From positions 19,513,655 to 19,577,654 of the forward strand of contig NC_091137.1 in NCBI RefSeq assembly GCF_041381155.1: a stretch of DNA of 64,000 nt, given 5' to 3'. The notes below the pieces were generated by a model. The model was not told the origin of the DNA. It did no database searches and saw only the letters and a program-made list of their open reading frames with translations. The translations under genes and the position numbers were made by a program. This DNA is from Argopecten irradians. Taxonomy: Eukaryota; Mollusca; Bivalvia; Pectinida; Pectinidae. Below are positions 1 through 64,000 of this stretch, piece after piece; position 1 is the stretch's first letter; the number at the start of each line of letters is the position of its first letter.

Positions 1-32
1 TGCATATTCAATTGCCATGATAACCATTCAAA

Positions 33-217
33 ATATGTATAAATTATGAAAATGTGGAATGACAATTTTGGCCTAAGCTAACGTAAAGCATATTCTTGAA
101 CAAACTTTACATTATATTGAGTTTGTTCAAGGATACGCTCTAGGTGTCATGGACAAAAACTTATTAAAAAATAGTCAAAATTGTCCAAATTTGCACATTT
201 TCATAATTTATGCATAG
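33..217. repeat. Foldback (palindromic) MITE-like element
   Basis: The arm at 35-56 (ATGTATAAATTATGAAAATG) is matched in inverted orientation at 194-215. An inner pair of arms, CTTGAACAAACT near 94 and AGTTTGTTCAAG near 120, surrounds a short loop. There is no coding capacity. I did not find a clear target-site duplication. Confidence 0.6.
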
Positions 218-1795
218 TTTAGGTGGTAACTACAGCTACACAATTAGACAACAACCATTACAGTTGAATCAGGAATGTACAAAATATGTAAATATAACAA
301 TTTAATCACTAAAAAAGAGTTTTGAAAGTGATGGATTAGATAAAAAAAGGGCTCAAACCATACAGAGTCTTTTAAAGGTATAGTTCACAGTTGGCAGTTC
401 AGTTTAACAAATTGATATCTAGGGTACATTAACGAGTTATGTCCCTTACCGTTTAGACGGTTGTTAATGTTTACAATCAATGTAAGAGTTAGTTTTCTTG
501 ACATACCGTAGTAAATGTGGTCATACACGGTATAGTCTGCACTAACACTAACCATTTAACTACCATCAAAACCGTTATCATTTGTTTGGTATGCAAGGTT
601 ATCCGAATCCTTTAACCACGCTTTAAACAATAGTACAAGGCTGTGATTTTTCAAAACAAATGTGCAGACTTCAGTCAAATTTGAAGTTTTCTCCTTAAGT
701 AACTTAAGTGAAAAATATGACTTAAGTCAGTTCTTCACTTGAGTTTGTTTCGAGAAATCGGAGCCTAGCATTACAGCTGCCAACCCTTTACGGGATATGG
801 CTACATGTTGCTGCAGTTAAAGATTCATTTAAATTTCTGTATAATTTATACATGGAGTTCTGCTATACACTGTTTGAATTATTTCAGAGAAGCCATTCTC
901 ATAATCGCATTGAACCGAAATACATTGTTCAACATAAGGGCACTACTAACCCAAGAAATGTTATGGATGTTTTGTTAAACCTACCTCAACTATATTCCAG
1001 CTCCATGGTTGTCGTTAGGGAGAGCTACCGTTACAGCCAATAGGCATTTATATACTTTCAAAGTACATGTACATGTATAAGCAAATGATGTTTGCTGAAA
1101 CTAAACTCGGCACCAAGGCTGACATATTATCAATTGTAAATGGGAGTTTTCGTGAGCAGGAAATTACAAGAAGTGGCTACAAAAGTGATGCTGTTGTACA
1201 CTACCAGACATATAGAGAAGTCTCAGAAAACAGGGAAATCGGAATCGGCTCAAGCAACAAAAGCTCATGAAAATGTTTCACCATCGGAAGATGATGATGC
1301 TATGAAAGTGAGACGTAATATTCTGTAAAGAAAAGGAAATAAAAAATCACAGTTACTGTGTAAAGCAGTTTAATGTATGCCATGAACTTGTTCTATTTGT
1401 TGACGTCGTGGAATCTATTGTTATTAGAAGATTATGATGCCAATGCACTCTTATTGTTTTGCTACAGATGTACCACACTTTTCTGTACTCCTCTGTCCTC
1501 ATTGGCCATTGGAGGATAAGGTGCGCAGTGGCCTGTGGTAGCAAGTTATTTATTTCCCAAGGTTTTTCCTGAGAGAGGTTATAAGTACGAGTAGTTTTAA
1601 ACGCTCTAGTTCACAGACTGTATGCTTTATACAATGTACATATACAATTATCAAAAATCGACAATTATTTCAAAATTTTGATTTAACACATCATGCATCT
1701 AATAACGAATAAAGTATGCAAACATTACAAATGTAACATTTTAATTACTTAAAACTGGGCAATCTGATATGTAAATACACTAATACCGGGTGCCC
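218..1795. other. Intergenic stretch, no supported gene
   Basis: AT-rich sequence with a few short open frames (852-1043, 1067-1328) that match no family I recognise and lack convincing splice context. The frame at 1140-1328 ends in an acidic run and could be an exon fragment of something outside the window, but nothing supports that. Confidence 0.4.
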
Positions 1796-1939
1796 TATTT
1801 TCGGAAATGCTAATTATAACTGGTAGTTCCCGGAAGTCCGCTGTGTACTAAAAAATACACATTACAATGATTTAAAAATAGACATGGATAGGCCGGTAGC
1901 TGTACACGGTTTGCTGTGCAAACGGAAAAGGTCAATTTG
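1796..1939 (+). promoter_or_regulatory. Repeated upstream module, copy 1 (possible alternative first exon)
   Basis: First of three diverged copies of a block that begins CTATTTTCGGAAAT, then has a GGAA-nTCC motif (GGAAGTCC at 1832-1839), and ends at a consensus 5' splice site, TTTG|GTAAGT, at 1939/1940. The other copies are at 2480-2600 and 3826-3962, all upstream of and on the same strand as the TIR-STING gene. The first acceptor of that gene is at 4509, seven bases before its ATG. Seen: the repeats and the donors. Inferred: alternative non-coding first exons and promoters. Confidence 0.4.
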
Positions 1940-2479
1940 GTAAGTATTTATGCAATTCTTTTACTCTACAAAAGAAGTTTATTTCGCAGTCTCAATCTGC
2001 GCTTAGTTTTCTATCTCTGCTATACAAATACATGTCCATAGTACGACACGAAGACAAGATATGTAATGAAACAGACCGCATAAATCTGCAAGTTGATAAG
2101 AAATTGATAAAACACATGCAGACAAATACTCCACAGCACTTATCTCAAAGTTGTGATTTTTATTATTATTTAGCATAGGCACTGATAGCATTGTTAGATA
2201 ACGACTGTTACTGTGTCTAGTTTGATATTATGCATGTAAAATATATAGTTGGTGATCTATAGGTCTCTGTGTTGAGTGTTTGGGATTAAGTTCACTCATC
2301 CAGGGTAAACTCCAGATCAACCTGACCTTCATTTGTATATGTGTGTACTGAGTGTGGTCAGAGACGATGTAAATCGATAAGTACAAAGATTGATGCAAAC
2401 ATTAGGCTCAAAAAGCAATGCAACACTTATTGTCTGGTCCTGACAGTGAATCTGGCATTGTTTAGCCAATTCTGATATG

Positions 2480-2600
2480 TTCTATTTTCGGAAATGCTGC
2501 TCAGTTCATGGAAATTCCATCTGCTAAAAATAACGTATTGCGCATGCGTTTTATTTATAAAAGACTGGCTCAATGGGATTTAGACCGTTTTGGAATACTG
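2480..2600 (+). promoter_or_regulatory. Repeated upstream module, copy 2 (possible alternative first exon)
   Basis: Second copy of the module. It has the same CTATTTTCGGAAATGCT start and a palindromic kappaB-like site GGAAATTCC at 2510-2518. It ends at a donor, ATACTG|GTAAGT, at 2600/2601. It shares the flank TCTGATATGT with copy 1. A GGAAATTCC core fits the relaxed NF-kappaB consensus, which would suit an innate immune gene, but binding is inferred. Confidence 0.4.
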
Positions 2601-2836
2601 GTAAGTAACCTTTTCTACTCGTATATCGCGTCTACGTACCTATTCATATGTGGTGTATCGTCTTTCATAACTCCCCAATCCATTCGGTTTGTACAGTCGA
2701 GCTGTGTTTATGTTATAGTTTAAAGGTAGGTATCATATCCGTGTCTTTTGTACAATGTTCTGGTTGACATTTTGCATAGTTAATATATCAGCAATCTAGG
2801 ATATCCATTTATATTTACATGCACAACAGGGACGAC

Positions 2837-3672
2837 GTACTTCCGTTACAGCAAGATAAAGATACACTAAGCAGCACGTTGGGCGCAGACCTAGCCTCTG
2901 TCATTGCACCCAGATTAACGCAGCACCTTTATAGCATCGCACCAAAAACAAAACAAAATAACCACGATTAAATATTACTAAATCACTATTCAAAATACGC
3001 CTAGCCAAGCAAATACTTAGGCATCACACTTCAACTTAATCTCTGCTGGACAAACACATAAAAATAACACTTGCAATGCAAACAAATCACTAGATGTTCT
3101 CAAACTCAATTCAAAATTAACTCACAACATATAAAAAAGCATGCATACAAAGTACTTACACGACCTTAACTGGAATACTGCTCTTCTGTATGCGACCCCT
3201 AACACGTAAACCAAATCACATAGAATGTAAAATTACAACGCAGAACAGCATGATACATTTATAACCAGGTACCACAACACAAGGTCAGTCACAGACATGA
3301 TACAAGATCTCAAACTACCATCACTACATATATGCAGAATACAGTCCAGACTAACACTTTTTTACAAACCAAACACAAACAAGTCCTAGTCAAAACCCCA
3401 ATACTCATCAGAACAGAGTGAAGAGCTAGACACACACGCCCACATACATACAGACACTGAAGCTGATACCAAAGACACATACAAATACTCTTTAATTCGC
3501 ACACACGATCACCCAATGGAACCTCATGCCAGTAGCAGCAGTACAAAGTACAACCCTCGAAGACTTCAAAGCACACATCCCATACATTATCCTTAAATGT
3601 ATATAAGCTATATGTTTTACAAGAATAATAAAACGGCATAGTATATACAATACCGTACCAATTGCACGTCAC
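2837..3672 (+). mobile_element. 5'-truncated, decayed LINE (CR1/Jockey-like ORF2 3' end)
   Basis: Frames on the + strand show the C-terminal reverse transcriptase signature of CR1/Jockey-type LINEs in order: KYLGITLQ near 3020, LEYCSSVCDP near 3171-3200, SVTDMIQDLKLPSL near 3283-3325, RLTLFYKP near 3350, and the tail motif QWNLMPVAAV with TTLEDFKAHI near 3515-3580. The reading frame shifts and is interrupted several times, so the copy is dead. It sits between copies 2 and 3 of the upstream module and so inserted after they arose, or split them. Confidence 0.7.
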
Positions 3673-3825
3673 GTGCAATGCCCAGGTAGTCGCCTGAATT
3701 ATTAAATAATGTTTTACGCTTACTTTTATTTAGAGTTCCCGTAAATGTAGTATTAGGTTCATTCATCCGCGAATAAATTCACGGTTAGATCACGCCACGT
3801 TGACATTGTGTAAGAATGTCAGATG

Positions 3826-3962
3826 TCCTATTTTTGGAAAATTTAATGTTGTTTAGTTCCTGGAATTTCCGTATGTTAAATATAAGATGTTGCAATGTAT
3901 TTGTAGTTGTCTGAGTATCGGAAAGGAACGGGATGCAATGTAAAGAGTTGATAGAAAAATTG
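3826..3962 (+). promoter_or_regulatory. Repeated upstream module, copy 3 (possible first exon nearest TIR-STING)
   Basis: Third copy: CTATTTTTGGAAAA, then a kappaB-like GGAATTTCC at 3862-3870, ending at AATTG|GTAAGT (3962/3963). Of the three copies it is the closest to the TIR-STING ATG at 4517, about 550 bp upstream. It is the most economical candidate for the leader exon, spliced to the acceptor TTTACAG at 4503-4509. Confidence 0.45.
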
Positions 3963-4152
3963 GTAAGTTTTGATATTGAAACGTGCAATTAACTACAGAT
4001 TTTAGATGTTTGTGATATGCTCCTTGTTTGACCATATATAGACTGGGCACTGGCTTGATTTTTTAGCCTCTGAGACATGAGACAATCTAGTATAAGAATT
4101 CTGCTGAGGAAATCAATAACTTACTAGTAGGGTGTGGTAACTAGTCAAACCA

Positions 4153-4314
4153 TATACTGTAAACCAACGTACTAAATTTGCGATTTTAGTATCAAATCAA
4201 GTACCTTTCAATAAGATCGCAATTTATTTTAATTCGCAGAGACCAACTTCCGCAAATTAAAATAGATTGATTTGCGAATGTAAATAGCATGCGAAACAAA
4301 GTTGGTATATAGTA
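4153..4314. mobile_element. MITE-like element with degenerate inverted ends
   Basis: The left end ATACTGTAAACCAACGTACT (4154-4173) is an imperfect inverted match to the right end AAAGTTGGTATATAGTA (4298-4314). Internal GCGA/AATTAAAAT motifs are also mirrored. It lies between the putative leader exon and the first TIR-STING coding exon. A related partial copy appears near 10700-10810. Confidence 0.45.
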
Positions 4315-4516
4315 AGAGCAACTTTTGTACCAATGTGACTAAAGCTTTCTATAGTTAAAATGGTATGTGTTGGTAAGTCAAAGGCATATACCATGATGTT
4401 AAAACAAAACTTGTTTTTATTACAAATTCATTAGAGGTGTGAATATTTGTTTTTGTCTGCGTTTGCTGCTCATCTCTTTCCATAACGCAATCGATATTTC
4501 TATTTACAGCTTTAAA

Positions 4517-7500
4517 ATGTTTGAGCCAGAAAATGATAAAGTCTTCATTTCATACAGCAGTGAAGATATAGACTTGGTCCGAACAATACGAGCAGGATTC
4601 AAGAATCACGGTAGTTGTCAAAGCTAAGTAACTTCTTTAGAAATAAATATAGTTTTTATCTATGATAATTTCATACAATGTCTCGTAAATTGTCTATAAA
4701 ATACATTATTGCTTGCTGCCATTTAACCATGGCCGTTTAGTTATGGACTTTATATATGAGTATTAGGTAGAAATCTTTAGAATGGTATCATTAGATATGT
4801 TCTAAGAATTCATTAAAACGTCCTTAGAATATGCATGTGTATAACATATAATGAGATTTCCATATTGTAATGATATTTTACTCTGGGAGTGTTTTTACAA
4901 TTACGAGACTGAAAATGTCCTCCTTACAGTGGAAAATCTGTATAATTACTTCTGTCTCCACATTTTTTTTCAGCGAATCTGGACTGTTTTGTTGCACATG
5001 ATGCAATCCAACCTGGTACTCACCCACTAGACGCCATAACATACGCCCTGGCAAACAGTCGGGCATGTCTGTTTCTGGTCACCCCCGACGCCTTGGACAG
5101 TTCCTGGTTCGCCTTCGAGACCATCCTCACCTTGGAGAGATCTCAACAGAGGGGCCTGCTCAACTGTGTGATGTTACTACACGGCGTGAGTGAGGAACAG
5201 GTATATAGTACTCACTTATATCATAAACAGGTGTAGCTAACAATGAAGAATGTTGGTAGCATTGTCACAAAATATTACAAATTAAAACAAAATTACATTG
5301 AGATAACATCTTTTTTAAACATTTGGATTTGAATTATATCATAATAAAAGACACTGCTCATGGAATCAATAATCCTTATTTTCCTATATTCTTTGTTTAA
5401 TGTCTTATATCTAAGATAGTCAATTATTATGATCGTTAACGAAACACGAATATCCATCAATGTCTTTACTTTAGAAAGTGAATAATGGCAATGATTTAGT
5501 AAATTACAGTTATTTTTGTGACAAATGATAGACTTCAACGTATATCTTTGCATAAGACAGTGTATACTGAGAACATCATCAATGCTTATCTTAAAACGGA
5601 AACAAAACACACTATACCAAACGTAGAGCATTAGCAATATCAAATCAATGAACAAATCAATTAATAGTTGTGGAGCCAAGAGAACACTGCTATATAACAT
5701 ACTTTGTATACACATTTAAATATGAAAACATTTTACCGATCATTCGATGAAATTAAAATAGAAATGACATTCTCCTTAAATGATTCCTTTCAGCTTCCTA
5801 AATTTGCACTGTTCCACGTGATCGATAAATACGTACTGTGCTTAGATGAATCAGGAATGTGGCAGCGAGAGCAGATAGACCTGGTGTTGAAAACTATCCA
5901 AGGTAACATAAATTATAATACTGTCATATCTGGATTTTACAACAACTTTAATCTCGACACTTTTATTTTAAGTAATACTGAAGTAAAAATATTCTCCATT
6001 TCCACAAAAAGTGCAACAAAAGATAAAATATAAATGCCGAGCATTATTCATTCCTGCTGGTCAAAATATAAGTTATAAATATATAAAATACCTAATGTCC
6101 TAATTGCCACGAGTTTGATAAAATAAATTTAAAGTGATTTATGGATTTGATTTGTACTTTCAGATTCAAAGAGAATCGACAATATGCTACCGGTGGGAAA
6201 TGTTGCGCATGCCCAGGCTTGGTCCCATTATTTTGGATATCACCATGTGATACATCCATGTATGTATACCGATGTATATGTTCAATCTAATCTACCAGAA
6301 TGTACAGGTGAAGTGAAACAAAGGGAAGTAACTCTGACTGTTACAGTCTTTTGATATAATCTTTGACTTCTTAAGTTATCGCTCAATTATTATAAAGAAT
6401 TTTATTTGTTCGAATTTGTTTGAAGGATTACAGATTTCAGACTACAGAAACTAAACAAATAAGTGTTAACATACCACAAGGGAAAATATAAGGTTGGCAA
6501 GATTATGATGCTTTTGACTTTAAATAGTTTTTTCTTTTGATTTATTAAAAATACAAATATTCGGTCACGCAAAGAAAAAACAAAACATAAATAGATAAAG
6601 ATGTAAACTAAACATTTTTTGAAACTGAAAAATAATAACGAAAGAGAGAGGGGATCAAATTTTATTGTATACTTATTGCATCCTATCTTCTCTAAACCTT
6701 TTTTTCTAAATATGAAAATTTATAGTGCATATAAATTCCTTCAATCAGTCATTTGGTTTTTCTATTTATAGATCTCGCTGAGAAAATAAGAAAATGTTGC
6801 TGGTATAAGGATAGTCGAATGCCTATAGCAGTCTATGAAATTGTTCCAAAAAACTGCGTCATACCTTCAGTTATCAAAGGAGATAAAATAAGGAAAGTTG
6901 GGGCGCTTGAACCGTTCGAAGTAAAGATGGCCGGCAATATCAGGCGAAAATTTGAATTAAATGTATACTGTATTGAAGATAACGGGGAGGTATGAAATAT
7001 CAAATATATTTATTCTTAATATTATCTTAATTAACACTTAAAGATGTTCCACCGCCGACAGAGCATACATGATTTTCATCATTTGAAAAATAATTGGTGT
7101 TTCATCGTGTATATATATGCTTAAAAACACAAAAAAATAATATGAAATAATTTATTTGGCCTTTGGTGCATGTTTAATCAGTACTTCATTCCGTATAGGA
7201 TATAGTGCCACGGATGTTTTTCGGGATGCATATTTTTAACTTGAAGTATAATAAGAAGGTCGACCTTTTCAATGGTGATACTGGTGTAAAGTAAGTAACT
7301 TTTGTAACTGATGAACAAATTCTAAATCGCCTGCTCCTGTTTCTGATAGTGAAAAAATACCATTTGTCGGCGGTGGAGCTTCTTTAAGATAGCATGTGGG
7401 GTTACACCTGAGGTACGGCAATATGTTTTTGACCGAAAACGGTAGTCTAATATAATTAAAAATTGAAAAACTCTATTAGCTCTTATATAATGTAAGTATC

Positions 7501-8211
7501 AGTGAATATTCGCCAATTTATCATCAATATCTAAAATTTGATTGAATACCGTTTATTTATTTGTATTGTTTTATTTTCTATCGTTATAGAAATACTACTG
7601 CGTTGTACAGTATCCAAACGTATTAAGCGCCATTCAGAAGATGGCGGCGTCTACAAGTATAGACATGGATGAGGCTCATAAGCGCCTACAGGTGGCGAGG
7701 CTATATTACACTCTCCATGCCATACTCCAACATTCCAACGTTACGGGGTGTCGTCAGCAGGCGAGGCTACTGTGGTGCGATGGTAACTACACTAACACTA
7801 CACAACAAAATTATAATGTGAAGTTACGGTCAAAAAAAACTTAATTTGATTTTTGAAACACTTATTTTTATCACCCTAAGCACGCATTTACTTGAACGGT
7901 ATCCAAATAGTTCAATAATTTTAAGCCTGATTTATGTATAGCCGATGGCTTCATATCTCATAACCTTTAGCAAACCGCGTTACTTAACAGAAATATCGGG
8001 CTTTCCATTTCAAGATCATTATGTTATAGACCGCAAATCATACATGTTCATCTACATGTAATTGGGCAAAAAGAAACATATAGATAAAATCAAACATTAA
8101 AACAACCGAGATTATTTTAAGATGTTTGTTTATAACAAGATATTAATCTTTTCAGACTCTGTTGAAGATGCGACCGATGTGTTATTGAAGGCAGTAAAGA
8201 GGGACATCGAG
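4517..8211 (+). CDS. STING: TIR-STING protein, module A (exons 1-7)
   Basis: Role: STING domains bind cyclic dinucleotides made by cGAS-like enzymes. Fused TIR domains act as NADase effectors in bacteria, and TIR-STING proteins are known in oysters. Exons: 4517-4610, 4974-5200, 5794-5902, 6164-6307, 6772-6989, 7590-7782, 8156-8211, all with GT-AG ends and matching phases. Residues 1-143 are a TIR domain: box 1 VFISYSSED at 9-17, and SSWFAFE with the candidate catalytic Glu80. Residues 144-347 are a STING ligand domain: NVAHAQAWS then Y169 (human S162 and Y167 conserved), AGNIRRKF with R250 at the human R238 position and F252 for Y240, then CVVQYP. There is no transmembrane segment and no vertebrate-type C-terminal tail. 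ATG 4517 is the first in-frame ATG, just after an acceptor at 4509. The last exon either splices on to 8601 through a weak GAG|GTTTGA donor or reads through to a TGA at 8215-8217, which would end a separate gene of 348 aa. Confidence 0.88.
7038..7387. mobile_element. TTAA-flanked MITE, copy 1, in a TIR-STING intron
   Basis: Terminal inverted repeats TTAAAGATGTTCCACCGCC at the left and its near-complement GGCGGTGGAGCTTCTTTAA at the right. It lies between exons 5 and 6 of module A. A second diverged copy is at 40819-41185. The TTAA ends would fit piggyBac-type target choice, but the family is not proven. Confidence 0.65.
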
Positions 8212-8600
8212 GTTTGATTTGTTCATTCTGACGTTTACTTGTGAATCAAAGTTGGTACATCTATAAATATTATTGTTCCAGATTGCCTTTCATGGCCCAA
8301 CCATAAAGTATTGTAATTAAAACAATGACCATGACACAAACTGTATAAAATACATTGAAAAACTTATCCAAAATTCAAAATTATTAAAAAATGAATTAAA
8401 ATGTTTTTATCTTATCATGATAGTATCACGCTCTTATATAACTTCATGATAAACGTACCGCTACCAAATAATTTACGATAAACATTTTTTTCCCGTTTGA
8501 ATTATGAAAGCCGTGTGTTTGAGTGTGAGATGCATCATTTGTAATTTGATATAGTAACAAACCTACCGTGTTAGTTTATCAACTTTCCATCTTGTTTCAG

Positions 8601-11600
8601 TTTTCATCTTTCGACACTACTGCCGACGAAATGGGAAAAGTTTTAAGATCTCTAGAAGCAGACAACTTTCAAGAGAAGCAGTACGATGCCAGTATCGTCC
8701 ACGACAGCGGGGATACAGAATCTAACGCCATATATTTACAGATAGAAAATTACCTTGAGAGCAGAGATGTCCACCTTTACTCAAATACGGCTGGAGCAAA
8801 AGAATTAGGCGGTATGATGATTTTTTTTTATAGTCCTGTATATATTTAAACCTGCCTTAGCCGTCACTTTATATAAAGACCACCTGCTTAATAAGATTGT
8901 TTTGTCGGGGTCCGAAATGGTCGAATTCAACACAATTTTGGCCTGTGTAGAAAGACAATCTGGCTATAAAGACCATTTCGTCTTTGTTCCTTGGTGATCT
9001 TTATACTTAATTAATGACTTATGCATGTCATGTATAACAATTACCTGATTTAGATATATACGTTTCTGTTTATAGCGATAGACGAGACATTAAAGGTGGT
9101 GCGGTGGCTGATCCTGATAATCAATCAAGATAGATCGTCTAAAAGCTCACCTTTCAAGATGCAGACATTGAGCATTCTAGCGAATTGTGTCAACAACAGA
9201 CAGGTTAGAATCATCCCGGTTATCCAAAATTCTGCGAAAAACTGCAACAACGTAAATGATGATGGCCACGGTAACAGCAATTCAGATGAGGTAACCAATG
9301 ACAACGGGGAATGTTCTATGATTAGCGGAAGCATGCATGATGATGGCATTATACCCTATTTGTTTAAATGGGTAACATACATAGAGACTCGCACAGCAGG
9401 CTACGAACAGCGAGTTTATCAAGCTTTAAAAGGCAGGTAATCCTGTGATTCTAATTTGTCTACGGTAAAAGCGAAGCTGTACTATAGTATTAGCACCGCC
9501 GATACACAGAGGCTAATATTACTCTCTTGCAGATGTACCATTAATATATTGCCAACATAGATAGTCATTATACTCACTTAGTAGGACATTATACGAAAGT
9601 GTCAATATATACATTAAACGTAGTCAAAAACAATGAAATATCTAAATTAAATTATCAATGAATAAAATTTTCTTCTACTTATATTGCACTCGATGAAACC
9701 ATTTTTGTTAATGATTTATATCATGATTCAGAACACTGAACAATCTGTATCAACACACGGTTAAAGGGGGATAACTCCAGCACAATTATTTATTTCGATG
9801 TGAACAGATTAACTAATTCAATAGATTTTAAACTGAAAACTTGAATGAGTCCTTAATTATTATATTTTGTTATAAACGCGATACATACTATGTTTAAAGC
9901 CCTCAAATGAATTCATTAACATGCTTCAAAAACAACTCAATGCGTCACTGATATCGACCAAACGCAAGAATAAATCATCAAGTAAACAACGCAAATGTGT
10001 AACAACAAAAGTGAAAAAATAGGAAAAGTCATACACATGAAATATTTGGCTAATGTCGAAAATAATCTGCTTCAATTAAGGATTAACTTGAATAGATTGT
10101 TTATATCATGGAGATATAACACAAAAATCTGAGTGTACTCTAAATAAACCGCGAAGCGCTTTATGATGAGAGTACACTCATATTTTTGTGTTATATCTCC
10201 ATGACATAAAAATTCTATTCAAATTAATCCTTATAATTTAATGTACAAAGATAATCTTCTCAATACTCAAAATTCATTTTGGGACTCTTTTGTCTATGAA
10301 ATCATTACACCGTCATCTCAGCCAATCAGAAGCAACATCACAAACGGCGACGCCGTTTTTTCCTTTATGGGCTGATAAAGTAAATTTTTAAGCCAATGAA
10401 AATGCTCGTAACAAGCAAAATTGAATTATATTACCATAACGCTGATGTTTTGTTATCAGGTGGCGGCATCCCTCTGACATTGGAGGCGGGACATATTCCA
10501 GCTGGAAACATTGGTTATGGCTTCGCCTGGGGCTACGTCGTTAATTACCTAACGACTGTTCTACGGCGTAGGTTATTGAAAAAAGTCCGTTTAAGGACAT
10601 TCCTAGACGAAAAACATAACGAAGATTACTGTAAACAATTTATTTTTGCGTACTAATAAATTCCATGTGTTTTGCGGACAAGCAAAACTCACGAACATTT
10701 ACGAAAAGTTGAAAATGTAAAATGGACCCATACTACTTTAAATCGCGAAATTAAATATCCCAAAAAAAGAAGCTGGGCATTAAAACTCAAAGTAAAATAT
10801 CAGCGAAAATAAGTTGGTCTAAAATATCTCACATTTGTTATGAATGAAAAAAGATTTTTTTTTTTTTTTTGTAAATTCACTAGACATACACCCAAAATAG
10901 GTTACAAAGGTAATTTTGTGAATGTATTTGTTACCAGTGATCGGAGAACCCTTTCAAACATTCCTGAGGGCGAACAATGTATCATGTCCTGCCAAACTGT
11001 ATCTGTTGATACCGCAGACATGTGACTGCCCAGGAAAAATTACAAATACGCATGTCAGCCATGTCAAGTCAACGGAAGCGAAAGACGACCAGTGCGGTGG
11101 CGCCAATATCCCAAAAGGTCTGGATATGTACTGTCTCGCCGATGTTGCTGATGAATCAAAGGTTGGTTTGTACCTTAATCCGAAGGGTTAAGTAATAAGG
11201 GCGCAGCCCCTTCGGGCACCAAGTTCGAAGCACTTCTAAGGTAACACATACACGAAAATATAGGAAAAATTCAATCTTCAAAATTTATTCCTACACACTG
11301 ACAGCTTCAGTTTGCGGCCGCCCTTTTTTTACCCACTGTAAAAAATCCCATCAGCGTGAATGCGATGCTTTGAAGTCAGCTCATTATGTAATCAAGCGGT
11401 TCAAACGCTTTTATAATCCGAAGTACGTAATCTTCATCCGGCAGAAGCTCAGTGATATTGCTCTTTATTTGCAAGCGTTCAGACAGACCACCTTCCAATA
11501 TAATCAGTTTACCAAAAACGGAATATCTGTTACGGAAATAAAAATTTCTTCCTTCTCTCATGTGGATTTCCTTTTCCATGTAGGTTTTGGGACAAGAATA

Positions 11601-12807
11601 GAGTGTGAATATATGAATAAAAACTAAACAGAACATTCTCAAGAACAGAGTGTGAATATATGAATAAAAACTAAACAGCAAATTCGGCTCCGTTATTTCC
11701 ATTAATTGAACTTTTCAACAGTGCATGATTAATTGTTACTGAAACATCTGGCTGCGCCCTTTAAGACCTTGCCTTCAGTCATATTATTTTCTGATACATG
11801 CCGATCTCAAGGAATGTGTTATTTGACAACTTGAAGAATGTCAAACATTGTTGTTACTATAGAAACTATAGCTTATAAATTATCCTGAACACAAGGTTAC
11901 GTATCACTATATACCGAAACGCCATTTTATTGTGTTTTTATTTGATAACAGGTGCACAATTTCATAGGACAATACCCTGCCCCATTACGGACCCTTCATC
12001 TGATGAATGAGTGTAGAATAGCCGGTATCAACCCAGAGTCAATGAAAAGGGAACAACAGAGGTTATGTGACACTCTCCAGGATATCCTGTGGTCTCCAGT
12101 TGGAGAAGGACTTCACACTAAATGTGAACTTGTCTTCTATGATGGTATGTAAGATTTTCGGGCTTCAGGTTTGGTTTTCAAAATGAGAATAGCAACTGTC
12201 ATTATTGCCAATAAATTTCGACATCTAAACGAAATTTCATGTCATATACTATTTGAATGATCAAAACCATTGTGGTGCATGGACTACCTCGCCATTTTCA
12301 ACAGCTGACATTTAAACAGATGAAATCATTATGAACAAAAAATGTCCTAGGGCGATCTGGATTTTTCCAATATTCTTAATGGCATTAGATATTTCTATTT
12401 GTCCACAATTATTTATTTTAGACGACTAACGTCTTTAATCATCCAAGGGAGTTTTAAGAGTCCTGAATAGAACTCCGTGTCATTTATTCATTCTTAATAA
12501 ATGATACATTGTATCACCGTTATTCCATCAGTGACTAGGCATTCTATTCAAATTTTCGAGTACGCATCTGTATCCACAGTATGGATGTTGTAAATTTGCT
12601 AATTTTACTATCTATCTTTTTATAATTTGATCAAGCAATGTTATGATTACTCTTTTCCGTTTAGACACAGATAATGGCGACCTCCAACGACAGCTACTGC
12701 CTAAAATACAAAGTGAATTGAGACTGGAGAATTCATATAAAAAACGTCCTCTAGGGACAGCAGTCCAGAGTGACGTGACTTCCGTAAAGCAACCACGATT
12801 TCAATGA
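8601..12807 (+). CDS. STING: TIR-STING protein, module B (exons 8-13)
   Basis: Second TIR-STING unit, directly downstream of module A. Exons: 8601-8811, 9076-9432, 10460-10630, 10938-11161, 11952-12144, 12665-12807 (TGA 12805-12807). Joined to module A the protein has 779 aa; alone it could start at ATG 8631. The TIR domain has box 1 YDASIVHDSGD, then SSPFKMQ, which places Gln447 where module A has Glu80. The STING domain has NIGYGFAWG and Y566: human S162 is Gly here, Y167 is kept, and the R238 and Y240 positions are not basic or aromatic. KLYLLIP and QYPAPLRTL match the STING core. Exon phases repeat those of module A, and exons 6 and 12 are both 193 nt, so the modules arose by tandem duplication. 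Exon 9 needs a GC donor (AAAG|GCAGGT at 9432/9433) to keep frame. The tail after residue 733 is basic and lacks the TBK1/IRF3 motif. Confidence 0.82.
8872..9005. mobile_element. Short MITE in TIR-STING intron 8
   Basis: The left end TATAAAGACCACC (8872-8884) is mirrored by GGTGATCTTTATA (8993-9005). An internal ATAAAGACCATTTCG repeats the left-end theme. It is non-coding and lies wholly within the intron between exons 8 and 9. Confidence 0.55.
10071..10428. mobile_element. Interspersed repeat, copy 1, with a 150 bp foldback half
   Basis: The left half (10078-10232) is a near-perfect palindrome; one arm reads AGGATTAACTTGAATAG and the other CTATTCAAATTAATCCTT. The right half (10233-10428) is shared with 35418-35704 at high identity and includes AGCCAATCAGAAGCAAC and CAATGAAAATGCTCG. 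The ends TTCAATT and AATTGAA are inverted. It ends about 30 bp before the acceptor of TIR-STING exon 10. Confidence 0.65.
11585..11680. repeat. Short tandem duplication in TIR-STING intron 11
   Basis: A block of about 50 bp containing AGAGTGTGAATATATGAATA appears twice in direct repeat, at about 11598 and 11646. It is local slippage or duplication with no coding effect. Confidence 0.6.
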
Positions 12808-12970
12808 AGCACTTATTACACTCAAAGATGCCTTATAAGATATTCCGACATTTTTTCTGACTAAATCAAAATGCACCTTTAAAGTATTTTTCAATATGCA
12901 TTCCTATTTTTTCATCTTAATTAATAAGAAATATTGTTTGCTAAAACTATGTGCCTAAAACTTTGTCAAA

Positions 12971-13250
12971 CATAGTTTTGTCACTGATGTCCATTGTGTT
13001 ACATAGTTTTGTCACTGATGCCCATTGTGTTATACAGTTTTGTCACTGATGTCCATTGTGTTACACATAGTTTTGTCACTGATGTCCATTGTGTTACATA
13101 GTTTTGTCACTGATGCCCATTGTGTTATACAGTTTTGTCACTGATGCCCATTGTGTTACACAGTTTTGTCACTGATGTCCATTGTGTTACATAGTTTTGT
13201 CACTGATGTCCGTTGTGTTACGACTTTGTCACTGATGTCCGTTGTGTTAC
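12971..13250. repeat. Minisatellite, about 31 bp x 9, 3' of TIR-STING
   Basis: Tandem copies of a unit of about 31 bp containing GTTTTGTCACTGATGTCCAT followed by TGTGTTACATA, with small variants, starting 164 bp after the TIR-STING stop. It could be in the 3' UTR. I saw no protein-coding sense in it. Confidence 0.85.
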
Positions 13251-16200
13251 TATTTCTAAATATTGATTTGGTGCTGTGTTACATACTTTTGTATTGTTTT
13301 GATACTTTAGCGTCTATTTATTAGGTACACACTTTGTTAGTGATATTCGTTTTGTCAGATATTTTGTTATTAATATCCATTGTGCTGCATTATGTCATCA
13401 GGGTGTCATCAATAACACTCAATGTCGTTTCTTTATTGATCATGATTAAAGAAGATCATAATGCTCACCGTATATTTAATTCATTATCCTCATAGTTGCA
13501 TTTCTGTGTTTTGAAATCTTAAAAGTTGATATTTTTTACAATATTTTGTGTTTGCTGAAACCATGACAATGCACTATTTTTGCAGATATACATGTATATC
13601 ATGACATGTTTCCATGTTTTTATCCTGGCCCTGCTGGTATACACCGTCGCAAGTTTGTCATCACTTTCGTTATGTTGTCAAGTTTTAATACTCAGCAAAA
13701 CATTGATCTATGTTCAGTTCTTGTTATGCTTCGTTAGAGAAAAAAATCCTCGGATTGGAAGTCTTGATTAAAGAATGTCAGACATATCTAACACTGGACC
13801 ACAACAGCCTCCACATTAAATAACAGGATCGCGATGTCTTATGTGGATGTGAAAAGCCTTCATGGTTATTATCGAGGTTTTCAACAATTTTATATTGTTG
13901 TGACAGTTCATAACAGGTAATCTATTCTTTTTCCGCCTTTTAAGATTTTAATATCTTTATTTGCTATTTGCCATATTTGATATTGATATTTATTATTTCA
14001 AAGTATTTCTGTGATAAGCATAATTGAAATATTGAAAGCCTTATTTAAGTGATCTTCCAGTAACGATACATTTTTCTTTACTTCTGTTAATGTATATGAT
14101 TATGAGCTTGTTTTTTAAACCCGTGTGTTTCTAAAGTAGAAACTCACCCTAATCACTATCTTTATCTATTCATGTTACTAGGACGTTTATAAATAAAACA
14201 CAAAATCCATTCAACTTTTTGTTGTTGTTTTTATCACAGTGTATTGCATCCTTGAAAATTTAAATAAATGTCATTGCAAAATTGACTCAGTAATTAGTTC
14301 TTAAAATAAGTACATAGTTTTAGGAATGGAGAAAAGTCGTCGGTGTAAAGATACAACTTGAAGTTTAAAAGTTGAGGAAAACGAAAAATCCCGGAAAGTG
14401 CCTTGAAAACACTAGATTTAGATATGACCTTGCGACGTCGTAGATTTGTAGGAGAGTAGTAGAATACAAACAAAGCATTCGTTGTCTGCAGATGTTTTAT
14501 ACTATTATTATATATCTCTTCGCTACATCATAAGATTCTTAAAGATCAGATTAAAATGTTAGAAGATATGAAAATATTATACATCGTTTAGAATATAAGA
14601 AAATGATTGAGACATGACTAACAGGTGTTGATTTTATTGAACATCGTAACACATATTGACTGTGGCCATGATTTGAATTTTTTCCTAAATCTTATCCCAA
14701 ATACCAGTATTATATATTTTTCTTTGTTAATTTTCGACACAGATTTTTCTTTGTTAATTTTCGACACAGATCCTGAGTGAAGTGTCTGCATGACACATGC
14801 TCCCAGGGAGGATCCGACTGAGTGTTCGTGTGATCATCGGGGTGAGATTTCTTATCCTGTCAAATGGTTTGGAATACGATACTACACTTGTCGTCTGCTT
14901 CTCACAAGCCTTTGTAAGTTCAAATATACCATCTGATTCTTATTGGAAATATGACCTACCTAATACGACCTCAATGGATATCGCGGATCTTTATCAATGA
15001 GGGGTATAATACGTGTTAATTTCTGTCAAACGATTACCCTAGTGTATTCCTTGTTGTAGGATCAATAGAGGTGACTTACTGGGTCTGAAGTATACCGCGG
15101 TAAGGTGACACAACACATTCGGCTATAGTCACCTCTACAGGAAGGCAAATACAATAATTTCACCTTCTCCTAAAATACTAATGTTTCACATTTTACAACA
15201 TCATTTATTTGAACAAACTATCCATAAAATATTATATAAAGAACCTAAAGAATTCACAATGCATTCCAATGCCTTACAATTCTATATAGAATTCCACTGA
15301 TTGTTAGTCCACGCTGAATTAAATACTCCACGCTGAATTAAATACTCTGTTTTATGACACGTATTTGTGTCTCTGTGTACTCACAATATCCATTAACGAA
15401 GTCACGATTCCTTTGTTTTCAGAATCTTCAAACGGTTTCATGTATTAAAACCTAAAGACTTGTTGTGATATTGTTTTCAGAAGTACTGAAACGTGTTTTT
15501 TTCAAATTGAATATTGCCTGAAGAACCCTCAGAAGGGTAAACGCTCTTCAACGATTTTGCATGTTTTTGCTTCATCTACTAACATATACATATTTTGTGT
15601 AGTAGATTTACTGACTGTAGTACGGGTGAAAATACATGCTATTCTAAGGAATGAATTATCCAGTTTGTATACGACTCACATAGTAACATCACGATTATAA
15701 CCAAATAATTATTATAATTTGCATGGACCTTATATTTACTTCGACCGTGTTTTATGACCTGGAAAACGTCATGCAATATAATAACATAAAAACGTCATTC
15801 GAGCAAATTTTGATATGATTAAAATCCATGGGAAAAAAGTGTGCATTACAAATTATCGAAATATCATATACACGGATAGATATAACATCTCTTCCGCACG
15901 TATTTAAAAAAAAATAATAAGATCCGACCCGGTGACATTGCTGTTCTTTAAAAATGTACCCGGTACAGAAAGAGATTATAAAGTTAAACACTAAAGAATA
16001 TAATTACAGATTTAATCATCGTCCTATTAAAGGCTCTGCCTTACGTAAAAAGCCCGTTAAAGGTATAGTTAACTATGTCGGACGCAGCACAGATTTTCAC
16101 CCCACATACATCAGAGGGAGCTAGTATTGCCAGATAGCAGAACAAAACACGAACATCGATCGTTGTATAAAATTCACAACATTTTTCACGAGCTATGTAA

Positions 16201-17025
16201 ATCATCCACGATGGTCGGACGTTTACAAGTAGGGTAAGCATTGTCTTGATGATAGAATTGCTTTATCTGGATAATGCTTAGTGTATTATGTAGTCATACA
16301 ATTCTGTTATGGATATTTTAAAAAATGCATGTATTTATTAACGCAATTATTAATGTACCAATGCTGCACGTGATTTGCACGTGGCAAACAAAATATTTAT
16401 ATTTTAGGTATACACGTGGCAAACAAAATATTTATATTTTAGGTATATTGGTTTCTCTTTTTAATGTGATATCTGATTTGTTCAATACACCTTAATATAC
16501 GTTTGATTGTGACCGTTTCATTCTCATTTGAGGTAGTTGGTTGGATTTCCATAGTGGATGCTGTCGGTAAAATAATACACTGGGGACAGATCAGACTATT
16601 GTGTTATTTTGCTTTGTCTGAAATAAAACGCGATTATTAGGTTTTCATATAGGAAAGATAATGCACAAGCTAGAGTGTATTGACATGAAATATTACACAG
16701 AACTAAGTTGGTACGCTCTTCAAATATTCTTGTCCTGGTCGAAATGAAACACAGGGAAATTTTAATTTAAGAAGTAAGTACATCAATAAATAGACACGAG
16801 ATAATCTTTATTAAAACCATATCTCTTGATGACAAGTAACTCTTACTCTACTTGGAAGTTTCTGTACTATTCAATAGCACACTATGGGATTATTCTATCC
16901 CCTGCCAAGGACAAGTTGGTGACCATACATGTGCTTCCCGCACAGATAGAACAGTGAAATCAAGATCATACTAAACTTAATTCCAATCATGAATGTTCTA
17001 ATTTTCTTTTGTATGTTGTTACTAG
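13251..17025. other. Long gap holding the 3' flank of TIR-STING and the unresolved 5' end of FAX
   Basis: No secure gene. A possible FAX first exon is 13834-13916: an ATG opens 27 codons and ends at AACAG|GTAATC in phase 2, the phase the 17026 exon requires; support is phase only. Small direct duplications occur at about 14735-14770 and 16370-16445. A short element with inverted ends around AGAGGTGACT and AGTCACCTCT spans about 15041-15153. Otherwise I see nothing. Confidence 0.35.
15041..15153. mobile_element. Small inverted-end element
   Basis: The left end GTATTCCTTGTTGTAGG with ATAGAGGTGACT is mirrored by AGTCACCTCTACAGGAAGGC and AAATACAA on the right. It is about 113 bp, non-coding and MITE-like. 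Confidence 0.4.
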
Positions 17026-20000
17026 TGAAGGCAACGAAGAGGCTTTGGTCACCCTGTACCAGATAGGCCGGGCGCCTAACTCGCCTAGTCTGACGCCATT
17101 TGCAATCAAACTCGAGACCTACCTCAGAGCAGCTAACATTCCATATAAGGTGAGAACCTAAACAGATAGCGTACGAAACTCCTATTTTGTATTCATTGTT
17201 CATAGTATAAATGAAATATATAGAAATAAAAAATAATTATAGCTAAAAAGATCAGCATTTGTACAAACGATTATGTTTTGTTTTCTTTTGCTAGAAATAG
17301 ATAAGATATGATCACTACCCTGAATAACCATACCTAATTAAACGACGACAATGTCTTCAAGTTAGGAAAACAAAAATGAAAACTGACAGAATGTAAGTAT
17401 TATAAGGAATGTGCTTTTTGTTTATGCTACAAAGACATTTGTTTTCCAATTCGTAACAAAATTGTTTTAGAATGACCACAGCGGTAAGAAAAGTTCAAAA
17501 GGCAAGTTTCCTTGGATCTCCTACAAGGGGAAGCCTGTTGCTGACTCAGAATTTTGTATAGAGTTCCTAAACAAGGAGAGGAATATTGACCTAAACAGTC
17601 ATCTCAGCGAGGAACAGAAAGGAGTGGGGCGAGCACTTCAGAAAATGGTAGAGGAAAACACATACTGGTAGGCTGATTTGCCCACATAGTGGTAGGCCGA
17701 TTTAAACACATACTTGTAGGCTGATTTAAACACATACTGGTAGGCTGATTTAAACACATATTGGTAGGCTGATTTAAAATACCTACTGGTAGGCTGATTT
17801 AAACACAAACTGGTAGGCTGATTTAAAATACATACTGGTAGGCTGATTTAAAATACATACTGGTAGGATACTGGTAGGCTGATTTAAACACATAGTGGTA
17901 GGCTGATTTTAAAATACATACTGGTAGGCTGATATAAAACACATACTGGTAGGCTGATTTAAAATACATACTGGTAGGCTGATTTAAAATACATACTGGT
18001 AGGCTGATTTAAATACATACTGGTAGGCTGATATAAAACACATACTGGTAGGCTGATTTAAACACATACTGGTAGGCTGATTTAAAATACATACTGGTAG
18101 GCTGATTTAAAATACATAGTGGTAGGCTGATTTAAAAATACATACTGGTAGGCTGATTTAAAACACATACTGGTAGGCTGATTTAACTACTGGTAGCTGA
18201 TTTAAATACACTGGTAGGCTGATTTAAACAAATACTGGTAGGCTGATTTAAACACAATATTGGTAGGCTGATATAAAACACATACTGGTAAGCTGATTTA
18301 AACACAAACTGGTAGGCTGATTTAAAACATACTGGTAGGCTGATTTAAAATACATACTGGTAGGCTGATTTAAAATACATACTGGTAGGCTAATTTAAAA
18401 TAACTATTGGTAGGCTGATTTAAACACATATTGGTAGGCTGATATAAAACACATACTGGTAAGCTGATTTAAACACAAACTGGTAGGCTGATTTAAAATA
18501 CCTACTGGTAGACTGATATTAAATACATACTGGTAGGCTGATTTAAAACACATACTGGTAGGCTAATTTAAAATACATACTGGTAGGCTGATTTAAAATA
18601 CATACTGGTAGGCTGATTTAAAACATTGGTAGGCTGATTAAATACATACTGGTAGGCTGATTTAAAACACATACTGGTAGGCTGATTTAAACACATAGGC
18701 TGATTTAAACACATACTGGTAGGGTATGGTAGGCTGATTATAAAACACATACTGGTAGGCTGATTTAAACACAAACTGGTAGGCTGATTTAAAATACATA
18801 CTGGTAGGCTGATTTAAAATACATACTGGTAGGCTGATTTAAAATACATACTGGTAGGCTAATTTAAAATAACTATGGTAGGCTGATATTAAATACATAC
18901 TGGTAGGCTGATATAAACACATACTGGTAGGCTGATTTAAACACATACTGGTAGGCTGATTTAAACACATACTGGTAGGCTGATTTAAAACACATACTGG
19001 TAGGCTGATTTAAAATACATACTGGTAGGCTGATTTAAAAAACTGGTAGGCTATTTAAAAATACTGGTAGGCTGATTTAAAACACATACTGGTAGGCTGA
19101 TTAAAAAACACATACTGGTAGGCTGATTTAAAACACATACTGGTAGCTAATTTAAACACATACTGGTAAGCTAATTTAAAACACATATTGGTAAGCTGAT
19201 TTAAACACATACTGGTAGGCCGATTTTAAAACACATACTGGTAGGCTGATATAAAAAAAACATACTGGTAGGCCGATTAAAAACACATACTGGTAGGCCG
19301 ATTTAAAACACATACTTAGTTAAAACATATGAGGCTGATTTAAACACATACTGGTAGGCTAATTTAAACACATATTGGTAGTTTTATTAAAACTTAAAGT
19401 TATAGGCCGATTTAAACACATATTGGTAGGATGATTTAAAAAATCAATTTGAGCTATTAAACACATACATATACTGCTGCTTGTTTACATTACGAAAAAT
19501 ACGTGTGGGCATCTCTATAAAAACAATAAGCCTTTATACTATTTTTCTGTTTAGGGTTCTGGTTCTAGATCGGTGGTTATATGACAAAACGAATGGCGTT
19601 TGCATCGCCTTTAAGATCCCGAGTATAATGAGATGGCTTCCGCGGAGGAAGTTCGTAGGCTTCGCCAAAAAACAAGGAATTGGGCTTCACAGCAAAGCAG
19701 AAGTCGAACAGATCCTTCGTAAGGACGTTAAAGCTATTTCCGGCTATCTCGGTATGTAAATGTGTTTTGTTGAAAGATCAGAGGTTAAATGGTCGTTTAG
19801 CTTGATACCTTTTGTTGTTAAAACACATGCAACCGTTTGCTTCTTTTAAAAAGTATATCTTATACTCAGAGATCACGGGTACTAAATAAATGTTTACGTT
19901 AGTTATATTCAAAACAAAAAAACCACAATTTGATAGCAATCTATCTTGTAATTCTCAAAATGTATGAAAATTACGGAACATATAATTTTGTTTCTAATTT

Positions 20001-23000
20001 TGCTCCAAAACCTTGCTCAAACAAATAATAATAATAAAACGGGATTGTCTAGTCATACAGTGATAAGATAGACCAGTGTTTGTCGTGGACACATTAGAAA
20101 TTTAAAAAACGGTGAACTGGGTAATTGTTTGATAAAACGCGCACCGCTTATTATTTTTATAAATGGATGTACTTTAAAAGTGGGTATATTTACTTCTGAT
20201 CGTTACTACGAGAACGACATCATACTTTTTGTCCCCTTTAATTGAAGCACTTCAAGCTATACCCTGACCTTGTCAGGCGGAGTAGTGTAAATGAACGATG
20301 AAGTGTCTAATATTAGTAAATATTAAAATGTCTTTGTTTTTACTTTCGATAACAATTCTAAAGTGCATTTAATGGGAACATGATACTTGTCATAGTGCTG
20401 CACGTATTTATGTTCTGATATATATTGTACTGGTATTCGTTCTAAATACCTCAACTATTGTCTATGCACAGGCTCAAAGAAGTTGCTGTTTGGTGACAAG
20501 ATATCTCAATATGACACTGCTGTGTTTGGCCAGTTGGCCGCAATGAAATATGAACCCTTTGGAGGAATGGCCGGTGGAGTTATCGATGGTAATGACTTAA
20601 AGTTGTATTGCTGCTAATTTCACTGTAACGATATGTAACTTAAACATTTGATATTTAAACATTGACATGTATCTTGATGATTTAGCTCCCCAAAAGCATA
20701 TGTCGGCCTATAAGAGAGCCGAAATCTAGGAATCATATATTCCTGGTTTTGAATAAAGCGCCTTCAATCACCGCCATGTTCAGTGACTTCGGGTTTTGTC
20801 GGAGTCCTAATCGTATCACGTGACTGACGTTCGACACGACCTGCACGTGGTGAGCCAGGTAACAAGCGTAAGCACACATGTGTTTGTTTACGTTTTCCTT
20901 CTGGCATATATGAGCAAATCATGCTAGTATATGTCCACAGATTGAGTATTTGAAACATCCAATTTACACATTACCGTAAAATGTTGTGTGTATCAAATAT
21001 TGTAATGTGCGAGCATTATTTTCTTTGTAGATAGAGTCTGATGAGGTCGACCACATATTTTGTGTATGAAAAATTGTTGATATTTTCTCTTGGTTTCTCA
21101 ACTCTCGTTTTACTTCGAGATTGTCGCGACGATGTTCGGAAGAGTTCGGAATGATTCGGCATCTTTCGAGCCTATTTTTCACGTGTACATGTTAAAAAGA
21201 TTTTTTACTTTTATAATTAAAGATACTTCCAGTGCTGCCTTTTTTTATAAAAAGTGGTAAAATTAGAAAGTTTAAACCTCAGGCAGACGGAGAAAAATAT
21301 GTATATCACTTATACAGTTTTCACTATGACAAAAAGAGCGAAAGTTCTAGACCATACAACTTTAAACCATGGTATCTTAGGCCGTTGGTGTATGTAATAA
21401 TACTGATCAGCATTTGTTTTAGGTACACTTAAAACTTACAATAGAAATATTGCAACGTGCATAGTTACATGTGCAAGCTATTGCAAACTTATTTGCCGAT
21501 GTTTAAGATAGATGTATAAATATGGCAAGTTATTTCTTTAGAAATGATTAAAGTAACACTGGATACTGATTGCTGCAAGTAGCATTTTAAGCTGAGTATG
21601 TATTAGTATACATTTAAAGTATGATATTGAGGGATTAGCAAGTTCTCATCTCCCGAGATGACTTACTTTTAAAGTTGTATTGCTGCTAATTTCACTGTAA
21701 CGATATGTAACTTAAACATTTGATTATATTTAAACATTGACATGTATCTTGATGATTTAGCTCCCCAAAAGCATATGTCGGCCTATAAGAGAGCCGAAAT
21801 CTAGGAATCATATATTCCTGGTTTTGAATAAAGCGCCTTCAATCACCGCCATGTTCAGTGACTTCGGGTTTTGTCGGAGTCCTAATCGTATCACGTGACT
21901 GACGTTCGACACGACCTGCACGTGGTGAGCCAGGTAACAAGCGTAAGCACACATGTGTTTGTTTACGTTTTCCTTCTGGCATATATGAGCAAATCATGCT
22001 AGTATATGTCCACAGATTGAGTATTTGAAACATCCAATTTACACATTACCGTAAAATGTTGTGTGTATCAAATATTGTAATGTGCGAGCATTATTTTCTT
22101 TGTAGATAGAGTCTGATGAGGTCGATCACATATTTTGTTTATGAAAAATTGTTGATATTTTCTCTTGGTTTCTCAACTCTCGTTTTACTTCGAGATTGTC
22201 GCGACGATGTTCGGAAGAGTTCGGAATGATTCGGCATCTTTCGAGCCTATTTTTCACGTGTACATGTTAAAAAGATTTTTTACTTTTATAATTAAAGATA
22301 CTTCCAGTGCTGCCTTTTTTTATAAAAAGTGGTAAAATTAGAAAGTTTAAACCTCAGGCAGACGGAGAAAAATATGTATATCACTTATACAGTTTTCACT
22401 ATGACAAAAAGAGCGAAAGTTCTAGACCATACAACTTTAAACCATGGTATCTTAGGCCGTTGGTGTATGTAATAATACTGATCAGCATTTGTTTTAGGTA
22501 CACTTAAAACTTACAATAGAAATATTGCAACGTGCATAGTTACATGTGCAAGCTATTGCAAACTTATTTGCCGATGTTTAAGATAGATGTATAAATATGG
22601 CAAGTTATTTCTTTAGAAATGATTAAAGTAACACTGGATACTGATTGCTGCAAGTAGCATTTTAAGCTGAGTATGTATTAGTGTACATTTAAAGTATGAT
22701 ATTGAGGGATTAGCAAGTTCTCATCTCCCGAGACTTGTCTTTTCAAGAGGTGAAGCCCGGGAAAAATGGATTAGTCCGAAGGAAACTAGAGACTTGCTTG
22801 CTATCTACCCCAATCCAATAATTTAACTGTTTTAACATACAGATACTGTAATAATTAAAGGCAATGATTTTACCAGAAGATTAATTTGTCTCATACACTA
22901 TATTCATGTTCTACAAATTCAATGATCAATATAATAAGAAATTGAAAAAAAAAGAATTTTAATATAAAATGTCCTTTTTATGTCTTTTTTGGTTTGCTTC

Positions 23001-23260
23001 TATTTGATCTGATATGATTTCCCAATAATTCAACATTTTTATCACTAACAATTAAAGTTAGGCATTATTCTGGAAAAATAGTGTTGTATAACGAACTACG
23101 TTTATAGCGAATTGATTCTTTTGTCACCTCACCATTGATTCTGTCTCTTTACGTAGAGTTTCCAGTTGTGTGTGCCTACCTTGACCGCATTAAGACTGAG
23201 TTATGGCCTGATTGGGAAGAGTGTAATACAGGTGGAGGTACTAGACAGGCAACCAAGTAG
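17026..23260 (+). CDS. FAXC: Failed-axon-connections (FAX/FAXC) homologue, 5' exon(s) unresolved
   Basis: Metaxin/GST-like protein; the fly gene acts in axon development and the vertebrate one is FAXC. Exons found: 17026-17149, 17471-17667, 19555-19751, 20472-20588, 23157-23260 (TAG 23258-23260), all phase-consistent and coding about 246 aa. The thioredoxin-like N domain has VTLYQIGRAPNSPSLTPFAI and KLETYLRAANIPY, then GKFPWISYKGK. The C domain has LLFGDKISQYDTAVFGQLAA and ends in PVVCAYLDRIKTELWPDW, the usual FAX tail. The first listed exon starts in phase 2, so at least one 5' coding exon is missing; human FAXC has an N-terminal membrane segment before this region. A polyadenylation signal AATAAA lies at 23392-23397. 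Two introns carry repeats, described separately. It shares its strand with TIR-STING but shows no functional link. Confidence 0.88.
17658..19440 (+). repeat. Intronic minisatellite built on the FAX exon end and 5' splice site
   Basis: Roughly 65-70 copies of a unit of about 26 bp with the core CATACTGGTAGGCTGATTTA. The first unit is the exon itself: coding ends ...ACA TAC TG at 17667 and the intron starts GTAGGC. Every unit therefore repeats the last exon bases, the donor GT and the first intron bases. Length variants add or drop A residues. Minus-strand open frames here (for example 18568-18774) are repeat shadows. Confidence 0.92.
20591..22733. repeat. Recent tandem duplication, about 1,075 bp x 2, in a FAX intron
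   Basis: The block starting at 20591, three bases inside the intron after the exon ending 20588, is repeated from about 21660 to 22733. The copies differ at only a few bases and a small indel near 20653/21725. Each holds a CACGTGACTGACGTTCGACA segment and mirror-image short open frames that match no known protein. High identity implies a young duplication, or an allelic or assembly artefact. Confidence 0.9.
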
Positions 23261-25127
23261 CGTCACTGAACTGTGACATTGCGTGAAAGTGTTAACAGGA
23301 ACTTAACTGTATTGTGGTTTTGTTCCGCTCAATATTTTGATCCGGGCATTACTAAAACTATCGAAAATTAAATCAATTCTAATTTTCGATAAATAAACAA
23401 AACATTTTACAAATACCATATGCCAGTACATGATATGTAGCAATATCGTTACTCTTGATTTCATTTTTGTTTGTTGGGTATCTTATCGTTGCCGTTAAAG
23501 TATTTTAGACGGTAACATCTGGAAGACCGCACACAATCGCTTGGCAGTATCGATATGGAGCTACCGGTTTAGGAACAAAATCTAGTAAAGGATTGGCCAA
23601 CATATGACGGATCTGTTGGTGGACAATAGGCTTTTAAATACTTATAAGTAGTATGTGACATTCCACTCAACATGATTCTGCATAATTTTAAACCATGTTT
23701 TAACTCATTTTATATCTTTAAAATAAAAGCAAATGTAAGATCCTTGTAAGGTCTGACAACAGACAAAAATGAAATATGTGTGATCATCTGAAACATATCT
23801 ACCGATATGTTTCGATTGGGTCACCCTTTTTGATTGTGAACACTTCTTTACCACAAGAAAATATTTAGCGAACTTCTTCGTTTCCAATGTAACATTTTGA
23901 TATTATTTCTGTGATATATTTGTATATTATATATTTGATCATATATACCAAGTGCTATTGAACAAACATTGTGATACATGTTTATGTCAAAATAAATCAT
24001 TTTATTTTCATTCTGTTTCTTAATTTTGATGTTCGTATATTGTCATATTTTATATCAATCTTAATGATACAGTTCCATACAACGCACTGTTTATGTCAAA
24101 TTGACTTCAAGTATGATAATATGGACTTATCGAATATGGAGGTCAAAGAAGTAATATCATCAGGATTTTCCAGATGAGACGGGATCAGTCTGTTGGATAC
24201 GAATTAATTCAAATCGTAAATATGGGACAAGGAAGTAATTCCAACTGTGTGGATAAAAACATGTCAAATTTTCGAGGCGATCTGTCCCTTTATTAAGACA
24301 TATAGAACGAACACAATTACTTAATAGGATACGAACAGTAATACGGGACAAAGTAGACAATTTTTTTACTATACAGCCCAATGGAGCACAGTTTACCATT
24401 CGGCAAGTGGCAGCCGAAGGCCGGATCTACCAAAATGTATCCATGATGAACGCTAAAACATGAGCGATGACTGGAAAGCGAACCACGTGTGACGTCAAAT
24501 GTGTGGCGAAATTTATACATGATATACAAATTAAAATACCACTCTGATAATTATGATATACGTCTGAAACGGCATGCATTATAAGTATTTTATCGATTTT
24601 ACCCTTTACACATTTATCACAAATTTCACGGGACACCCTATTGTTTCAAATAATGCAAATAAATTAAGAGTATATTTGTACATGATGTACTTTAATTTGT
24701 GCACAGAAAATCTCAATGTCACCCAGTCAACCTAGTATAGTCACAAAGGTATTGATTGTGACTCATATTTTTGCAAGCATGACGTCATACTATTCAGAGA
24801 AAACGACGTGACTTTCGCTCCCAAAATGATGACGTCATTGGATACCTTCCTGCAAGTAAAGTAACTCTGTAATATGGAAAGTCGAATAACTCTTTGTCTT
24901 ATTCATTTTGTTTTATTTTGGGTCCTATGTATATTGCAATAAAACTGTTTTATGTTTTTTTGTAATTTTTAACAATTTCTTCATGCAAGGAGACACATTT
25001 GATTTAACAAACTGTACAGTTTGGTTAACAATGCGATCATCATCTCCTCCTCATTATGCACTCTTTTTTGTATCCACGTAATCTGGAAAAGCGTCAGATT
25101 CATAGCCAACTCACTACCGTACAAATT
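23261..25127. other. Convergent intergenic region between FAX and the dioxygenase
   Basis: The 3' flanks of two convergent genes. On the minus strand TTTATT at 24912-24917 gives an AATAAA about 210 bp past the dioxygenase stop. A repeat fragment at 24221-24300 is the reverse complement of 39691-39770. No gene is seen. Confidence 0.5.
24221..24300 (-). repeat. Interspersed repeat fragment, antisense copy
   Basis: In reverse complement this reads AATAAAGGGACAGATCGCCT, then AATTTGACATG, then GGAATTACTTCCTTGTCCC, and matches 39691-39770 closely. Two copies in one window point to an interspersed family. Its class is not clear; it could be a SINE or the tail of a LINE. Confidence 0.45.
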
Positions 25128-28100
25128 CTAGTACTCGGGTTTGTGTGCCTTCACGGTCTTGTCTATATCAGGGTCCAGGAAATCCTTACCGGACAAGTCG
25201 AAATAGTTAGTACACTCTTTAATGGCCGAGTTAGGTACCTGTGGTAGACACAATAAGTGTAAGGTTTGTTTTATAATTTCAATATCAAAAATTAGATGAT
25301 GCGAGTGTCATAAATAGGTACACTGAAATAACGATAAAAGAAGATATTCTGATAATAAGAAGTTTAATATGAAATCTATAGACGATATAGATACCAGAGC
25401 TTTGAAGGCATTCTTCATAATGTGCGATGCAAAGTAGTGCATTATGAATTGATAGTCTGCAAATGTCAGGCTAATAGTTTCCAAGTCAACATTAGTGACG
25501 GTACATTTGGATGTTTGTAATGTCACTGTAGACTTCTGCGTGGTCAGTTTACATTACAATTGAAACAAGATAATTTATCAGTGCAAACGAGTAATGTAGA
25601 GGCGAGGATCATTGCTTTGCGGGTAGAACATGGGTTCATATTCTCATTGCTACCTATTTCTGTTTTCCCGATGGAACGTTTAACCTTATCTTTGACTATT
25701 TGTAATGATTTAACAAAAATGTAGAATGTTACGTAAAGCCAGTAATCTTAATCAAATTCACATCAAAGTTAACTGAAACGTTAAGACCTGAATGATAATT
25801 TGAAATCAATTGGGGGAAAAATAATTTATATACTTTCATTTGATACATTTCCCAACACATGTACCCTGTTGTCATTTAAAAGTGTTAATTACAATATTCA
25901 TAACTCTCTGACACCAGTTACAATACAGTGATGAATATAAGTACCTTCTCTATCGGCGTGTACTGGGGGTGATGGTGCTCACGTAAGGAGTTGTTAGATT
26001 TAAGATTGTATGAGAACAGGAGAACCCAGCGTCGGGTATCACTGTTGTTAACGTCACTGGTATGGAGCAAATTACAGCTGAAGAAAATAGCGTCTCCTGT
26101 AACAGGTTGGAATATTGGAATAAATATAAAAAAATCGATGATAATGCAAAACATCATGACAAAATAGTATTTGGTGAAAAAACAGTGAGTATGTGTTGAA
26201 CATATTCATTAATTCACGTCATTTCACGTAAATTTACGTAAATTCAAGTACGAGCTGCCAAATACAAACAGGTATAAAGTAGGACGTTTATGGAATATAT
26301 ATTCATTTTTTATAACCATTCCCAAACTTTTCAGAAAATACATTCACACACATATATTTAGATTGGCGTGCTCTTACTTAAAATATTACAATTTAAACCA
26401 ATCAATTTCAGCCAATTAGTAAGCGCTCTGTGTTTTTTCCGCTTCAAAAAATCCAAGTAAAATCATGTTTGATTCCGATGTCTGGTTAAAGCATGATGTT
26501 GATCACGAATTATCTTGGCATATTAAGAATTATAGAATGTGTTTGACATGGAAACAGATAAACTTCTCTATAAGGATACTGACTGAAGGACTTATTCAAG
26601 CACACATCTTATCTCTGAGATCCGTCAGTAGGTCCTTACCGGGGTTCATTTCAACGAACTCTAGGGGACAGATCTTCTTGATTTCCTCTACTCTCTCCAG
26701 GTCAGCCTGATGTTGTCCACTCTGCGGACGGTGGTCAATACGACCGCACTTGTGTGAACCACGGAGAATCTTGTCACACAATCAGTAAGTATTAAACATG
26801 GATAAAGACGACATATCTGTATGGTGAAGACTACAGTAAAACATAGTATTAACGAACGTTTGGGGACTAACACAATCACTTCGTTATAAACGTAGTTCGT
26901 AATAGAATACACATATTACATACATTTTGTGGCTACGTTATAACCATGAGTTCGTTGTAAGTGCGTTCGTTATAAACGTGTTTTACAGTACAGTACATAC
27001 CAAGTTAATTCAATCTTATGACTTCTTGAAAAGTAATGACCTGTCGTGTACTTTTTTGATTGGAAAAAATGTCAGATAAAACGTCTTAGGTGTAGCACAA
27101 TATTTAAAACCCCACAAGACTATTCTAAGAATTGTTTTTATTGAATGTCATCAAATTTTATTATATCATTCGAAAAATTATTTCTGACATTGCGCGTTAT
27201 ACAGCAAGCAATACATACTAAACGTGGACTACTCTGACGGGATCAAACATAATGCTAACAATTTACAGGACAATACACGTAGTATAGCTTACCTGCAGAC
27301 ATCCGTTAGCCTTTTCACACTTATCAATAGCGATAAAAGCCGTCAGTAGATCAGGGAACAAAATACTGTTCTGGTACCAGTATCTGAAATTACTTACATC
27401 TATTAGACATATACAGTAGGAATTTTATAATGCTTACATATCAAAAATTGTTCTAAAGATTTTAGTAGTGGTCTCTATAAGCAAAAGTATCAGCTGTATA
27501 TTATATTTGTCAATTTAGAAATGATAGTGGTAATTTCAAATTATTTACAAATCAATTAGCATCCTAATGAAAATGTTTAAAATGTCATTTAAGGTACCCA
27601 TAGTCTTGATGCCACAGTAGTCCCCCTCCAGTGCGTGCATCTTTCTGTACAAACTTGGCGTGGTAGTGGTAGATTTCCCCGCCCCCTAATAACTAACAAA
27701 AAATATATGGTTTTAATATTGCTCAAATAGTGGGTTTTGAATATGGTGATTGTCATAATTGCAAGAAAAAAATATTTTTAACCAATAAAGTATTAACATC
27801 TATTGCCATTACATAAATGAAGTTATTCAAGAAAGACCGTCTATTTGATTTCCCTTGAACATAAGTTTGTAAATTGTTTAACATGGGAATCGTCTTCGAA
27901 TTTGTTCGTCTTTGCTTTTTATTTCACAGAATTTGTTCTCTTGATAATTAACCAACATAAACAGAATTTGATCAAATTCTAACTAGTTCAGTAAGGACTG
28001 TGTTTTAGCTACAGGGGTGCTTTGGGTAGCTATTCCTGTTCAAATATGCATTAATAGTATATAATAGTAAGTTGCAAAATTTTAATGAAAATATTTAAAC

Positions 28101-30741
28101 GAAATGTTGAGGAATTTTCTTTAAAAAAACTGCTCAACTGTAATATTGCGTATGTTTTGATTGACAAGAAATATTTTGAAAGTTTTGATGGCTTAGATTG
28201 AATTTTGGATTCATTATCATTGATTGTACATTGTCCCGGGCTATGTGTGTTGTGTTACCCATATCATATATTAGTATTGGCGTGTTTTTAATTGGTAACA
28301 CAGCTTTAGTAATCAATGATCGCATCCTTTCTTTTCATATAGACCATTACAGCATAGATCATTGTTAGTATTTTATTTTCAATAACTTACACTTCTTACA
28401 ACAATACTATGCATGTGAGAGTTAATCGTATAGGAAATTATGAAAAACACATTATTTCATTGAATATGTTTTTCCTCCTCTTACTATATCTTATATCAAT
28501 CTCGTCAGTGTAAACATAACATACATCTTTATACGTTATTGTACCTTTTCGCTAGTATTTACCACCTTCTCACTCCTCGCTACCATTCCTGTCACGTCGT
28601 TTCCAGGATGACCCCAGATCACAAATTTAGGTTCCTTTCCGGTTCCATCAGGAAGCTATGAATGATTTATTTTGTTTGATTACATCATGGAAAACCTTTT
28701 TGAATAATATATGAATTAAATGAATATAACCCATATTTATGATTTAGACACATATTCACAATGTTAGTAACGATTGAGATATAAACATTTACCCCATAGC
28801 CATATTTACTCCTCATTTCAGATTCTTCTAGAACTTTCTTTACGCCTGTCATTTCTTCTTTGTCAAGGAGACCACTGTAAATGAAAAATGACATTAAAAT
28901 ATCCTAATGCAAAGCGTTCATATGCAAATGTAAATACTATAAATACTGCAGACAGCACGAACAAACGAATTAGTAATGAACCACTGACGAGCTTTAAGTA
29001 ATCCTATATACAAATTTGTGGGACATTATATTTTGAACTAGAAAAAAATTGCCTATGCGGATATATCCCTTTACAGATTATAATATATAAAATGTACATC
29101 TTGTATGAGTCGAAACAAGGTACACTTTCCATATCAAATACACTTGTGTCGCTGGAAGTCTCTTCGAAGTTTTAAAAATGAAGCCAAATTACATTTCTAT
29201 CTTATTTTAGTCTCAGACTAATTCCTTCATACTGCTTAACGTGTGCCATGTGTTGAAGCAACCGTCATTGAGAGAGATGCATTGAGCTCTCTCTTCCGAG
29301 ACTCAACACTATGTGGCATAGCGCATGGGATAGACTCGAGTACATATATATATGAAAAGTTAGTGTGCTTTAGCAAAAGTTCCAATTTTTAATGATACAG
29401 TTTTTGTACATAATTCGAACGCGCATTAATGGGATTGCAAGATTGACTGTAAGAGCCATTGTTTGCGAATTAATGTATTAGCAAACATGCTGAAAATAAT
29501 GACGGTGCGAAATATAGTATACACGAACAGAAAATGGCATATATATACGGTACATCGTATATACACAATTCAATACGTCTTATAAACAACCGGAATCATT
29601 AAAGGACATGCCAAGTTTGATTGATGGGAAAACCGGTGACCCCAGGGAAAAACAGCAACCTGCGGTCAGCATCTTACTCACTGCCTCACTCGCAATAAAG
29701 TGGTAAACAACTACAATGTATTATGATTATATGAATAAGACATGAATAGATACGATAATGCCAGTAGGTTGGTCTTGTTTATAACTATAATGTTTATCTT
29801 TATTTTACTACTCACCGTATCATGATATATCCATAGTTGTTATAATCTGCAATCATCTCCTCTGTCACTTTAAAGTTATCAGGGTCATACTGATATTCTG
29901 AAAATGTCAAGGTCATTATAGCTAGATTAGAACAAACCTTAATATGTAAATCAATGTACATGTGTCTTTTATAACGTAACTGTTCGAAGATGCTGCACGA
30001 CTACAAAATAAACTCCGTAGTAAACCTATGACATGACCGATTTATGTTTAATCGTTACAGCTCAAACCGCCCTCGGTTATTAATGCAGGAATATGTATCG
30101 CTGTAATCATAGTTCATAGTATTAAACCTATTTTGATAAAACATGACTTGTTGTACATATGTGGCAGGTAGTTGTGAAGGGGAGAGAGATTGGAAGATAC
30201 CATATTACGTAAATACTAACACGATTGTAAAAATCACAACAAAGATACCAAAACTTATTTATGATGTAAATTTCTCTAACAAAAGCGGATCACAATTGGT
30301 TATTCTATGTTGTTTTTGAATACATTAAAGAAATTCGGATCGGGTATGGGTACAGCGTACACAATGTACAATGTTCATCCTTGATCGTATTGATATATAC
30401 GATCAGGACATTTCACGATATAAATCAAAACTGATTACAATATCATTAGATCTGTCAATATTTGTTTCGTTTTATTTTTCTTTACGAATATACATTTTGT
30501 AGAAAAAATCGTTTATGTAATATTTTGCTTTATGTGGTTAATGATACCAATGTTCATAGGGGACGGTCAAAATAACTCGGGATGGTGCAACTTTACTTAA
30601 CTCTGAAGCGCTATCAAATATATTCCATAACTCAATATAATATGTAATAACAACTCTTTAAAAATGATATAAATGATTTCTTATTCTCACTTTGACCAAT
30701 TCAATCATATCATAATGGTTACCTGCGCTAGTCAGCTCCAT
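25128..30741 (-). CDS. PhyH-type Fe(II)/2-oxoglutarate-dependent dioxygenase, complete
   Basis: Phytanoyl-CoA dioxygenase (PhyH) superfamily hydroxylase, 290 aa; the substrate cannot be told from sequence. Exons in order: 30741-30723, 29897-29816, 28874-28793, 28655-28545, 27692-27598, 27383-27293, 26769-26640, 26096-25945, 25238-25128 (stop TAG 25130-25128). All junctions are GT-AG and in phase. The metal triad is present: H126 and D128 in LLWHQDYGYW, and H215 in CNLLHTSD. R225/R226 in DTRRW are placed to bind the 2-oxoglutarate carboxylate. GCLQILRGSHKCGRIDH and EIYHYHAKF are typical of the subfamily. There is no signal peptide, so it is probably cytosolic. A possible 5' UTR donor AAG|GTATGT lies at about 30951, next to a minisatellite. 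It looks intact. Confidence 0.93.
26832..26990. mobile_element. MITE in a dioxygenase intron
   Basis: Ends TACAGTAAAAC and GTTTTACAGTA are inverted, and the homology extends inward through TTAACGAACG and CGTTCGTTATAA. About 159 bp, non-coding, with TA at both tips, so Tc1/mariner-like target choice is possible. A related fragment occurs near 23080-23110. Confidence 0.55.
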
Positions 30742-30960
30742 GACTTATTGGAAGAGGACACCTTCAACTGAAAAAAACATGGTTAAACGTTTGATGTAAT
30801 GCATAAAGTGAGCAGAATCGGCTAGGTCACAATTCGAAATACTGTTTCCACAATGAAGTCAACATTCAGTTTATAAAATGGAAATGTGTGTCCATCTTCG
30901 TGATAATTCTATGCTTTTTATAAACTAGCACTACAGTGTACATACCTTATATATTCGTCT

Positions 30961-31469
30961 TTTGATGTATAACCACATGATCTATTTGATGTATAACCAC
31001 ATGATCTATTTGATGTATAACCACATGATCTATTTGATGTATAACCACATGATCTATTTGATGTATAACCACATGATCTATTTGATGTATAACCACATAT
31101 GTATAACCACATGATCTATTTGATGTATAACCACATGATCATGATCTATTTGATGTATTACCACATGATATATTTGATGTATAACCACATGATCTATTTG
31201 ATGTATAACCACATGATCTATTTGATGTATAACCACATGATCTATTTGATGTATAACCACATGATCTATTTGATGTATAACCACATGATCTATTTGATGT
31301 ATAACCACATGATCTATTTGATGTATAACCACATGATCTATTTGATGCATAACCACATGATCTATTTGATGTATAACCACATGATCTATTTGATGTATAA
31401 CCAAATGATCTATTTGATGTATAACCACATGATCTATTTGATGTATAACCACATGATCTATTTGATGCA
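30961..31469. repeat. Minisatellite, 24 bp x about 21, 5' of the dioxygenase
   Basis: Near-perfect array of TTTGATGTATAACCACATGA followed by TCTA. One short irregular stretch near 31096-31160 has an internal deletion and an ATCATG slip. Because 24 is divisible by three, long frames stay open on both strands (31099-31488 +, 31078-31476 -), but these are repeat artefacts. It lies about 220 bp upstream of the dioxygenase ATG, next to a possible leader-exon donor. Confidence 0.92.
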
Positions 31470-33360
31470 GATACATGCATTACGATAAGATAATGTTATT
31501 TGCTTGCTATACGGTCAAAAAAGTATGATATTGATAAAGTCTTCATATTATTGTACAAAACTCTCGACATATTATCAATGGCTCTTTTTTCTTTACATGT
31601 ACTTAAATTTTGACTCACTCCGATCTTCGGGACGATCAATTATACCATTACCATATAGAATCTCTCCAAAGACTTAGATATTTTCTTTCAAATTAGAACT
31701 TCTACCATAATCATATTTTTAAAAAATCTTTGAACATCAAAAGTCATTTATTTAGCTATAAACGGAATAGATATCCTTGTTTTGAATTCTTACTTTTATT
31801 TCATCGTAAACAAGGAGGACATGTTCATGAAATCTTTAATACCATCACCAAATCAAATCTTTGCCGTGTCATATATATCCATATCTAACTACGTTTGTAT
31901 CTATGCATTCCAATAGAATATTTTGGTTACTTTATTTCGCATTCAACATTTATTTTGTACTCAAAATCCACTGATAAATTACACAGTCTGCGATGTGTCA
32001 TTGCAGATGAAAACATTGCAGATGAGTTTTGCAGGTACTTTGGGGTTATACTTTGAAAAGAAGTCCGTAAAATATCAAATTCGCTATGCATTTTTATTAA
32101 GACTGATGCTTTACAAATACCGACATCATTGTAAATGTAAAAACTACTTAATTTTGTATTAATAATTCTCAGTCATAACCTAAAAGGATTTAAATATAAG
32201 ATATTTACCGCTATATTGATGTACAGAAGTACGGCTTCCAAATCCAGTCAGCTAATTTACCATAAGAATGAAATCTCGGCCACAAGGTCTTTGGGGGTGT
32301 TTGTCTCACCAATCCGCCTGTCTTGATTTCATCGCTTTGTTCTATTGAACTCTGACCAAGCACGGACGATATCTCAGCCTTTAGGCAGTGTAATACACAA
32401 TAGCTCTATGTGTATATACAAGACGGCTACTTGACTCTGCACGAGCTATAATCTAAATGCTAGCAATTTTATCTATTTCAAATTAACATGTAGGCTGAAC
32501 TTGACCCACTTTACAATTGTTTAAGCCCTAGATGTAAACGATATGTAGTAAACATGATGTGGAGTTTCTTCTGCAGGCTTATCAATATGTAATAGCAAAG
32601 CTGCTTGTTCACTTTGTTTTTATATAAAGAAGAAAGAAGATATTTTGTTGATTAGAATTATTTTCACCTAACATCGAAATCGGCAACAAAGGAATAATTG
32701 CTGCAGCTAAGGAGCAGATATGTAATCGTTGTATTTGATAATAAATTGTTTTGTTGATCACGGATAACCAAGGATTTTATTAACCTGAATACACGTATCA
32801 TATATTATGGATACAAATGTCAGCATGGAATATTCCATAGATGATATAATGTTAACGACAGTAAAAGTAACCGTTGGAACATGATGAAATCAATCTCAAT
32901 CCGAGATTTTGATGAAGTGTATATTCTCAAAGAAAACATTGCGCAGATGACGGTCAAACATCGGCATATGTTTACATTGTGAGATGATCGTATAATGTTC
33001 AGCTAATGAACGTTTTCGTCGCAAGTAAGAATAAACTATAATATGAAAACAGAAAATGTAAAATTTCAAAAAAATCTACGCCATATATATGTAAGTGTTT
33101 CCCCATGTGTGAGAATTATGTAATCGAAATATAATTAGGAGAGAGTAGACCTGATATTAAAGATAAAAAAGAATTGTTTGCTGTGATTTGGTACCATAGA
33201 TATCCTTATTAGAATGCTACTTAGTTACCTAGTTAAAGATATTCGCCAGTATTCATCACTAGATGTGGGTCCAGATTAATTTTGTAAATTATTGTCCACA
33301 GCGTGATGTGACTAAAAGACATTTGAAGAAAAACCTAATACATTTCCAAAGGTTGGTTAT
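31470..33360. other. Intergenic region, no supported gene
   Basis: AT-rich sequence between two minus-strand genes: the 5' flank of the dioxygenase and the 3' flank of the Ly6-mucin-ShKT gene. The short frame at 31923-32162 matches nothing I know. Confidence 0.4.
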
Positions 33361-36300
33361 TTATTTTATTGTGCATAAACCACAGAATTTCTGGCAGTAG
33401 GTCATTGCTAGATTGTAGACAGAACAAATGTTGATTTCAGCCATAAACTCACAGCGGATTCCAGGCTTGTCTGCGCATGTCTGTCCAACAGCTTAAAGAG
33501 AACGACATATACTTTCAACAGATGTAATCAAATAAATAATGTAACGTTTTCGGGGGTCTGGCGATCACATTTCGATACAAAAAAAAGACAAAAAAAATGT
33601 TTTATAACAGATACTAAGATATCACTGTAAAACAACATAAAGGAAGACAAAATACATATATTACAAATTTCTATAGTACCACCATTTATGTTCTCCTCCT
33701 AACTGTCCTAAACCATATGATTGTATCAATGGATGATTGAATTCTTGCTTGGACAACCATGGATCTTAAGAGACATCCAAATTATTTTACGAGTCTAATA
33801 CTGGAAGACACACTGCATGTTTACTTTAATCGATTAAGATATATCTCTCAAACACTTTACTTCAAGATTATATCCCGCGTGCATTTTACGGGTGAATGGC
33901 GAAAATAAGATAATTATCACAGCTTACCAAACGTCGTAGCAGCAGGTTTAGAAGTGGTAATGATGACCGGGACTTGCGTGGTAGGATTTGGTTTAGGAGT
34001 GGTTTTAATCGGTAGGGGTGGACTTGGTGGACTTGGTTTAGGAGTGGTATTTAGGACCGGAACTTGAGTGGGCGGAGTTGGTTTCAGAGTGGTTTTAATC
34101 GGTAGGGGCGGAGTTGGTGGACTCGGCTTGGGAGTGGTATTTAGGAACGGAACTTGAGTGGGCGGAGTTGGTTTCAGAGTGGTTTTAATCGGTAGGGGTG
34201 GAGTTGGTGGACTTGGTCCGGGAGTCGTGCTGATAAATGGAGCTGGAGTTGGCGGACTTGGTCTAGGAGTTGTGCCGATAAATGGAGCTGGAGTTGGCGG
34301 ACTTGGTCTGGGAGTTGTGCCAATAAATGGAGCTGGAGTTGGTGGACTTGGTCGAGGAGTTGTGCCGATAAATGGAGCTGGAGTTGGTGGACTTGGTCTA
34401 GGAGTTGTGCCGATAAATGGAGCTGGAGTTGGTGGACTTGGTCGAGGAGTTGTGCCGATAAATGGAGCTGGAGTTGGCGGACTTGGTCTAGGAGTTGTGC
34501 CGATAAATGGAGCTGGAGTTGGTGGACTCGGTCGTGGAGTTGTGCCGATAAATGGAGCTGGAGTTGGTGGACTTGGTGTAGAAGTTTTGCTGATAAATGG
34601 AGCTGGCGTTGGCGGACTTTGTCGAGGAGTTGTGTTGGGGACTTGAGTCGGCATTGGAGGAGTTAGTCTTGGAGTTGTGATGATAATTGGAGCTGGAGTT
34701 GGCGAATTTGGTCTAGGCGTTGAGCCGATAAATGGAGCTGGAGTAGGCGGACTTGGTCTGGGAGTGGTTGTTATTCCCGGAGGTGGCGCTGGTGTAGGTT
34801 GCTGGGTCGATACAGATAGCGGGGCTGGTGATGGTGGTGTAGGTACAGGGCTACTATCAAGTCCCAACCCTGGCGTGGGCGTCTGAGGTGGAGGTGGAGC
34901 ACGTGTTTTCATAGTCGTTACCGTCGGGCTTGTTGATGTGGGAAGGCCAACCATGTCTGCCATGGAACACAGTTGTGGTGATGCTGACGAGGTAGTTACA
35001 ACTAAAATATTAGTAATGTACAATGATATAAACTAATAATTTTATATAAGGTAAGTTCCAATACCATTTACATCGAATAATGTATTTACCAGATAGACAC
35101 TATTTCCCTTCCCTTTATCCAACTTGGGACTACATGTATATACCGATACCTGTCGGGATTTCATTGTCGTATAATTAACTGATTAAACGTTTCTCGATTA
35201 CGTTCGTGTGATTAGAAAAGGATCATCATATATTTCATCAGAGTATGCGTGTATATACATCAAGTATTGATTATCAGGTGCAAATGTCTTAATTATCGTA
35301 TGGACATTTTTAATATAGACCTACAATTGTATGTGCACTGAGCGAATTAAACTAAAGACTCACATTTATATTAGTACCAATGTCAGTATTAGAGTGACTA
35401 CAAGGGGATATAAATATTTAAGGATTAACTTTAAATAAACCACTAAGCGGTTTATGATGAGAGTACACTCTCTTCATAACATCAAAAATCTATTCAAATT
35501 AATCCTTATAATTCAATTTACTAAAGATAATCTCTTCAAATTCAAAATTAGTTTTGGGACTCTTTTGTCTATGCAATCATTACGCTGTCATCTCAGCCAA
35601 TCAGAAGCAACGTTACAAACGGCGACGCCATTTTTTCCTTTAAGGGCTGATAAAGTAAATTTTTAAGCCAATGAAAATGCTCGTAACAAGCAAAATTGAA
35701 TTATTGTCAGACTACTTGAGTTCATCATTAAAAAAACACAACATATATTATTTTGACCCTTGATGCTACCTGGTGGACTATCATTCGCCGTCAGTATTCT
35801 TAGTACCGTATACATGTACGCAGTAAAAAAGAAAAGGAAATTGCAACCGAAATTTCTCTAATTTCATTAGTGTGCATTCCATTTTACGCTGAACGTGAAT
35901 TATGTTTAGTATTCAGCCCATTTGTTTTCATAGAAAAAGTTCGATTTATGGAGCAAGTCTAAAAGTTTATGGGCTAAATAAAATATGTAAGAAAAAATAA
36001 GTTTGTGATGCCTGCTAGGACTTTACCAGTCATGTTAAAATGGATATTTTCCCCCATTTTCTCTTCTTTTAATGAAGGTCTCATAAAGATTTTCCTTAGC
36101 TTTTTTGGTATACTTTCTGTATATAAATCGTTAACGGACTGTTTCTATGCTCCATTTCTTAGTACTATTCAAGCCAACCAAACTATTCTACATTTTTACA
36201 TGCATTCCTTTTCCTGTCCCGTGCATGCAATGAATTATGAGATAATATGAATCACATAGACCTACATGTGGTTCATGTATCTTTACATGTAGAATAAACA

Positions 36301-39300
36301 TATATTATGTATGTATATGTTTCTGCATATAGTAATTACAAACTTCATAATAATATTATGCTACAATGTAGATAGTAGTCAGTTAGTATTTCATTATCAT
36401 GATCACTTGTCATGGATATTATAATCCGATAATTCCGATATCGTCGTTGACCCTGTTGTCTCAAACACTGGTCTAAGTTCATGTCGGCTTACCAGACTTA
36501 GCATGTATGTATACATCGCTGTATCATTATAAAAAGAAACAAAGTGTAATATCTAGCAGGTAACGACATGGCGTGTTTGTGTTTACTTTCATTTGTTTAC
36601 GAGTTTTGTCGAGCCACCCCGTAGGAGGCCTCATCAGGTAACACAAACGCGTGTTCGGTTTCGATGTACATTTCAATTAAATTTAAGCTAGATTAGGTCT
36701 TATAGGCATCTAATCATCTTTATTACAAAATACCTAAGATTAGCAAATACCATTGTAATTATAAATTTGCTAAATGATTGCTTTCCATTCATGAAAAAAA
36801 CAAACTTTGAATAGTTTAAGCCTAGTTTTATATAGCATCTAAATACATACATGTACATAATGTACAACCTGTGTTTGTAGCTAGGTCCACGCGTTGAATG
36901 CGTATCGTCGTTGTTTGGAGACAACGGACCCATGTGTGTTCGCTGACACGTATTTGGTGAGTCGTCAGTGTGTTCGCCATGATGTTGAAGTTTGTTAGGG
37001 AAATTCCACTTTTTATGTGCATACGCATGCGTAATAGATCTAGATTGTTTTGGCTCTGGGGCGGAACTACGGATTCCCCCATCTCCGCAGAGGGGTTTTC
37101 TATTGTTTTTGAAAACCATGGAAATGTTGGGTATTCTTTGTTAGCGGATATTTTCATAAGGAGCAAAGTTTGGTACTTTATGGCGATATTTTTTCACCCA
37201 AAAACATAATGGGACTTTAAAGCTCTAACAGATACACCGTAGATAAAACTGATACGCCGTAGATAATTTAGTGATTACCTGTAGACGATGTACCACCAAT
37301 CATTCGGTTATTACACAGGGGCCCGTCACAACATCGTGTGGTAAGGACATCACCACTGTGGAGTCGCTTTCCTCGAGGTCCAGCCATGACGTCACATACC
37401 TGTGCATTCCACACAAATACCGTCAACATATATACAGTTGTTTTGGTATTCCTTACCCGCCATTACATCAGTAATCAAATATATCTAATTGTCACATAAT
37501 TATCGTTAACCATTTTAGACCTTGGTGATAATTATTGACTCTAAAATTCTTCCACTTCACTAAATTTAAAGAAAATAAGCCTTTATCTTGAATGTACGAA
37601 TGTTAAATGTGTTAAATGATAAAATAATGTAGTCTCACTTGCTTTGGAAGACACTCCAACTTCAGACTGGCATCAGGGTATAGCAGCGATGTGGCACACA
37701 TCTGAAACGACACAATGGACTTTAGTGAGTGAGACAAAAACAAAGTATGACAGGAGAGTGTCAAACATACTTCTACAGCACGCAGACGTTAAGTAGTCTA
37801 AAGGTCATCCATTATACCAGGAATGGTATGTAAGTATCTACATAAGGTTTAAAATGTGTGTCGGTTTAAAATTTTAACAAATGAAATGTGTTTTAATGTA
37901 TGAATATAAAAGTAGTATTTGTATCGGCATACCAATTCAGTGTTAGTGTCCACAGGCTTCTGGATCTTGTTAATTTTAGGGTTAATGAATCTATTGTGGT
38001 TTGATTTTGATAAATATATACAAATTATACAAACATTAGTACAATTAATAGAAAATCGTTCAACGGAGTTATTTTCCCACATTTTCTTTATAACCAAAAA
38101 TGGGATATTTATTTTTAACTACTGCGTAATTTCGCCTTTGAGGATGAAATTAAAAGTATATTCTGGATGATATGAAAACTAACACCATTGTTTTTTAATT
38201 AAGATTTGTATATTCATTTGATCTGTAAATCAGAAGTTTTTTCTACAAAAGGTGACGTCATAACTGTTTCGTTATTTCATTCTGCCATTCCAAGTCATAT
38301 GCAATGGACACAGGATGAAATATTCTTTAATTAAAACGACGAACTGTGTTACACTAATTACCTCGTCCAGTCCACATTGCTTTATAGTTGTACAATCCTC
38401 CACTGTAGCTGCATTGCGACAGGATAAACAGAAATTGTTTGTCGAGTCAGGCACCAAGCCTAAAAATTAACAAACGTTTGACTGCATTTAATTATTAGAA
38501 TATGGGTTCTAAAGACGCGATTAAAAGTGCGTTACTCTCTTATCAATGTCATACTATTGCATTATCATAATGCAATTTAACATATTTTCATAAAACGAAA
38601 ATATTTTGACATATCAATAAACAATTGTAAGTCATCCAAAAGACGTTTTATATTAACCACTTGACACGAACTCTCTGCAGTTAAGACATGTGTGGAGCAG
38701 AACTCCCTTACTCCCTGACAATGTTCATTATATTGCAATGTTAACACAATTTAATTCTTTTTTAATCAAACAAAAATATTTTGACATATCAAGACACAGA
38801 GTCAACTAAAAGACGTATTGTACTCACCACTTGACCGGAAACCCTGAGCATTACAGACATGCGTGGAGCAGCAGTGATGATACGTGCGGGCGCCATAGTA
38901 ACCATTGGCTGTCACTTGTTTGCCATCAGCAACACAATTTACCTCCTTACAGTCCTATATCAACGGGTTACATAGAAATAACCACATTCATCAATAAACC
39001 TTAGTAAACTGAGTGACCTACAAATATTAGGATTTTAGCATGCTACAAAAAATAAAAAATAAATAATTAAGGTAGAAGAATTTTACGTTTTCGGAAATTG
39101 CCATTTTTATATATTGTAATAATATCAAAGGTATCATAAGGTGTATATCAACGTTTACCCCTTGTTCTTTGCATCCAGCATTATGGAGAATGATCTGGGA
39201 CTGCTGCTGCGAGGAAGAGTTTGGATCTGTCCCGGTAAAAACGGTCATTCGTTCAGCAAAACACACCTACAAAATTAAGTAACATAATCTAAATATACTA

Positions 39301-41601
39301 TTTTCACACTTTTAATACAGAAAATATAGTTGTGACACTCCAAGATTCCTCTTACCAGTCCAAATATGTTAAACAAAAATTATCGAAGTGCGTTTTAACC
39401 GAAGAGACCATAACCTCCCAATTCCGTTGTATCATCGAATCATTTATTTGTCGTGTATCAAATGAAGAAAGTGCGAAACTGTGTCTTACCTGGTTAGGCT
39501 GGCAGGTGACCGTTGTATTACAGTCTTTCAGTGACGTCACTCCATGACACTTGAGACACCTAACAGGGTCAGCAGCTAGCCAATCAGATAAAACCGACTG
39601 ATGTGATCAAAAACTATATTTTGACATGAATTGTAACTGTTTTAAATATTTCTTGAAATATGTATCGATATCTGTGAAATGTTTTTGTGTGTCTTGATAA
39701 AGGGACTGATCGCCTCAAAAATTTGACTTTTTTTGTCCAGACGATCGGAATTACTTCTTTGTCCCATTTTCCATTTGAAGTAATTCTTATCCTACATATT
39801 TTTACGTTTGATAGGATACGGTACCCTATCAAACGTAAATCTGTAGGATAGGTCATTTATAAAATCTATTGAAATTACGTCTTTAACCCAAATAATTCAA
39901 CATACTTTGCATGATTGACATTTATATGAAACCTACCTTGCAGCGATCGTATATAGAAACAGACAACAAGGGCGATCAGTGCAACTACAATACAAATGGG
40001 AATACAGAAAGTAGTCAATATTAAACACAATTAATTTCATATATTAAAAAAGAATATATTAAAGCACTCTGTCTTGGACAGGAAACCCATTTGATTTCAT
40101 AAATCAATTAGAAAAAATAATAGTGAGGTATCACTGTGTCCACGCTCCAACATCATGAAACGGTCTTTAAAAGTAAAAATTAGTCTTAAGTTAAGATATA
40201 GCCAGTCACTGATGATGTTACAAAAATACGTCATTTTCATTGGGTAAGCAAACACTACTTCATGATCGTGGGGCCTTGAAAGAAAACAACATAAGAAATC
40301 AACTACGGATGGCGTTCACTTACAAATGTATTCAAAATAGCAATGGCCAGATCTTGAGTTTGGAAACTTTTTTTTCAATAATGTAAAGTCGTCAAATTGT
40401 AAATGGTGTCGGTAAACGAACAAAAATTACATTGATCATGAGAGCAATAAAATAAGCTTACTTCATTCATTTGTGGTTCATTTTATTATACGAAAGGTTA
40501 AATTCATATCACGATTAGTTTACAATTCACCTTCACCAAACCGGAAGTACTTAACAGATAAGACAAAAATTTACATCCGACATTACATAAATCATATTAT
40601 CCACAAAGGATACATTTATTATTTATCTATAATCATGTTTACCTGAGGAACTTATTTTATGCTATTATACAACTGTTTCGTGATATCCATATGGAGAGAA
40701 ATTAACCGTTTGTGATACGGATGAAATAAAATAGTGGAGCTAGATGACTTACTCCTACTTGTACCAAATATACACGGCAGTATGAACACTCAGTAACAGA
40801 AAAAAAAACCGCAATTATCAAAGATGCTCCACCGCCGACAGAGCATAAATGATATTTATCATTTGAACAATAATTGGTGTTGAATCGTGTCTATTTATGC
40901 CTAATTAACACAAAAAAAAAATAATATAAAATAATTTATTTCGCCTTTGATGAATGCACAATCAGTACATCATTCCATATAGGATATAGTGCCACGGAAT
41001 TTTTTCGGGATGCAATTAATTATTTTTCATAACTTGAAGTATACTTCAAGAAGAAGCTCAAACTTTTCAATGGTGGTAATGGTGTAAAGTAAGTAACTTT
41101 TGTTACTGAAGAAAAATACTAAATCGTCTGCTTCTGTTTTTTGATAGTGAAAAAATACCATTTGTCAGCGGTGGGACATCTTTAACCGTTACAATGACGT
41201 ATACGCGTTAAGTAAGGCAAATAACTAGAACTGTTCAATCTCGATATAAGATCTGGATAGTGTTTGTATGGTCAGATTAAAAGACAGATGGCCAAAGAAA
41301 TTGTAAAACTACAAGATTTCGCATATATAATCTTAAAATAAAAGCAAATGCATAATTCATAAATGATAACATAGTGTGTGAATGCATTTCCTTTATTTGT
41401 AGACTTAATATATATGAATTCATGTGGTAAAAAATCAAAAGCCATGTTCCACTTATACACAGATGGTTATTAGGATCTCTTTCTCACATTACATAATACG
41501 AGTCTAAATAAAGTCTGGATAAATAACGGCGATATCAAAACATCGAGATGATTTAATATACAACAATACTCACATTTTACGTTTGCACCGATTCCTTCCA
41601 T
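33361..41601 (-). CDS. Secreted Ly6/uPAR x2 - mucin-like - ShKT protein, complete
   Basis: Function unknown; 627 aa. Exons: 41601-41574, 39984-39937, 39575-39490, 39266-39159, 38954-38828, 38459-38362, 37701-37639, 37399-37279, 35001-33928, 33491-33361 (stop 33363-33361). Every junction is GT-AG and in phase. Residues 1-26 are a signal peptide split by the first intron, with core FALIALVVCFYI. Two three-finger (LU) domains follow: one opening with CLKC and closing CCSTHVCN at 118-125, and one opening with CLSC and closing CCDGPLCN. Residues about 227-584 are a Pro/Thr-rich segment with about eight tandem 15-residue units around TTPRPSPPTPAPFI, likely O-glycosylated. The C-terminus (about 588-625) is a six-Cys ShKT domain, from CADKPGIRCEF to YCQKFCGLC. 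There is no GPI signal or membrane anchor after the ShKT, so it is probably secreted as a mucin-like linker protein. Confidence 0.85.
34205..34760 (-). repeat. 45 bp coding repeat in the mucin-like exon
   Basis: Tandem 45 bp units encode the 15-residue Pro/Thr repeat of the Ly6-mucin-ShKT protein on the minus strand. The units are nearly identical in the middle and decay toward both ends, as expected for unequal exchange. Long plus-strand frames here (34158-34886) are shadows of these units. Confidence 0.85.
35418..35704. mobile_element. Interspersed repeat, copy 2
   Basis: Same family as 10071-10428. It has the right half almost intact but most of the foldback half deleted. It lies in the intron between the second LU domain and the mucin-like exon. 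The shared segment includes CAGCCAATCAGAAGCAAC and AGCCAATGAAAATGCTCG. Confidence 0.65.
35705..37278. other. Intron sequence, no supported exon
   Basis: Part of the intron between exons 8 and 9 of the Ly6-mucin-ShKT gene. Open frames at 36005-36250 and 36970-37209 match no family and lack splice support. A GC-richer island near 36880-37110 is unexplained. Confidence 0.35.
38600..38722 (-). pseudogene. Relic duplicate of a LU-domain exon
   Basis: On the minus strand this repeats the 3' half of the exon at 38954-38828 and its downstream intron flank, about 173 bp away. It still reads CSTHV but the final CN and the donor are lost (TGGTTAATA where the real exon has G|GTGAGT). It is a decayed tandem duplication within the intron. 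Confidence 0.65.
39691..39851. repeat. Interspersed repeat fragment with a palindromic tail
   Basis: 39691-39770 matches 24221-24300 in opposite orientation. It is followed by an inverted repeat at about 39789-39849, whose arms read ACGTTTGATAGG and CCTATCAAACGT around a GTAC-containing centre. Intronic. Confidence 0.45.
40819..41185. mobile_element. TTAA-ended MITE, copy 2
   Basis: Same family as 7038-7387: it starts AAGATGCTCCACCGCCGACA and ends in the complementary CAGCGGTGGGACATCTTTAA. It lies in the first intron of the Ly6-mucin-ShKT gene. The copies have diverged, so they are not recent. Confidence 0.65.
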
Positions 41602-42583
41602 ATTCTTCGGAAGCACACGACACCATTCCAAACTAATCGAAGGTCAAACTTAGGTCAGGCACTAACGTCACTCCACTTATCTATACTTATGTATGGCAGA
41701 AAAATTAGACCTCGAGGCGTTATTGATTTGAATAATGAAAACAAATGAAATAATACAGTAGGATCCTAAATGATATCGAAACCACAGGTAAACCTAGATT
41801 TTATAAATATTTTGAAACAAGCATAGACACTAGAAAAACTACTGAATTCTGCCTGATTTCTGTGTATACCTACCTGATTGAACTAGCAAAATAAAGTATG
41901 CAATAGTTTAATGTAAATAAGGTAGATGTTTCATACATGTACCTCGGAGTCAGAAATTACACGTACATCTTGCAATTCGATCATTCATACGCGTGGTGCA
42001 TTTTGAATTGATAATGATTTAAAAACATAAATACAAAAAAAACCAGATATCGTTATTTTTAAATTTTGGAGGTATTTTAACAACAGTTGTAAGTGCATAT
42101 GCATTTTTACGCTGCATTAACATGATTTAAATAATGTTTTAAAATAGAGTAGAGCAACATGTAAGATCTCTGGATAGTGATTCTAAGAGCAAAATTCCAC
42201 AATCAAATAACCTTAAATAACGAACCAAAAAAAAAGGGGGGGATAGCTTTCTCTTTTAGTTAATAGTAGTTTTGCAGAAAGATTTTATTCAGTTATCACT
42301 GATAATCATCATACATATATACCATTTACATACTTTTATCTAGAGTTGATTGACCTCATTTCTTTTTACGGAAAATTCCTATCACTTCAAACCTGTGTCT
42401 TACCTTTCCTTTATACAACTAGGTCATAAACGTTTCGTGCGATAGATATGCTTTATGAAGAAGATAAAATTTATATGAAGACTATATAATATGGATTTCT
42501 TTATGTAGCTTTTCTATACAATTCATCAAATTCGTTAAATATTTTTTTTTATTAATTGCTTTTTAGAAAGCACCTATAAACAT
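41602..42583. other. 5' flank of the Ly6-mucin-ShKT gene, nothing else seen
   Basis: AT-rich non-coding sequence upstream of the minus-strand ATG at 41601. No TATA box, first non-coding exon or repeat could be assigned with confidence. Confidence 0.35.
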
Positions 42584-42591
42584 AGATTTGT

Positions 42592-43203
42592 ACGGCGGCG
42601 TATTAGGGCCACTACATATTTTTTTTATCTTGTACGTGTTAGTATCTTGTACGTACAAGTTAATATCTTGTACGTACAACTTAGTATCTTGTACGTACAA
42701 GTTAGTATCTTGTATGTACAACTTAGTATCTTGTACGTACAAGTTAACTTAGTATCTTGTACGTACAAGTTAATATCTTGTACGTACAAGTTAGTATCTT
42801 GTACGTACACGTTAGTATTAAGTTGTACGTACAAGATATTAACTTGTTCGTACAAGATACTAAGTTGTACGTACAAGTTAATAACTTGTGCGTACAAGAA
42901 ACTATCTTGTACGTACAAGATACTAAGCTGTACGTACAAGATATTAACTTGTACGTACAAGATACTAAGTTGTACGTACAAGTTAATTGTACGTACAAGT
43001 TAATATCTTGTACGTACAAGACACTAACTTGTACGTACAAGATATCAACTTGTACGTACAAGATACTAAGTTGTACGTACAAGATATTAACTTGTACGTA
43101 CAAGATACTAACTTGTACGTACAAGATACTAACTTGTACGTACAAGATACTAACTTGTACGTACAAGATAAAAAAATATGTAGTGGCCCTAATACGCCGC
43201 CGT
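42592..43203. mobile_element. hAT-like MITE packed with palindromic tandem repeats
   Basis: The terminal inverted repeats are about 35 bp and near perfect: ACGGCGGCGTATTAGGGCCA at the left, its complement TGGCCCTAATACGCCGCCGT at the right, each followed inward by CTACATATTTTTTT or its complement. An 8 bp direct duplication AGATTTGT flanks both ends (42584-42591 and 43204-43211), as hAT elements make. The interior is about 25 units of roughly 21 bp, each with the 14-base perfect palindrome CTTGTACGTACAAG. Units in the left half are oriented opposite to those in the right half. There is no transposase. Confidence 0.85.
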
Positions 43204-43211
43204 AGATTTGT

Positions 43212-44355
43212 CTGCAAATAGCATGCGAGGGATGAAAGTTTGTTTAGGAGGCTGTGAAATGGTGTAATGGTGCAGAAATAATATAGTGTAGAGTCAAACG
43301 AATATATCATTGACGACCCATAACGATATACGATTCCAGGTCACTTCCACTGACATTCTTCCAATTTTCAAATTAATCTAAATGTGGGGCATTTCAAGAC
43401 GGCGTGATGATCGATGGTTGTTTAAGCTCATTCGAACGGCTCTACTGATGACATCTACTTATAATTATTTTTCTTTGTTTCAGGCTTTTTTTTGGCCTAT
43501 TTATTTTTTTGCATTCCACGATGAAAAAGAAATGCGGGAATGACACGGAAATCCGACGTTATCGTGACGTCATAATAGAAATATTTACGTAGCGTATTGA
43601 TTTGGTCAAAATAATCCCGTGGAAAAATCAATGCAATCGTACGTGTAAACGTATTTCATTTTATAAAGTAGCCTGGAAAATTAATTATAAGCATTGAGGT
43701 GCTTAATCATAAAAAAGACAGATATGATTTAAAAATTTTACCAGGCGTAAGTTTTAGGTAGGAAAGCAAATTTGGAATAGATGGTTATTCTGATTCAAAA
43801 GATATAGAGGTTATGCCGTACTGAATCCAAGTTGTTAAAAACTAGCAAAAGGAAAAAACATAAGCATTGCTGGCTGACTCCCATTCCTGGGTGGGGCGGG
43901 CTGAGATATATAATAGGCTAACATGTTGTAGTGAAACATAAAGGATCAGAACAAGGTTTTAAAGTAATTCTTCTTCCAATTAAATAATCACTTCACAAAA
44001 GGAGAATCATATGATTAAGCTTTATTCTTTTATCTTTGCCTGAGATCATTTATTTGTGGTTTGTAGTAGGCTGTGATCTGTCGGTATTTCTTCTTCGTGT
44101 CAGAATGGCACAGTCCAGTTTATAGTGCTATCTCACAGGCCCACCCTGCCAAAGACACCGAGAAGCACCCTACACCTTGCCCCAGTATACTGATTGAACC
44201 TGATGTCCCTAAAACCCAAGTGACTGTTGATCTGATAAAACCGTACGTAGACCAAAGAGGTCAAAATATGTAAGACTAAAACTGTTCTGAGATAACAAAC
44301 GAACCTACCAGCTGCTTGATTTCAGTATCTTCACTTAGACAAATCAACCGTAAGT
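43212..44355. other. Intergenic, promoter side of the metallopeptidase
   Basis: No supported gene. A frame at 44073-44276 (ending VDLIKPYVDQRGQNM) has a protein-like composition but no family I recognise and no clear partner exons. The region also holds the unknown leader of the metallopeptidase. Confidence 0.35.
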
Positions 44356-47300
44356 ATGGCTACCAATGCTGTATTGAGGTGTCTACTGATTATAGCCAGC
44401 CTTTTAGTAGGTTTGTATTAAATTCATACTCTGTTCAAATAAACACATTTACACTTTAAATTGACAACTGTTAGAATCAAACGGTATGTTATATATTGTC
44501 ATAATATTGCGAGTTTTATTTTGTTTTTCAGCCGTTCTTGGCCTTTCACCTCCCTTATCCGAGAAAGCACTAAAGTGAGTTTTTCGCAGAGCACAACCAA
44601 TGCAATAAATATTATGTATCATAAAAATGTTTTATACATAGAATATTAAATACAGTACACGTAATATACTGTACATAGGTAACATATGCGTCACATACTG
44701 TAACATACTTCTTATTCATGGCTCTCTTTTTTCTTCAGTTTTTGAAAATATGTGTTTGTGCTTTATTCACCTTGCTATACGAATATGTTCAATTATGATT
44801 CTATTATATAATTACAATTAGTTTAGCAATTCTATGAAAATCACATGAATATTGCCACGCATGATTTACATGTGTGTCACTTTTGCCTGTGTACTTTACC
44901 ATTTTCAATCACCATTTCTCCTAACTGAATGTTGCTTAAACAAAATATAGAAAGAAAACATGTGACATTTCTCTACAAATATTGCATTTGCTTACCCTTT
45001 AAGTTCGTTGGATAAAGACGTTCGCTATGCTATACTCCATTCGAAAGTCCACCACCAACATCAACACTCAACAAAGACGTCGTTTAAGAGTATGTACGTC
45101 GGCTTAGGTGGAAGAATATACTCCACACCACAGATATTCTCTCAGACCATCAACGTAGATGCCACACAGGGCGTTTCTTACGCCATTTTACAAAAGGTAC
45201 GGATAACATAGTAATTAGTCATTGATCTACATATCTACATATTTACCAAATATGATATAAAATACAGTATTTAAGTACACACATATGTACGAATTATTGT
45301 GGTTTTTTTTTTACAAGATCGTTTCAATTGCACTATTCGCTGGAGGATTCACATCATTCTTATGTCATTAGGCAGCTGAAATGATTGGTATTGGCGTTGC
45401 CTGTTTTTCAACCCATTATTATTACATCGATTCGTCTATTTGATGTGATACATAAGCGTTGGCACTAAAACACCCTTAGGATATATAGATATATGAATGT
45501 CCCTCGTTGTTGTTTTATACCAATGACGAATATCAGCTTTCACCAAGGACGTATATCACTTATAAATCCTTGGCTTTCACATACCAAAATTTACACTTTA
45601 TTTTGTTTTAGAAATTATTCGGATAGTAGAACCAATTAGTAAGGAGTAAGCATTTACTATTTTATCATTGACATTCGTCACATAAATTAATGATAATCAA
45701 TGGAGTCGACATTTACTCAAATGAAAAATTGACAAGTGATCACAAGATGAATTCAGACCGAAAATCGAAATTCAAACCTTTCTATATCGCAATATGGACC
45801 GTGGAATACAATTGTATCGCGATCTGCATTTCTACTTTGTTAAAAAAAATGCCGAAGACTGAAGAAGTTATGTTACTATCCAGAAGCGGAAATACATTTT
45901 ACAGAAATAGAAAATTTTTGTTAAAATTGTTGTTATATTTAGCTCATTAAAAGAAGGGCATCCTCGATAGGGGTTCCAGGGGTTCCTATCACATACGATC
46001 TCCACACCCCTGGACTGCCTTCAGTTTTACAATGAGATTGCCAAGGGGTTTAGAGATGGTATGTGATTGTAACCTCCAGAGTATCGAGGATGCAATAAGG
46101 GTAATGTTTAATTATACTTGACTTTCACCAGTGTCTATACGTTTAATCATGTCTTTTACTCTAAGTATAAACAAATCCTACTTCTTTAGATATTATGTTA
46201 ACGAATCTACATAAGTAATTTAAATAATGATACCCGTAATTGTTTTATCATTTACGTAGTCTAGAAAAGTGCAAGTGAAATATTTCAGAATTGTAGTTCG
46301 ACCGTTATTCAACTAAACGTTTAAATAATGATATTCTGTTGTTTCATTCAGGCAGCCACTATTGTTTCTAAGATGGTGCAGTACATGCCTTCGGATGTAT
46401 TCTCTAGAATAGCAAACAGTCATGGCGTAGGAATATTCTCAGCTGCTGAGGGCGCCACTGCATTTCCGGAGAATGCAAATCTAGCTGACACTCCTCAGTG
46501 CCATGGTAATTTTACTAATGTTATTATATTTTTAGTTACATCATTGGAAGACCCAAATGTTAGTTACACTGTAGTACTGAAATGTCAAATATCTGTTTTG
46601 CCATCTCTTTTATAGTGAGGTTTGCGTTTTCGCGCTTCATTGAATTTGCCTTTGTCCACTTGCCATTCATATTGGCTATGAATTTCAACTGAAAGACGTT
46701 CAATACGTTAAAAATATACACCAGTATTTTTGTGTCGTGATATTTCTACATGATAGGCATATGCAGCGGATCTTGCGCTCACACGTGCACTACCGACGGA
46801 CGTAAATATTCTACCATCGCCGGGATTACCAACTCTCGATCCGTGGCCCTTTCTACAAATGTCGGTTGTCAGCCTGGTGACCCTCAGGCCGGACAGGAAA
46901 ACATCCTTGTGCACGAGTTTGGACACCTGGTTCTAATCTATGCGCCAACATCCTACAGAAATCAGGTAAACCTAGCTGACTAAAGGAACCATACATAGCT
47001 TTGTTAGGTGGACAGGGATATATCCACCTGAGTTTTGCCTCCTGTTGTCGTGTTGACAAAGAAAAAATCAGGTGGAGATATCTCCGTCCACTTGACAGAC
47101 GCAGGTTTGATTTTTCTCTCCTATATTGTTATTCCAACTGGTTCGAAATAACAGAATCACGTTGGTAAAGCTTAATGTACCGATACTTTGAAGCACATTT
47201 TAGTGATATTTACATCATATTTTAACGTCTTAATCGCTGGAAGATGGTACTAATCGCATTCTACCCAAGCCGTGTTGGTATCTCTAAACGTCCACGCTGT

Positions 47301-50011
47301 GTCATCATCACTGGAGCAACCTAATGCGTAAAAACCTTTTACGTCGTCGATATTTTGCACCCCATGTATTGATATTGTCACGTCATTATTCAGCCCGTAT
47401 GGACTGTCTTTTATCCCACCATTCACTGATTTGTCACCGGATTTAGCCGTGGGAGATTTCTCTGTCAACTTTAGGGTATACAGATTGCGCGCTCCAACCT
47501 TTTGAACCTGAAGACAATTACGTGACGTTATGATTTCACGCGGTTTGACCGTGGCGTGCATTGTGCATACTTCTGTTAAGGCTATGGTACATTATATCTT
47601 CGTTTTCTTTTGTGTGTGGTTCGTTTTCTTTTGTATGTGGGAGAAAAAGAAATAGTCCCTACCTATGAAAGTGTAACAACAAAATCACAACCTTCATGAA
47701 CGTCCAACCCGAGGCGGGGAATTCTTGAATGCCCAACCCTCGGTAAGCCTCTGATTGGACGTTCATGAAGGGTTTTGATTTTGTTGTCACACCCTCTATG
47801 TAGGGAAAGATTCTACTAGTCCCTCGCCCAAGTAAAGATAGAGTTAAACTTTCGATAGACACTGTATGATAACCCTGGATAGCATAAGAATCGTTCGTAT
47901 TATGTATATATGTTAAGAATATTATGAAATTCAAAGCAACGAATTTCCATCATTCTTCATCATATTACATATGCCTTGTCAACATCGTCACCATTCTATC
48001 ACCAGCTCATCACTGCTTATAACTACGCATCCACGCACAGTGTATGGTACCCTGGATACGAGCTTAGCAACAAGGACGAGTACTGGGCTGAGGCTACTGC
48101 TTCTTTCTTCAATGTCATCACAAGGGATGATGGGCCAGCAGGAGGGATGAACAAGTAAGTGTTGGGCATCTTCATTTCAAGAAAAAGACAAGCATAAGGG
48201 ATGAACAAGTAAGTGTTCGGCATCTTCATTTCAAGAAAAGGACAGGCATGAGGGATGAACAAGTAAGTGTTAGGCATCTCCATTTCAAGAAATAGACAGG
48301 CATGAGGGATGAACAAGTAAGTGTTTGGCATCTTCATTTCAAGAAAAAGAGAGGCATGAGGAATGAACAAGTAAAGTGTTGGGCATCTTCATTTCAAGAA
48401 ATAGACAGACATGAGGAATAAACAATTAAGTGTTTGGCGTCTTCGTTACAAAGGATTGACCGACAGGAGAAATGAACAAGTAAGTGTTTGGCATCTTCAT
48501 TTCAAGAAATAGACAGACATGAGGGATGAACAAGTAAGTGTTTGGCATTTTCATTTCAGGAAATAGACAGGCATGAGGAATGAACAAGTAAAGTGTTTGG
48601 CATCTTCATTTCAAGATATAGACAGACATGAGGAATAAACAATCAAGTGTTTGGCGTCTTCGTTACAAAGGATCGACCGACAGGAGAAATGAACAAGTAA
48701 GTGTTTGGCATCTTCATTTCAAGAAAAGGACAGGCATGAGGGATGAACAAGTAAGTGTTAGGCATCTTCATTTCAAGAAATAGACAGACATGAGGAATGA
48801 ACAAGTAAGTGTTGGGCATCTTCATTTCAAGAAATAAACAGAAATGAGGGATGAACAAGTAAGTGTTAGGCATCTTCATTTCAAGAAATAAACAGAAATG
48901 AGGGATGAACAAGTAAGTGTTTGGCATCTTCATTTCAAGAAAAGGACAGGCATGAGGGATGAACAAGTAAGTGTTAGGCATCTTCATTTCAAGAAAAGGA
49001 CAGGCATGAGGGATTAACAAGTAAGTGTTAGGCATCTTCATTTCAAGAAATAGACAGACATGAGGAATGAACAAGTAAATGTTGGGCATCTTCATTTCAA
49101 GAAATAAACAGAAATGAGGGATGAACAAGTAAGTGTTAGGCATCTTCATTTCAAGAAATAAACAGAAATGAGGGATGAACAAGTAAGTGTTTGGCATTTT
49201 CATTTCAAGAAATAGACAGGCATGAGGAATGAACAAGTAAAGTGTTTGGCATCTTCATTTCAAGAAATAGACAGACATGAGGAATGAACAAGTAAGTGTT
49301 AGGCGTCTTCATTTCAAGAAATAGACAGACATGAGGGATGAACAAGTAAGTGTTTGGCATTTTCATTTCAAGAAATAGACAGGCATGAGGGATGAACAAG
49401 TAAGTGTTCGGCATCTTCATTTCAAGAAATAGACAGGCATGAGGAATGAACAAGTAAGTGTTGGGCATCTTCATTTCAAGAAATAGACAGACATGAGGAA
49501 TAAACAATCAAGTGGTGGGCATCTTCATTTCAAGAAATAGACAGACATGAGGAATAAACAATCAAGTGTTTGGCATCTTCGTTACAAAGGATGGACCGGC
49601 AATAGAAATGAACAAGTAAGTGTTTGGCATCTTCATTTCAAGGAATGGACCGGCAGGATGAATTCATAGAAAATGTTTGGCATATTCTACCTTTCTGCAT
49701 TGAATAATGACGGTTATAGAGAATATATTTTACTTGTTATCAAAATACTTCATTTGAAAGGTATTTGGTTGTCTTTGAAAATTCGTTAGTTAATTAAAAG
49801 TGAAGAAGAAATTATACTTCAAAACGACAGATCAAGTATCATTAAGAGTTATTCTTTGAATTGAAGGTGTGAGTTTACCCATATCTGTACTTCGGAGACA
49901 GAGAACAGAGCCTGGCTTAAGAAGCATGATCCATGGCTGTTCAACGTTCTTAGTGAAGTCTACACTAATAATCACCCCGAGTACCCCAGTGGACTACGCA
50001 TATGTATGTAA
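44356..50011 (+). CDS. Secreted HEFGH (gluzincin-type) metallopeptidase, complete
   Basis: Predicted secreted zinc peptidase, 315 aa; substrate unknown. Exons: 44356-44410, 44532-44574, 45004-45196, 46352-46505, 46757-46965, 48006-48154, 49867-50011 (stop 50009-50011), all GT-AG and in phase. Residues 1-22 are a signal peptide (CLLIIASLLVAVLG). The zinc motif HEFGH is at 201-205. The downstream SNKDEYWAEATASFF gives E247 as the likely third ligand, an arrangement seen in ATLF/M34-type gluzincins and related lineages. A Cys-rich stretch (CSGSCAHTC) precedes the catalytic helix. The last exon, from CEFTHICTSE, has a helical tail DPWLFNVLSEVY. AATAAA is at 50045-50050, 34 bp after the stop. The last intron contains a 1.5 kb minisatellite. 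Relics of a second copy lie downstream. Confidence 0.85.
45958..46093. mobile_element. Foldback element in a metallopeptidase intron
   Basis: The left end GCATCCTCGATA (45958-45969) is mirrored by TATCGAGGATGC (46082-46093). Inner arms around ATCACATAC and GTATGTGAT extend the inverted repeat. About 136 bp, non-coding. Confidence 0.6.
47656..47816. mobile_element. Foldback element in a metallopeptidase intron
   Basis: The left end TCCCTACCTATGAAAGTGT with ACCTTCATGAACGTCCAA is mirrored by TTGGACGTTCATGAAGG and ACACCCTCTATGTAGGGA. About 160 bp with a short loop, MITE-like. Confidence 0.65.
48141..49668 (+). repeat. Intronic minisatellite built on the metallopeptidase exon end and 5' splice site
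   Basis: About 28 copies of a 54 bp unit whose junction reads GGGATGAACAA|GTAAGTGTT. The first unit is the exon itself, which ends ATG AAC AA at 48154 with donor GTAAGT. The rest of the unit is intron sequence with CATCTTCATTTCAAGAAA. A variant monomer with CGTCTTCGTTACAAAGGA recurs at intervals (about 48440, 48655, 49580), suggesting higher-order exchange. Open minus-strand frames of 18-residue repeats (48023-49507) are by-products. Confidence 0.92.
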
Positions 50012-50054
50012 ACATGTGGAGCGTCTGGATTTGTGATATGTCAAAATAAATAAA

Positions 50055-52572
50055 GAAGAGGAGATCTTATTTTCTTTTTATTCCATTCACTACACTGGGA
50101 CGTATAAAATGCTGAATTTGACAAATACATACATAGAAAGATAATCCATTAATCACAATTTAAAGTTAGTTACCAAAACAATTTCAGCAGAAACAAAAAC
50201 TAATATGAAAAAAAAATATAATAAAAAAAAACTACCTAAAAGTGGCAAATATTTTGACTGTATTAAATTTTGTTTCACAGTTGTTTTAACTCTGCTCTGT
50301 TCTTTAGAAATAACAAGAATGTAATATGCTAGAATTACCATGTTTTAGGATTTTGGAAGTACTGTGAACAGGGTCGTGCTATACTTATACTGATCCGATC
50401 GGTTCGCCCGCCTGTTACAGCAATCGAAGTAAAATGAAATATCGCATTTGGTATTTGCTTGCTTATTCTATGTTTCATGTGTTATGCATTATATTTTGCA
50501 TCTTTTATTTCCAGTTTTCGAAGGAGATATTATCTACAAATATATCATTCCGTATGTCAATTCGTAGTGCTATAAATTGGTGGAGAGTTACACCAGTACA
50601 CCTGTCCATAAACAGTGTGACCTTCGTTATCTATCATTGTAACTACTTACAGTGTAAATATTACGATACTTTGACCAGACAATCAATTTATTATATTCGT
50701 GTGTGGTCAAAATGTCTCCCCTTCATTTACATTTAAGATTTTTATTTGTCTGGGAAGCTGCTACTGTTACTTGAAATTTGCTGAAAGGGATCTTATCCTG
50801 GAAACTATTGTCAATATTTTTTCATATTCATGACTATTTTTACGAAATTGATCAGAACAAATTTATCCTCGGAAGATGACCACAAGATATGGATCTAGCG
50901 TACAAAAGTTGGTTATAAATGGTGAAATACATCTCAAACTTGATACCAAAAATGTATGCAAAACAATGAACCATTATAAGTGACGGTAACAAATATAAGA
51001 ACCAACTAAAATATGAGCAATCAGTAAATGAGATATAACGTAACAACGTTGCTTCTATGTGTAAATATCAATGTCAAAATATTTCACCTGATTAACTTTC
51101 TGCACCACATTTTCTATTTTTTTTTATTTTTAAGGAAATAAAGAATATATTTCTATCAATCTATTCTAAGGAGCATCAATTGTTTGAACCATTGTATACA
51201 AATATATCCCAAAACATTGTTTCTAATGAATAGACATCGATGATCGATTTCATTTAATTATGTCAATTGAACATTGATTCATTCCGCCGATGTATCTTTA
51301 TCCAATTTGATATTGTATGAATAGGACGAATATTCGTTGTTCATGTCCGTTTTCGATTATACGGTTTGACTGGTTAAACATAATTGTTCGTATATGAAGT
51401 AAAGACGGATCTAATATCGATAATTTTATATTGTTTTCAGACGAGACTTGATAAAGTCATAGGCATGTAACAAGAAATGCAGGTCCATCAGAAAAAGTTA
51501 TTTTACCAAACGGTCGAACGGTGTTTCGCTAAACAATTGTTACACAAATTCATCACTTGTTATACATATGATGCATATCCGATCATAATCCAGCTGATAT
51601 TTAAAAGAAACCAACATGTATTCAATAAATCATGTAAGTAACAATATATTTTTCCCTTTCGCAAAAGGGCTCTCACATCATTTTCCATATCTAGTTATTT
51701 TAATTTGAAACAAACTTACATCATTCTCTGTATCTTATAATGTTAACTTTGATATAATTGGTATAACGCAAATTGTTTGACATTTCAAATGTTGCAGAAT
51801 AAACAAAAACTAAACCGATAAAAACATTGTCCGATATTTCATCAAGATACTATACTGAATCAGACAAATAACACCATCTCATAAGATAACTACATGTTGA
51901 TTGCTTGTTTATAAGGATATTATAATAGCCATTACATCGTGATTGTAACCTAGTATTTTACAATATATAAACAACCACTTCACCTTCATGAAGCATTTTG
52001 TACAGTTATGACTTTTATAATGATAACGCTATAATAACGAAATATTACTGAATGTATTATAAATTATGCGCATTAAACAGCGTAACAAGCGATTTTATAG
52101 CAAAGATTGAGATAACGAACAGATACATATATAACAAATAACAGCAGTTCCTGCCACGTTTAAACAAGTATTCAGATTGTCTTTCTTGTTTCAACAACTC
52201 AAAAGCCTTTAACTATGTTTATTAACGGTGAGTGTTTTCCTTTTTTCCGTTGGGACTATTGGTAAGAGTGGAGTTGCTAAATAAGGAGAACATTGAATGA
52301 AAATGCCTTAAAAATGACTACTTGTTAAAACGACGTTTTATTCTACTTTGGATAAAGCATCCTTGGAGAATGGCAATTTAACCATTTTACGATCGTCTGA
52401 ATTATGTGATACGTATGCATGCAATGAGTGTTTTGACTGTTTATTTATGTTTTCGAAGGCGGATATACCTTTGTGTTGCCTAATTGTGCATTATGCTTAC
52501 TGAATAGCGTGTTGAGATGTCTCGAGGTTATGATGGAACTAGAACTATAAATACAAACCTAACTTGTTTAAA
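50055..52572. other. Intergenic, nothing supported
   Basis: AT-rich sequence between the metallopeptidase and the relic of its second copy. Short open frames (50434-50736, 50852-51046) have low-complexity, non-protein-like composition. Confidence 0.4.
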
Positions 52573-54050
52573 TATGCTATACTCCATTCGAAAGTCCACC
52601 ACCAACATCAGCGCGCAACAAAGACGTCATTTAAGAGTATGTACGTCGGCTTAGGTGGCAGAATATACTCCACACCACAGGTATTCTCTCAGACCATCAA
52701 CATGGATGCTACAAATGGCGTCTCTCACACTATTTAACAAAAGGTAGGGACCGTTGGTAGGTTTTTTCGAGTTTACCAGTCATGTTATCTTCAAAATGTA
52801 ACGTTTTTAATGGTAAGCTACATTTTCTTTATAAGCATTTGCTGAAATATGTGCATAGTGCCCCCCTAGGCATGTAAAATAGATACTTAGGTCTCTATCA
52901 TCTTTTATGCTCACCAATTAAACGAGGAAATTGTCAAATACCTTGTAAGGAACAACCAACTTAATGAAAAATAGACCTTCGAGTGGATTGTGCTCAAGAT
53001 AGAATTTTGACCCGGTCACTGATTGGCTGTTTAATTATATATTTCAAAAGTAAAAATGTTTTCTGACATACATGTATCATTATTTTGGGGAAACAATGCT
53101 GTGAATTTGGAAATCCAGATTGAAATTTAGGTTCAAAATATCATTTTAAATAAAGAATAGGTAAAAACGTTAGAATTGTAGGATTTGTCATTGCAAAATG
53201 CATCATAATTCAAAATGGCTACATTGTACCTGGATTGAGTTTCAGCTGAACTACCAAATTTGTTTTCTATCTAGTGTATATGGGAACCTAGACTTTAATT
53301 ATATAATACAATAGCAAACTAATAGTCAGCTGTTTTAATAATACATTAAGTCCTTATTGGTTACAAGCCGTTTAATATTGTTCACAAGCAAAGCTCCTTT
53401 TCTATCACGACTGCTATCGCTACAACTTAATAATAAGATAGTAATTGTTTTCAAGGGTGGAGCATATATCAAAATCCTTGGTACTACAGGGGTTACTACC
53501 ACTCATTACATGTATACCTTCCCTTTTAGAGCAAAACTGAAAGCAATTCGATCAAAAGAAACAAACTGACCAATCACACGCCTTATTTTGAAGATTACAG
53601 ATACAGCGACGCCCAAATTCAAAACCACACTGGTAATGTCAACTACAGTGTACTGTTTTTAAATACTTTGGGTGTACATCAAAGGAACGAACTATCTGAT
53701 GTCGCACACAGAACCTTCGGTTTTACTTAGATACTGTTGTGGCGGACTTCAGCCAGAAGGTGATATCTTTTTCGCTACAACTCTAGCTAGGTTTTACTAT
53801 GCTATAATCAATTGGTGTATATATAGCAATAGTGATAGTAACTCCGGTCCTGGAATATCGAGGATACATCAATGATATAATTAAGTGTTTGTTTTTGTAT
53901 GAAGGTGTGAGTTTACACATATCTGTACATCAGAGACAGAGAATAGAGCCTGACTTGAAAAACATGATTCGTGGCTGTTTAACGTTCTCAGCAAAGTCTA
54001 CACCAACAATCACCCAGAATACCACAGTGGACTCCGGATATGTATGGAAA
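52573..54050 (+). pseudogene. Relic of a second metallopeptidase copy
   Basis: Two blocks match the intact gene in order and orientation: 52573-52744 matches exon 3 (45017-45196) at high identity, and 53905-54050 matches the terminal exon (49867-50011) less well, followed by a similar AAATAAATA tail. The exons carrying the signal peptide, HEFGH motif and third ligand are absent between them, and both blocks are disabled. It is a remnant of a tandem gene duplication. Confidence 0.75.
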
Positions 54051-54810
54051 GGTGCGAAGCGTCTGGTTTTTGTTGTATGTTAAAATAAATACGGAAGGCA
54101 AGCAACTTGATAGTTTTTTATCTGTTTACATTGGCACAAAATGCCGAATTAGACATACATGGGACTGTTTAAATTAGAAGCAGCTATCCAAATATAACAG
54201 AATCCAACTTTTCATGTTTATTCCATTGGTATACTGTATCTTTTCTTCAATAAGTATTGTTTTAACCAAAGATAACGTTCATTAACCAGCTACAACAGAA
54301 ATTATTTCAACCAAATAAAGTTAGTCAATATAACAGAACAACCGAAACAATTAAATTTGAGAGACAGCGACAATGAAAACAAGCAATTTGACTGAAATTA
54401 TAGAGATATGCCTTCATACTCTACATCCATGGGTAGCGATGAGCTTGTTTTACATCTCCGTCGTTTCCAAGTACTATCGATCTGTAACGTTACTCGACCA
54501 TGCACATGTATAATTAGATGATAGAATTCTACCTGCTTTCCCCATTGCAAGTTTCGTGAAAAGTCGACTAAACCTGGAGTCAAATATTTTCTGTTGCCAG
54601 TTTACGTTTTTCTTTCTTACGGCTCCCTTGACACCGTTTCACTTTTGGCCTTGACTTGAGCGTTCGCTCCCGTAATGAAGGCTCTGGATCTTGTCCCCTA
54701 TCTGATATGCATTAGATTAAAAGGTTGTAATTAGGTTGTTCTACCCTGCTAAGCGTTCAGCATAAAAGGAGTGGGGCGACTGGGTAGAGTGTGCTGCTTG
54801 GTATCTTCGG

Positions 54811-55258
54811 TAATGTAAGAGGCCCAATAGGCCTATATTGCTCACCTGGTTTGTAATGCTCTGTTCATGTTCTGAATACAAGTTCATTGCTCCTTTTCTG
54901 AAGGAATTTAAATATTTAGCTCTAATTTCCCTATTGGGATCCATTCATCCTCTCCAGGGGGTCAGAGCTAAAATGAATACAAATTCTGTTCCCCTTACCA
55001 AGAGGATGTTTCACGCCTTTAGTTACAATCCATGCAGAACTCTATGACTAGTAGCGATTTAAAGGATTTACCTTGGTTTCCCCAATTGGGCCCCACCTCT
55101 CCTGCCCCGAGGGCTCAGAGCCAAACTTTATACAAACTCTGTTCCCCTTCCCAAGAGGAGGTTTCTGGCCAAATATGGTCACAATCCATGCAGAACTCTA
55201 TGACTAGTAGCGATTTAAAGGATTTACCTCTATTTCCCCGATTGTGCCCCGCCTTAAA
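54811..55258. mobile_element. Pearl/HINE-like element fragment with two tandem units
   Basis: Starts TAAGAGGCCCAATAGGCC, a small palindrome typical of one end of such elements. It holds about two 150-160 bp monomers (54955-55258) containing CAATCCATGCAGAACTCTAT and GATTTAAAGGATTTACCT. The assignment to bivalve pearl/HINE-type elements is inferred from the start palindrome plus arrays of about 160 bp. Confidence 0.5.
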
Positions 55259-55408
55259 ATGACTTTAACTGTTAATATGGTAATCCCACCAATCAACCAA
55301 CTTTATGAGCTGGTTTTCGAAATACATCAGGAGCAATAACAATCTTTATCGTTTATTTTCCATTTTCAATTAATGATGTACTCCGAAGTCAATGTACGTT
55401 TCCATCAA

Positions 55409-58081
55409 ACAAGAGGCCCATGGCCTTAAACGGTCCATCTTACCCCTCATGGTCACAAAACATACAAAGTCCACTGCGTATAAAGTATTGTGATACCGAT
55501 TAAAATATAACAATACAATGAGACATAACCTTAGATTTAATATGGTAAGTTTTCTGAAAAAAGGTAAAAGTCGATTTGTTGAACAAACTGTGGTGAGCCT
55601 ATCATCCAAATATGGTCGAAACCCATTCAAGGAATTGCCAAATTCAAGCCAAAGCATCCAATATTTTGGACCACGTTCAATACCTATCCCCATGGGTCTT
55701 ACCATCGGTCCCTTTATAAGATGATATGTCCTGACCTAAAGTTTCCCCTTTTTTGATACCGCAATTTACAAAACCACTAACATCATGCGACGCACCAATT
55801 GATATTTCATTAAGATCAGAGAGAAACCTTAAAACAAAATAACCATACAAAGCTAAGGATGTGCGCCAGCGGACTTCATTCTTGGAATAGTCAAAATCTT
55901 TAATAAGAAATATATTTTGCATATGTTGTTCGCATCAATTAAAACCCCTAGTAGACCAATTTTCAATGAGATCGGAGTAGACTGAGAGACCATTAATAAC
56001 AGGAAGATCGTGTGGCCAGCGAGCCAATCCTTGGAATAACCAAAATCTTTACGAAAATGTCTTTATGCGATGTTGGTTCGGGGCATCAAATTAAAACCCG
56101 TATAGAGACCAATTTTCATCATTGACATTCTGAGACTGCTGACACCTTAAAACTGGTAGAGTGAGCCAGCTAAAATTCAGTAATTTATGCCCTTTTGGGG
56201 CCCCACACCCTCAGTTCCTAGGTGTCCGACCAGACTCATTTTATAAAAGAATATAATGTACGTTTCCGCCAAGCAATTTCTTACGACTCCAAATATGGAT
56301 AGAAGAATCATTCGCAAGGATGGCGGATGAGATAGGATTTTAAAAAGCTAAAAATAAGAGAGAATAATCCCCATTTGGGGCCCCACCCCTCAGCCCCTAG
56401 GGTCGGACCAGGCTCATTTGTAATATGATTGTCCTTCCCCAATGATGTTTCACACCAAATATGGGATAAAATTCATCCAAGGATGGAGGATGAGTAGGAT
56501 TTTAAAGCTAAAATTAAGAAAATTTCCCCATTTGGGGCCCCAACTCTCTCAGCCCCTAGTGGTCGGACCAGGCCTCATTTATATCAAATATGATTGTCCG
56601 TCCCAAATAATGTTTTCACACCAAATATGGATGAAATCCATCCAAGGATGAAGGAGAAGTAGGATTTTAAAGCTAAAATTAAGAAAATTTTGCCCATTTG
56701 GGGCCCCACCCCTCAGCCCCTAGGGGTTGGACCACGCTCATTTACATCAAATATGATTATCCTTCCCCAATAATGTTTTACACTAAATATAGATGTGAAA
56801 TCCATCCAAGGAAGGAGGAGTAGGATTTTAAAGCTAAAATTAATAAAATTTACCCTTTGGGGGTCCCCACCCCTCAGCCCCTAGGGGTTGGACCACGCTC
56901 ATTTATATAAAATATGATTGTCCGTCCCAAATAATGTTTCACACCAAATATGGATGAAAATCCATCCAAGGATGAAGGAGAAGTAGGATTTTAAAGCTAA
57001 AATTAAGAAAATTTGCCTTTTTTGGGGCCTACACCCCTCAGCCCCTAGGAATCGGACCAGGCTCATTTATATAAAATATGATTGTCCATCCCAAATGATG
57101 TTTCACACCAAATATGGATGAAATCCATCCAAGGATGAAGGAGGAGTAGGTTTTTAAAGCTAAAATTAAGAAAATTTGCCCTTTTGGGGCCCCACCATTC
57201 AGCCCCTAGGAGTCGGACCAAGCTCATTTATATAAAATATGATTGTCCTTCATCAATAATGTTTCACACCAAATATGGGATGAAATCCATCCAAGGATAA
57301 AGGAGGAGTAGGATTTTAAAGCTAAAATAAGAAAATTCGCCCTTTTGGGGCCCCACCCCTCAGCCCCTAGGGGTCGGACCAGGCTCATTTATATAAAATA
57401 TGATTGTCCTTCCCCAATGATGTTTCAAACCAAATATGGATGAAATCCATCCAAGATGATGAAGGAGGAGTAGGATTTTAAAAGCTAAAATTAAGAAAAT
57501 TTTGCCCTTTTGTGGCCCCGCCCCTCTGACCCTAGGGTCGGACCAGGCTCATTTTATATAAAATATGATTGTCCTTCCCCTAATGAAGTTTCACACCAAA
57601 TATGGATGAAAATCCATCCAAGGATGAAGGAGGAGTAGGATTTTAAAGCTAAAATTAAGAAAATTTTGCCCTTTTGAGGCCCTGCCCCTCTGATCACCCT
57701 AAGGGTCGGACCAAGCTCATTTATATAAAATATGATTGTCCTTCCCCAATGAAGTGTTTCACACCAAATATGGATGAAATCCATCCAAGGATGAAGGAGG
57801 AGTAGGATTTTAAAGCTTAAAATAAGAAAATTTGCCCTTTTGGTGCCCCACATCCCCCTCAGCCCCTAGGGGTCGGACCAGGCTCATTTATATAAAAATA
57901 TGATTGTCCTTCCCTAATGATGCTTCAAACCAAATATGGATGAAATCCATCAAAGGATGAAGGAGGAGTAGCTTTTGTATAAATAGTCTTACGCACGACG
58001 CACGCGACGGCGCACGGGGACACGGAGGCGACGCGCAAACGGAAAATAGGTCATCCTGACCTTCGGTCAGATGACCTAAAA
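55409..58081. mobile_element. Pearl/HINE-like element with an array of about 163 bp monomers
   Basis: Starts ACAAGAGGCCCATGGCC and ends in the hairpin AGGTCATCCTGACC / GGTCAGATGACCT at 58048-58077. From about 56150 to 57972 it contains about 11 tandem monomers of roughly 163 bp with shared blocks CACACCAAATATGGATGAAA, GGATTTTAAAGCTAAAAT and GGGGCCCCACCCCTCAGCCC. Monomers near the right end are the most alike. There is no coding capacity; the minus-strand frames at 57554-58097 are repeat shadows. Confidence 0.7.
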
Positions 58082-60827
58082 ACACAAACAAAATCAATAC
58101 TATCTATCTGGTTGTATTTATATTGATCAACAATCATTAAAAATATTAAAAAGTAATACCACTTCTTCACACAAATGAAAATAACTATACACACAAATTG
58201 TTGATTACATATCAATTAAGGTCAATGAAAATATATACAATTAGTGACAGAAAATGAAACCAATATCTTTTATGAAATGGAGAAAGAAAAGAATGAGAAT
58301 GCTTCATTGTACACCAGTACTAGATTTTGTTACGGTATTTTTGCCCAGTACAAAACACGAAGTTAGTCCAGCTCTCAAATATATATATAAATATATATAA
58401 ATGCCCTTTAATTTTGATATACACATCGTATCATACAGTATATTGCACATTTGTAACCATTAACAACAAAAGCTAGTACAATACACTTATCAAAACCACA
58501 CACACTTTTTTTCTAGAAAGGGTTAATCCTATATATCATCTATCAAATGTTATTTCATTCTAAATGGGCGCAATGAACATGTTAATGGAATAGTAAATGA
58601 TTACACAGGAAATGGATTATCCTTTAATGGTTATAAGAATTTGGTTATCATACATGTAACAGTTTTCAGCTACTTATCTGAGAATAGTTGTCACAATTAA
58701 TGCAACACACCTTACAATGAATAAATATATATATATTTTTTTTTCTTGATGGACAATTCCTTCCATTGATAGAGTATCTACTGTCCAAAACAATCTGATT
58801 AGGATCACCCATTTATAACTTCGTTTGTTAACTCTGTTGTTCAGGAAAAGTACCTTGAAAACGAAGCCATGAACAAATGATTTCATCAAAGCCTAAAACA
58901 GGTGAAGCCAGTGAAATGATTTTAATCAAATTGTTGTCAAAACCCAATTGCTCTAAAATTGCATGAACATCAATAATCACCTGCTTCCAAATCTTTACTT
59001 CAAATTGGTGTAAATTTTTAATACATTTGATCCTTGGACACTCTCTTATTAAGCATATTTGATTTGGCATAAAACACTGACTAGGTGATTAGCATGTGTT
59101 GTGTTGGAGGTACATACATTAAATCAACAATCACAACAATCAGTAATAATACAGTCACATTACAAATGCAGATTGGGGAAAAACATCTGCTTACTTTAAA
59201 GATAGCCTAGATATGTTTCTAATGAGATTTACTGGCATCTATTAAGAAAGTATGTACATGTAGCACCAGAGAACAGGAAAGAATGATGTTGATGCTTGTC
59301 TTGAGTTATGTTAACTCTTTACAAAAGTCTGATCAACTCTTGAATATAATGCTTAAACAAAAATTCAACATTTGGATTCGCAAAAAACATGAAAGTCTTG
59401 ATAACGTCATAAAGCCAAAATCAGATCATTAAACTCCTTTCGGATTTATCAGCAAAGCTAATAATGGAAATTTCAAATTTATAACAACTGTTATTTTACA
59501 GCAATACGAACATAGAACATTAGTAGTACAGCAGAGTCATCATAAGGTATGTCTATCAAAATGAACTATATATTCATGGGTCTGAAAGCATACAACTATC
59601 TCAGACGGATTTTTCGCTCAAGTCTATGTAAAATCACATACTTGAGTAAAAAATCTGTCTGAGAATAGTTTGATGGTGCCAGGTCCGGATTCTGACAGAT
59701 TTAATGACAAGACACAATCTTAAACAAACAAGGATCAAATTTAATATGTATAATTATTTTCTTTTGCATAAATAATGATTTGACATTGATCTTGAAACAT
59801 TCTATGAAATGACAAGATTTAACTGATATAATCATGTATTAAAAACAATCCTTTGGGTTCTATAGGGTAAAAGCAGTATAACCCGTATCTAAAGTACAAT
59901 ATATATGACAAAGTCCATTGAAATCAGATCAAACATTATATAGAAAAATCAACATGATTTATCAGCTTTTCACAGATTTTCATCTACAATCAACAATGAC
60001 ATTGCTTCACAAAATCTTAATCTAACCCTAGAAATGTTTAAATTTGAATTAACATAATTAGACAAACAATATTAGAGTTAATAATTCTATCAGACAATCT
60101 CAATAATATGTATTTGGCAATAGAGTTATCTGCCCTTGAACACATGTTGACATTGTTCCATCTGTTGTTTGAGAATGTATGGGGATATCAATGTGTGAGA
60201 AATTATTATTATCACCAAAACAACAAATGCTTTACAAGAACATCCTGATTTCTAATAACTCACATTCAGATATGTTTTATTGTTTAGAAATAACTAAAAA
60301 AAAATATGGGTAAAATAAAAATAAAACAAAACAATATCTAATTCATGATTTTTTTCCCTTCAAATTAATGATCTTTTAAGTTTAGAAATATGTAGATTTA
60401 CAGGAAACTATATCATTTCTGCCATTTCACATTCAAATTTGATGCTGTATTGCAGAAATGCATATAAGAAATTTCTAATTTTCAAATAAATCTCTTAAGT
60501 ATTTTTTGTCACTCTTTACTATCAGGTGCAGGTACATTTTTGTACTTAATAAGAAAGTACTTAATAAGAAATCCCAACATTCCTGTCTCTTTGAATACAC
60601 AACGAAGTTGTTAGGTAAAGTTGATCAGAATACACATAAAAATATATTACAACACAGTAACAAGTAAGATGAACAACATCCAAAATAAAAAATAAACTGA
60701 CAAATAATACAGAAGATCTGGCTGGTGTTTCTCTAAGAGAAAGTGACCCGACTTGGTAAATCACAACATTAGGTCACATGTAACTTGCACAACAACTATA
60801 ATGTTAAATGTTGTTTCATCATGCGAC
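58082..60827. other. AT-rich 3' flank of the uridine-cytidine kinase gene
   Basis: Mostly non-coding and possibly part of a long 3' UTR. It holds a strong imperfect hairpin at 59594-59669 (CTATCTCAGAC / GTCTGAGAATAG around a CTCAAGT...ACTTGAG pair). The 80-codon minus-strand frame at 58828-59070 has a protein-like composition but matches nothing I recognise. Confidence 0.4.
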
Positions 60828-61235
60828 TTAAAGGCCCACTACCTTTCCGGAGCAAAATTAAAAGGTTTCTTAAAAACATTAATAACAAAAGAAAATATAT
60901 ATCGATGGCTTAAGATGAGGTTACAACACCAAACATATGCAAGATTTCCTGTCTAATGTACGATAACAGTGGAGATTCATTTCGCTGTTTTGCCGTCTGG
61001 CGCAGTGATAGTCAACTACCGCGCGGCATTTAGGACGACGGCGGGAAACATAAAACGACCCGCGTTATGAAAATTAACATTTTATTTATTCTAATTAAAC
61101 AGTTCTGAAGGTGATGAAAAGTGTGCTAGTAAACGTATAGTTAATAACTTCTGCGACTCTACAAAATTATTGATCTCGTTTTACATTCCTATTTCAAAAA
61201 TTAAAAGCCGTTTCGGAAAGGTAGTGGGCCTTTAA
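60828..61235. mobile_element. TTAA-flanked MITE
   Basis: Inverted ends TTAAAGGCCCACTACCTTTC and GAAAGGTAGTGGGCCTTTAA, with TTAA at both tips. 408 bp including the tips, AT-rich inside, no coding capacity. It lies downstream of the uridine-cytidine kinase stop, so it may be carried in the 3' UTR. Confidence 0.75.
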
Positions 61236-61458
61236 ACAACAACTTGCTTAACATGTACCACAAGTTGATTAAACAGCAACACATTATTTTCTCCAAACAT
61301 TTTACACATTACAACAGTTCATTAGAGATTCCATTTATATTTATATCTTATTGACTGCATGATTAACACAAATAAAAAGCAGAAAGTTCCACCAACAGAG
61401 TTGACACGTAAGAAAGAACACAATATCTTTGAAGACAAATCACAGTTTTACCAGCTTT

Positions 61459-63983
61459 TCAGTGAGGCCTGCCCACAAACGAGTCCGAATTATGTCTAAA
61501 TCTCTTCACAGTCTTATTACTAGGTCGCAGCAGCTCCTGAATGTGTTGTACAATCAAGTCAATCGCCACTAGTAACAGAACAAAAGATTTATTAAAAAAC
61601 ATCATCATGAGTTTAGATTTTATTTTTTCTATTTATTTTTCTTTTGGAAAACAGGATCATTTATCAAGGTATCAGGTTTAGGAGGTGGAAGAAAGCTGGA
61701 GTACCTGCAATTAGTACCACACAACTACCCTTTAGTGGGTTCATACTTAAAACCAAGACACAGAAGGCTACTGACAAATTAAAATGTTGGAACACTTTGA
61801 CCACTTGGTCATTTGCAGCTCAATAGACACCCAGATATATATACCAAAGAAACACTAACTAAATGCAATATGAACAAGATGGCCGCCTGTCGGCCATCTT
61901 GTTCACCGATCGGTCCCAAAATGCAATATGCACAACTAGGGTCCTAGGGGATCATACATACAAAATTTGAGAAAGATCCCTTCAGTACTTTTTGAGAAAT
62001 AGCGATAACAATCTTTAACTATCAAAATCCAATATGGCTGCTTGTCGGCCATCTTGTGCATCCATCGGTCCCAAAATGCAATAAGCACAACAAGGGCCCT
62101 AGGGGAACCTGTATATGAAATTTGAGAAAGAACCCTTCAGTACTTTTTGCGAAATAGCGGTAACAAACTTTAACTATCAAAATCCAAGATGGCCGCCTGT
62201 CAGCCATCTTGTTGACCGATCGGTCCCAAAATGCAATATGCACAACTAGGGTTCTAGGGGAACCTGTATATGAAATTTGAGAAAGATCCCTTCAGTACGT
62301 TTTGGGAAATAGCGATAACAAACTTTAACTATCAAAATCCAATATGGCTGCTTGTCGGCCATCTTGTGCACCGATCGGTCCCAAAATGCAATAAGCACAA
62401 CAAGGGCCCTAGGGGAACCTGTATATGAAATTTGAGAAAGAACCCTTCAGTACTTTTTGCAAAATAGCGGTAACAAACTTTAACTATCAAAATCCAAGAT
62501 CGCCGCCTGTCGGCCATCTTGTTCACTGATTGGTCTCAAAATGCAATATGCACAACTAGGGTCCTAGGGGAACCTGTATATGAAATTTGAGAAAGAACCC
62601 TTCAGTACTTTTTGCGAAATAGCGGTAACAAACTTTAACTATCAAAATCCAAGATGGCCGCCTGTCAGCCATCTTGTTGACCGATCGGTCCCAAAATGCA
62701 ATATGCACAACTAGGGTCCTAGGGGAACCTACATATGAAATTTGAGAAAGATCCCTTCAGTACCTCCTGAGAAATAGCAGTAACAAGAATTGTTAACGGA
62801 CGGACGAACGGACGGACTGACGACGGACTACGGACGAAAGGCGATTTGAATAGCCCACCATCTAATGATGGTGGGCTAAAAATCAAAACCAGGAGTTCTG
62901 CAGGGACCAAGTATGTATGTTTTACTGGAAAAGACCTGAAATTGAAGCTCTAGGAACCAATCACAGTAAATGTTTTGATGAACAAGAGATCCCAGAGGGA
63001 TCATGGAGCCCACCAAAGAATGATCTATATATCACAATTAAAAGAGGGATCATTTCTCTGTTTTTCAAACTTTCAACTATACTATCAAAATCAAAGATGG
63101 TGGTCTGTAAGCCATCTTGTTGACCAATTGCTTTAAAAATGTATTATGCAAATCTAAGGCCTATGAGGACCCTATACATATGAAATTTGAGAATGAGACC
63201 TTCACTACTTTCTGAAAAATAGCAACCTTCAACTATCAAAATCAAAGATGGTGGCTGGTTGGCCTTCTTGTTAACCGATTGGTCACAAAATACAATATGC
63301 TCAATTACGGTCCTAGGGGAACCTACATATGAAATTTGAGAAAGATCCCTTTGGTACTTTCAGAGAAATAGCAGTAACAAACTTTCATTATTAAAATCTA
63401 AGATGGCTACCTGACAGACACCATATTGACCAATCGGTCCCAAAATGCAATATGCACAACTACAACAGCATGGCAGTGATTAATTAATATATATTTATAC
63501 AGTATAAGTGCAGTTTCCATTTATATTATACAAGTCCAGTTTCTTACCTGTATTATCAGCTCCTCGCGGAATTATGACATCAGCATATTTTTTTGTCTGT
63601 AAAAAAAAACTTTGGATGTAATTTCATTAATTTTTCTTCTCAGTTGTCAATAATACTGAGTTGCAATTCAATACCGGTTAATTAAAATGAATAAAAAGTA
63701 TAGACTTAATCAACATGATGATAAATACTTAAGTAAGTATTGTTTTAATCCTGTAACATCCATATGAATTCTGAAACATTAGAAAGAAGATATATATCAT
63801 AGCAATAAATACTCACATTTAATGAGAAAATTAACTAAAATATCAAATTTCATAAAAATCTTTAGTGTACTTGTAAATGACTTACAGGTAGACAGAACTC
63901 CTCAAAAGCAGGTTTAACTAGAGTTGTGTACTGGTGAAGAATTTGTTCTATATCTCTCCCTCTGTCTCTTGTATCTCTTAATA
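61459..63983 (-). CDS. UCK: Uridine-cytidine kinase, C-terminal three exons (partial)
   Basis: Phosphorylates uridine and cytidine to UMP and CMP in pyrimidine salvage, in the cytosol. Exons: 63983-63886, 63596-63548, 61568-61459 (stop TGA 61461-61459), GT-AG and in phase. The sequence follows the UCK1/UCK2 C-terminus: [14 protein letters not shown], then [41 protein letters not shown], and the terminal RPH that human UCK proteins also end with. The P-loop and catalytic core lie beyond the window end (>64000). The last intron (about 1.98 kb) holds the satellite-bearing elements. No sign of decay. Confidence 0.93.
61862..62877. mobile_element. Satellite-bearing element, about 155 bp x 6, in the last UCK intron
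   Basis: About six monomers of roughly 155 bp containing CATATGAAATTTGAGAAAGA or TGTATATGAAATTTGAG, CCTTCAGTACTTTTTG and CGATCGGTCCCAAAATGCAA. Two types alternate, one with ATATGCACAACTAGGGTCCT and one with ATAAGCACAACAAGGGCCCT, in the order A-B-A-B-A-A. After a GACGGAC-rich spacer it ends in the hairpin TAGCCCACCAT / ATGGTGGGCTA at 62851-62877. Pearl/HINE-like by structure. Confidence 0.75.
62978..63470. mobile_element. Second, more diverged satellite-bearing element
   Basis: Starts AACAAGAGATCCCAGAGGG, a short palindrome comparable with the starts at 54815 and 55409. It contains about three diverged monomers of the same family as 61862-62877 (AAATTTGAGAATGAGACC, TTGACCAATTGC, ATTATGCAAAT). 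I could not place its right end. Confidence 0.55.
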
Positions 63984-64000
63984 CTTTAAAATAAACAAGT

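Follow-up and report, generated by a model that had tools for sequence, protein, structure and literature searches.

A single 13-exon gene in the window (the 64,000-nucleotide stretch of Argopecten irradians DNA analysed here) spans 8.3 kb, from 4517 to 12807 on the forward strand, and when spliced encodes one 742-residue protein with the domain order TIR-STING-TIR-STING (Table 1). This protein is probably a soluble cyclic-dinucleotide receptor that carries two TIR-STING units on a single chain, one working and the other degenerate. That one gene encodes one four-domain protein, as the first-pass annotation had proposed, is supported by a homologue (P0001) that reads through the junction between the halves, by other tandem homologues and by the three other tandem genes of this genome.

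Gene structure

Two TIR-STING modules had been placed, from the letters alone, at these coordinates and on this strand, and this is borne out by the TIR_2 and STING_LBD profiles and by the match to oyster 6wt6. The STING motifs and the paired 193-nt exons (7590-7782 and 11952-12144) were found as described, and so were TGA 8215-8217 and ATG 8631, although the predicted length of 779 residues had to be corrected to 742. A 5′ UTR exon is likely to lie upstream of exon 1, since there is an acceptor at 4509, just 5′ of that exon. A possible extra exon at 7199-7290 was dropped because it breaks the frame and lies within a repeat that recurs at 40820-41185 (84 %). For exon 4, an end at 6307 was rejected in favour of the 6259 given by P0001. 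Ending exon 9 at 9436 would break the frame and was likewise rejected; P0001 agrees instead with the GC donor at 9432.

Table 1. Exons of the tandem TIR-STING gene and the intron between its halves, in window positions
Feature	Position	Strand	Remark
Exon 1: start codon, half-1 TIR box 1	4517-4610	+	Residues 1-31 of P0001
Exon 2: half-1 TIR with WxxxE (SSWFAFET)	4974-5200	+	
Exon 3: last part of TIR 1, linker	5794-5902	+	
Exon 4: half-1 STING stem helix, LPVGNVAHAQAWSHYFGY	6164-6259	+	End set by P0001
Exon 5: STING 1 lid, R238 equivalent	6772-6989	+	
Exon 6: C-terminal part of STING 1, 193 nt	7590-7782	+	
Exon 7: final half-1 exon; donor GAG/gtttga; TGA 8215-8217 if read through	8156-8211	+	Junction in P0001
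Inter-half intron, 389 nt	8212-8600	+	Missing from P0001
Exon 8: linker, first part of TIR 2	8601-8811	+	
Exon 9: remainder of degenerate TIR 2 (SSPFKMQT; W and E lost); GC-AG donor	9076-9432	+	
Exon 10: half-2 STING stem helix, IPAGNIGYGFAWGYVVNY	10460-10567	+	
Exon 11: STING 2 lid, GGANIPKGLDMY; R238 to I, Y240 to K	10938-11161	+	
Exon 12: C-terminal part of STING 2, 193 nt	11952-12144	+	
Exon 13: protein C-terminus and TGA stop	12665-12807	+	

One fused transcript

P0001 is a protein of 742 residues encoded by a public 2339-nt contig without introns, and 734 of its 742 residues are those of the spliced window (8 differences). Since the gene spans 8.3 kb and the contig only 2339 nt, the contig must represent spliced RNA. 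P0001 crosses from 8211 to 8601 (KRDIE/FSSF), precisely at the supposed gene boundary, and it is therefore extremely unlikely that two separate TIR-STING genes lie here head to tail, about 400 bp apart. Such an arrangement would fit the in-frame TGA at 8215-8217 followed by the ATG at 8631, the agreement of the exon 7 donor (gtttga) with the consensus at only five of nine positions, and three ATTAAA hexamers within 8218-8600. However, the donors at 8811 and 10567 likewise agree at 5/9 positions yet are used in P0001, there is no AATAAA within 8218-8600, and the donor at the equivalent place in the further tandem gene A is gtaagt (from three frames), with the match to gene A, P0004, being a fused protein. 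A search with half 1 returned no scallop protein consisting of half 1 only, although the 90 % clusters used could hide short forms.

The named tandem homologues are exclusively from scallops, in several of which the form is present. The three further tandem genes of the same genome are clustered on another contig, and one of them matches a second short contig. All three matches of a genome search with PF15009 fall in the C14 cluster, but the search is not sensitive, since the window gene itself went undetected at the threshold used. The genome also yields 77 matches, at exon level, to cGAS-like enzymes of the Mab-21 family.

Domain content and predicted fold

Half 1 matches both PF13676 (TIR_2, 47.2 bits with a cut-off of 28) and PF15009 (STING_LBD, 78.7 bits with a cut-off of 27), and half 2 matches the latter with 58.6 bits, also above the cut-off. 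The Pfam profile search reported no TIR family in half 2 of the window sequence; P0002-P0005 have a second, weak TIR_2 stretch, whose position within the protein the tool does not print, and P0007 residues 256-362 score 27.8 bits against the TIR_2 cut-off of 28. When the TIR was examined by aligning half 1 with half 2 in hhalign, the probability was 94 % (E-value, 1.2e-7). Oyster 6wt6 is the best match to both halves in a sequence search of the PDB, extending over TIR and STING in half 1 and over STING only in half 2. Structure models were made of the homologues P0001 and P0006 in place of the spliced window protein, and the AlphaFold models are moderate for P0001 (pLDDT 67.6, pTM 0.59) and weak for P0006 (pLDDT 57.6, pTM 0.46). 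The oyster TIR-STING (6wt6/6wt7) tops the Foldseek matches for both, with 6wt7 aligning over P0006 residues 64-464. No membrane span is likely in the window protein.

Relationship of the two halves

The two halves are related, and have three introns in common in both position and phase. Their STING domains give an E-value of 6e-8 in a one-sequence comparison, so the likeness is not due to chance, but they are only 23 % identical, and this rules out a recent tandem duplication. The exon phases had been described as repeating from one module to the next, and for four introns (phases 1, 1, 0 and 1) they do; three of these occupy identical alignment columns and the fourth is displaced by three columns. 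The first TIR introns of the two halves are both of phase 1 but 20 columns apart, and the half-1 TIR has an extra intron. In trees that have long branches and midpoint rooting only, with a long-branch warning on the TIR tree, half 1, half 2 and the oyster rows form separate groups, and the halves do not pair to the exclusion of oyster.

Catalytic and ligand sites

The WxxxE glutamate of the half-1 TIR is present in all five rows with the site, and in six of the seven distinct TIRs once genes B and C are added; gene C TIR1 has Q in its place, which we count against our best reading. Among the rows that cover the sites, the half-1 STING has R238 in 6/6, an aromatic residue at 240 in 6/6 and Y or F at 167 in 5/5. 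P0001 has Y, R and F at positions 167, 238 and 240 of this half, and the window is identical there. R232 is found in four of six rows and is Met in the window gene, a further point against the best reading.

The corresponding glutamate of the half-2 TIR is lost in all seven proteins, and position 238 of the half-2 STING is I or M and position 240 Lys in all nine sequences (the seven proteins plus genes B and C, both of which have I and K). Judged by these residues, half 2 is degenerate at the predicted TIR catalytic site and at the predicted STING ligand site, a point missing from the first-pass annotation. The loss of these residues and a TIR2 below Pfam detection in the window sequence are what would be expected of a decaying relic without a role, but this is very unlikely: half 2 is open in seven of seven proteins, 53 of its columns are invariant among them, its exons are kept in all four tandem genes of the genome, its modelled fold resembles 6wt7, and, except for one row (P0007), its tree branches are not longer than those of half 1.

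The half-2 STING is, moreover, uniform, with G162, N166, K240 and a retained Y167 each in 7/7 proteins. This uniformity, together with I or M at 238 in 7/7 and an identical lid in genes B and C, is consistent with half 2 being a specialized second receptor, in which STING2 would pair across chains and take a different ligand by way of N166, K240 and the GGAN lid. We regard this as unlikely, since half 2 lacks the arginine with which the animal and bacterial STINGs studied contact their ligand (PMC12424679).

Possible mode of action

In the receptor that we favour, a soluble chain ordered TIR1-STING1-TIR2-STING2, STING1 would bind a cyclic dinucleotide from the animal's own cGAS-like enzyme, and STING2, which has retained the fold and stem but lost the ligand arginine, could be a permanent partner of STING1 or an assembly platform. 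Packing induced by the ligand would gather TIR1 domains and lead to signalling or to NAD+ cleavage, with TIR2 as a packing partner without catalysis.

STING has been studied as a symmetric homodimer, and pseudo-partner designs are familiar among kinases; none was found for STING in the parts of the literature covered by our search. The apparent degeneracy of the second unit suggests a built-in unequal pair within a receptor family thought to act as equal pairs. More tentatively, STING1 and STING2 of the same chain may enclose one ligand between one canonical and one altered half-site, an arrangement that is possible but rather doubtful. Were it true, the two-fold symmetry familiar from STING receptors would be broken, an asymmetric or new cyclic nucleotide could be read in a fixed orientation, and each unit would hold one live and one dead TIR.

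It is also quite possible, and compatible with a receptor of one working and one degenerate unit, that the TIRs of the four-domain protein form a docking scaffold for adaptors and are not NADases, a view to which we give somewhat less than even weight. The TIR of the oyster TIR-STING groups with TICAM-type animal adaptor TIRs (PMC10732462), and TIR1 may therefore not be an NADase; the oyster CgSTING has been assigned to the TBK1-IRF axis (PMC8218723). The presence of WxxxE in six of the seven distinct TIRs for which the half-1 site is covered argues against a role in docking alone. Statements in PMC8218723 place neither CgSTING nor CgTBK1 downstream of CgcGAS and report binding of poly(I:C) and dsDNA by the CgSTING ligand domain, which argues against a plain route from cGAS through a cyclic dinucleotide.

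A natural chain with two unequal STINGs, occurring in several scallops and in four tandem genes of one genome that also has the Mab-21 family matches, lets the need for STING symmetry be tested, and likewise provides a direct test of the gating of TIR activation and of whether receptors have evolved for asymmetric second messengers.

Comparison with known systems

No tandem TIR-STING in animals was found in the literature searched, as far as its accessible text extends, and there may be earlier mention, for example in papers on bivalves. The phrase 'two STING domains' occurs in the accessible bacterial literature.

The oyster TIR-STING (Crassostrea gigas, 6wt6/6wt7) shares the order of TIR followed by STING ligand domain, but each of its chains has a single unit, in which E, R232, R238 and Y240 are all present, whereas the scallop protein has two units, the second apparently degenerate. 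A single unit per chain is the form expected of an animal TIR-STING, and the scallop protein departs from it in having two on one spliced contig. The order is also common to the CBASS TIR-STING of Sphingobacterium faecium, although that protein has a single unit and the scallop gene is an intron-bearing animal gene with no operon; for bacterial TIR-STING a filament is a possible mechanism of TIR activation (PMC9402430). The prokaryotic STING family PF20300 matches weakly here (≤16.4 bits, with a cut-off of 27.1). From the STING ligand domains of human, anemone and coral the scallop protein differs in its TIR in front, in having no likely membrane span and in carrying two ligand domains per chain.

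Gene structure and expression

The window lies on contig C4 (19513655-19577654) of an 846-Mb genome, and at 4517-12807 on the plus strand it carries 13 exons that splice to a 2229-nt open frame encoding 742 aa and a stop, not the 779 aa given in the first-pass annotation. All of the introns have GT-AG ends except the one following position 9432, which is GC-AG. Searched against proteins, the fused sequence retrieved P0001, a 742-aa protein encoded on a 2339-nt contig with the source tag 'lgn', taken to denote an assembly of public reads. Since these 2339 nt hold all of the exons, which span 8.3 kb in the genome, the contig must derive from spliced RNA. The annotation had favoured one spliced TIR-STING-TIR-STING protein over two neighbouring genes, and P0001 bears this out, as it runs through the supposed gene boundary with 734 of 742 residues equal to the spliced window (8 differ) and reads KRDIE/FSSF without interruption where half 1 (TIR1 and STING1) is joined to half 2 (TIR2 and STING2). 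The stop codon at 8215-8217 that would close a separate first gene falls just within the intron between the halves. The exon 7 donor, gtttga, agrees with the consensus at only 5 of 9 positions, a score shared by two more of the donors that P0001 uses; a sequence scan of 8218-8600 found no AATAAA, with ATTAAA present three times.

Tandem relatives in scallops

Seven proteins (P0001-P0007) matched the fused query at E <= 0.001, and a profile built from them recovered the same seven and three other TIR-domain proteins. The named whole-protein relatives are from Ylistrum balloti, Pecten maximus (two proteins) and Mizuhopecten yessoensis; Ylistrum and Mizuhopecten are assigned to the Pectinidae by taxonomy look-up, and Pecten is a scallop, which makes the source of the window most likely a scallop as well. 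All four are annotated 'uncharacterized protein'. Two STING_LBD stretches are present in six of the seven; the seventh, the predicted Pecten model P0006, starts near the last half-1 exon and continues into half 2, and it thus also carries the junction. The Ylistrum protein P0002 is without the half-1 stem exon, perhaps through a fault in the gene model, and P0007 is annotated as partial and is without TIR1. The contigs that encode P0003 and P0004 are short as well, at most 2397 and 3711 nt long. A query of half 1 with an oyster sequence gave seven proteins. One is P0007 and the other six are TIR-STINGs 343-432 aa long; five come from oysters (C. virginica, Saccostrea, Ostrea) and the sixth is P0011. 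Distant tandem forms could be missed, because the protein searches require shared five-residue words and apply length limits.

Single TIR-STING fusions are known from oyster (available text of PMC10732462 and PMC8204762) and have been reported for the annelid Capitella (available text of PMC6723221). A tandem TIR-STING in animals was not found in the literature searched, whose coverage excludes most subscription journals.

Further tandem genes in the genome

When P0001 was searched against the genome, at least 38 matches were obtained at E <= 0.001, of which at least 12 are on C4 (the window gene), at least 23 on contig C14 and at least three, weak and TIR-only, on contig C11, these being lower bounds as 60 of 64 candidates were scored. 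In a 90-kb stretch of C14 there are 32 matches, forming three minus-strand genes head to tail (A, B and C; 13858033-13906246, gene starts spaced 15-20 kb), each with half-1 and then half-2 exons; B and C are known from exon matches only. Counting the window gene, the tandem genes therefore number four or more, and for two of them there is a matching short contig. P0004 is 94-100% identical to gene A in 11 of 13 matches; the remaining two (80.0 and 78.6%) probably overrun exon ends. The weak TIR1 matches on C11 (29183410, 29287891 and 29372134) lie in open frames of 215-392 aa, and no STING match stands beside them among the matches listed.

Features of the window and of contig C14
Feature	Coordinates	Strand	Remarks
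GC-AG intron	9433-10459	+	between exons 9 and 10; backed by P0001
Interspersed repeat with exon-like stretch and acceptor	7040-7387 (intron 5) and 40820-41185		34 kb downstream; 84% identical
Glutathione S-transferase N-terminal domain	17027-17659		two exon-like pieces; PF17172, 72.4 bits (cut-off 30)
Zinc metallopeptidase-like gene	46349-48146		exon-like pieces; HEFGH motif; all Pfam matches below cut-off
Long tandem arrays	17655-19443, 30961-31469, 33945-34768, 48138-49687, 56168-57971, 61875-63462
Direct duplication	20597-21658 and 21669-22733		1.06 kb; 99.4% identical
Array matching itself in both orientations	42591-43204
Gene A	C14 13871250-13858033	minus	13 matches
Gene B	C14 13886772-13879561	minus	9 matches
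Gene C	C14 13906246-13894807	minus	10 matches

Around the array at 33945-34768 the minus strand stays open for 371 aa (33917-35032), encoding Pro/Thr-rich repeats.

Divergence of the two halves

The two halves are related, since their STING domains are 23% identical, hhalign gives E-values of 2.8e-16 for STING and 1.2e-7 for TIR (single comparisons), and three STING introns coincide at columns 292, 375 and 440 with phases 1, 0 and 1 (these two halves only being compared). A fourth intron is offset by three alignment columns.

We take the TIR motif WxxxE, with its catalytic glutamate, and STING positions 166, 167, 232, 238, 240 and 260 to have their usual functional roles. A role for R238 is also described in the available text of PMC12424679. 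The alignment of half 1 has WxxxE in all five rows covering the site, Y or F at 167 in 5/5, R238 in 6/6 and F or Y at 240 in 6/6; R232 is present in four of six, with Met in the window gene and Val in P0002. In half 2 the W and E of the TIR motif are both absent in all seven rows, position 238 is I or M and 240 is K (7/7 each), and N166 and Y167 are found throughout (7/7 each). E260 is replaced by Q in every row of both halves. The half-2 lid is the same in genes B and C (GGANIIKSLDIY and GGTNIVKSLNIY), and such uniformity argues against simple decay. TIR1 of gene C reads WFALQ, the glutamate being lost there as well.

Possible mechanism and comparison with known systems

In the bacterial TIR-STING filament, as set out in the available text of PMC9402430, the STING lid closes in response to ligand, dimers form stacks and the packed TIRs complete each other's NADase site; the same text has the oyster TIR linked across a dimer interface, and by its entry title structure 6wt7 is an oyster TIR-STING solved with 2',3'-cGAMP. 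In the simplest mechanism for the scallop protein, half 2 would be a fixed partner: with its stem and fold retained, it would pair or stack with half 1 and may set the number of live TIRs that meet. The boldest reading, which we offer tentatively and consider somewhat improbable, is that the ligand pocket is intramolecular and asymmetric.

The ligands might come from Mab-21 (cGAS-like) family enzymes, for which there are 77 exon-level matches in the genome, those on small contigs possibly including duplicates; a local cluster of the family is seen on C11 near 1.58-1.64 Mb. In some bivalves the cGAS-like proteins number over 200 (available text of PMC9980059). Against such a route, the available text of PMC8218723 states that oyster CgSTING did not act downstream of CgcGAS and that it bound poly(I:C) and dsDNA.

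Compared with the bacterial and oyster TIR-STINGs, the scallop chain brings two STINGs, with the ligand arginine in one only, and two TIRs, with the catalytic glutamate in one only.
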